A DNA stretch of 64,000 bases, taken from Tubiluchus corallicola (lineage: Eukaryota > Priapulida > Priapulimorpha > Priapulimorphida > Tubiluchidae). The stretch covers positions 75,001 through 139,000 of the forward strand of contig JAQGDQ010000283.1 of assembly GCA_030141605.1 (NCBI GenBank). Direction: 5' to 3'. Position 1 is the first letter of the stretch. Each line of letters begins with the position of its first letter. Positions 1 through 64,000 of the stretch are shown piece after piece. The notes under the pieces are model-generated. The model searched no databases and was not told where the DNA came from. It saw only the letters and a program-made list of their open reading frames with translations. The position numbers and the translations under genes were made by a program.

Positions 1-2290
1 TTTTAAGGCACATTTGAACAAGGTAGAAGACACTCTAGGTTGTAAACACTACTGTTTTTATTCAAATAATGGCGTGCTATGGTTCGTGGTGCGATCAAGA
101 ATCTAATACAGCTCATCACAGTATCCACAAAAGCACCTAAATTACAAAATTATCCGTCACAGAAATCTAGCCACACCAAAATTTAGAGTCAGTTTGTACA
201 ACTAGTGAAGCAATTCACCTAGTATTATACATATCAAAATGTACCGGCTGCCAACCCGAAAATGGCTAGAATCTAAACCAATTAATGAGCCAAGTGATGT
301 GATTAGCAATAATTGTAAATTTTTTGCCGCATGTCTTGCAAAATGCGCTTTAACATACAATAATTATTGTTTTGCACGCCACTGTATTATTATTTTATTC
401 GCATATCTTCCAACACGGAATCAAAGTTAGTAACCAAGTCAAATAATAAGGAATAGCAACGCATCTACAAACACCCATACGAATATATGTTTACACATTA
501 TTCAGTTAACAGGGTTAGAAACTGTTACGTACTAAGACTAAGCGACAGACTTAACTAGTCGTTGGCAGGCGCTGAGTGTTTGGTTACAGTTAGTTGCCAG
601 CCAGGGCCGAGCCGAACGTAACCAGCTGTCTTGTAACCTCAGATAGTGGCCAGGTCCACGGGGAGGGGCCTACTGAATGGCATGTTATGGTTTGTGGTGC
701 GTTCAAGAATTATTTTAGGAAGAAGTCATTGCTGAAGCGCTAACCGTACAGTAAGGTATGTTACCACAAAGACAATGTTAAAAAACAAAATAAAGCGCGT
801 CAAATCCCATCAGCATTTTACTTAATAACCAAGCGCTCAAGATGTTCAGTTTTTACCACCAAAATTTTCGGACCATGGAGTTACACATGTCTACTGGTGA
901 CAAGAAGTAATGTATAACCACTCAGAGTCAAAGTTTCAACGCAAATGTAACCAAGGTTCAGGAGCTTCTGCTTCCGAAATGTTTACGAAAACTTTTCGAG
1001 CAATCACCTTCAGGAAATAAGAAATGATTACAAACATGACTTGTCAACTCTCGTCCTACATTTGTTCCTGTCATTTTTCAATTTTTACAAACATTTGAAA
1101 ATCCAGCTAGGCACTGACACACGTTAGCAAAATTGCTTTTGAAATTTTACTGGACAAAACAACAAAATTCTGGACATATTGCTGATAATTTTAAACAAAT
1201 GTTTAGTGTGAACTTTTGCCAACAGATTTCACAATTCTCATCCTTGACTTGGCTTTCGTAACAACATGATAACATCGCGGCAAATAATTTACTTCTTGCT
1301 GCACGACGGAACTAAAATGGCACAAGATGTTTAATATATGCTACACGACGCAACTACGACGCCACAAGTTGTTGTTTTAGAAATTGATTGCACAATATAT
1401 GCATTTTGATGAGACTAAATTTACTGGGGAGAGCTGGAGTAGATCCTTGTTTCTTCAGTCAAAAAATGTTGCCTCAGCAAGGGCTTATCCTTTCAACGGT
1501 CAGCCCTTCACTGTAGTAAGTCATAAGGTGCATCATGCAGCCAGCTGTGAACTGGAGAACCACAGAATAGGTAATAGAGGGTAAGCTATTATCTACATTG
1601 TGATGAACCCAGCTCTAACTGTACATGCGCCCGTTTCTAATTTACTCCACCTTTTAATTTTTAAAACGTAGGCTAAGTGTCAGCCTACAACAGCGCCACT
1701 CGACGAAATTTAGTTTTGAATGGAAGAAGTTACTAGAGACAAGAGCGATCGTAGCGGCCGATCTCGAAAGCCCGATTTTTTTTCTTTTATTAATCTATAA
1801 CTATAGGCTTAGACTGGGCATATTGTGGGTGGAATTTTCACTCAGCTTTTGTAGGGAAGTAGTTCTCAAGATAAAACTGAAACACAAGCAGCGTGGCTAG
1901 TTGATTGATTTCTAAATTATGTTGCTTCGCAGCCGCAGACTCAGAGAGCTACATGTAATGGGGAAAATCGCACAAGTTTGCATAGAATTAAGTTAATAGG
2001 TTTCAAAATTTTGAACCACTTAATCAAAATTGCATTTTGCCAAACAACAAAAAAAGAAAAAACATGCGTCCCCAATTTCTCTTCGCAATCTAATTTTACA
2101 GAAATTTTTTTTCTGACTTTGAAAGTGTAGTTTATATACTCCTTTCGGTTAGCCATTATATTAATCTGTTTAAACCATTGATACGTCAGCATGCCTTTTG
2201 ATAGAAAAGAAAAATGGGCGAACTATCAATCACTCCTTAGTTTGTAAAATTTATAAAACTGAAACTATTGAGAGATTTTTTTTTTATTAA
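1..2290. other. Intergenic stretch without a recognised gene
   Basis: No open frame here resembles a known protein; the longest is 66 codons. Two imperfect direct copies of a roughly 33-bp segment lie at 69-101 and 678-710. An imperfect tandem pair of about 45 bp lies at about 1295-1375, sharing CACGACG and AACTA. The segment from 560 to 680 is richer in G and C than its surroundings, but no gene was found in it. Confidence 0.5.
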
Positions 2291-2302
2291 TTACTTTATT
2301 TC

Positions 2303-2690
<388 letters not shown>

Positions 2691-3109
2691 GGGATGAGGG
2701 AGAGAAATAAAAACAGTTTGAGAGTGAAAGAAGGATGAATAATAGCAAGAACACTTAAAGACATTTTGCAGCCTTATTTCAGCAATTATTTCATGTTAGT
2801 TGTAGTTTTGTTATGTATTACGTTTGAAATAAACATAAAATCTAAATCAGCTCAAATAAAATTGTTGATGTAACGCAAATTATTCATAACTACTTGACGT
2901 GTGTTAAACAATGACACATGTTCACATATGATTTAGCTATTTCTGATACTGTGAACAAATCAAATTTGGAAAGCTTTATCGCAATTATTCATCGGGAAAA
3001 TTTAATTGTTTGAATCTCACGCAAACTTTTGTATAACTTTTATTTAAAAAATTAATGACAAAAACGAGGTGCGAAACAAATATTTTAGAACAACAACAAC
3101 AATAAAAAT

Positions 3110-3230
<121 letters not shown>

Positions 3231-3411
3231 GGTCACTCACTAATAGGACAGCCTAATACAGCAATGTTCTTCTACGCCAAAAAGCTCATTGGTCATTGAC
3301 CACCATAAATTAATATTTCAAAAGTGTAGAGAATGTAGAATTGCTTCAATTCTTGTGATGACACTTTATCAAGTTCTTCGCTTTTACTTGCGATCCCATC
3401 ATGCCCTGTTG

Positions 3412-3421
3412 CCTTCTTTCC
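3412..3421 (+). promoter_or_regulatory. Candidate 5' TOP-like pyrimidine tract upstream of RPS8
   Basis: A run of ten pyrimidines (CCTTCTTTCC) lies 31 bases before the RPS8 start codon. Ribosomal-protein mRNAs usually begin with a C followed by a pyrimidine tract (5' TOP), so this could be the transcription start. An out-of-frame ATG lies at 3422-3424, directly after the tract. The placement is inferred; no transcript was available. Confidence 0.3.
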
Positions 3422-3452
3422 ATGCTGTCCACCATTGCAATAATCTGTTGTA

Positions 3453-6400
3453 ATGGGTATCTCACGGGATAGTTGGCATAAACGTCGAGCAACTGGTGGT
3501 AAAAGAAAACCGTTACGAAAGAAAAGGAAGTATGAATTGGGTAGACCAGCTGCACACACAAAATTAGGCCCTCAGCGAATACACACTGTTCGAACGAGAG
3601 GTGGAAATAAAAAGTACAGAGCTCTACGATTAGATCATGGTAACTTTTCATGGGGATCTGAATGCTGTACAAGGAAGACTCGTGTTATTGATGTAGTCTA
3701 CAATGCTAGCAACAATGAACTGGTATGTAACTTTTATGTGCCTCTGCTCCAGTTTTTTCGGAGTATTAAACTATAATAATTATGATCGGGACCCGTTCAC
3801 TTTTATTTTTCTGACAGTGATCAGGTTGACTCAAAAAAGCAAAAATTGTTAAATAAGTAGTGGTGTAGTTAGAATTGTGGCGCCAAGTTTGCTGCTCCGA
3901 CCCCGACGAAAAATACAACTTCGCAACATCCTTTCGATTTTAGATCTATGAAATTTGGCAGTGTTGCGTTACAATTGCAATGTCAGTTGTGGGGATAAAT
4001 TGATAATATAATAAACCTATTGGTTAATGTTAACAAGCTAAAAAATGTGTATATGAAGAAGTAAATTTTTTCTGTATGCTTCAGAAAGACAGGCCCACTC
4101 AGAAGCTTTTTGAAAACTACGGCTCTTATATTCTTCTCTTGTCATGCCATATCTGAGTTATGGCATTCTCGCCTGGGGTAGTGCTTCAGCATCGGTCTTA
4201 AAATCATTGGTTTCTAAACAAAACAAGATTATCAAACTTATAACATTTACTAGCAAAAGGGAACATGTAACACCTTTGTATTTGCAACTAAATCTACTAA
4301 AAGTTCATGATCTGTATAAATTAGAATTGCTCAAGTTTGTACATAAATTCAAAAATAATTCACTTCCAGATCTCTTCAGCAATTATTATACTTTAGCATG
4401 TCACATGCATCACCACTCTACTAGGTTTGCTACAACCCAATCTTATTTTATTGAAAGATTTAACTCATCTAAAGGCCAGAATTCTTTAAAACACCAAGGA
4501 TCTTTGCTGTGGAATTCATTACCAGACCAGTTAAAGTCCAGTAACTACAAAAAGTTAATTTTAAACTATAAAAAACAACTTATTGCAGGATACAAATAAA
4601 TGAGACATTTTGCTTATATACTTGTAATACTATACATATTTTTTTCATTGCTACGACACTTAAAGATTTTGTTTAAGTTTTTGTTATATTTTGATTTCAT
4701 TTTGTCTGATTTACAGTTGAAATAGTTTTTCGATGGTTTAATTTATTATATTTTCTTTCTCGACAAATTCAGTCATTGATGTTATTATTACAACATTTCA
4801 GTTTTGTTTTTCTTATTTGCTTCTGTTTCTTGTTTTGTTTTGTATGATTTATATTTGCCTTATTTTTCCTTGGTTTAATCTATTATATTTTTTTCTCGAC
4901 AGCTTTGGTTGATCATTCTACTGTTTTTTTGTTTTGTTTTTTTGCCGGATTTTTTAGTTAATGCTCAAATTATGCATATTCTGTTATCTTAAAAATCTCA
5001 AGTTATTTTTATTGTGTTTGCTTCGCATGATTCATAGTATTTTAGAATTGTAAATCTTTCGTTATTTAAACTATATGTTCTACAGTATTACGATACCTAT
5101 CATTCAATTGCCAAATTAACACACATCAACCGAATACAAATTTAAATTGATAACGACGCCATAATTAAGTTTATTTAATCATAACTATTTAAGGGTGGCT
5201 GACTTGATAACCTACGGGTTCTTCGCTGCCCTTCTCCTTTGCTTTAAAATATTCCATGTAGTCTTTATACTGTATTTTTATCGTTCTAACGGAGATAATA
5301 AATAATTGAATTGAATTGAATATCAAGGCAACATCAGTCTTTTAATTTCACGATGCTGTTCAACATACTGATTTTTACTGGAAATGTAGGGCTTGTGCTA
5401 CTGATATGGTGTCATTTCATGTAATCTTAAACAAAAAAATAATTACTTGTGTGTTAATAATTATAATGTATGTGTAGACTAAAAACCGTTGTAGAAGGCA
5501 TGTGTTTTAAATTTGTGCATTTGTGCTCATTTCCAGTACAGCATCAGGTGTGATACTGGCATTTTACTTTATAGCTGCAGTCTGTGATAAAACAATATAA
5601 TTCACACTCTTCCGCACCTTGATTGTTTATGCAAAGTTCTATGACATGTATGTGATTGTTCGAGCACATGTAATTAGTTAATTAGCTGCAGTTTGGGAAA
5701 ATGGCAGTTTTATGCAGCAGGTAGATAAAAAACGCTTCAGCTTGTGAGTGTCAAAATGCAAAATTTTAACAAATTACATAAATCGGTACTATATCGATCT
5801 AGAAAACTGATACGTCGTTTAACATTTAACAGCCAGACAACATTTTTTGTTTGTTTTTTGTTTGCTTGGTCTCATACCTAATTTGCACAACACGTGTTTG
5901 TATTTCACAGTCTGCCATGCAAAAGCAAAATAACTATTTTCAAAATTAACTTGCATTAACAAATTTGTACTAATGCACAGCAACAGCCAGCAAACGACCT
6001 TAAGATTGAGTGCGTAGTTTTCAGTGTGCTGCATTCAATGTGTTGTATAAATAACTGACTGAGAACTTCTATCGTTAAAGTTGGAAGGAAAGTTAGTATT
6101 ATCTTTTTGCATACTGCACAGAATCAAATTAATTATTGGGCTATGAATAGTAGGCAAGTTTAAAGGAAAGCTAACCCTCAAACAACATTCATTGTATTTT
6201 AATATTACAATTCAGCGTATTGATTGTAAACCAGATAATATAGCGTGCATGAAATGCCTTGCTTATAAGTGCAAAAATAATTTATGCCGACAACGAAAAT
6301 ACTTCTGTGTCTGTTCTTATCGACCTGGTAATTGTTTCATATACTTACACTTACTTGGCAATTAGGTAATGTGTACTACGCCTGAAAATGAAACAGCTAA

Positions 6401-7870
6401 AACCATAAGCTGCTTTACTAATTTACCATTGCTGCTGAATTTGATGAAGTCATTATATAAACACAATATGGCTATGCGTCAGCAACTCATTACGTAGCCC
6501 CTAATCTAAGCAATTAATTATAACATATTAATTCCAATACATTTTCATTATCTATGGGTTTCCAGTATAGACAGAAATTATCATACCGACAATGGTTTCG
6601 GTATTACAAAGTAAACTGGTCCATTACTAATCACTACTGATAATCATGAAATAAAGTTTATACATTCACTGCCTTACTGCATGATATTTATTTAATTATG
6701 GCATTAATATAATTACTAACATAAAGAACCAATTGGATTTCCATCTTTGATGATTAGTTCTTTGTCTTTCTATTTTTACATAATGGTTCATTGTGACTTT
6801 GTGGATTTTACGGAAATACAAATGCTTTATAAATCAATATCAATTAAGGTCTTTTAAGTAAATTTGATTTATTTCTTACTTTCAGGTTCGTACGAAGACT
6901 CTAGTAAAGAACTGCATTGTGCAAATTGATGCCACTCCGTACCGTACTTGGTATGAAACTCACTATGCTTTACCGCTTGGACGGAAAAAAGGTATAAACG
7001 CTTACTGCATACTGCGTATATGTTAGACACATAGAACATCAGGCTTGTTTGATAAATAATGTGATAAAAGTGTTAGAAATTCTGTTACAATTTAATTACA
7101 CACTTTTCCGTAAGAATGTACATAATGTACAGCAAACGATCATGGCTTGTGCAGCAAAAAAACTCAAAACGTGCAAAAATGCCTTGTGATTTTAATACTC
7201 TTGTGCAGTTTCATGCTTAGGACAGCCCTATTGATGTCTTAAAGTTATTCAATTGAATTTGTCATATCAAAAATGTATGATTAACTACAAAATACATTCA
7301 GATTGGTTAATCTTATCATTATGGGTAAATTTGACCTTTGACCGTAAGTGCATCAACCTTATCGAATTTGCAGTCATAGTGACCTAACAAAAGGTCAAAC
7401 TATTTTTTATTCAGCGTGACAAGGCGAGTAATTTGGTGTGCATTTCATGACGATTCGTGAATTTTTGAAATTCGGCCCCCATTTGCCCCCCTACAAAAAT
7501 TGTTAACATTTGAGCTGTTAACATTTGTAATTTCTCCCACTGTCAAAGAGTATTCACTTGTGCAAGTAAACGCATACAATTGTACATAGTTTCACAGCTG
7601 CGTTATCATTGCTTTACAGGGTCCAAACTCAGTGAAGAGGAGGAGGCACGGATCAACAAAAAAAGGAGTAAAAAGACCATGAAGAAATATGAAGCTCGAA
7701 AAAAGTACGCAAAAGTGGAGGCTCCATTGGAAGATCAGTTCATGACAGGTAGATTACTTGCCTGTATCGCCTCTCGCCCCGGACAGTGTGGTAGGGCGGA
7801 CGGTTACATTCTAGAAGGAAAAGAATTAGAGTTCTATGTAAGGAAGCTGAAGTCAAAGAAAGCAAAGTGA
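3453..7870 (+). CDS. RPS8: 40S ribosomal protein S8 (eS8), three coding exons
   Basis: Structural protein of the small ribosomal subunit. Coding exons are 3453-3722, 6886-6991 and 7620-7870, giving 208 codons plus stop, the usual length of animal eS8. Intron phases are 0 and 1, with donors GTATGT and GTATAA and normal AG acceptors. Hallmarks are the start [20 protein letters not shown], the basic [12 protein letters not shown] stretch, [10 protein letters not shown], the [11 protein letters not shown] block, [17 protein letters not shown] near the end and a Lys-rich C-terminus. The start fits the family N-terminus exactly, and no upstream in-frame ATG fits better. Intron 1 (3.2 kb) contains a 5'-truncated L2-like LINE in sense orientation. 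The gene appears intact and converges on FBXO8. I looked for box C/D snoRNAs, which vertebrate RPS8 introns host, and found none that was convincing. Confidence 0.97.
4110..5322 (+). mobile_element. 5'-truncated L2/CR1-type LINE, copy 1
   Basis: A frame at 4144-4599 encodes the C-terminal part of a non-LTR retrotransposon ORF2, beyond the RT catalytic core ([12 protein letters not shown], then the QNKIIKLIT and [11 protein letters not shown] landmarks). It is followed by about 720 bp of 3' UTR with a hairpin at 5191-5233. The copy ends in a short GAATT repeat at about 5305-5322, the type of tail seen in L2/CR1 clades. The frame has no internal stop, so the copy is fairly young. The upstream RT domain is missing, consistent with truncated reverse transcription. 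It sits in sense orientation in RPS8 intron 1. The left edge is approximate. Confidence 0.85.
5191..5233 (+). other. Conserved LINE 3' hairpin, copy 1
   Basis: AAGGGTGGC at 5191-5199 pairs with GCTGCCCTT at 5225-5233, using two G-U pairs. The loop carries TGACTTGATAACCTACGGG. The same stem and loop sequence occurs near the 3' end of two other LINE copies in this window (17408-17453 and 36827-36874). Confidence 0.7.
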
Positions 7871-7897
7871 TTTGCTGTAAATATCATTAGACGTTTT

Positions 7898-7903
7898 AAT
7901 AAA
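7898..7903 (+). terminator. Candidate polyadenylation signal of RPS8
   Basis: AATAAA lies 28 bases after the RPS8 stop codon, fitting the short 3' UTR usual for ribosomal-protein genes. Confidence 0.65.
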
Positions 7904-7919
7904 TGACTTGATGGACAGA

Positions 7920-10860
7920 TCAGAATTGTTCTAGTATGATATAGTGAGATGATTGTGGCAAACTGATAATCAGCGCAGGCAGTCAAGTTGCTTATGTGTG
8001 CAATTATAACGATCATTATAATGATACGGATTTTTAAAAATTTTGTGCAAGTCAGATTGGTGACCATCAGTAATTATTTGCACTATTTAGTATATTTTTA
8101 CTATCATATACCCATTAACTATATAGCACCCTGAAGGCACATTTTTTAGACCCATCAGTTATTCTTTGATAAATAATAAATATCTAAATCTAGTGTTGTT
8201 CTGTTGTGCAGCTTGGGTGCTAATTCTTTTGAATTAGATACAATTAATGTATTCGAGGTCCTGGGATGCAATTCAACCAAATTAACAGAAAAATAAACAC
8301 ATCAAATCCATTTTTTCTGGAGTAAGGTATGCTCTTCTGTACCATGTCCTATTTGTGAAAGTAGTATGTGGAACATGCGATAATTTTCTGTGCGGGTAAT
8401 CCATGCACAATTGCACATTGTTCATTATTATGATTGTAAAAAGTAAATGGCGTAGAAATAAATAAGTAACAATTGCTTTATTATTAAAAAATTAAAATTC
8501 AACAACAATGAATCAGTAAAAGCAGAACTATACCGGGATTAATTTGTAACGGCCCACTCAGAGTTTACAATAATGGATATTATAGTTATAATTGCAAGTG
8601 CGATGTTAAGCTACATAACATTAACAAAGTTAGCATTTCAATATACGTTATTAGAAAAAGCGGAATTTGCAAGTTCGAAGGTAAACATGATAAAATAGAA
8701 CTACACACTGCTGTGGCACTGCCTTACAACGTTTCACAAAAAATGTCTGAGATGATTTTAAAGCGATTATCTCTTGTCATACACCTAAGTGTTTGTTGCT
8801 TAACAACTGCTATAACTAACACATAACAACAAGCAACATTCAGCAGTCGGCAACAAACAACATACCAGCTATCACAAAACGTAAGCATAACAATAGTGAG
8901 ATTGCCTTGATTATTGATTAGTTCTCTTTCGAATAGCAAGCTGATTCCAGATCACATCAACATCTTTTAGCAAAAACAGAATTATCTATTTAGAAATACA
9001 AACAAATTGATGATTTTTTAGAAACCACAAAGAAAGCGTGATTTATTACTTGTAACATTATGTGTCGACAAACTCCAAGATACACACCATAGAAGTGTTC
9101 CTATAGCAACATGCACATGGCGGCAAAACCAGCACACTGTTTCAGAAAGTGGTGTCTACAAGTCTTACATATCTAGATCACATGAGAAAACAATTGCTAA
9201 ATGACTAAAAGACAAATTTGTAACAATTGGAGTGTATATTCATCTGAATATTATGACACCAGAGAGATGTAATGTTTACTGACAAGTACCTGCACTATTA
9301 TCCTCATATTTAGATCACTAACTAGCCACCTATCATTAAGATATTAATTACAAGAAGGGAAACACTATTGTTCAACATCACACAGAGTACAACTTACACC
9401 CACTATTAAAAATAGTGTGTAATTAATTTTCTGTCCTTTCAGCACAAATTGAGAAAAAGTCTGTGCTTGCTAGTAAGTGCAGTTCTACATAAAAATACAA
9501 AAAAACAACTGTGGTAGTTGCATTTTCATGTAAATGAAAGCAAAGTTCCAAAGATACTGTACATTAAGGCTGTAAATCCAGGAATTAGCACTGCTACTGC
9601 ACAACCCACATAGTCACACAGATAAGTGAACCAAAATTCTAAATTAACACAGTTGCTATTTTATCATAAGTCTTCAATCTAAATAAATAACATATTTTGA
9701 CATGAAGAACATTCAGTGCTGCCTAATTATTTGAAATACTTTTGCTTAACTTGAGAAACATAGTTTGAACCCATTTCCAGTAAAATCAAATTACTGATGG
9801 ATTTTTGCTATTAGTAAGCCTGATAAAGATCATTTAGGTTTGGAAAATCCTTAAATCATCATGTCAGATAAGTTTAGCAATTCACATAACTTTATCTGAA
9901 TGCTAAAGTAAAAACATGTAGCATAATAATAAGATAGGTGGTGTTCTTTCAATTTTAGCATTACAAATTTGCCCAGACAATGTAGCCGAGAGAGAAGGGG
10001 GCTTCTTTACAATTCATAGCAATGTCCCTAGGACTCGATATCAAACCTATTTATACATAGAGCTGACGAGAGTTGAGTAACTAATAGATGACATTCTCAA
10101 AATCATTAAAAAACATTATGAACAGCAATTCTAAAGCACAACTAGTTAACCTCTCAAATAAAAAATCTTATAAATCTTTAGAATACAAAATATTCTGTAC
10201 AATATAATAATTATCACTATGATCGTCACTTGCACACCTGTGTTTGTTAATCACAACAAAATTCCTATACAAAAATCTAATGTTTATAGTCTATAATCAC
10301 AACAGTGCTAGACTAAACTAAGGTAACAATACACGCAAAAGTAAACTTGATATTTTCAATGTCATCTGGAGGGCGGTAACTAATGAATCAGTTAAAAAGA
10401 CCAGAACGTATTAAAATTACTTAAAATAATAAAGTGCAGAACTGCAAATTTCCGCAAAGCAAACGAAATGCATATTTTATACATTCCTATTTTACCGTGC
10501 AGTATTGGAATTCCATGCATTTGTTCCTTGCAAAACGTTATCGCTTATTACTGTACTGGCTAATTTTAACTTCTTCATACATCCCCAACATACAAACATA
10601 GAAAAATCAGTAAAATTTGCTATCATAAAAGCCAACCAGATGTCATAATGTTTACTCTGTTGCTATTTTTCTTGACTAGTTACCAAGCTAGTTTAGTCAT
10701 TTGTAATTAAAATCAACAACACACACTAAGACTGAGTACCAAAATTTCTTCTAATAATTTATCATCAATACAAAAAAATCTTTAAACATTAATAAATTAT
10801 TAAGTGAACAATGTACACATTATTGGGAGAGTAACTGACGTCATCAAAGAGCAGCTGATA
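7920..10860. other. Region between the convergent RPS8 and FBXO8 genes
   Basis: No coding signal was recognised in 2.9 kb of AT-rich sequence. Minus-strand AATAAA signals for FBXO8 could be at 9042-9047 or 8477-8482, so much of this may be a long FBXO8 3' UTR. That is inference only. Confidence 0.4.
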
Positions 10861-13800
10861 TCAGAGCCGTCTGGTGTCATCTGCAGCAATGTGGCCGACT
10901 AGGTAAACATTATCATATAAGTGACCAGCAAGGTCATCGTTTGAGTTTGGGATGGCACCACGAACGTTGCGTATGAACTCTCGCTTTGACATTTTGTTTT
11001 TCACATGTGGACAAAACAAGTCAACAGACAGCAGAATAAGAGAATAGCATAAAACGAACACATCATCTGAAAATTCAAGTTTTATAAAATCATTGATAGT
11101 CAAATGTATCAAGAAATTCAAAGCTGAAATGTTTGGTGCAAATGCAGAAGTAACTAAAAATAGTAATCCATGAAGGACATTCAATTAATGTGTAATTTCT
11201 ATTTCTAAAAACCTGCTAGATTGGGTTTAGTTATATTCAAACTAGAAGTTGGGCAAATGAACATTCACTCAACATTCAAAACTAGAGCACAAACGATTAT
11301 CGCACAACTATTGAATCAACATCCGTCATACGTGATTCATGAAAATCGAAAAACAGCCTGCTGTTGCAATAAAAATTCAATTTTTCCATTCTTTACTTCG
11401 CAGTGTTGACTAATAGCAAGATGCATTATGGTTAAGCTTCTTAAAAGTAAACACATAATTCTAGCGCCTGGTACGTTAACGAATGTATCACATACTTGAA
11501 AAATATCACAAGCTACAGAAACTAATAAAAGAAGCCTTATGCGAAAATTTTTCAACAAGAACCCCAAAAACTTGATACCCACTCCAACCAAAAAACACAG
11601 TCGGATAATTTTTTGCTGGAAAATCGAATCGAAAGCTGTTAGATAAAATCAAAAATCGACATTGAAAAAATTTGAAATTGTCTGTACTCTAATCAGAATG
11701 TAATAGTCAAGGATTAGCCACGCCACTTTGTACCGAAGTAATAAGACTAAATCGTAATTGAAAAATTAATGGGACTTCAAATCGCAAGTGCAAAAATTTC
11801 ATTATTTTTTAAATTTATAAAAAAATTAACAGCAATTGCAACAAGAACCAAATGCAGCAATTTTATTAGATTACACAAATTTAAACAGAGCCGTTAATTA
11901 CAGTTAGTATTCTATGACACCTAACAACAATTAAATAAAGGCAGTAGCATTTATAATTAAAATTTAAACATTATTTTATTTGCACTTATAAACCACTCTC
12001 TTTTCTATACAGTGATTTTACACCTTTACTATCAAGTTAGCATGATAGCAGAAGAAAATGACACAAATGTATACTCAAATCAAATGAATGAGTCAGTGAG
12101 TAACATACCGGGACGTAGTTTTACAGCAGGGTTACATTCGCAAAAACGTTCTGAGAACTTCTGCAACATTGTTGACAGGTAGCTGCCACGGTCACTGGGT
12201 GCCTCAATCTTGCCGAAGAATTTGCGAAGGGCATTTGGTAAAAACTGGTCTTTGAAGCTTTGTAAATTGACTAAATAATCCAAAACATCCTGCCTAGAAA
12301 AGTAGTTGAACAGAATCTAATCAAACAATACTTGTATGCCAACACATAAACCCGCAAACAACACTTACTTTCACCATTTCTTTATTTCGACAGCACATGA
12401 CAACTCCATTTTGTACTACCTAGGTAGCACCTTCAAACACTAAAAATGCTTTTCTTGGCACAAAGGTACTATGAATACTGAATAAGTTTACTCAATTTTT
12501 GACACACAAAGGTAAACTGTGCTTCATATTAATCCATCATTACCTGTCTTCAAGATATATTCGTATTTGCTTGTTGCTAAGCTGTCGTGTTGCGTGAAAA
12601 AAACGTGCGATCTCCACAGGTGAATTGCTGAGCAACTGCTTCTTGACAAAATACTCCATTCCCTAATACATGAACAAGATAAAGCAATTTTATCAGATTG
12701 CACAAAAAATAATTGAAAACTAGGAAACTACAAGCAAAAATGATTATATTAACAAGTTAATGACAATCAATGCCATTCATGGCACAAAACATTCATAGTT
12801 ATACAATATATTTTATATATACAAAGTAAATTTTAAAAATCAAATCAATTGGCAGATTGAGAATGGCACGAAATGACAAAATCACACTTGCACACGTAGC
12901 AACTAGATATTTTAAATTAAAAATTATGTATATTTATTGCCAAATAAAAATATTACATGCTGCAAACAATGTGAAAAAACTTTACAAAATGAAGTGGCAT
13001 ATTTGTGCATACCATAAAGGCATCAGCGTTAAAAGTGAGGGTACCCTCATCAAGGTAAAGATAAAGCTGTTTCCAGGTCAACCTGGGATCTTTCCTGTTG
13101 TAGGCAGTCACGTAACCCCAAGTATTTCGGCACAACCTAAGGAAAAATCTGGCAATTAAACTGCAAGTCGCAATAAAAGAAAGTAACATTCACCATTTTT
13201 TATGGCACTGCCAAAGCATTTCTGGTATAATTAAATAATAAGTTGCAGTGAAGATGTCACAAGTGAACGGAATTTTCAACAGCACAAAAATTCCACGACT
13301 AAGTTGTACGTGTTTGCAAAAGCGAAACTTGAAGTACAGTATTACTGTACAATATTCAGTGAGATATACAAAAACTCTGTACACAAGCTCCCAAATGTGT
13401 GCACTATGTCACAACTGAACACGTCTGAACTGAGGCATCTGTGAGGTACAGCATAAGTTTTTTAAGCAATGCATTTCTGAGAGGCAGGAACTAGTGCCCA
13501 ACTAACTAGCAAATGGCAAAATCTCTGAAGGAGCGAAAAATTAGTCACGAAATTACTATTCTGTGGTAATAATTCTTTCACGTAAGTCATTCTTGAAATA
13601 ATAGTATGTCCTCTTTCAATATTTCGCAAGGCAAATTGTTACGAGCTGTAGTTTAAGATGGTGTCCAGTTTTCCTTTAAGTTTTTAATATACAGACACAT
13701 TAATTACAATTAACTAAGATTGCTAAATCAAGTCATTAGCTCAAAGAAAATGAATTTAATTGCACTTATTTTGTTTTAAAATATTTGCCAATATGTGTTG

Positions 13801-14565
13801 AGCAGGCAGTTAGCACAAAGTGAAAAAAGACAGCATACCTTAGTAGGACAATAAACACAAATAACCTTTTACAAATACTCTACTTTTATAAAACAAACTG
13901 AAAGCTCCAAGTACATAATTAGTTTAAGGTTACTTAAAAAATCTGAAACAAAAACAAAACCAAAAGTTATTGTTTTATCTTGCAATAGTACAGTGGCTGC
14001 AGCTGTGGTAGCAGATCTTGTACTCACAAAATTGCAAAACTTGAGCAGATAACTCTTTTAGTAAAAAGAAAAACTGTATTATTAGTTCACAAAAGAATAT
14101 TACCCTTGCCAGAGAATCTCATCATTTGCAAGACTGGACCAAACACATGCAGCCAGGCACAGGTCAGTTGCATTCAGGTGGGACAGGATAGAAATGGCTG
14201 CAAGCAAGAAGACACAAATCATTATTACCATCACTATCATTACTATTACCATCATTTTACTATTATCATTATCATTACTTACAGGGGGAAGAAAAAGGTA
14301 GTTTACACTGCAAACTTAAAAATACCTAAAATGAAATAATAACAAAATGAACTATCAACTTTTAACAATCATTTTAAATCAATAACTTAGACAAGAATGC
14401 AAAAACTAGTTAGTATAACCAGCTTCACCTACCAAGTTCAGGTGGGAGATTTCCTAGATCAGGAAACCTAGATGCAACTGTCATACTGTCACGATGACTC
14501 AATTCCTTCACAGGCTGCCCATCAGTATCCCTGAGATCCAGTATCCTGTATAGGGACTGGCCCAT
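10861..14565 (-). CDS. FBXO8: F-box only protein 8 (F-box plus Sec7 domain), six coding exons
   Basis: Predicted SCF-type ubiquitin ligase subunit with an ARF-GEF-like Sec7 domain. Coding exons, 5' to 3' on the minus strand, are 14565-14433, 14197-14104, 13136-13013, 12662-12544, 12293-12109 and 11066-10861. They give 286 aa, and every phase matches. The N-terminus is MGQSLYRIL, with Gly2 suited to myristoylation as in the human protein. The F-box spans about residues 38-80 (LPPEL, then LNATDLCLAACVW). The linker WGYVTAYN...LDEGTLTFNADA is diagnostic of FBXO8. The Sec7 domain spans about residues 135-275, with FLPNALRKFF, CECNP, FVLCYSLILLSVDL and HVKNKMSKREFIRN. The protein is some 30 residues shorter than human FBXO8, mostly before the F-box. 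At the expected glutamic-finger position the sequence reads APSDRG, with Asp191 where Glu is usual. Sec7 activity may therefore be weak. Confidence 0.95.
14220..14284. repeat. Imperfect (ATT/ATC) repeat in FBXO8 intron 1
   Basis: Short runs of ATT, ATC and ATTAC units just upstream of the acceptor of FBXO8 exon 2. The repeat is low complexity and non-coding. Confidence 0.7.
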
Positions 14566-14972
14566 TATTTACACTTGAGGCTTTAGAAAGATCTAAATCA
14601 AGACTTTCACAGCCTTATAGCAGCTAATGCTACAAAGATGGATCTCATTGTGATACAAGCATCTAAAAACAGTGAAATTAGCAGTAGACCTAAAATCATT
14701 TGTTAAGGTTAAATCATTAAACAAGTACCTGTATTTTAAATTAATATATACAAAATTGACAAAAGCTCCATCAAAATCATTAAACTACTATAAAATTATG
14801 ATGTCCATCCCCATCCAATCTAATGTAAATTGATAATACTTAAATACTGTGTATATATTTGCCTTTCTAAGCCATTTCATGTTGCTGTTTCTACATTTTG
14901 TGCAACAGTTGTATAATTCTACACTGTACAGACTACAGTCTATTAATGATCTACTGTACAGATGCATTAGAG

Positions 14973-17057
<2,085 letters not shown>

Positions 17058-17099
17058 CATCAGGGAACATAATTTTCAAGACAATGGAATGAAATGATA

Positions 17100-17386
17100 T
17101 ACAGTTAACTTTGGATATAACGTACTCAGTTATAAGGGACAATTGCTTATAAGGGACCACTAAAGCATCGGTCCCAATGTTTTTCCCTACAAAAAGTTCA
17201 GCATGTACCAAATGTTGTGAGAAATGGTCCAAAAACGCTATTGAAGTAGGAGAATAAATAGAGGGTGCATAAACGTGAACGCAGCTTCGATTTGGCTCTA
17301 TTTCAGTTATAAGGGACACCGGATATAAGGGATGATTTTTTCCGGTCCAGAGCAGAGGTTTCCCTTATATCGTCCAAGGTTAGCTA
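17100..17386. mobile_element. MITE-like element with TA flanks
   Basis: The left end (AGTTAACTTTGGATATAACG after TA at 17100) and the reversed right end (TA, then GCTAACCTTGGACGATATAAGG) form an imperfect terminal inverted repeat. ATAAGGGAC units recur just inside both ends (about 17130-17160 and 17308-17330). TA flanks and a length of 287 bp suggest a non-autonomous Tc1/mariner-type element. No coding capacity was seen. Confidence 0.6.
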
Positions 17387-17389
17387 CTT

Positions 17390-17530
17390 TTATAATGTAG
17401 AGTTTATAAGGGGATGGCTGATTTGGTAACGTTTATGTTTTCCGCCACCCCTTCTCAATTAGACAGCTATTACTTGTATACTAACATGTTTGTTTTTGCT
17501 AGGGATAAAAAAATAAATATTTGATTAGAA
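17390..17530 (+). mobile_element. Short 3'-end fragment of the L2-type LINE, copy 3
   Basis: Only the last ~140 bp of the LINE family are present. The hairpin AAGGGG(A)TGGC / GCCACCCCTT at 17408-17453 surrounds TGATTTGGTAAC, and an A-rich end with AATAAATA follows. This is the extreme 5' truncation typical of LINE insertion. Confidence 0.65.
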
Positions 17531-17559
17531 TAAACAGTGACATTGACTATGGTGATTGG

Positions 17560-17640
17560 AATGGTACAAGATCGTTAACGGTGTCGTTGTTTGCTCAGCT
17601 ATTGATGAATTGGTCGTCGTTTGCTCATCTATTGATGAAG
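17560..17640. repeat. Two imperfect tandem units of about 30 bp
   Basis: TGTTTGCTCAGCTATTGATG followed by a near copy (CGTTTGCTCATCTATTGATG), directly downstream of the short LINE fragment. Confidence 0.6.
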
Positions 17641-18179
17641 TGGATCTAGTGGAATCACAGGAACGGTTGGTAACTTTCGACCAGACTCTGCACTTTACTC
17701 ACCCTCTTTGAGTAAGTGTCGTGCAAACATCTAGAATACCTACCTGCACTATTGGTCGAAGGAAAAGGTCGTGTTCTAGCCATTATCAATTGTGAAATCA
17801 ACTCTCACCAAGTATTATTATGTCAAAAACTTAGATCTACCATAAGCTCACAAAGTATGAATTACTCCACAAGTTACCTCTTTTGCATTGCCTCTGAGTT
17901 ACCTTCCAAACAAGCGAAATGTTCTTGAAAACTGCCTTTATGTGAAAAAATACACTAACAACACATGAATACAAAACAAAAATGACATTGACATGAATGA
18001 CGTCAGTAACCAATGACCAAACGTTACGCAGCTTACCCTGGCCTGCGCGAGTGCGCGCCCTGTGGCAAGGCTTACATGCTGCCACCTATAACTGAAAAAA
18101 AATGAACTTTTTAATTTTTAGTTTTGAAATCCAGAATTTTGCTGTTGCAATTGCCGTTGCGGTTGTTGTTGTCGTCACT

Positions 18180-18415
18180 GTCATTGTACCTTTTGTTGTC
18201 GTCGCCATCATAACATCTACTACTGCTGCTGAAGTTGTAGTTGCCAGTGTCATTGTCATTATCATAATAATTGCTGTTTTTTTCTGCTGCTGCCGCCGCT
18301 GTTGTTCTTATTGCAGTTTGTCATTGTTGTTGCAGTTCTTGTTTTTTCTTGCTGGTCTGAAGTTTCTTGCTGCTGTTATTGTTACTGCTGTTGCTGTCGT
18401 TGTTGTTTCTTAAAC
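18180..18415. repeat. Degenerate (TTG/CTG)n-rich tract
   Basis: Interrupted TTG, CTG and GTC triplets give open frames rich in Val, Ile and Cys on the plus strand and Asn/Gln on the minus strand. No gene is supported. Confidence 0.6.
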
Positions 18416-18789
18416 AAGGAATAAGATAAGCAAGGTTGCCATTTATACGATAATTATTGCTGCATACGATGATTTGTGGCATCATACCGTACAAAAAAGA
18501 GACTATAGCCACAGTAGTCGATAATTATACCATAACGTAGAAACGAAACAGTGCAAAAGTTTGAAAAGAGTGTGCACTGAAAACATTTAAAACATTACTG
18601 CTAGCCACTGGGCAGAAAAATGAATTTTGATTTTGTTGTTGCCCCCAAGCATGCTGATCGCAGTCAGTCTTACCTTTCAATCTTGCCTTTCAAAATCATA
18701 AGGACCTAGAATTGAACTCAGTACCGCCCCTTCTCGGACAAGATTTAAAACTACATGTATTGACAGATTATGGTGCTTGAATGGTTGCC

Positions 18790-19900
18790 GTTGGTAATTT
18801 GTTACAAGGGTCGATGACGCGAGAGGCAAATAATGTGATTAAATATTGCTTCATGAAAAATCAACAAATACTTTGGAGGGTTGTCCTTGTAGGGGTCTAG
18901 GAGGGCGTAAAAGATCGTCGTCCTAGATGATGGATGCTCCATTGAGCACCCTATAGCAGTTGACGATGTCAATGGTCTATCTTCATTGTACTGTTCCAGA
19001 GTGGATATAATAGAAAGGTCAGCATCTTCAGCTAGTCTAACACATTGGTTTTTTGTTTTTTCCAATAATGCTTTAAGAGTGGTGTGCTGCTGTGACCAAA
19101 CTTCTGAAGCATACTCAAGAACTGGGTTCACAACAGCTTTGTAAAGTGTACCGATGATTACCGAGGCTTTCCTGGATGTAATACAACATTTTATTTTGTT
19201 AAATCTTTAATACAGTAGATGATTTATGCTCAATCGGTCCATCTTTAACATAATAATTTTATGGAGTTAGACTCCTAGGACAAATCGCAAAAGATGGCGC
19301 TTGCTCTTTTTATGTTCCAATAACCATTCTTCACACCATTTTTCCTTATTGTTGAGGTCGAATTGTAGCATATACCCATTGCTCTTGTCCCATATCGGAT
19401 GGTATGGTTTAAAATCATCAGCATACAAGGTCAATGATGTCCCAGTTGACATGCAATTCGTAATATCGTTTATGAAGATCTGGAAACAATAAGGGCCACT
19501 GAGGGTACCTTGAAATATGCCAATGCAGACATAAACTTCCAGGCTGGTAGTTACATGTCATTTCTATTTAATACCACATGCTGACAGCGATTTGGCAAGA
19601 GGTACTGAAACCATGCGAGGAGGTTGCCTCTTATTCCTGCATATTCCATCTTCAACAAAAGACGTTGATGCGGCACTGAGTCAAAAGCCTTCTTAAAATC
19701 AAGATAGGGAACATCAATACCTGGTAGCGGTGGCTCATCGAACCATTCTGTCCAGTCATTAAAACAAAAAAGTAGATTAGTTACTGTTGATCTCTGAGGA
19801 TCTCTTGCATATTCGGTTTGTCCTAACCAGAAGCAGGTCTCGTCCCACAGGATGCCTTCTATTCATTTGGCATCTACTGAAGTTAAAGTTGTGGGTGTTA
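18790..19900 (-). mobile_element. Degraded non-LTR retrotransposon (CR1/jockey-like RT), minus strand
   Basis: Read on the minus strand, the order is FDSVPH-type RT motif (about 19690-19650), YAGIRGNLLAWFQYLLPNR (about 19645-19580), LYADDFKPY with an intact catalytic YADD (about 19430-19400) and the C-terminal landmark NPVLEYASEVWSQQH (about 19130-19080). Stops and frameshifts separate these. The region after the RT is very diverged. The family differs from the L2-type copies elsewhere in this window. Confidence 0.8.
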
Positions 19901-19989
19901 GGTTATCACAAATTGGGCAGGCAGAGGACTGTTTTGGGTTGGGAGTGACGTTAGAATCCATTTAAGGGTCACAAGATGAATCAAGTGAC

Positions 19990-21330
19990 TTACGATTATA
20001 GCAAAAAAGTGGTAAGGGTAGTTGCAACGCAAAGGATTTTAAGGTGGAAACCATGAGAGTGGCCACAATTTCTTGAAAATCAGCAGCAATTTCAAAAAAG
20101 AATGCTCATGATGACGATGACTGGGCTTGATTCTCCACATACCGAAATTAACGACATCTTAATGTGTTTATATAAATTTATTATGAAACTACCACTTTTT
20201 GGTGTTATGGTTCCTTATTAAGTGCAAAATTTCTGAGAAAAAGCTTTTCTGGGAAACGAGTCTACCCCAATCTTTAGCCCTCGATCAATACTATAATCAT
20301 ACAATATCATACAGACGAGAAACAGATGAGTTGGACGGATGAAATTAATGAAAAAGTAAAGTATTTCAGTTGAATGTGAATAAATTAGAGGAATCAATAT
20401 GGAGAATTTTTGTGATTATGTGAATGTGCTAAACAAAGAGTGCAAGAAGGCAAAACAAACTTTGGTTTTGAGTTATGGAGATGGCAAAATTAAGAAGTAC
20501 GTGAACAAAACAAAATTAGAAGAAATGAGAGAAAGAACTGAAGTTAAACTGAATTATGATGTTGCTAAAATTAATATAATATTCATTAATATTATATAAT
20601 ACATTGCTATAATAATCTGTAAAAGTTCTTTCAAAGGAGATTTAAAATGTCCAATAAGTATATAACAAGAGGATGACGTTACAAAGCACTTTTTGGGACG
20701 TGAAATAATGAAAAAATATTGCTTTTACGAGCAAAGTTTTAAATGGAAACATGATTAAATCTGAAGAGACTGATGATTTAGGAAAAGTGTAATTATCAAG
20801 AAAGCAATGGAGATGAGAAAACGAAGAAGTTTTGAACTTAAGCTACATAAACATGACTAAAGGAGAAATCAAAATAGAAATTTATGATTACTAGTGCCTC
20901 ACACATTTTCTCTGTTATTTAAAAGAGTTAATAGTGCCTGTTAATCTAACAGAGCCGAAGGCACGAGTACTGCTAAAATAGCTGCGTCACGTAAAAACAG
21001 CTTTCCTGTTAAAAGTTTACAAATTTATCCACACTTTTTCAACATTAGCATTTTTGTAACTGTGGTATTCTCTACTCAGCGCGAAATGTACTGAAGTTTG
21101 TATATTTTCCTGTTTTTTTTAAATTATAGTTAATTTTAATGCTTATCATTTTATAACGTACTGCATTTGTTTCAGATATAAGACCATGTATGTCTATCAA
21201 TGATTACTGTACATCTGTCAACACAGCTACTTTTGATTGACACGTAGAAGTGTCAATCAGTTACTACTATCACCAGAAAAAATATTTTACGAGGCTATGT
21301 ACAATATTCGAGTACCTTGAAAGGCTAACA
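19990..21330. other. Unassigned intergenic stretch
   Basis: No gene was recognised. A 66-codon frame at 20399-20599 (start MENFCDYVNVLNKE, Lys-rich) has no family I know, and its flanks show no splice structure. Confidence 0.4.
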
Positions 21331-21337
21331 CATAGTT

Positions 21338-21513
21338 GTGGCGCTATTGCGCTTCGCGCTTCCTAGTTTTCAAACTAGAGTTTCCTTATTGATTTTAATT
21401 TTTTTGCACACCAGAGTTTTGACTATTTTTTCGTTAGGGTACCTCACAGCAATGCAAGACTCTGATACAAAAATCCTAGCTTGAAAATAGGAGTCGTGGC
21501 AGTCTAATAGCGC
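21338..21513. mobile_element. Short MITE-like element with long terminal inverted repeats
   Basis: GGCGCTATTGCGCTTCGC and CTAGTTTTCAAACTAG on the left match, in reverse, CTAGCTTGAAAATAGG and CTAATAGCGCC on the right. This gives an imperfect inverted repeat of about 40 bp around a core of about 90 bp. The target duplication is unclear. Confidence 0.5.
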
Positions 21514-21561
21514 CCAAAATTATTTTTGATTAGCTGATAAGCAAAGTTGTAAAGCTGTAAC

Positions 21562-22092
21562 TACCGTATATACTCGCATATAAGCCTACATCGCATATTA
21601 GCCGACCCCCTAAAACTGCTTTAAAATGGCCAGTTTTTGCAAAAACCCGTATATAAGCCGACCATCAACTTGACTAATTTTACTCCATGCCCAATCAACA
21701 AAATTGATCCCTTTTTGTCACATTTTGTTAATTGGGTATTTTTGGTTCATTGAAATTTTTTACTATAAAGATGTAAAATGCTTACTTTTATGTTACATAC
21801 TAGAAGAAATTATACATTTTGATATGAATAAAGAAGAAAATATTTTGTTTTCTATTTATTCACAAAAAATTATAACATTTCTGTTTATAATTTAACGTAG
21901 TGTTCTTGAAAAAAACAAAATGACACACAACCAAATAAAGAGTCAGATAGCGATGAAAATGTGTGGCTGGAAAATTGGCATTAGTGTCTGTCCTTGTGTT
22001 CATTTTGTTTCATGCGCATATAAGCCGACCCCCTGATTTCAGTATTGTATTTTATAGTTCTAAATTCGGCTTATATGCGAGTATATACGGTA
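21562..22092. mobile_element. Non-autonomous DNA transposon with perfect TIRs and TA target duplication
   Basis: The element starts TA-CCGTATATACTCGCATATAA and ends with the exact reverse complement before TA. Counting the TAs, 25 bases match perfectly. Subterminal copies of ATAAGCCGACC occur near both ends (about 21653-21664, 22018-22031, and a variant at about 21594-21607). The 531-bp interior has no transposase. TA flanks point to the IS630-Tc1-mariner superfamily. Perfect ends suggest recent movement. Confidence 0.85.
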
Positions 22093-22988
22093 GTTGTCTA
22101 TCAACCATATCATCCTTGTAAACTGTAGCGTAAATCAATGAAAAACGTAACATCAAATTGAAAGCCTTATCATAATAAGTCAGTTGAAGATAATCTAATT
22201 GTACGACACAATACTACTGAACAGTATGCAAATACAAAACTGTTAATCAGTCACATTCATTTTGGTGCCGCACAATACTGGGGCCAGGTACCTGTTTTCT
22301 TAGTATTAACCATCCAGAGGTAACAAATTTTTCATCTTGCCAAAAATTTGATTTAATTTGTTAATGTTGTCACCTGTAATCAATATTGTACTTATAACCA
22401 TCAGTGGATGATTTCGGCTTTGCTTATTGTGTAAGAACATATATTGTACTTATATTATATATAATGACATATATATATGTGTGTGTTTGTGCATGTATGC
22501 ATATGTGTGACTTGACCTTTCATGCTTGTAGCCTGATAACAACTTACTTTAGTTGCAAAAGGTTCAGCAAAAAATCTGTGCGAAACAACTTCAAGTAATT
22601 CTCGTTCAAAATATTTTTTAATAAGGTGTCACTCAGAACATTGCTTATGCATGCAACCATGGTAAAATCAGGCAGCAATTCATAAACGTACAGTAAGCTA
22701 CCTATAATCTAGAATAAAAATAACTTGACTTTTTTCATCTGTAATTTTAATAAATCACTGTTAACGTGATGCTAACTCCGCCACTAAGTATGCAATAGAG
22801 TTTGTGTTGCTTTCTGAGTCAGCTGTGTGAATATTTATTTTTTTTATTTTACTTGTTGCCTAGCTTGATATTATAAATAATAATATACTTCAATTTAAAT
22901 TTTCAAGAATTCATGTTAAAATTACTTATTGTCATTTTCAGTTTTTATAGACCAGAAAGGAATCTAATTTGGTTTACAGAAAATAACA

Positions 22989-26988
<4,000 letters not shown>

Positions 26989-28520
26989 GAATGACTGTTT
27001 TGCTTGTTGGCACACTTAAAAGACTACGGTGTAAAAAGATACAATGTTTCACCTAATGCAATCATTTGCACGATCAATCATAATCTGGCTAATTTAGACA
27101 ATTGTACTATACACATCAGCATTTGTGACATTTGTGTGTAATGTGATGGTACGTTATTCGTTTTCAAGAACACCAGTGCCACTGTATTGTCGTGGATCAA
27201 GCAAATACTTTGAAACAAATCACACAGCATTTGTAAGATTAATTATATCTTTATTAGCTTTGACTGAATTTTCTTTACTCCACTTAATCACATGTAAATT
27301 AAGTAGTTCACAAAACAAAAATGGAAAAGTGTGGGATACAAGATTAGGGTGGGACCATATGGCCTTGTACATGCTACTGTTAAACTTTTTACTATGTTGA
27401 TCGAAATAGTTCTCTATAAACAAAAGCCTGGTTTTTGGCCTAGGCCATGTTAACTGCCTTGTCTGCTTACATAATTAAACTTATTAGGACTGCTTGGACG
27501 AGTCGGGTTGCAACGTAGCATAATTCTGTCCAAGACTGATGTCCACAAATTGTAAATGTGGTGTTCTTAAAGTTTATTGATGGGCGACACTAGTGGGATG
27601 TTTTCCTACACCTCTGTATATATTATATAGTTGCAAAGTTATTATGTGCGTTGTACCTGACTGTATGTTGTTGTATTTATAGTGTTCCTTACCAGTCCAT
27701 AGCTATTACTGTCGTGCGCCAAACAAATGGAGAAATATTCTCGAACTTGTAAAAATTCATCGGGTATGAAGCAGATTGCTTCTCAATGGTTTTCTTAAGT
27801 AAAAGGTGCGAGTATTGTAAATAATCTGTTGAAATCGGACAGTAAGACAAAACCTGAACTAGTACTACTATAAGCGTATAAGCCAAAAGTTATAGCATTT
27901 CTCCTTCATAAGTAATCTTTTAATCACATTTATTTTTGCCAAGTTGACTTTTCTGTCTAGTTTGACAACTGAATGTTTCTGTTAATATATAGTTCATATG
28001 TTTAGTTATCTAAAATTGTTTAATCTTGTAAATTTTGAAATTTGTTTCTATGTAAAACTTCTCATTATCTGAAAATCAAAGTGATTCTGATTACATATCT
28101 GCAATAAGTTGCTATGATAACCACATAGGCTATTAATGATACTCTGTCAATTATTGTTGCATTTTAGTTGATTTCAAGGTTTTTTATCTGTTCTTGTTTT
28201 TCAAGCATGGCTTTACACTACATTTTCAATTCAAAAACTAGCTCACTGATTTGTCTTAAGCAATCGATAAATTATAACTTTTTAAGAGTTAGACAACTTT
28301 ATTTATTCTTAAATAAATGTGTAAAGGTATAGTTACAGAACTAATAGCTTTTTTATTCTTCTTGTTAGTTACAAAATAATGCAGTGAAAACACGTGTACG
28401 TATTATTTGGAAATGCTACTAGATTACTTTGTAACAACCAAGGGAACAGAGTTGTACCCATTGTATCTGATTAATAACTGTTTAATAAATTTTGTACATA
28501 TTCATATTTTCTTACTGTTT
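26989..28520 (+). other. Probable UBE2I 3' UTR and downstream sequence
   Basis: No gene was seen. The first plausible AATAAA signals on the plus strand are at 28312-28317 and 28484-28489, so the UBE2I 3' UTR could be about 1.3-1.5 kb. This is inferred from signals only. Confidence 0.4.
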
Positions 28521-29361
28521 TCGCTTTGACGTAGTCTGTCCCAAGTCATGCACAATATCAATGTAACTGCTAATTAGTTGATTCACTAAATACCAAGGTC
28601 TTAAAAAAGCTTCAAAAAACAAAAAAATTACCAAATTTAATATCAAACTTTTAATTATACTTGAGTATTTAGGAAGGTATTAGTAGATATTGGATAAACT
28701 TCATGCAAATTAACAGCTTCTAGGTTACAACCCTGAAAGCACACTTGTGCCAATGCCTCACAGACAGAATTATCAAGTTTCAGAATGTTGAGAAATCGAC
28801 TTAATCACATTTACAATTATAAAATACGAATACGTAGCATAGAAACCTGACACCACTTACAACTACTTGACATTAGCTTACAGACAGGCTAGGCTCATAA
28901 TAAATTAACAGCCACATAGTTCCACTAGTAAAGGTGGCTGTTTTCAGTACATCAACCCATTGTTAATTGTAACAATACAATAAGCACACTGTTAATAAAA
29001 ATGTATTGCAGTTAGTTTTCATACAATTTGGCATACCATATACCGAATTCAATGACAGGGTCATACAAATGGAAGTTGTATCACCAGTGCCTGACTCATT
29101 ATCAAATCTGTGCCTCTAAGATGAGGCACTAAACCAGCAGAGGTATCACAGCTACGTTTGTATGTAAATAATTACATCCTGTACAAGGTAAATGCGCACA
29201 ATTGGTATAGAGAAGACGATTGAATCAGCCCTGAGCAAAAATCAAAGCAGTTCTCCCTTCCGTTAACACACCATCCTCAGCACCAATCTTAACTGTGATT
29301 GTCAGTCAGTCTTACTGCTAGGCTATGAATCTCGCCTCTAAGTGGAAATTCAAGTGTACAC

Positions 29362-29367
29362 TTTATT
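29362..29367 (-). terminator. Candidate polyadenylation signal of RNPS1
   Basis: AATAAA on the minus strand about 245 bases after the RNPS1 stop codon. It would leave RNPS1 and UBE2I tail to tail. Confidence 0.5.
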
Positions 29368-29611
29368 CAAGGTCAGGCTGCATCCACGCAACAAAAGTAT
29401 AAGTCATTTTTTAGTTACACCAATTTTTTGTTAACTTTTGATAATACATGGCTTACAAGGGTGACCTGAGCAACCTGAAACTGCTACAAACTTGCTGCAA
29501 ACTGACAAAACTGTTAATCGAACTCACAATCAACGAAAATTACATACATGAACTCCTACATCCTACAAATTAAAATTGCAAAGACTTGTGCATGTTACAG
29601 TAGCATTCTTT

Positions 29612-32600
29612 TCAAGAAGAAGCAGAACTAGACCCACTACTGTAGCGCCGTCGTTTTACTGGTGATCGCGAACGGGGTCGTCTAGGTGATCTTGATCTCC
29701 TCTTCACTGGAGAGCGCCGAAATCTCCCAGGTGACGTCCTCCTGCCCCATCCTCCAGGACGCCGAGGAGGGCTGCGACGAAGAGGTGGGCGAGCCCGTGG
29801 CAGAAGAACCATGCTCACGGTTATTTCTTGACCATCAATCTGACCTGCATCAATGTTAAAAAAGCGGTAATATTTCAAATGATAATTTCTACATAATAAT
29901 TTAGAACATGAAGAAGGTTCTCTAAAAGATGAGGTTAACCAAACCATATACCAGATATTTTCCCAGAAGTAGGGTAGCACTGAATATCATATTTTCAATG
30001 TCACAGACTTGACTCAGTAACTTTGAAAACCAAACTGCTGTATAATATATAATCTATATTACAATATCATTTTTCTGATTGGTTAGAACTTCAGAGAGTC
30101 ATTTTCGTTTAACAAAATAACCCATCATCAGATTACAAAATCAAATTAAAGTCACAAGATTTTTTTGTTATTTGTTGTTTTTATCAATAAAATGATTAAA
30201 TTTTACTCGTGCTACTTCCAACTATATTTTCATTTGCAGTCTGAGGATGGTTTACTTTTTTACGTGAAACGTCATTCTAAAGTTTTAACCTGTCAAAATA
30301 AAAATGAAAAATTTTATATTAGTTACACACAATGAAACAATGCATGAGTGTGTTTCATACAACTTATGCAAAGCAGATTCTCGAACACTTTTGTATAGGA
30401 ACATAATAAGTTCACTTCAGGTGACAAAAATAGAAGAAAAATTATTTGTATTGCGTTTGTGCCGTTGCTATTGCACAAAATAGGCTGTTATACTGCTTTT
30501 CATCTCTAAGGAGCCAGCAATTCTGCAATCGCTTATCACACTTATGCCCAAAGACAAACTTGGCATGTTAAATGGTAAGAATAACAAAATATTGTGGAAA
30601 TTCTGAAAATTCTGTACCTGAGGGTTAAAACTAAAATTCTAAGACTGACTTTTTTAGTAATGTTGAAATGCTGGTCTTAACAAGCAAGGTTCATAGCCTA
30701 GTGGTAACTTCTTCATATCTTGGCTACCAAAGTTAAGATGGTGTCGAGTCGGGCCAGTGAGTGGGCACCTCTATCAGTTCAGTGACTCATCTTACCGACA
30801 CAGCTATGATAATGAGTCAAGTTCTGATTTCATAGTGACCATCCAATTTGAGTAGGACCTGATACTGAGTGCTAGATTTCAATTTGCAGAATTTTAACGT
30901 ATAAAAAAATCAGTACCTTTATCCATGTACTCAATAGCTTTTTCTGCCTCTTCCGGTCTCTCATACTCCACGTATGCATCTCCACGACATAAATGTGGAT
31001 TCATTCTATCGTTCGGCAGCTCCACACTTTTTATATCTCCATAGACGGAAAATATTTCCTAGAAATGTTTCGAAAAATGTAAAATCTTCTGGTTGCATCC
31101 AGCGAAAATCTTCAACTCGGTTGGGCATGGGAAAAGGTGTATTGAAGTATAACGGGGAGTTGTCAAAACTGTAAATGGGAAAAAAGTTAGGGCTAAATTT
31201 CTGCGAACTTGTTTGTGAAGTAATGCTTTTGAGATGCACTATTCCAAGTGCATGTTGGGAATATGCAGATGGGAAATGTGCAGGCCTCGAATTACGCATT
31301 GTCAATGTAACTGACTACCGCCGAACAACTATATCATGCACATGTTAACAAAACTAATGGCTGTATCAAAAAACTCTGTATCTGAGATGATGACAATGTG
31401 TCTCAGTTTATGCATTTATAATAATTGATTTTGATATTTAAGCGACTTTATTACTAGTGCAATTTACGAGTCTCGAAATTATTGCGAGGATCTTCATCGC
31501 AATATTTCCAGCACACATTAATTAATATGGTTTACCATATATCTTTTGACAGAGATTAATAAGACACTCAGGGATCGTACTCTACTTTTCAAAAATATAG
31601 GACATTATTCTAAAAAAATATAGGACATTTTTTGAAAAAATACAGGAATTATAGGACATTTTCCTTAAAGTTTCTAACCTTAAACTACCGCGATTTTCAC
31701 AATTTCATTTGCAAAAGTAAATGATTTTTCCTACCTGTAACAGGAGAGCATTCTTTGGTTGAAGTTGGTATTGTCATTGAGCGGCTTATATACTTCTGGG
31801 TACGCTCTTTCGCCACCTAGATTGTTCAAAATTACATTTTACAAAAACAAGACGAGCAGGAAGTTATCATTGGGCCATCTTATTAGGTGTTTAGTGATCC
31901 TAAAAAACTATCCATTTCATGTCACAATAATCAGACATAAAAAACTTTGTACTAACCGTTCGGGAATCTTCGAATCTTGTATTCACACGCCGTTAGAGCA
32001 TACACCAGAACCATCAACCACGCAATGAGAATACCAACTCTGTAAAAACATACATACTTCGCGACAGACAATTGTTATTTACATTCACTAAAATGCCCAA
32101 ATCATGAAGATATGTACTTATAACATTTAATTGTGGCTATGCACGCCGAAGGCAAGCGAAAAATACCAATAATATTCTCATTTCATTGAGAATTCATGAT
32201 TTTATAGGAATTATAGGACTAGTATGAGCCCTGGACACTGCTATTTTAGCAAACAAATATCTCTCTGGGGTATCTTATGAAATTATAATGAATGCCGTCG
32301 AAGCAACAGACGAAGACATACTCAGCCTTTAATAGAATATCTTTGCAGCATAACCTTAAGGTTGCACTTTACCACAATGAAGGTAATATCTAAAATGTTC
32401 AGATCAAACTTTGGGGCACCTAAATAACTTATACGCAATAGCAAAAAAGTGATAATATGATTCATACGAAAGCAAATAAGTGAGCTATACCTGAACGTGA
32501 TCTTTAGTGACATTCTTAGTGAGTCTGGCAATGCAGACCTTGGAAGATTTTGGCGTGGGACTCCGCCTACGCCTTCGCGGTGACTCTGACCTAATATAAA

Positions 32601-34253
32601 GAATTCCTTTGAACTCCAAAAAAAGTACAATAAAAATAATACAAACACTAAATTGTTAACAGTTACCTAGCAGAAGAAATTATCCATTTAAGGTGCAGAA
32701 GATCTTTAAAAGTGAGGAAGTGACTGTGCAACACATAAATTGAAAATAAAAAAATCAAAACTGATTTATTACAAATGCATGTTAATAGTAACAAACTGCA
32801 AGTCGCTTGTCATTATCACCAGTTGTTAGAAACATTTAATTAACTGTCACAGCTATGTCAGTTAACAAATATTTCCTGCTTGTCTTGTTTCCCTACAACA
32901 CCATACACAATTTAAAAATTATATCTGCTTAGATTAATCATGCTTCTAATGCTTAACCTAAAAGTTTTTATTTATCTTTACAAGTGCTGTGTAATAGTGA
33001 TACTTTTTTCTCCAACAACTCGAAACTAAACTATAAATTGACTAAACGTTTTTAGTTGGGACAAAAAAGACAATAATTAATAAATTTTATTTCATTAAAA
33101 ATTTTGTTTATTAGGTTGTGTCAAGATTTAACTTTTTACTAATTCCAAAACTAGATATGAATAGTGGAAAAAAATCAGGAATAATTAAATTTAACAATAC
33201 TAACTCAACATAAACAAATAATTTAACACAAATGTACATTTAACAACACTTAGGACATGCAGTCTAACTGATATCTCCTAGATTGCCTTCTAGTATGGCT
33301 ACAGTCTGTTCAGAGCCAAATTCAACTACATGTCGAAAAATGTAACAATCTAAAAAATTACAAATACCTTGATCTTCGTCGTCGTTCGTGTTCTCTCTCT
33401 CTTTCTCTCCCTCGGCTTCTGCTTCCCTCTCTTCTTCGTGGACTTCTGTCCTTGTGTTCTTTAGCCGCATCTTTTCTGGGTGATTTATCTTTCTTTGCCT
33501 ACATTATTGTGTACAAGAGAATGTAATAATAACTTCGATACATCCGTATGCCAGGGGAAAGCTTTGTTCTTAGTTAACTTGCTACAAACATAAATCAACT
33601 AATAGCTTAACTTATGTGTTTCTTACTTCAAAGTACTAATTTAAGTTACATATTTAAGAGCTTTTCTTGCATATGATAGCTGATGCAGTCCAACAGCTGT
33701 ACATTTGAGGAATACTCAGCAGACTTCTTTGATGAAAACCAATTGCGAACACCTATTCAAATATATATATCACATCTTAAACAGCTGTACATTTGAGGAA
33801 TACTCAGCAGACTTCTTTGATGAAAACCAATTGCGAACACCTATTCAAATATATATATCACATCTTAAATACTTTTGATAGGATACCAAAGCTTCCTAAA
33901 GTTTCAATATGAAAATAACAGAAAATCAGACAATAATTGATGGAGAATCAATGATAAAATGAAGTAATTTACGGAAAAAAACTTACGGCACAGATAAGTT
34001 CCAGTCTGGGTTGTCGAACATGAACAGATAAAATTGCAAATGCAAAAAAGGAAAAGCAACATTTTAAAAAAATCTATTTGAAAAACAAAAAGTGATTTTT
34101 AAAAATGGGGTGAACCAATCTAGCTAAGAGCAATTTGTAATCTTGCAATAAAATGAATAAATTCTTAAGAACGTTTGGTATTGTAAATCTAAACACCAAC
34201 TATATAGCAAAAATTATTCCTTTTAAGATTAAAAGCACAGCAAAAAATACTTT

Positions 34254-34293
<40 letters not shown>

Positions 34294-35225
34294 TAAGGGA
34301 TTTTTCTTGTGCCACCCTGTAACAAGGGAAGACAGTATAATGCCTTGTCGACTATGACACCAACTACTGTATTATGATTTACAAAACTTATTTGTGAACT
34401 ATGAAATGCATGTGCAAATCTATACCAATAGTTTTGTTGATGGTAAGCTGCTCCAAAACTCCTTTTCGTTTTGAAATGCATTGTTGATGTAATGGACTTC
34501 AGTACCCTTCGCCTTAAAGGAAAAACAAATTGCGAGTAAATTATACCTTGGCCGGAGATGCTGTATCACTTGTCTTATGACTCAACTTTTGCTTGGACTT
34601 TGGTGATCTCGATCTAGACCTTGAAGCTGAACTCTCTGACTCAGAACCAGAACCAGAAGAGCTGTCCGAAGAATATGATGAGCGAGAGTGACTTCGGGAA
34701 CTAAAATAAATTCAATAAATTAGGTAATTTTAATACAGCTTATTTGATAGCAACATGTGTTTGAGCATCTAAATTCATTGGGCTGATGTATTCAATAATT
34801 TGGGGCATAAATTTAAAATATATTCATTCACCAACATAATGACATGTGAAAGTCACAAATACACATGTAAGTTACTCTATGTACAGGTAACTGGACTAAT
34901 ACTTGGCAATATTAAGGAGTCAAAAAATTACAAAATTTCTGGAAAAAAGTAGTCTTTCTATAGCTGGGAAAATTTTGCATAGTTAATAAACCAATGAGTA
35001 ACATCAAGCAAAATATGACTAGGGCTAGTCATTTAAAAACAGTTAAAAGACAGACCATGGCTGTAGTTGATCACCTTAATTATAAAAATGTTTCCCTTTT
35101 TTGAAAAGCACAGCACAATAGCATCAAAACTCCCGATTTGAAGTTACAAACAACAATCCTAAGGAACTAATAAAATTAAATAAGTAAATGCCACACCTGC
35201 TATTACCACTGCTGTGACTTGACAT
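29612..35225 (-). CDS. RNPS1: RNPS1, RNA-binding protein with serine-rich domain (splicing/exon-junction factor), six exons
   Basis: Nuclear splicing activator that joins the peripheral exon-junction ASAP complex. Coding exons on the minus strand are 35225-35197, 34700-34547, 33498-33368, 32590-32491, 31058-30917 and 29844-29612, giving 262 aa with matching phases. The layout is a Ser-rich N-terminus (MSSHSSGNSSSRSHSRSSYS and a long Ser/Glu run), a basic region with SPRR and REREREHERRRR, and an RRM at about residues 123-200. The RRM has KVCIARLTKNVTKDHV, FSVYGDIKSVELPNDRMNPH and GDAYVEYERPEEAEKAIEYM. The tail has GQIDGQEITV, then RS/RP repeats to SSGSSSASS. These are RNPS1 hallmarks rather than those of SR proteins. 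The first exon is short (29 nt) and its donor GTGTGG is weak, so that end is less certain. The introns contain a SINE, a foldback element and an 88-bp tandem duplication. Confidence 0.93.
30685..30885 (+). mobile_element. tRNA-derived SINE, family 1, copy 1 (RNPS1 intron 5)
   Basis: A pol III-like head has an A box TAGCCTAGTGG (30694-30704) and a degenerate B box around GTGTCGAGTC (30741-30750). The spacing is right for a tRNA-derived promoter. It is followed by a core shared with 43505-43625: CAGTTCAGTGACTCAT near the start and CCTGATACTGAGTGCTAGATT near the end. Confidence 0.65.
31569..32233. mobile_element. hAT-like foldback MITE (RNPS1 intron 4)
   Basis: The ends CAGGGATCGTACT and (reversed) CAGGGCTCATACT match for 11 of 13 bases. 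GACACT flanks both sides directly. An internal inverted pair, GTTGGTATTGTCATTG (about 31763-31778) against the reverse of CAATGAGAATACCAAC (about 32022-32037), suggests a fold-back structure. Repeated ATAGGACATT units lie at about 31597-31655. No transposase was seen. Confidence 0.55.
33693..33868. repeat. Perfect 88-bp tandem duplication (RNPS1 intron 2)
   Basis: The unit starting ACAGCTGTACATTTGAGG at 33693 is repeated without a mismatch from 33781. Identical copies point to a recent event or an assembly artefact. It lies about 200 bp upstream of the acceptor of RNPS1 exon 3. Confidence 0.95.
34259..34290. repeat. (AT)n microsatellite
   Basis: A pure AT dinucleotide run of about 15 units in RNPS1 intron 2. 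Confidence 0.9.
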
Positions 35226-36180
35226 ATTGGCTGCAACTTATAATTGATTCAAATCTTGCTCTTTACACAGAAAAATGCGTACTTCATCAGCATATAACAA
35301 AGAAAGCAATGTTCGAACTAGATATGTGCAGGTGTTAATAGGTGCTGCGGCTTATACAGACATGTGCAATCCTTGTCACTGTTCCAATTTTTGCTAAAAA
35401 ACAACAATATCTTATTACCAAAAAATAAAAAACATGAAGCAGAGATTCAAAAAATGAGTTCATTATTAATAAATAAGTAAAAACAATGTCACTTTCACAT
35501 TTCTTGAATAGTGTCAATAGCTCCAAACACAATAAAGATTTGCAAAACAACCAATTTCTATCAAACTACACCTAATATCAGAAAATTGAACAAAATGCAT
35601 TTTAAAAATTTTGCAAAACGAAACAGACAACCAATATTTAAATTAGAAAGAGTAAGACTCTGAAAAATTGTGTCAATGAGGATTCGACCACAAAGCTTTA
35701 AGTCTCAAAACTCCACATCTACTCCTGTGACACATACAGTCTTCCACAAAACTTGATACCTTCAACAGCCTTTCATTACAACCACTTATAAAATCATTAA
35801 ATGAAACATCCGAAGTATAATTTAAGCAGATTAATCAAATTCCTTATACAAAAACAAATGTTAAAAGAGTAGATGTAAATTCTATTCAGGTTTTTAATTT
35901 TCCAATGTTTTACATGGATCTGGATTTAAAACTAGATAAGAAATTGATTTTTAAGATTCCAAATAGTGTTTAGCGCAACAACTAAATTAAAAATAAAGAT
36001 ATATCTTTGCATTAGTTATGACATTTTTCCAATATCGAAATTATGTCAATATCTACATACAGGGGGCATTTTTTGAAAAGACCTAATTCAGGTTATACTT
36101 GTCTTGATAAGCAAAGCAATCATTTAAGGAAGCCTTTTACTTCATACTGTTTAATTCATAGGTAAATTTCTCTGGAAATG
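35226..36180. other. Region upstream of RNPS1, no gene seen
   Basis: AT-rich sequence with only short open frames. It should hold the RNPS1 5' UTR and promoter, but no clear promoter element could be assigned. Confidence 0.4.
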
Positions 36181-36184
36181 TTTT

Positions 36185-36665
36185 TTTTGGAATGGCAATT
36201 CCCATGGGAGGCAACTGCAGTCTATTATTGGCTGACATTTTCTTGTATTACTGTGAGTTTTCATCTATGCAACAGCTTCTTTTAAAGATAAAAAACTTTG
36301 AACACTTTCACTCTTCTGTAGATACACAGAACACTACTGGGTTAATTATAACTTTTTTAACACATTCACAAGATTTATGCATGCAGTTTGCCTACAAATA
36401 GATGTGACAGAGTTGATGATAATCATACAGTTTATTTGGATGTAGCTGTTTGTGTCAAGGAAAAGCATTTGAATGTGGAAGTTTTATACAAGGTAGATGA
36501 TTTTCCATTTTTGTGGTACTGTATACCATTCCTAGGAGTAACATTCCTTTTGAATTAGATTTCAAAGTTTCTGTTAGTCAGCTACTTAGGCTTCCAAGGA
36601 TTAGATCCAGTAAAGAGTTTTTATTAAGAGCATTAAAACTGACCCTGATCGAAATTATGTCAAAT
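36185..36665 (+). mobile_element. Penelope-like element reverse-transcriptase fragment
   Basis: A plus-strand frame gives AIPMGGNCSLLLADIFLYYCE, matching the conserved GIPMGTNCAPLLADLFLY block of Penelope-like RTs. After a frameshift, VYLDVAVCVKEKHLNVEVLY and VDDFPF correspond to the SYLDL...KLYDKRDDF block. After another, SNIPFELDFKVSVSQLLRLP corresponds to the SNIPxxPAYGVYISQLIRxxR block. The order and spacing fit, but three frames are needed, so it is a relic. No GIY-YIG nuclease part was found. Confidence 0.75.
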
Positions 36666-36732
36666 ACGGGATACCGTATGTGACACGTTTTATTGCTTAC
36701 TGTCCCCTTCTCGTTGAAGCGTAGCGTAAGTA

Positions 36733-39720
36733 AGTTTATTAGTTTATTACCATTTTTAAAATACCAAAATACATAACTAAGTGATTTATAAATGTACAAC
36801 AAACAATAAAATTATTGATTAATAGTGAGAGGGTGGCAAAAGAACTGTAAGTTATCGAGGTCAGCCACCCTCTCAGAATTGTTACTAATATAATTAATTA
36901 ATTAATGCGCATGCACCAGGTAATTAAAAATTATCAGATTTTGCATTTAAGACGAATGAAAATTGAATTATTATATGAATGCGTTAGTTTATAATAAAAT
37001 AATGTTCAATAATGGGAAAGAAGAGACACACGTGACTATCCTTAAATAATAATTTAATCTTTACATATTTAAAATTAATATTATGAGGACCTAGATCCAA
37101 TGGAAGAAAAAAATTTAATTTTTTGCTTGTAGCTAGCAAAAGTGGATAAACATGCATGAAGAAAAGAGTTGAAAGCTAAAGTATCTTAAAGTTCTTTAGG
37201 ATTAGAGTTAATTATTACATAATATTAAAGATATACAACAGTGTACCTTACCTCCATAACATACATTTGAGCTGCAATGCTTACTGAAGAATTTGTACAG
37301 CGTGACGCAAATTATCTGTTTATATATAAATGAGGTATTGTAATAACCGGATTCACTGCGAATTGCTCATTAGTATTTAAATAAATGAAATGCAATATCA
37401 ACTTGAGTTAGCATCAGTTGAGATTATTAGTGAATTTAATTTACTTATAATAGAAAAACTTATTAGAAATAACAGAGTTAGCTCAACTACAAGGATTTCA
37501 ACTTAAATGGAAGTAAGGAAAATAGTAGTTATTTAAATTATAGTTAGTTTAGCAAAAATTTGCACAACTTTTAGCATATCATAGATCTACAAAGATGAAT
37601 ACTGAGATATTAATTTTTCTTTATATTTACTGATAATAAAATGATTTGTTTTTAATTTCTTGGGGAATAGAGTTCCAGATATATGGGGGCCTTGATATTT
37701 AAGAGAGCACTGGGCTTCGTTTGTATTATATCTTACTACACTCATACTATTATTTGAGGCAAAACGAGTTTGATAATTGTGTAAAGCAAAAGGTTCGCTC
37801 ATGTATCTGTTAAACAGTTGGGGCAGCATATTATTTTTAAATTTAGAAATAAATTTGGCCAATTCTAGCATATATATATCTGTTATTTTTAAAATTTTCA
37901 ATTGCTTATAGTAAGGAATTGCATGTTCTTTGAGACCAGCAAAGCAAATAGCCTTAACAATTTTATTTTGATAAACAGTAAGATTTTGCATTGTCGTTTT
38001 TTTGGGAGAGCCCCATGTAAGTATTCCATACTCAAAATAAGGGAATACTAGACCACAGTATACTAATTTGAGTGTTGGAACATCTAAGTAGTGTCTAACT
38101 TTAAATAAGCAATTTTACTTATTTTATATGTTAAGTGTTGAATGTGTAAGTTCCAGTTTAACTTGTCATCAATGTGGATTCCTGAAAATTTCATTTGATC
38201 GATCTATGTTAATACTGTTAAATTTAATTCGGAAATTATTTACATCATTATTTGTTCTGTGATTGGTAAAGAGAATAAACTTAGCTTTTTGATAATTGAG
38301 TGTTAATTTGTTTGCCTTTAGCCAGGACTCAATTTTTACAAGTTGGTCATTAACAGTGTTTTCTAAATTTTTGATATTAGATGCGGCCATGAATAAGTTT
38401 GTATTATCTGCAAACATGCACGTTTGAAGGCTAGAGCAGGTTGGTAGGTCATTTACATAGAGTAAAAATAATAAGGGTCCTAGGGTTGAACCTTGAGGGA
38501 CCCCACATGTACTTCCCATAGCAGTAAACTGTTTACAACTGAAGAGATATGATCTAAAGAAGTTAAGTGCATGTCCTTTTATGCCATAGTGTTTTAGGTT
38601 GTCAATTAGTATGCTATGTTGTACTGTATCAAAAGCTTTTTGTAAATCTAGAAAAATTCCACAGGTATACAATTTCTTATCCATGTTATCCAATATTCTG
38701 TCGATTAACTCAGATGTGGCGAGGGCAGTCGAGTAGGTTTTGCGAAATCCAATTGAAAATCTGTTAGTATCCTAAATTAAGTCAAAAAAATATTTAAACG
38801 ATTATATATTAGTTTCTCGAAAATTTTGGCAAATGGGGAAAGTAGTCAAATGGGTCTGTAATTGCTTAAGCCATTAGGTGAGTCAGATTTAAATATTGGT
38901 ATAACTTTAGCAATTTTAAGTGCGTCAAGAAAAGCGGCTTTAGTGATTGATTTATTAAATAGATCAGTCAGTATTGGAGCTAATGTCAGTTTGGCTAATT
39001 TGTAGTAGTACTGGTACCTCATCAGGTCCCGGTGATTTATTACTATTGAGATTATTAAGTTCATTGTGAGTTTCTTGCACCAGAATAGGGTTAAAGAAAA
39101 ACAATTTCTGAGCAGGATTATGTAAAAAGTCATTATGGTTTAGTTCGTTAGTTAGTTCGATTTTGGCTGCTAAGTTGGCTCTAATTGTAGTAAAATGATT
39201 ATTAAGGGCTCACATATAACAGCTTCATTGTTTGTTTCAGTACCGTTAATTTTTATTTTATTGGGCAGAATGCTAGCTTTATTTTTACGATTAGCTAAAT
39301 CGTTAATAGTGATCCATATCTTTCTTGTGTTATTTTTATTATTTAGCAACAATTTCTGGTAGTATTGCTTTTTAGCTTTTTCCTTTGTATGGTTTAATAT
39401 ATTCGAATACGTTTCATAGTAATTTTGTTTATACAGACTATTAGAAAATTTGTGTGATTTGTACAGTTTACTTCTGACTTTTATTGATTTTAACAAACCT
39501 AGTGTTATCCATGGTTTTTTGTAAGTTCTTGTTTGTTTCCTAGATAGGGTTTTTAATGGCAAGTGTTTGTTTGTAATACTTTTAAAAGTTTTATAAAATA
39601 TGTTAAGTGCTTCATTGGTATGTAAGTTGGAGAAATCAGTAGTATTTAAGGCTTCGTGCAGCTCAAGCACATAGTTCTCTTTAACGAAGTTAGTTTTATC
39701 CATGACTGTAACCTTGTGAA
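36733..39720 (-). mobile_element. L2-type LINE, copy 2 (near-complete RT part, inactivated)
   Basis: Read on the minus strand it has the linker before the RT (39703-39170), NYRPI (about 38850), LDLQKAFDTVQHSIL (about 38650), GVPQGSTLGPLLFLLYVNDL (about 38500) and the catalytic box as FADN instead of FADD (about 38410). The C-terminal region is at 37991-37587, and a 3' UTR carries the family hairpin at 36827-36874. C-terminal residues match copy 1 (QNKIVKAI, LELAKFISKFKNN). Frameshifts and the Asp-to-Asn change mean it is dead. No complete endonuclease domain was found, so it is probably 5'-truncated. Confidence 0.9.
36827..36874 (-). other. Conserved LINE 3' hairpin, copy 2 (perfect 11-bp stem)
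   Basis: GAGAGGGTGGC (36827-36837) and GCCACCCTCTC (36864-36874) pair perfectly around a 26-nt loop. The loop contains TGACCTCGATAACTTACAG on the LINE sense strand, matching the loops of copies 1 and 3. Confidence 0.8.
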
Positions 39721-40599
39721 ATTTCCTAGCAACGGATATTAGTACATTCCCTAGCTGAATTTTTATGCTATCTCCCTAGCATGGACATCTCAAAGATGGA
39801 ATGTCTAACATCTCAAAGCACATCTCTAGTCTCTTCCAATAAAGATCAAGATTGGAACCATACCTGACAAAAGAATCTACTTTTAATTTGCCTAAGGTAC
39901 CTAAGATATCTTATATAATATATGTATATCGGCTTGATACAAGAATCGGAAATAACTAAAATTATCAAATCATTCAGGAGTTAACCTTTTTTCTTTAACT
40001 GCGCCACATTTTCTTTGTTGAACAGTCGGATACCAAAACGGAAAACATGCCTTGTGTTGATTGGTATTCACAGTAACAGAAATCTTTAGATCTCATCCTG
40101 ATATTCGCCTTGGTTTACCTGTATAAATGATTTTTGCATCACAGCTGTGTGACAAATTTTACACTCGTCTAATACGTCTATCACTGGAAAGATGATAATT
40201 CTTTTTCATCGCCCAGAAAAAAATAAAACACAAAAACTATTATTTCTGTTTAGAAACGAACAGAATCGATTATCGAAAAATTTCGTAAACAAGAATTAGA
40301 AAACTACAAACTGTTAACTGTTGGCACTACACTTTCTACAGCACAGTGTTTTATCTTCAGATAGAAAAAGTGATAATGAAAACACAAAAATCAAAATGAT
40401 CTGTGTCTTTTATTTTATAAAAATATAGCACTATAACTATTTATGACAGAATTATGATACAGAAATAATTTATTCAATGATTTTTTTTTAAATTAAGATT
40501 TTGACTTTTGACAGTAATTCACCCGCTCCACTTAATTATCAGAGTGAGGTATATAATAATAGGATAGATAATATATACTTTACTCCAAGGATGCTAAGA

Positions 40600-42081
40600 A
40601 ATTATTGCTTAACGTTAATGTAAACAAGGCTGCAGGTCCTGATGACATATATATATATATATAAGTCCTAGAATACTAAAAGGAGACAGCTGAATTTGTG
40701 TACTTCCCACTGTCTTGCATTTTTCGCCTATCATTGGATCAAACTAAAGTACCTAATACATTATGAATAATATCACATGTTACACCTGTCTTTAAAAAGG
40801 GCAATAGGTCAGTGGTAGAAAATTACAGACCTGTTAGCTTAAAGGCATGGAGAAACTGATAAGACAAAAGTTAGTATAATACCTTGAAGAGAATGACATG
40901 TTATGTAATGAACAGCATGGGTTTAGAAAAGTTAGCTCATGCCTAACTAATTTGTTGACAACATTTGATGAGTGGACAAATATATATGATGAAGGACTGC
41001 CATTTGATGTAATATAATTATTTAGATTTCAAAAAGGCTTTCGATACTGTTCCCCATAGTAGGCATATTTATAAATATGATAAGTAAGGAGTTACAGATA
41101 ACATTAAAATACAGATCAAAGGTTCTTGAGAGAGAGAGGAAACAATGTGTAGTTATAAATAATAACAGTTCTGGCTAAGCTAGCATAACCTCAGGCGTGC
41201 CTCAAGGCTCTGTGATTGGCCCAGTTTTATTTTTGTTGTTTATTAATGACTTGCCTGCTTCTCTGTCCACCAAAAGCAAAATTTTTACAGACAATACTTA
41301 TTGTCATCAGATGATACTTATACTCATCCAGTATTGTCATGCTTAGATAGCATCATAAAATGGTCAGCAGAATGATTACCCGAGTTTAATAGAGATAAAT
41401 GTTAAGTTTAACATATTAGTAAAAATAATCCCAAACGTAATTATTACATGCCAGGATGGGTATGAAATAAATGATGTAACTCACGAGACAGACCCTGGTT
41501 TAACTGTTACAGATCAGATAACCTAAGTTTTTTATGTATATCTGTAAAGCAACTGCGAAAGCTAACAGGATTTTAGGCATGATTAAAAGAACTTTTACTT
41601 ATATTAATAAGGAATCTCTATTATCACTGTAGAAAACTTCTGTAAGACCTCATTTGGAATTATTGTGTACAAGTCTGGCCACCCTATCTGTAGAAAGATA
41701 AAGGTACATTAGAAAAGGTTCAGAAACGTGCCACAAAACTAGTTCCTGAGTTAAAACACTTACCTTATGTTGTGAGGCTGAATGAGTTAAAACTCACATC
41801 ATTAGAAGATCGTAGAATAAGAGGCGATCTCATTGAGGTCTTTGAATTGGTTCAAGGTTATAATAATGCCAATTATGAAACGGTTCAAATCAAGAACTTA
41901 CCCTGGCTTACGAGGACACTGTTTTGCTTTCGAAATTAATAGGACACATTATAATCTAAGAAAGTTTTTTTGTAGTAATAAAACTGTTTGTCTGTGGAAC
42001 GGCTTACCTGAGTACACAGTGTTGGCCCCCAGTACAAATCCTTTTGAGAAAAGATATGACAGACACTATCATAATTTGTAA
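40600..42081 (+). mobile_element. Degraded CR1/Rex-like LINE, plus strand
   Basis: In-order RT motifs in broken frames are VNKAAGPDDI (about 40620), NYRPVSL (about 40825), ENDMLCNEQHGFRK (about 40890-40930), LLTTFDEWTNIYDEGLPFDV (about 40955-41010), FKKAFDTVPHS (about 41030), [20 protein letters not shown] (about 41195-41255) and SVRPHLELL (about 41640). Then come KLVPELKHLPYVVRLNELKL and SLEDRRIRGDLIEVFELVQG, and a C-terminus at 41833-42081. An AT repeat has grown inside it at about 40648-40663. It belongs to a different family from the L2-type copies. Confidence 0.85.
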
Positions 42082-42089
42082 AATAATTT

Positions 42090-43048
42090 GATATTATTAA
42101 CGGTAACAGTAGTAATCAATTTTACAATATTTTTACAGTGTGCTTTTTACGTATTGAACTTGCATTTGTATCACACAACAAAATGTATTATATATTATGG
42201 AAGCAGCAAAAGGCAAATACAAGATAAAAGGTCGAAATATATTTCAAAATATCAACAAAAGAGCCAGTTTTCCTTCTTCGTCAAAGTTGAAAGGAATAAC
42301 AAGGCTCTATAGTGTTATCGTAAAAAAATCCATCAATATAGGCACATTATTTTAAGTTTTAACTTTAAATACATAATTATTATCGACCTTTAACAGTGCT
42401 TATACATACCTGATTAAAAATTATGACAATATTATAATTGTTAGTAAATAACCATTATAGTTGTGCACAAACAATTACTATTAAAACGTATAGAAAGAAA
42501 ATAAAAATTACATTACTTTCGCGTCACAAAATTTCGTTCTACACTTCAAAAACTCATAATAGCAACTTTTAGTAAAAACTGTGCACAACCAAAAAATAGT
42601 AAAGGTTATTTCAATTAGTTTCTGTATTTTTCCTACATCTTTTTTTTACTTAGATTAATAATAAGATATGATAATACCTTTACACTGGATTTTAATAATG
42701 CAAACAAAAAGTTAAGTAGGTTTTAATTTTTGTTCAACTGATAATTCTATACTATCATTTCACTGCTGATTTAACTTCTTATTATTAATTTTCTCGTACT
42801 TAATGCGATGTTTCACGGTTTCAGTATTAGAAAAATTTGTATCCAGAGACCATATAGGACTGCTACACTACTACAAAAAACTGTAAGACGCGACTTAAAG
42901 CTTTACAAAGTCATCGTGTAAGAACCACCAAGAACCACCATATATTTTAGTAAGTTCAGTGAACGTAAATTATAAACAGTTTCCATCAACTTTCAAAAAC
43001 TACATTGCATTAATCGACATTACGAAAAATATTTTCTGATTCATTAAT
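42090..43048. other. Intergenic stretch downstream of PTX-B
   Basis: No gene was recognised. The 74-codon frame at 42088-42312 starts next to the LINE stop and is AT-rich without a known motif. Part of this is likely the PTX-B 3' UTR. Confidence 0.4.
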
Positions 43049-46000
43049 TTAGTAACGGAGATAAATTCTGGAAGGAATTTCTTCAAGAGATGGCTTGTAG
43101 CATTTTCTCTTCAAATCACGTTTTGTAAGAGCATCACTTGGTCTCACTGGAATCACCTGCAACAGAGAGAATGTTGCACTGTGAAATAATTAGATGTACC
43201 AATAATATAGGTTCGGTGTCACTAAACTACCTTTGTAACTGATAATACAGAAATAGCATCATCAACAGTGCCCACCTAGGTCAAGCTATAGAAACTTTAC
43301 ATAAACGTTAAAAGCTTGTTTTCAGCCGAAACCACCATTCTCCATCTCTTCCCACATGTCACGGAGTGGGCGGCATTTCGTATTTTCGTTAGGTTGGTTC
43401 TCCTCCTACAGTTTTTGAGTTAGGACCTGGGTACGCTCCTAGGTTTCATTCGCCAAACCACGGTTATAGTTGTTTACCTCGTGCAGGAGAATGTACAGTA
43501 TATGAGACACCTCTTCCAGTTCAGTGACTCATTTTAGAGATTGATGTTTTTGATAATAGGCGAGGCTCTGGTCTCGTCAACAGCATCGAATTGAGTAAGC
43601 CCTGCTACTGAGTACTGGATTCCGGTTACCAGGGTGTCAAGGTGTATAAAAACGTAACTGCTAAGAAACTGGCAGCTATGCCAATACAACTACATTAACA
43701 TTTATATGTGTTACAAGGCAAACTCTAAAATTTCTAGCCCATTCATTCAATACCTATGCATTTCGAGGAAAGTGTGAAATAAATCTTTTTGCTGCGCCAC
43801 TTTCATGCTTTACGTAAAGCGCCTGGCAACGGGTAAGACGAACATAATTGTGTTGAATCGAATTTTTCTTAGAATTTCATATACTACATAGGCATTGTAT
43901 GGAATGCATAAAACGATTTAGTCAAAACAGTAAATTAATCTAGCAGTTATTGTTTTATTGTCAACGGATGCTTCGTCACCATCCCTTCCTGCTCAACCAA
44001 ATGGACTATATTCCACACCTAGGAAATTGCTTTCCGACAAATACATTTCCAAAAAATTGCGGAGCATCGAATTGTAACAGCAACGTAAGCATTGAGAAAC
44101 TTACAACACGAGTCTCTAAAAACAAAGATCGAACCCAAAAATGAACCCAAAAAAGATTATGTCGTCATCTCAACCTTCCTCGAGTTTCTAACTGCGAAAC
44201 TTGAACTCTCTGCCATCGTCGAGTCAAAAGCTTGAACTTTTCCATCAGCAACCCCCCCCCCTCCACCATAAACATATCAAATGCGACTAGTACGTCCCTA
44301 ACATCGCAGCCTCAAAAGAGCAAATAGCCAGTGCATTAGGACGAGCATCATGAAACACTGTCTTCGTTGTTTATCACGATAATGCAGAGACCAGAGCACC
44401 AGGCTTCTTCGTCAAATTCTCTTCATTGAACTCACAACTGGCAAAACCCCAAGAGGATGCCTTCTTTGCCGCTACAAATACCAATTAAAATCCACTCTTA
44501 AAAAGTCTAAATAGACAAAACTAAAAATCAAAACATCTGATAAACAATCCCAGTAGTATTCCAACTAGCATCAGACCATCCACACCAAAACCCAGCATTT
44601 CGGAATCGAAAAAAAATGAGAGAAGAAAAAAACGGCATGTGGCAAAATCGAGATTCGAAAAGCTAAAGTGACCCCTAAAAAGGCTCGAATGAGCCCTTGT
44701 GTCACCGCGAGTTTCATGTAAGAATTGGACTCCTTTAGTGGTCAATATCACCATCGTAAAAGAGCCACGACACTGTAACATATGTTCTCGGACACGAGGA
44801 AAGGCCAGCGATTTTTCACAAAAACTTGCAAGCACGTTTAAACCGGACTTATTTCTAATTTCTTAATGAAAAATTGGCATCATAAAATGCCTAGGAAAAG
44901 TATATCAGTTTCCTAAGAATCTCGTACTTTACCTAAACGAACTTTTACATTATATGCATATTGCCTAGGAAAAATGTATAAGATATTATTTTAAGTGCAT
45001 TACTTGGTTTGTTTTGGCATTCCATAAAATGCCTATAGGCAGTCTATAAAATGCCCGGTTTCACGCTTTGCCTATAACATAGATACTCATGATAAAGAAA
45101 GTAACATACCTCTCCACGAAGTTGATTACGTGAATCGGACCACTTAATAATGTTCCCATTGTTGTTGTTACATGACTTGCAGTTTTTTAAGATTTCGTTT
45201 TCTGTAAAGACACGATCATACCAATTGGCATCAGTCAGGCATCCTAAAAAGTCGCCATCAACAGTTTCATCAAGTGCGCCACCAAGAGATCCAAACACTT
45301 CGTCATCATCCACATTTGTAACATCAGGCCCTGGATCAGTCAGTGGTACTGTGAAAGTAGACCCACCACTCTAGAATAAAATAAATAATTACAATAGTTG
45401 ACGCCATTAATTGTCATTGTCATCATCATCAATCATAGTGTCAGTCAGTCAATGTGATAACTTCTCATATCACTTTGCATAGCTGATCATTACCATGGTG
45501 TCGTACCCATCACCAAATTATTATCTCTTGCTTCATTTTCGCCAACTTCATTATCTTTTGTTGTGTTGCCATCAAAATCACAGTCACCACCATCATCGTC
45601 GTTATCTTCATCAACATCATCATAGACATCATCATCATTATCATCATCATCATCATCATCATCATCACCACCACCACCTCTACTGTCACCAAATGATGTG
45701 GCTTGCAATCACACTTGAGTGCAAATGTCCCACGTTGTCTCCAAAAAGAGTGAAATCTGAGTCCACATTAAATGAAATGAACGTCGACATGCCTGAGGTT
45801 CTGTTCGTAATCTTGTTACAAAGAAAGAAAACTCGGATAGAACTTCCTGATTTTTATTTATTTGTTGTCTCCCACAAAAATCATTCCAAACTATCACTCT
45901 ACCTTAAAACGGACATACAACAAGCAGACCAAGGAACTTATACTGCTTAAACCTTATTACACATCTTTTTTAAAAACATAGGCTTTGAATAATTTAACTT

Positions 46001-49000
46001 GACTTTAAAATAGCAAATATTAATATCAAAGCATGAGAAAGGAAAAGGAACGTATACGAAACTATTTGAAAATTACAAATGGTGGAAAATTTGCAATTTT
46101 TAATTTGACACTATAAATAAAAATCATCTTATGTTAGATGCATTTCGTTTCCCAAATATTGACAATTCTATTCGCATAATGAATACTTGCATATGTTTAA
46201 CTACAGCCTTTGTAAATAATTTGAAGTTATGCTTACGCCTCTGCTAGGTTTAAACTGGAAAAACGTCATTCAAGGCTAAATCTGCCAAGTTATGATGAAG
46301 TCTATAAACCATTTTTATGTCACATAGGACGTACATCAAGTGGAATCAATACTTGACACAGAAAGACTAATAATATATGAACATCAACGCGCAAACAACC
46401 TGTGAGTGAAATCTCTGGACCTTCTCAATAAAGTCAAATTGTCAATGTCTTAATTGATACGGTGACCCATACAGGAGACCAGGATTCAAGCATGGAGGCC
46501 TGACACAAGCTTTCTAGGCTTTTAATACTGCATATTTGTGATGCGTGATGTGATAAGGTTAAAAACACCTAAAACCATATTTACAACTTTATAGGTAAAA
46601 TTACAACTCTGTGGGTTAAAGTAAGTGAAGTTAGACTGATACGCGCTGTAACCTTATAGTTTACAAGATGGACATTTATTCTTACCATTAACTTTATAAT
46701 GTAATTTCCCAGTGTCTTACAATGTTAATAAATAAACTATTGAACGACCTAAGCTTTAGTTACTTGTTGATTACAATTTTTTGAACATTGTTAATCAGAG
46801 TTCACCATAATGCCTAAATTGTTACAGCTAGATACATTAGTCAGTGGAACTCCGTTTAAGATGTACTGTAACTGAAAGTTGCCATAACCAAGACGCAACA
46901 TAGTACATTTAAGTGTAGAAATAGATGACTGCCATTCATTTGACCACAAAGATAATATTTCTATAGTATCGCAAAGAACGGGATAATTATTGCAACTGGT
47001 ATTCAATTTTAAATCATTGGGAAATAATTTGAAATTAACAGTGCTCACTACATGGGGTAAACCATCAATGTAAAGTACGAATAATATAGGACACTTCAAT
47101 CACACTTCCTTGAGGAGTGCCCGATATAACTGGTCTATAATGAGAGAACCGAGAACCTAAACCTGCAACCTGCTGGGTACTTTTGTATTTACAAGAAAAG
47201 CTTCAATCCATCTGAGCCCGGAGCTTCACTAGCAATTTACAATGTGCAAAAGGATATCAAGCATAATCATAGTAATTACATCAAGTTTAAGCCTTACTCA
47301 AGCCAACTGCACCAGTCATTAACGCACTCAAAAAGTGGAACGGTTTTTCATAGATCCATATTGTGACTTCGAAATCAAAACTTTCAGAATCAAGCAGTCA
47401 AGTAATTCATCTTTTATAACTTCATAACTTCATTTGCTGCACACGTGGGTGAGATTAGGCGGTAATTATACCAGTCGGAAGGGTCACCCTTTCTTGTACA
47501 ATGGCACAATGTAAACAGAGAGCCAGATTTTGGGTAGTTGTTAGTTGCAAATGACACCTCAAAAACAGAAAAATAGAAAAGTGGAAAGCCAGTTTAGCAA
47601 ACGAAATATTTGGCAATCCGTGAGGAGAATGACTGATTTAATGGTTTTACAATTTAACTTTTTTAACACTTTATACACAACAGGTAATGAAAAACTTATA
47701 TCACATTTACTAGTATCGTTATAGACCCGATCAGGTAAGAAATCGGTCAACCCGTTATCGATAACATAATTTTCAGAAAGCACACGAGATAAAATATTAG
47801 CTTCAGTTAAGTCTTCAACAACTATTTCGCCATTAAATTTGAGAGGCGCAAAACCAGATTTATAATTACTTTTATTGTTTAATGATTTAAAAAGAAGTGA
47901 CGTTACTGGACAAAATATAGGATATTACTTCGAGCTGCTTCGTGAACCAGCTGAGAAAACCCAATTTGTTCAAAGCAATTTGCAAATAAAAGTTATAAGA
48001 ATGTAAACCAGGAACTGTTAAATTTTGCCGATCAGTTTCGGGAAATTAAAATCTTCTGCAAGCACGCAAAGCCTTTGCAAACTGCACAATTCCACAATAC
48101 AAGAACTAAATGTTTGATGTTGTCAAAGTTTGGGGCTCAAATAATGCTGGTTTGAGCATCACCAACTAAATGTTGTGCTACTGTTTCACAATCCACTAAA
48201 AGTAAACGGATTTTAATTTACTATTGTTAATCAAGATAGCTGCCTCCTCCCCTACCAATTCTAACATTACAAAATACTGAAAATTTACCATTTAAATTCA
48301 ATAAACCAGAAGGCACCGTAATATCTAGTCAAGTTTCAGTAAGTTGTGATTTGTGTCTTATCATAATATTATGTGTTTAGAATTTGAGAACGTACTGCTT
48401 AAAAACTACATGCAGTTGAAAAAATGAATTTAACAACAGATAAAGTATAAAAAAGAGTGATATAAACGCACATAATAAACAAAATCTGCGGCAGCTCGCG
48501 TTAGAATTTGACAAAGTAGATGGACGATGCGGCTTAGTTCGAAACCGCAAAAATAGTCCACAGATTCATCGATTAGCATAAATTTGTGCTACTAACCCCT
48601 TCTCCACAATCAATGTAGGAGCTAAACATTCCTTTCGAATTGCTGTGAGTACTGCATACGTGATGCCAATGACCGTCGCAATAGTTAAGTAATCCAAATC
48701 CTGGAAAGCTAAAAAACGAAAACACAGAAAGACAAATGTAACCAGTAACCACATTCCATAGTGACAGCAGCTGCGCACTTGTGTCAACGCTACTGGAATA
48801 ATCTGCATAATCTATCGTACGTAATGCACAGATCGGAGCAGCGTTTAGCCCAGCCCACCTTGATGATGTAACACATGTTCTCACAAACACTCGCTGGCTG
48901 CAAGTCGCTATATATATATAGTACATAAATTAACGTGAAAAACATAGATAGGTTCCTATGTTGTCATCTGCCGAAGTCTCTAGTCTAAAAGTCAGTAGAA

Positions 49001-52000
49001 AAGAGCAAAGTTTTAAAAATAGCAGAAAAATAACAGGTTGTAAATAACGCATGTTTTATTATAATCATTTTTTTTACTTCAGTAATTTTTTTTGAAAAAT
49101 TATTAGCATTTGAGGTCTGTTTCAATTTATTGGATTGTTTAAGTAGCTTTATTTATTACTATATTATTATTAATATTACTGTTACTATTACATATTATAC
49201 AGTACTGGTATTTTTTGGTATAGCATAGGCCCTATAACAGTTTAATTTATTAATAGGAAAAAAGAATGCAATGTTTAAAATGTCAGGGAGTAAAGAACTT
49301 GTAAATAATGTGTCATTTATATCCCCAAGTTATTTTGGTATTTTTTATGAGATATCAGTAGCACTTGAAACGAGCCCTTGAAAATTTGTTTGAATAGAGT
49401 AGATTCTTTAAGTAGCAGAGTTTATTACTAAATTATGGACTGGTCCCCCTATTTTTCAGTGAAAGCATAATTAGGAATCCATACTGGCCTATTCCAAACG
49501 CTGATCATTGTTATGGCTACTTAGTTTTTATCCGACTGAGTATTGTTGCAAATAATAATTTATATAGGTCTGCGTACTCTAAACATGGAAAAGGTATATT
49601 GTAAGGGGGTACACCATTTTGTCCTCCAATTGACCAGCCTATCATGCGCTCATCTATTCCATCTTCTCCCGGTACTGCTGTAGACTTAAAACATCTATAA
49701 TGTGAGCAAACAAAAGCAAACAATGAAATTCGTCAGAACTAAATTAAAAAAGCAGGACCTACTTTTCACAACAAAGGCTCAGCCTAATGAACTTAAACTA
49801 CAGCTAAGTCTTGTTAAAAGGTTGACATTATAACCACTATACATGTGAACCTATATTAATACTACTACCAGTATGTAGTAAAGTCTGTAATTAGGCCACT
49901 AAATGTTGTATACTACCAGTATGTAGTAAAGTCTGTAATTAGGCCACTAAATGTTGTATACTAGAATTTATGAAATTGAAATTCTTGTCATTAAAAATTG
50001 TTGTTATTGTGATACGTACTACTTTAGCACAAACAATAAATGTTATCTATGTAACCTAAATACTACGCGTCGTTACTACTGCGGTACCTACCCGCATACA
50101 GTGAATTCTGAAAACTGTTTTCGTTTCTGCAAGATAGATCCTTTGAGTTCAGCGCGAGTGAAATTCCTTCCATTGAAGCAAAGATCATACACATGAGGAT
50201 CTATTTTGGCGCAAGGCTCCCCTAAAAGGTAGCCAGACGAGTTGGTTTTTTTATATAAGAAAGACAGCTTAAAAAGTACTATTTGGTTATATGATAGCAT
50301 GATTTGTGATATAAAAACGAGATGTAAAATTAAAACGAAACACCCTGATTGGTTTTTGGAGACTATTTTTGTAACTGAGAGTAAGGGTGAAACTTAAATA
50401 TAAATCTGACATACTTGACGATATTTCCACGCTAGTTCGACAAGCAAGTTTAAATTTCGTGCGTAATAAATACTTGTTTTAGATTGCTAACCTGCAAGCG
50501 TGGGCCTCTTTCGGCGACCGTGCGGCTTCCTGATAATTCGCAGATGCTTTCTCTTTGAACCATTTGCCTAAAATGTATAATAATAGTAAAATAAATGAAT
50601 GAGATTAGCTATTTGATTAAATTCATACGCCTACTGCAATTGAAAAATTGTGAACTTCAACAATTGCGAGTATGCAATTAGAGAACTTTGTACATGGAGT
50701 ACTATAAACGGTCAAAATCACTGATATACATTCAGTGACTTTAACTGATTCTTACATGCGAATCGTGAATTTGACTTAAAGGTCATTCATTGTGAAAGAA
50801 TCCGTAGTTACCGAATGGTCGGTTACTCCTGTCCAAAGTATGCCTAAGGCTTTCCGGAACAAAGACTTTTATAGTTAATAAATTTGAATTGTACGCTGCG
50901 CAAATGTTAAACAGGCCTTAAAACTTTTTGCATAATGATCTACATTAATTAATGTTAATGTGTTTCATATTCTGTAAACTCAATAGTCATTCCACATTTT
51001 AATGTAATATGACTCCAACAGGAAACAAAATGTATGAGAAATTTAAAACTTGCTGGATGACTTTTCTTGCAACGGACCAGGTGCTGAGGCGGTACCTGCT
51101 GAACCAGTGAACCTCTGCAAGCTATACTACTTGCAGGTGTTAGCATGCGAACCATTGAACCTCTGCAAGCTATACTACTTGCAGGTGTTAGCATGCGAAC
51201 CATTGAACCTCTGCAAGCCATACTACTTGCATGTGTCAGCATGGGTAATAGACAGAACCATTGCAATATAGAATGTGGCCTAAAAAACTGGCTTCAATAA
51301 ATTGCTCCCTTCTACAGAAAACGGTTTGTCCCAAATCAGCATGAAGCACACATTACATAAGTGGTAGTATGCAGCTGACATCATCTCTCAACAATCACAG
51401 ATTATAAAATCGATATTTGTGTTCCTCAACGTCCTTTACCGGCCCTACTTTATTCCCACTTTACCAAAGATCTGTGACACTCTATGCTCTCTACGCTCGC
51501 CTTCTATGCTAAGTGTACTACTCTGTGCAATATTTATCATCCTGTCCCGTTTGACAGCTCCTGGCTAGAAACACTTTACTCGCTTATGAAAATTATCGAA
51601 CGTGGAAGCAGTCAATTTACTAGCGTAGAAACAACAATTTTTAAATTTTCGTCAATAGCTGCTAAATTTAAACGCGTGCCAGAATTTTGTCATTTTATTG
51701 TATAACAAATGTTCACCAAAATGGTGATTAACCCCAGCTTTACTCTGCATGATTTAAATTAGGAACCGAAACGAATAACTAGGTCGTCCGAGTAAAAGTT
51801 TAACTACTATCGAATGAGTTACAATAGTATAGGACTTCGTGCGACAATTAATTATTGATAATCTTAATATCAAAACTATTACTAATAAAACTAAATCACA
51901 ATTAATTAAATTTCGAAACCAAACTTGAAAAATGGGTAATGTGAAAAAGCTGCAACGCAGCCGGGATTTCAACTTACAAGGCAGAAACCATAAGCCGCAA

Positions 52001-52682
52001 CGTAGTTTATAGTGTTCCCCAGCCATTATGACACTCCAAATTTCATCCTGGCCAGCCAGTTCATCATTTCCAACATTAGAGCACTCGCGCTGGATTTATT
52101 GTAATAAATCAAATTAATTTTTATTTTATTTTTTATTTTATTTTATTAATCTGTTGAACCTGACAGTCCCATCGATAATATAATTAATTAATTATAAAGT
52201 TAACATCAAAATTATTATTGATGATGGTACAAGCCCCCAATTATTTAAATTTGCAAACCAAATTTGAAAACACGAAATGTGAAAAAATTAGAGCGTACAA
52301 GGCAGACGCCATGAACCGCTAGACTACCGTGTATTATGGACTTTTGTGATCGTTTGAGAAGCCGGTAATCTAGTGGCTTATGGCATCTGTCTTGTAGACA
52401 AAAGGTCTCTTTTTCAATTCCAATCCAAGCTGTGTTCCAGCTTTTTCACATTTCCTGTGTTTTCAAGTTTGATTTCATAATTTTGGTTTTGTATCAGCTT
52501 CATGTGACAAATCTTGATTTCAAGTCTAAACTCTGCTCGAATTACTTAATTTACGCGTTCCGGAGAAAAGGTGGAAACTCAGGTTAGAGATCTGTAGGTG
52601 TCTGGGAGATCCAAGTAAGTTGAAACAAGCTTACCAGATTGAGAAATAAACACATTAGGACTAGCAACACTAGTATCTTCAT
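43049..52682 (-). CDS. PTX-B: secreted pentraxin-like protein, seven exons
   Basis: Proposed coding exons on the minus strand are 52682-52635, 50567-50492, 50221-50092, 49694-49578, 48708-48597, 45370-45110 and 43156-43049. They give 283 aa with every phase consistent. Exon 1 is a signal peptide (MKILVLLVLMCLFLNL). Exon 2 is basic and has RRKR, a possible furin site. Exons 3-7 form a pentraxin-like jelly-roll: FSEFTVCG (family first cysteine), CDGHWHHVCST (second cysteine), DDDEVFGSLGG (place of the Ca-binding loop), LTDANWYDRVFTENEI, then NIIKWSDSRNQLRGEV, matching the ILDW...RGxV end of C-reactive protein. Extra cysteines are shared with PTX-A. The exon 4 donor is uncertain: GTACGC at 49577 was chosen, but GTCGGA at about 49536 joined to a different acceptor also keeps frame. 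No binding target can be inferred. Confidence 0.72.
43410..43640 (+). mobile_element. SINE family 1, copy 2 (PTX-B intron 6)
   Basis: It shares with 30766-30885 the core CACCTCT..CAGTTCAGTGACTCAT, an internal segment of similar length, and TTGAGTAAGCCCTGCTACTG followed by AGTACTGGATT. The head is too diverged to show clear A and B boxes. Confidence 0.55.
45590..45682. repeat. (ATC)n-type microsatellite in PTX-B intron 5
   Basis: Imperfect ATC/ACC triplets, giving spurious poly-His, poly-Asp and poly-Met frames. It lies between PTX-B exons 5 and 6. A related triplet repeat inside PTX-A is coding, but this one is intronic. Confidence 0.85.
46190..48260 (-). mobile_element. Degraded non-LTR retrotransposon in PTX-B intron 5
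   Basis: On the minus strand, a GRGGGS-like endonuclease motif may lie at about 48260-48240. It is followed by a linker (LSENYVIDNGLTDFLPDRVY, about 47780-47720) and RT remnants (ILFVLYIDGLPHVVSTVNFK, then LFPNDLKL in place of a catalytic FADD, about 47085-47000). There is also SLWSNEWQSSISTLKC, and a C-terminal segment KMVYRLHHNLADLALNDVFP at about 46320-46260. The catalytic aspartates are lost. Endonuclease assignment is tentative. Confidence 0.7.
49863..49963. repeat. Perfect tandem duplication, 48-bp unit (PTX-B intron 3)
   Basis: The unit beginning TACTACCAGTATGTAGTA is present twice (49863-49910 and 49911-49958) without mismatch, plus five bases of a third copy. The start of the unit is itself an imperfect palindrome. 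Confidence 0.93.
51101..51244. repeat. Minisatellite of three 48-bp units (PTX-B intron 1)
   Basis: Units start at 51101, 51149 and 51197. Each contains the inverted repeat CTGCAAG...CTTGCAG around an 8-base spacer (slightly changed in the third unit), followed by GTGTTAGCATGC. The unit length is a multiple of three, so the minus strand stays open as a 16-residue repeat (MLTPASSIACRGSMVR), but there is no sign that it is translated. Confidence 0.9.
51830..52025 (-). mobile_element. tRNA-headed SINE, family 2, copy a
   Basis: On the minus strand it has GCGGCTTATGGTTTCTGCCT, TGTAAGTTGAAATCCC, then a body with GCAGCTTTTTCACATTACCC and TTTTCAAGTTTGGTTTC, and an AT-rich tail. The same head and body occur in the two copies that follow. 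Confidence 0.65.
52160..52345 (-). mobile_element. tRNA-headed SINE, family 2, copy b
   Basis: On the minus strand it reads GGTAGTCTAGCGGTTCATGG and CGTCTGCCTTGTACGC (a tRNA-like A box and anticodon arm), then TTTTTTCACATTTCGTG and TTTTCAAATTTGGTTTG. Part between head and body is deleted relative to copy c. Confidence 0.65.
52355..52500 (+). mobile_element. tRNA-headed SINE, family 2, copy c
   Basis: Plus strand: GCCGGTAATCTAGTGGCTTA, TGGCATCTGTCTTGTAGAC, AAAGGTCTC...TTCAATTCC (a B-box-like region), then CCAGCTTTTTCACATTTCC and TTTTCAAGTTTGATTTC. It stands head to head with copy b, about 10 bp apart. Confidence 0.68.
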
Positions 52683-53714
52683 TGCTTGGTTACCTGAAAT
52701 TACCGTAATAATACTTAATGCGTTTAATACATCAACATCCATAGGATCTATTATTCCGCCTTTAATATATGTTTTTGCTATCTTCAATTTTGTATTTTAA
52801 GATTTGATAATACCTGCATATATAAACTTCCTCGCAGCTGAAGTGAGTGCGGTGGCACTCAGTTAATTAAATCAATTGATCTATTAATCACAAATAATCA
52901 GTTTTTCAAAACCAGTCAAAAATGCTAAAAAATATATACGTTTTCCAAAGATAAAGAACTAATAACGGCTTACTTCAAATTGGCTGAGTGCTTTCGTTTC
53001 GTAGAACACGACCTTAACGACTTTCAAGAAGTAATCTGTCCACTTATTTAAGAAGTCCTATCCCTTTTCTCTCCGACACTTACTCTTGATCAACTGTGCA
53101 TCGAAACTGACAGACTGAGGCGCTTGTCGCTCGTTTTGGTTAATTGGTAAAAGCATATATACTATAACGCAAATTTATTCGTGTTTAATATTCTAGGGCA
53201 AAGTTCCGCACACGTAAAGTTATAAATGAGGCTTGAAACGTGATAAAAATTTTAAAAATATACTACAAGAATAAAGTTTTGTAATAAAAATCGCCCTAGT
53301 TCGCTCATAGGTGTATGACCCAATGACCAGAAACATTGTCCTATATTTGCTTAAATTTATATAAATGTTAGTATAATTTAGTATTTGCGTTTTGTTTGAC
53401 ATGCTTGTGAAAAGTTGTTGTTACATTTAGATCTCTAAGAAAAATTAACGATGAACTAAGTCGACAGTAAGCTATGTAGACAATAAGTAGACTACACATT
53501 CTATAAAGCTGCTCCGCTTATTTTATACTATACAGTGTCATGTTAGCAAAAATATAAAATAAATAAATGCAGCATAAAATTGTGTACGCTTTGCAATGTT
53601 TTAAGAAAACATGTAACCAAGGCTGAAACACTCTTTCATCTCCAATGATGCTTCTTCTTCGTTTTCTTCTGTACATGTAATCAACTAGGAGTTCCTCACG
53701 CGATTTTCCTTGAT

Positions 53715-53762
53715 TTCTTTCTGACTATCTCTCTCTCTTTCGCTCTCTCTTCTTCTTCTCTT

Positions 53763-53820
<58 letters not shown>

Positions 53821-53825
53821 TTCCC
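53715..53825. repeat. (CT)n microsatellite
   Basis: A long, slightly interrupted CT dinucleotide run with a few CGCT and TTCT units. Confidence 0.93.
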
Positions 53826-53914
53826 CTCCCTCCTTTTCAAACAGAATAAGAAAACGCGCCATTCCCACGTATTCCCACAACACTAGGCCACTGGTGCAAG
53901 CAATATTAATTCAG

Positions 53915-54145
53915 TTAGTTATTACATTATAAGTTAGCATATTTACCATTACATTATGCGTTTCTGTAGTGTCACAATACACGTAAAACCTCGGGTCATT
54001 ACAGTATGCATTTTCGAGGTCTTACATTGCGCGTTATTTTTTACTACATTATCGGTTAGTTATTACACTATGAGTTCATTTGTTATTACATTATTCGCTC
54101 GTTTTTCTTTATTAACAATATTGTGCGTTTATTACATTATCAGTT
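53915..54145. repeat. Degenerate array of ATTACATTATNNGTT units
   Basis: About eight related units at irregular 20-50 bp spacing, for example TTATTACATTATAAGTTAG, CCATTACATTATGCGTTT, CATTACAGTATGCATTTT, ACTACATTATCGGTTAG and TTATTACATTATCAGTTG. Confidence 0.55.
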
Positions 54146-56643
54146 GCAAAAAGGCTTCTTTCCGAAAACTGTTTCCCTGCTAATTGCAATCACACTTCAA
54201 GAAAAAAATACCTCCTATCATTAACTAGGCTTAACTAATTATAAAACTTCTAGTTGTGCATGTGATTATGTTCTTGTGCCAGTAGCACCTAAACTTATAT
54301 GGCGCGTGATTTGTATAAGCAACGAGTATTTACGCAAACCATCAAAGACCTATAATTGTTTATTTCAAAATGGCGCGAAATGTTACGTTATTTTGACAAT
54401 TTGTCCATTTTATACATTTGCGAATAAAGCTCCTGCCGTCGTCTGTGAACAGAGTAAGTAAAAGTGAATTTCATACTTTTTGCTAGATTTGGAAAATCAA
54501 CCAAGTCTGCCTAATTGAAACAGTTTAAAAATCAACATTCAAACAATAAATGAATGCTCAACCAAGTTTTTTTATTGAACCAGTACCATTCACTAAAACC
54601 ATTATATATAATAACAGAAACTTATTGCGAATATGTAGTTCCTGATGATTACACAGCTAGTAAGTAATAAACTATTGGATTACGTAATTATGTAATTTAT
54701 TACCAAGCCAACACCAAATAAACAGGCTGAATGAATGGTCAAGTTTAGACTACATGCTACAGTGTTATAGTCCTATAAAAAGCCCGACATTCTAATAATG
54801 TATTTTCATAATGCCATTGTTTGTAGTTCATGAATTAGCAAATGCCACATACAGGAACATTTAAGACAACAAAACTGCTACACAGTAGATAAATATCATA
54901 AAACAAAATGAAATGAATTCTGCAGTAAGCAGTAGAAGCTAGATTCTGGGAATCATTCCGGATATTTATACTTACTTGTAACTGCGAGCCTTGCATATGA
55001 AATCTAGTAAACGATAAAACGAAGTCACGGGTTATTATTTACTGCCTCCAGCCATGAAATAGCATCTGACGAGTGCTCGTAAAACCAAAGTTCATAATCA
55101 GTAATATGTCCAGATATGTTCCCAAATTACCTTTTCGTTGTTCTGCTAATTAATCTAAATTTTCCTGACCAATTGGTCCATACGTTAAACCCACCCTCTT
55201 TCTTCATTTACCAGCTCCCATCTGCAGAGTATGTAGTTACAAGCAAGTATAAAATGTGGAATTAATCCTTCCATTTGTTAACTTCACAGCTTTGCCACAT
55301 TTGAAGTATTTACTGGTCGACTCAGAATGCTTCGTTTTTTCATTACATTCATCTATTGTATAAATGTTGCGTTATATTAAGAATTATTATAGTGTTACCA
55401 AAGGCATCTAGCAGTAATCAGACGTAATCAGAAAAGCGACCAGGACAGCAGCCATTCGCCTGTGGAAACGCTGAAGCAATCGTGCGCGGTCTTCTCTTTG
55501 GACACCTCCAACATGTCGTCAAAAGAACATCGTTTTTAATAAGCTTTCTATACCAGTGTACCAGCTAACTTTTACACTAATTGAACCCGGCCCAGACGTG
55601 ACCAGACCTCTGGACCTTAAGGCCAACTAATTTAAATTTTCTTGCGATTTGCTGTAAAATTGTTTCGAACTGTCAATTAATTTTGCCAGATTAATTTTTT
55701 CTGCTTACCTTCTTGTAATAAACTTAATGCATTTTTATAATAATTTTATAATATTTTTCCAAATAAGTAAGCGTTATACATCTTCCGGATTACAGTTGTG
55801 TAGGCGTTATGCGACTTTCACCAGCAGCACTACAAACTTTTTACATATGATACGCACCTTCTCGAATCCTTGCAATAAGCGTTATGCAAAAATTCAACTT
55901 GACATTTTTATAAGAATTGTAATACTCGGAATTTTAAAAATAAAAGGGCTTTCTTTCGTTTGCGTATTCCATGCTGGTTCGAGGACGAACTACACAGTAA
56001 AGGGTAGAGTTAAGATAGCAAAATGCCATTTATTTTCATGCCTCCAATCTCCATATTTTGACAATTCGATCCATTACAAAGCCATTATATAGCAGCTATA
56101 AGTAGCTTGTATGGAATGGCCTCGTCGGTTCAAATGACTGACGGACAAGTTTGACTAACACGACAACACTTGTTCCGCAGAACTAGCATGGAACACATTA
56201 GATTCTGGCAAGTTTATTTTACAAAAATTCTGTATGTATCGACAACATTACAACATTTAACATCGACAAAATCGTGAACTACTTACGCAACATTTGGCAT
56301 ATATAAAATAAAGGAAGCAATTTTGGATATCAGATATTAAACTCATACTTTTGATAGAACTGCAACAAGTGTACTCTATAGCCACCTATCTAGTACTGCA
56401 AATACTGACAACGACTGTAGCAGCCATTTTATGAATTTACTATTGCCATTATAGACATACCTAAATTGTGATTTTAACACACTCAAGTCGCTGCAGTTGT
56501 TTGCTACCATCGCTGCGATGTCACTATACTACCATACATGTTACAGCAAAAATAGCGTTGTGCATTACAATCATAAAAAACGTTTAAATACAGCTTACGC
56601 ACTTAAATAAAACCGTACTATTAAATAAATTATTATTGAGGAA

Positions 56644-59600
56644 TTATTTATCACCATTATCAGCATCATCGTCACCATCTTTATCATTAGTATCATTATC
56701 GTCGTCATCATCATCATCATTACTATCATTATCATCATAACCATCGTCGTCGTCATCATCATCATCGTCGTCGTCCTCGTCATCAATTGAGATTCCGTTC
56801 AGGATTGATTGTCGTGTCATGCTGTATACTTCATTGTACTTGAGCCGGTCGTAGTACGCAATAGTATCAGTCGGTTTTATTGAGAGTAACTGCAACACAA
56901 ATAACGAGTTTGATTACTAGTCTGGAGAGCAAAGCATTGTGTCGCTCACTTATTGATTATTTTTCTACTTAACTGTCTGTGTATGTAACTTAGAACGTCA
57001 TTTATCATTGCCATGGAATGTATTCTTAATAACAATTTGCTGCGCGTTCAGACTAGCGAGTTTTCTCGCAAAGAGATCTTGTCAAGTAACTCTCAAGTGT
57101 GTCGAGACTAAAGAGCAAAAGTCAACCGAGAGTAACTCGCCGAGGCGTTCACACTAGCTCGCAGGAAATCAATTCGCAGTAACCTTTCGGAGAGTTTATG
57201 ATAACTTGCTGACGAATAACTCGCAAAGCAATTCACCCTTGTAAGTTTCCTGTCAGAGAAAAACTCGCGACAGAAAGCTCGCTAGTTTGAAAACACTGTA
57301 AGAAGTAACTCGATTTTAATCCTAACGAAAATCAGGGGTAGAATACAAGAAGCTGGTTAAGAACTGATTATACGAACATTGAGAACGAGACTGGCGACAT
57401 AGACCTCTTTGCGGAGTTACTTTGCAAGCGAGTAACCCAAAAACCGAAAACACTAATAAACACTCCGGGTCTTTTGATTAAATAAAGTACAAACATATAC
57501 TCAAAAGATGATAACTAATATAGCAATGATATCATATAGAAATATGGTGTAAGCTAGCGCGTTAAACTTACGTCTCCACGAAGCATTGTTCCTGCGTCAT
57601 CCCAGCTGATAATATCCCCATCCTTGTGGTCGCACGTCGTGCAGTGTTCAAGAAGTTTCCTCTCATTCATAATTCCTTCGTACATATTAAAGCCAGTTCC
57701 AAATCCTTTAAAACCCGCATTACGTTGTGTGGAGGGATCAAAGACGCCACCAAGAGATCCAAATACTTCATCATTTGCCACATTTGATAAATCAAGCGGT
57801 CCTTGCCTGGAATCCGTTGGTACGTCCATCTTCATGGTATATCCACCATACTGAAAGTCATTGAATCTTAAGCTGAACATCGTGTAAATCTCAGTGCTTA
57901 TCCAAAAAATTAATGATTCCTTTTCTAAATGTCGGGCAATGCAAGTAATACAGAATTATATCTTCTTCAGCTTTTTCTATTTTTAAAACCACTATATAAA
58001 TTTCATATTGTTAACAGTAATATTTGTAACCTAAAACTAAGATCAGCATGAGTACTGAACAGGGGCTACATAGAAGTTATGATTAATACACACATAGATT
58101 TACTATCTACTTAATACCTTAAGAGTTAACAAAAAATATCATTACAAGTAGCGACAGGATAAATTTATATGTGTATAATTAAAAGCAAAATATCAGTAGC
58201 TAATATTAAAAAAAACAAATGTTAATTTTTTTTTATTGTTCGAATAAAACACAAGTTTGTTAGCTTACAAAAGCTGACGTCATTGTTCTAACAACTGGCC
58301 GTTGTTGTACACCCCATAAATAAATCGCCATTTTACCTTTAGGATCCGCTGATATAATTTTAACTGAAACTTTTTCTTCTAACCTGGCTTAAAACAAGGT
58401 AGTGTACTTAGTCCTGATTTGTTTTAAATTTTCGTTAACGATTTCGGTGATATTTATACGTTAGCTTGTGATCCTGTTAAATTAGCCAAGGAAAAATTTA
58501 ACAGTTTATTATATGCAGATGATATTGTACTCGTTTCCAGTAGTAAAATGATCTACAGATGTGTTTAGAAAAACTCGTTTCTTATTTTGGTAAATGGGCT
58601 CTAACTGGTAATTTAACTTAAACCGAAATAATTATTTTTGACAAGTCAAGCAAAATCCGAAAGCACGATTATCGAAATGAGTCAAAAATACAAACACATT
58701 GGAATTGATTTTTATACATCAAAAATTTCCAGCAATACACTGACATTGAGTAATAAAGGCCGTCTTTGCAACAATAGGAAAACTTTCGCAATATGATATG
58801 CTCGTAGATTTGGCCATCAAAATACATAACTGCACCGTTAGGTCCATTATCACATATGGAACCGATGTTTGGGGCCCTCTAGCTGCTTTCAATACTGAAA
58901 ATTAATTTATTTATGACACTCTCGAAACAGTTCTTGAAAACTTAAAAACGAACGTTTCAGTTAAAATTTTGCAAACAGATGTTACATGTACACTAAAAAA
59001 CTGTGAGAGCAGAAATGGGCATGTACCTTATACATTTGTCTTTGATGTGAATTTAGTTATAAGCTATTGGTTACATATACTGAGAGCACCCAACGATAGT
59101 GTCATTTACAGCGTATATTAGGCTGTAAACAAAATGATAACCAAAATGTGTGCAACTGGGTCTCTTTTGTTAGGAAGATTTTGTATAAACTAGAGTTTCA
59201 ACACATCTGGGAAAATGTAGGCACATTCATTGTTCGTTCATAGATTTGCTCATCGATTAATAAGAAACTACATGATTGATATAAAATTCATGATGATAGC
59301 AGCGATTAGGGGGTAATAAACTCCGAATCTACAGGCTTTCTAACAAACTCCGAATCTAATGGCCTTTTAAAACTGTATGTTGGAAAAATATTTGCATATG
59401 CGTAATAAACCAATTCCTAGCGAACGCACAACCGCGAATGTACTCTAGATTCAGAATATAGTGCGCATAAATTGTATATCAAGAGGTGCAGGTGTCACAA
59501 AACAAAAATACCTGCTCATCAAAATGTGCAGGACAGTGAAGTGGAGAATTAATTTTTTTAGTATGATATGTCCTGCTTATTAAAACGAAAGAAGAGCTTC

Positions 59601-61845
59601 ATTTAAAAATATGTAAAAATGTTTTCTTTTGTTGCAAACATGCCTGTAAGTGAACAGTTTGTCTTTAATAACGGCAATAACCACTAAACAATATGGCGAT
59701 GAGAACTTTAACAATAAATTTCATGTATGAGATCAGCAAAAAAGAGAACAGAAATACGATAACATAATTATGTTTACTACATACTACATTAATAGTTTTT
59801 TTACACTATGACGTGTTCTACTGTAAAAAATATATTTCAGGTTTGACAACTATGTGATAATGTGAGTGGTGCTACCTCTTGTCAAATTAGGCAATTCTAC
59901 CCCGGTTCGTTCAGTCAACATGACAAGAACGAGTTAAGACACCGCGTGGCTTCTGATCTACGCCCAGATTTCAACGTTTAACTAAGAAGAGAATCACTAA
60001 TGAAAATGTTAAAAAGCCATATTGTTGAGATATTTCGCGTGAACTTCGCCCATCGTCAATCAAGATAGTTCCACAACCTATAAAGCAAAAATAAATTCAT
60101 ACAACTTTATTTTTGCTTTATAGCTTATGGATCATTCTTGGCCGATCATAGGCGAAGTTTGCTCGAAACGTGTCAATAAAAAGGATTGTTGTTGTCATTT
60201 TTCTTAATTAAATTAGATTTCTAACAAATCGAAGTTTATTTTAATATTTATTCAAAAACGTATGAATGGTTTTGTTTTAAGATCGCTTTCACGAACAATT
60301 GCAGGTTTATGCGGTATTCATCAAACTTCGTAACTTAAGAACACTTGGTAAATGACTATTAAGAATTTTCGCACAAGCTTAGTTTTTAATGCTTTTTCTT
60401 GCGAATATTATTAAGAACCTAATGATAAATCGGACCTCTGAAATATGAACCACTCCTGTCTTCCTCCCTCGATTCTCTCCCTCCTCTCTCTATCCTTTCA
60501 TTCAACTCCTATCCCTCTCCTCTCCTATCCTTTCATTCTTTGTTAGCTCTTCTTCGCTAGGCTTGAATAAAGTTGTCCAGCTCGACATATGGCCATCAAG
60601 CCTTACCATGGCGGATACTTGGCAGCCGCGTGACTTGATTACAAAGAAAATTCTAAATACTGTTGAAATACTAACCTGTGCACCACAGTCAACATAAGCT
60701 GCGAACGTCAGTTTTCTTCTTTTCAACTTGTAGGTGGAACAAATGTTGTGCCAGTGCCCATCACATAAACCTTCATCTGACTTATTCCATGCGCCAGGTG
60801 GTTCGATGCTCAGTCTGAGTTATAAAATTATTGTAAATATTGTAATATGTCACTAACATTCCAGATTTGCTCATTTTTCTGTGGAGAGAGAAAAAGATGG
60901 AATCATAAAAAACAAGAAAGAGGAGCAGTGAACAGGGCAAAACAGGGGAAATTAACGCAAGGAAGCAGTCAAGAAAATAATGGGAGGACCAGAGAGAGAG
61001 CGGAGAGAGAGACAGAGAGGAGAGAAAGAGAGAGAAAGAGAAGAAGAGGAGAGGAGAACAGAAGAAAAGAGTGGAGAGAGGGGACAGAAAAAAGAAAAAA
61101 AGACAGAAAGGAGACTAAAGGTGGGAGGGCAAGAGATGATGGAAATATTGAAGAAGAGACGGGGAAAAGATAGCCCTCTTCTTTCGACAACTAGATTTTA
61201 TTATTGCTTGCATAAATGGTAGCCAGGTTGAAAAATATTTTAATGAGAGAACCACACCAAACTTCTAGAGTTCTAGTAGTGATTCGAGCGCAACTAGACC
61301 GACTAAATGATTAGATAAATACCTGTATTTATCTAGAGCTGTCTTTCCACAGGCAACGTAATCATACTTGCCAGTTTCATTTTTAAAATAAAAGGCCATC
61401 ATGACGTCACCAACCGAAGAATCTTTTCCTGGTTCGACTGTTGCCTTGTAGCACCTGCGCAAAGGGATAACTGAGTCTTATTAAGAAATCGCTACAATTA
61501 CATACCTTGCAATAAAATATTATTCAGGCATTAGACGTAAGCCACAATGTGGATCAGTCCTCAGTTCCGACATTCCGAGGCTTTCATTGAAACAGCGTCC
61601 TCTGTCTGACATTCACTATTGTTAATCTTGTCAAAAATCCAAAAATCAACAGGTCCTGAGTTTGACCTATACTTTACCCCTATGCAACATCTAAATTTCT
61701 AAGAGTGTTGCAGGGTTGAGAACAGCGACAACAGATAGACAGACAGAGAGAAAGACAGTCACACAAACGCACAGACAGAACGAATTGCGACTATAATCGG
61801 ATTTCGACTTTAAATATTTAAACTTTTTATTGTTGTTTTTATTGC

Positions 61846-61909
<64 letters not shown>

Positions 61910-63690
61910 GCTTTTTCTGTGGTGTTGCTGTTGCAGTCGTCGTCGTCGTTGCTGTTGTTCTTTTTTTCTGTGTTACTGTATCAGGCATCGTTTTAAATAG
62001 GTCAAAAATCTTGAAAGGAGCTTTCAATCCTATAGGCCTGACTTGCCATATTTACAATAATTGTCTTCATTATAATAAGCACATTTTATGTACCACGACT
62101 GGCTTAATATGTACCCACACACAGTGTATCTAGAAAAGCGTCCTCTTTTCTTCAACATGGAGCCAATGAGTTCAACATAAGATTTGCCTCCTCCCATAAA
62201 CCAGATGTCATTCGGCTCGTCGGTTACAAGGCCTAAAATACAGAATTTATGTATTTGCATTTATTGATATTTGCATTTATGTACAAGCATGTAGTTTACG
62301 TTGTGCCTTGGGAAATGTGTCATTTTTTGTAACCCATACACTTTGTAACCCAGGTTCTCAAATCAAAACTTGGCAACTCGTAATCTAGACACTTGCTAAT
62401 TCAAACATTCGGTAAACGTTTTGAACATTTTGAACTACATGAATGTATTTGCAAAAGCCACTTTATAACATGGGTACGGAAAAAGCCTGAAACTTAGGCA
62501 CTTGGTAACCTGGGTATGTGGTAATCTAGAAATTAGTAACTGAACACTTATAATAACTTTCATACTTGATGTCTATGTAAATGTTTTGTAACATGTATTC
62601 TTGTTAACCAAAATCTACATACTTTTAACATGAGCACATATTACCTCAAACTTATAAGAAACTAACAATAAAACCAAGGGGAAGGAATGTATTCTTTTTA
62701 CCTGAAGATTACTGCTAGTATGTACTGGAAATGTTGATTACTTTAATAAAAATAGTATAAAATTCGTTGATATTGTGGGATGTTCATCAAACTGATGCTA
62801 TTCTTGTTATTGATAATTTGAAACTCCGTATAGCACAACTTTTTGAACGTTTAGGTACAAACTCATTATTATCACAACTAGAATGACGTAAAATGTATTT
62901 CGTAGGTTGTAACTAATCTCGCCTCACATAAGAATTTGTAGGTTGAAACATGGCAAATACAGTCGTTTCCATGCGCCCAATATCATAAGAGACAAACCAT
63001 TATTGAACCCTGACCTGTAGATGTCCATTACTAAGTATCCCAGTCACCAAATCAATTATTTTGTTATCAAGTTTCTGGGTTACAAATCTTTAAACTACCA
63101 AATGTCCTAGTTACAAATACCTGAACACATTTACCACGTGTCCAGTGGTGATTTAAGTTATTCAAATATTGCTAAACTACACAAATTTTTTATTGTAGTC
63201 TCCATTCTGTAAGAAGGTCCTGAAAAGGAAGTTAATCCAAATGATTGATTGAAACTTTAACACGAATGTCTACTCGTTATCGTAAAATAAAATGAACATA
63301 ATACAGCGATACCAACCAAAATTTAATTTACCACTCACAAAATGACGATTTTTTTAGTCACACCAAAATTTACCATTACTCTGAAGTCATCAACAGCAAA
63401 TGTTGATTATTACCACAATATCCTGTATGAACATTTCTCTAAAACACGCCGTGATATTTAGTTGAAACCGAAAATCTGCATACTAATAAGTTAACAGGTT
63501 CCACGATAAAATATTAATGTTAATTACCAAAATATATTGCTTAAATTTTTTTACACAAAAAGCATCAAAGACTTTAACTGCAAATAGTTAGTCATAATTA
63601 CTTACTCTCGTTAACATTATTCTCGGACCAAGGCGCAGCAGCTATTAAAACAGGTATCGCTAAGAGAAATGACAATTTCCCGATGTTCAT
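56644..63690 (-). CDS. PTX-A: secreted pentraxin-like protein with Asp-rich C-terminal tail, six exons
   Basis: Coding exons on the minus strand are 63690-63606, 62232-62115, 61454-61323, 60814-60676, 57850-57572 and 56889-56644. They total 999 nt (332 aa) and all phases close. Exon 1 is a signal peptide (MNIGKLSFLLAIPVLIAAA). The pentraxin-like domain (about residues 30-275) has SYVELIGSM, RYTVCGCYKATVEPG (first family cysteine), LCDGHWHNICSTY (second family cysteine), a VDCG strand and NDEVFGSLGGVFD (place of the Ca-binding loop). The FGTGFNMYEGIMNERKL region follows, then DGDIISWDDAGTMLRGD and LLSIKPTDTI, matching the family's final WxxxxxRGxV strand. Residues from about 288 on are almost all Asp, Asn and Gly, encoded by a GAT-type repeat that reads straight to the stop. 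It is likely a secreted recognition protein like other pentraxins; its ligand is unknown. Confidence 0.78.
56650..56785 (-). repeat. GAT-type microsatellite inside the last exon of PTX-A
   Basis: Imperfect GAT/GAC/GAA triplets on the minus strand. They encode about 45 residues rich in Asp, with some Asn, Gly, Ser, Thr and Lys, ending ADNGDK-stop. Because all units are triplets, slippage changes only the length of the acidic tail. Confidence 0.85.
57041..57300. mobile_element. MITE-like element rich in ACTCGC motifs (PTX-A intron 5)
   Basis: The left GCGTTCAGACTAGCGAGTTT matches the reversed right end GTGTTTTCAAACTAGCGAGC. The interior carries at least six copies of AACTCGC or its complement and a second internal GCGTTCACACTAGCTCGC. 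The right boundary could extend towards 57460. The superfamily is uncertain. Confidence 0.5.
58385..59150 (+). mobile_element. Degraded non-LTR RT in PTX-A intron 4
   Basis: In broken frames: GLKQGSVLSPDLF, VNDFGDIYT, then LNSLLYADDIVLVSSS with an intact YADD (about 58496-58545), YFGKWALTGNL and KYKHIGIDFYTSKIS. A tail has ITYGTDVWGPLAAFN (about 58850-58900). These are the LINE RT core and post-RT landmarks. It is in reverse orientation to PTX-A and inactive. Confidence 0.78.
60030..60172. repeat. Long palindrome (about 65-bp arms) in PTX-A intron 4
   Basis: CTATAAAGCAAAAATAAA (60078-60095) and its exact complement (60106-60123) flank a 10-base loop. The arms continue imperfectly outwards to GTGAACTTCGCCCAT on the left against ATAGGCGAAGTTTGCTCG on the right. 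As RNA it would fold into one extended hairpin. Confidence 0.85.
60440..60545. repeat. Pyrimidine-rich tract
   Basis: CCT/CTC-rich sequence with CTATCCTTTCATTC present twice, about 130 bp past the donor of PTX-A exon 4, inside intron 4. Confidence 0.75.
60980..61125. repeat. (GA)n-rich purine tract
   Basis: Interrupted GAGA/GAAAG repeats in PTX-A intron 3. The Arg/Glu-rich frames through it are repeat artefacts. Confidence 0.85.
61841..61960. repeat. (TTG)n microsatellite in PTX-A intron 2
   Basis: About 22 perfect TTG units, then mixed CTG, GTC and TTG triplets. The poly-Gln frame on the minus strand has no splice sites linking it to PTX-A. Confidence 0.9.
62290..63140. repeat. Possible foldback element with arms of degenerate short repeats (PTX-A intron 1)
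   Basis: The left arm (about 62325-62655) is full of units such as CTTTGTAACCCAGG, CACTTGGTAACCTGGGTATG and GGTAATCTAGA. The right arm (about 63015-63120) carries the same units on the opposite strand (TTTGTAACCCAGAAACTTG, GATTTGGTGACTGGGATAC). The arms face each other around about 350 bp. Boundaries and class are uncertain. Confidence 0.4.
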
Positions 63691-64000
63691 TGTTCAGACT
63701 TATTCTGCAAAGATTCCTTCAGTGCGTTAATTCTGAAATAACTGAAGCCAAAAAATTGATAAAATTTGTATACTGTAAAATAAAGATCATGGAACCGTTA
63801 CAAGGAAGCTAAATATAAAAAAGTAGACACGCAAAAAACAAAGTCGCACATTTATTAACACCAGTAGAAATAGGAAAGTGCGAATATTAAGTTAATTGTT
63901 AATAAGGTAATTCACACACATGTGAATCAGACGGTAGCCTGAAGTATGTAATATAGCAATGATAGTTTCAATTACAGTGGAGATAGCTTCGTGACTAAAG
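63691..64000. other. Region upstream of PTX-A
   Basis: Only 310 bases are available. They should contain the PTX-A 5' UTR and proximal promoter. No TATA box or other site could be assigned with confidence. Confidence 0.4.

Follow-up and report, generated by a model that had tools for sequence, protein, structure and literature searches.

Organization of the two genes

The window analysed here was a 64,000-nucleotide stretch of contig JAQGDQ010000283.1 from Tubiluchus corallicola. It contained two minus-strand genes, which a first-pass annotation had proposed with products of 332 and 283 residues and which were rebuilt at these lengths. Gene A, pentraxin-like (332 residues; 56644–63690), was composed of six exons (63690–63606, 62232–62115, 61454–61323, 60814–60676, 57850–57572, and 56889–56644), recognized by an open frame, GT-AG introns, and similarity to the exons of gene B. 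Gene B, predicted to encode a pentraxin-domain protein (283 residues; 43049–52682), was composed of seven exons (52682–52635, 50567–50492, 50221–50092, 49694–49578, 48708–48597, 45370–45110, and 43156–43049). All 11 introns carried a GT donor and an AG acceptor. The phases at the exon ends were 1/2/2/0/0 in gene A and 0/1/2/2/0/0 in gene B, which had one additional 5′ intron, left unnoted in the first-pass annotation. We infer the joining of the exons from the splice signals and exon similarity, and the gene structure is shown as far as these two reach. The start of gene A was located 310 bases short of the window end. An AATAAA was present 426 bases beyond the gene A stop; none was found in the 1500 bases beyond the gene B stop, which contained two ATTAAA only. 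The window contained no tRNA, and no Rfam family reached its gathering score.

Exon 1 of gene A (63606–63690) and exon 1 of gene B (52635–52682) likely encode signal peptides. The hydrophobic N-terminus of gene A gave its highest 12-residue hydropathy, 2.8, starting at residue 8 (maximum beyond residue 40, 1.1), and that of gene B gave 3.6 at residue 3 (1.2 beyond residue 40). Exon 2 of gene B (50492–50567) encoded a basic stretch with an RRKR site and a net charge of +10 over residues 20–42, for which no counterpart was seen in gene A. The C-terminal tail of gene A (residues 287–332 and the stop; 56644–56784) was acidic, with Asp or Glu at 32 of 46 residues and a net charge of −30, and was encoded by GAT/GAC-rich DNA overlapped by a tandem repeat at 56650–56785. 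Mismatches to GAT in this tail numbered 10, 6, and 13 of 46 by codon position, which leans to silent change and is not decisive. Gene B had no acidic tail. Its intron 5 contained a GAT-type microsatellite (45591–45667), and the gene A tail matched this repeat by tblastn (E down to 1e-9) as a low-complexity similarity. A hidden acidic exon at the repeat was not supported, as the mismatches to GAT were even over the codon positions (10, 11, and 10 of 41; 45672–45550).

Tandem duplication and divergence

The two proteins were aligned by blastp with 83 of 229 residues identical (36%, E = 1e-35), and eight cysteines were aligned between them. Gene A exon 5 (57572–57850) and gene B exon 6 (45110–45370), each with phase 0 at both ends, were 40% identical and contained a DEVFGSLGG loop, a CxxC motif, and a segment reading IISW..LRG in gene A and IIKW..LRG in gene B. 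The last exons were partly alike. Among the landmarks named in the first-pass annotation, CDGHWH, EVFGSLGG, and LRGD/LRGE were recovered in the pair, whereas FTVCGC is YTVCGC in gene A, and HICxS as written occurred in neither gene (NICST in gene A and HVCST in gene B).

The splice phases 1/2/2/0/0, described earlier as equivalent, occurred in both genes. Three introns occupied identical alignment columns with identical phase (0-based columns 86, 180, and 273), whereas two were offset by two columns, namely the other phase-2 intron (133 against 135, in a gapped stretch) and the phase-1 intron (45 against 43, in a poorly aligned stretch). With 4 + 4 introns placed at random over 618 sites, the chance of at least three exact coincidences was 4e-7. 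The earlier proposal of tandem duplication is well supported because the exon plan is common to both genes. When the gene regions were compared by blastn, two matches had E values below 0.01, both between corresponding exons; the remaining 14 listed matches had E values of at least 0.27, and one of them lay between the corresponding exons A5 and B6. An A+B profile searched against 2125 six-frame pieces of at least 20 residues gave 12 pieces with E values below 3e-8, all of them exons of the two models, and the next piece (E = 0.36) overlapped gene B exon 1. No third copy was found within the window among these pieces.

Over 206 codons, the NG86 method gave a dN of 0.51 and a dS of 1.80. The dN was smaller than the dS by each method that yielded values, a test that is blunt at saturation, and methods other than NG86 gave extreme values or none at this divergence. 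Silent sites were saturated across the domain and, therefore, the duplication is an old one as judged from these codons. Identical residues shared the same codon in 38 of 79 cases over the domain, about the chance expectation (32.1, s.d. 4.2). In the exon pair A5/B6, the count was 22 of 34 against an expected 13.3 (s.d. 2.7), with a 19-base identical run, and in the domain without this pair it was 16 of 45 against 18.8 (s.d. 3.2). The excess in A5/B6 could come from gene conversion or local constraint, a remark made post hoc. Rapid evolution of the pair was not supported, with a dN below dS and a same-codon rate near chance over the domain. The strong divergence claimed in the first-pass annotation looks like age, with silent sites saturated and dN below dS, and carries no sign of the fast evolution of some recognition genes.

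Relationship to the pentraxin family

The gene B protein matched PF00354 with 30.1 bits, above the curated cut-off of 25 bits, and its exon 6 alone scored 20.8 bits, under the cut-off. Its PDB matches included NPTX1 (E = 8.2e-12), NPTX2 (E = 1e-10), and PTX3 (E = 1.1e-4); all eight matches with E values below 0.001 were pentraxins, and the ninth (E = 0.97) was not. The A+B profile matched NPTX2 with an E value of 3.5e-9, and pentraxins again made up eight of eight matches below 0.001. The PF00354 and PDB matches of gene B are direct evidence that its predicted protein is homologous to this domain of the pentraxins. Gene A gave no match to PF00354 at E values up to 10 with the whole protein, a tail-free piece, or exon 5 alone, and its own PDB match was weak (E = 0.2). 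Because gene A alone misses PF00354, its probable pentraxin homology rests on its likeness to gene B and on a small long-pentraxin profile (NPTX/PTX3), on which it scored 26.5 bits compared with 7.0 for the best of 500 shuffles of its sequence. The PF00354 search suggested earlier for both proteins thus placed gene B and not gene A. The earlier reference to CRP/SAP features needs correction, as the nearest solved structures were the long pentraxins NPTX1, NPTX2, and PTX3; CRP and SAP were absent among the PDB matches of A, B, and the A+B profile at E values up to 10. No other Pfam domain exceeded its cut-off in either protein model, and neither protein matched NCBIfam. Two matches of gene A below the cut-off were rejected as artefacts: CDC45 (residues 177–326) ran into the acidic tail, PPP4R2 (residues 286–322) was nearly all acidic tail, and both were gone in the tail-free piece.

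The conserved cysteine pair (FTVC ... HxC), Cys84 and Cys142 in gene B and Cys67 and Cys137 in gene A, aligned with NPTX1/2. These positions are those of the CRP-type Cys36–Cys97. In gene B, the cysteine preceding the GNxIxW strand also aligned with that of NPTX1. The pentraxin signature is HxCx[ST]Wx[ST], written HxCxS/TWxS in the cited paper (PMC3539679). The full eight-residue signature was matched in neither protein; the best gene B window, HVCSTHSN, kept three of five fixed positions, and the corresponding gene A window, NICSTYKL, kept two of five by reading. The first-pass annotation had named FTVC and HICxS as pentraxin features, and of this the aligned cysteine pair stood and the signature was incomplete in both genes. 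Compared with NPTX, the signature Trp was replaced in both proteins, the EQD of the calcium loop was not retained, and there were more cysteines.

CRP residue numbers were carried over to NPTX1 positions, an equivalence that we assume. The calcium ligands of CRP are given as D60, N61, E138, Q139, D140, E147, and Q150 in PMC6503050. The D140 position was Gly or Val in gene B, depending on the alignment, and Val in gene A in a five-sequence alignment. Gene B kept an acidic residue at the E138 position and Asp at the E147 position under this mapping, and its alignment was ambiguous at D60/N61. The calcium-loop region of gene B was longer than that of NPTX1. The calcium loop of both proteins appears altered, and this suggests that calcium binding differs from that of CRP; it may be weak or absent.

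The C-terminal pentraxin domain of NPTX1/NPTX2 was the best solved-structure match of gene B and the A+B profile. NPTX has a long N-terminal region, which is absent from A and B; the stretch from a presumed 19-residue leader to the first A/B-aligned position comprised only some 17 residues in gene A and some 34 in gene B. In the five-sequence alignment, the loop before the GG was two residues longer in PTX3, as in A and B, and a DET in PTX3 was common to gene B. Both proteins had only short stretches ahead of the domain, unlike PTX3, for which PMC6459138 describes an N-terminal region and inter-chain disulphides. As predicted short, secreted proteins with a single pentraxin domain, A and B resembled CRP and SAP, from which they differed in four introns within the domain, the apparently altered calcium loop, and the charged ends. 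The CRP domain is encoded in a single exon. Limulus CRP is likened to the pair by description, as several homologous short-pentraxin genes in one invertebrate; its subunits have three intrachain disulphides and identical ends (the first 44 residues and residues 206–218; PMC6503050), whereas the ends of A and B were unlike each other.

Interpretation of the gene pair

Genes A and B are, very probably, old tandem paralogues encoding secreted, single-domain, cysteine-rich pentraxin-like proteins, with a domain nearest to the long-pentraxin C-terminal domain among solved structures. Both proteins would fold as a LamG-type β sandwich, with the usual pentraxin disulphide formed by Cys84–Cys142 in B and Cys67–Cys137 in A and up to three further disulphides. 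They may assemble as rings or stacks, and their ligands would be carbohydrate or phosphate-bearing, on microbes, damaged cells, or the extracellular matrix. What each protein adheres to would then depend on its charged end, an acidic tail in A and a basic head in B.

The acidic tail could also point to biomineral or matrix proteins, in which poly-Asp would bind calcium mineral and the pentraxin-like domain would anchor to glycans. The Asp/Glu content of the tail fits this, and in PMC7853314 a red-coral biomineral proteome table has two entries named pentraxin and Asp-rich proteins are described in stony-coral skeletons. However, gene B has no such tail, the species may have no skeleton, and the GAT-type microsatellite in gene B intron 5 indicates that the tail may be a repeat slid into frame, so that this function is unlikely. 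It is quite unlikely that the models are pieces of larger, Polydom/SVEP1-like extracellular-matrix genes with wrong terminal exons, in which a pentraxin domain lies among sushi, EGF, and VWA domains. The cnidarian pentraxin domain occurs within Polydoms too (PMC12549020), and the sequence upstream of gene A is only partly visible in the window, so gene A may have exons past its end; however, both models begin with a hydrophobic leader and stop after partly similar last exons, the AATAAA follows the gene A stop, and Pfam scans of the two spliced protein models found none of these domains.

LamG/ConA-like lectins merely resembling pentraxins, outside the pentraxin lineage, would account for the incomplete signature, the altered calcium loop, and the Laminin_G_3 score of gene B (23.3 bits, under its cut-off of 27.6). 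They are very unlikely, as PF00354 outscored Laminin_G_3 and alone cleared its cut-off, both canonical cysteines aligned with NPTX1, and the PDB matches below 0.001 were pentraxins throughout. A co-evolved pair of pentraxin-like lectins, forming mixed oligomers joined or directed by the opposite charges of the A tail (−30) and the B head (+10), with this head possibly freed at RRKR as a cationic peptide, is highly improbable. The reading as old tandem paralogues is preferred over these.

The A+B alignment gave 47 pattern matches in a prokaryotic contig collection and 29 in a viral one, none confirmed in either; the nature of these collections means that they carry little information on animals. 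The gene pair was not recognized in the literature as covered by titles and abstract openings, with subscription papers mostly outside this scope. In excerpts of three papers, pentraxin is named only in SVEP1-like or other multidomain entries (PMC4595640, PMC6368272, and PMC6003135), and passages of a fourth treat pentraxins of coral larvae in general terms (PMC12960093).

The pentraxin family has been best characterized in vertebrates and the horseshoe crab. The pair is a modest addition to this known family and by itself does not change the view of how pentraxins work. The family would gain two divergent genes whose domain resembles that of long pentraxins, is interrupted by several introns, and sits in a short protein. 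With wider sampling, their exon arrangement could help to establish the order in which short and long pentraxins separated.

The gene pair and its surroundings

Genes A and B, two neighbouring pentraxin-like models on the minus strand, were rebuilt from the sequence. Gene A encoded 332 aa in six exons (63690–63606, 62232–62115, 61454–61323, 60814–60676, 57850–57572, and 56889–56644) and gene B 283 aa in seven (52682–52635, 50567–50492, 50221–50092, 49694–49578, 48708–48597, 45370–45110, and 43156–43049). All 11 introns had GT-AG borders. The lengths, coordinates, and 1/2/2/0/0 phases of the first-pass annotation agreed with these models; gene B had one additional 5' intron, in phase 0.

The two proteins shared 83 identical residues over 229 aligned positions (36%; E 1e-35). 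Three introns matched exactly in column and phase in the protein alignment (P = 4e-7 for at least three exact coincidences, with four introns per gene placed randomly over 618 sites), and two further pairs were offset by two columns within gapped or poorly aligned stretches. The tandem pair of divergent pentraxin-like genes first proposed was real.

A profile built from A and B together was compared with 2125 six-frame pieces of the window (at least 20 aa). The 12 pieces below E 3e-8 were all exons of A or B, as expected for a profile made from these same proteins. The next-best piece (E 0.36) overlapped exon 1 of gene B, and no third copy was found among these pieces. Further copies may sit beyond the window end, because gene A begins 310 bases from it.

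Elsewhere on the plus strand, two frames of ribosomal protein S8 (3444–3776 and 7514–7870; PF01201 matches) flanked a frame with no Pfam match (4114–4599), which appears retroelement-like. Plus-strand frames at 15105–16659 presumably resemble a hAT/ZBED-type transposase; the two of three that were scanned (15692–16090 and 16216–16659) had no Pfam match. On the minus strand, exon-like frames at 29612–34711, whose ends are SR-rich and whose core (EIFSVYGDIKSVELP..., AGQIDGQEITV...) is RRM-like, presumably resemble the splicing factor RNPS1; the single frame scanned, 29612–29986, had no Pfam match. Remains of a non-LTR-like retroelement lay at 37587–39775 (minus strand), with a reverse transcriptase (RVT_1) at 38169–38771 and flanking frames without Pfam matches. 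The genome is eukaryotic and probably that of an animal. Tandem arrays were located in intron 3 (49863–49963; 48-base unit, 2.1 copies) and intron 1 (51101–51243; 48-base unit, 3.0 copies) of gene B, and outside the pair (33692–33869; 88-base unit, 2.0 copies).

Relationship to known pentraxins

Protein B scored 30.1 bits against the Pfam family Pentaxin (PF00354; cut-off 25), and its Laminin_G_3 score was under that family's cut-off. PF00354 was not found in A, with or without its acidic tail, so the proposed family membership held directly for B but not for A. All eight PDB matches of B below E 0.001 were pentraxins, the best being the neuronal pentraxins NPTX1 (8.2e-12) and NPTX2 (1e-10); six PTX3 sequences matched at 1.1e-4 to 3.4e-4, and the ninth match (E 0.97) was a non-pentraxin. 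Against the PDB, A alone gave only NPTX2, at E 0.2. When scored on a small profile built from stretches of NPTX1, NPTX2, and PTX3, A reached 26.5 bits, against 7.0 for the best of 500 shuffles, and B reached 55.9 bits, against 3.2 for the best of 500; A rose to 84.3 bits once B joined the profile (best shuffle, 6.8). The combined A and B profile matched NPTX2 (3.5e-9) and NPTX1 (6.3e-9).

By the PF00354, PDB, and profile scores, A counts as pentraxin-like through B, and long pentraxins are the nearest solved relatives. CRP and SAP were not among the PDB matches listed (E up to 10) for A, B, or the combined profile. The original CRP/SAP-like reading was partly a misreading, the solved-structure matches being NPTX1, NPTX2, and PTX3 instead.

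Cysteines, calcium loop, and charged ends

Both proteins began with a hydrophobic leader. Eight cysteines, the full set of A, were aligned between them, and the pentraxin cysteine pair was matched by Cys84 and Cys142 of B and Cys67 and Cys137 of A. Cys228 of B aligned with the cysteine that precedes the GNxIxW strand in NPTX1 and, in PTX3, the GNIVGW strand. In PTX3 we infer this cysteine to be Cys357, which is bonded to Cys179 according to PMC6459138. The full pentraxin signature, HxCxS/TWxS as worded in PMC3539679, was not found in A or B.

The loop before GG was longer in A and B than in NPTX1 and of the same length as in PTX3 in a five-sequence alignment. The CRP calcium-ligand numbering was placed onto NPTX1 positions by a correspondence that we assume. 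By this mapping, acidic residues stood at the CRP E138 and E147 positions, and the D140 position held Gly in B in one alignment and Val in another, in which A also had Val. The CRP ligands were those given in PMC6503050.

Of all features of the pair, the oppositely charged ends are the oddest. The C-terminal tail of A, coded by a GAT/GAC-rich repeat, had 46 residues, 32 of them Asp or Glu (net −30). A GAT/CAT microsatellite was also seen in intron 5 of gene B (45591–45667), in a frame that would read acidic like this coding tail. Residues 20–42 of B, chiefly encoded by the second exon, carried a net charge of +10 and included an RRKR site followed by proline. A proline after the site disfavours furin cleavage, so cleavage here is doubtful.

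Divergence and status of the pair

Over 206 codons, A and B gave dN 0.51 and dS 1.80 by NG86, and 0.48 and 2.03 by LWL85; maximum likelihood gave 1.03 and 10.9 and YN00 returned no values, a behaviour that occurs near saturation. At identical residues in the domain, codons agreed at roughly the chance rate (38 of 79; expected 32.1, s.d. 4.2). The duplication appears to be an old one, and the data on the domain fit purifying selection. Agreement was above chance in the pair of exon 5 of A and exon 6 of B (22 of 34; expected 13.3, s.d. 2.7), and a 19-base run over FGSLGG was identical (57745–57763 and 45277–45295, minus strand), in contrast to the apparently saturated silent sites elsewhere in the domain. 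As a post hoc remark, this codon excess and the run could reflect gene conversion or local constraint.

The kind of find is ordinary; the pair is unusual in its introns within the domain, its incomplete signature, and its oppositely charged ends. Because the full signature, a defining feature, was looked for and is absent from both, the pair is termed a pentraxin-like variant rather than canonical pentraxins.
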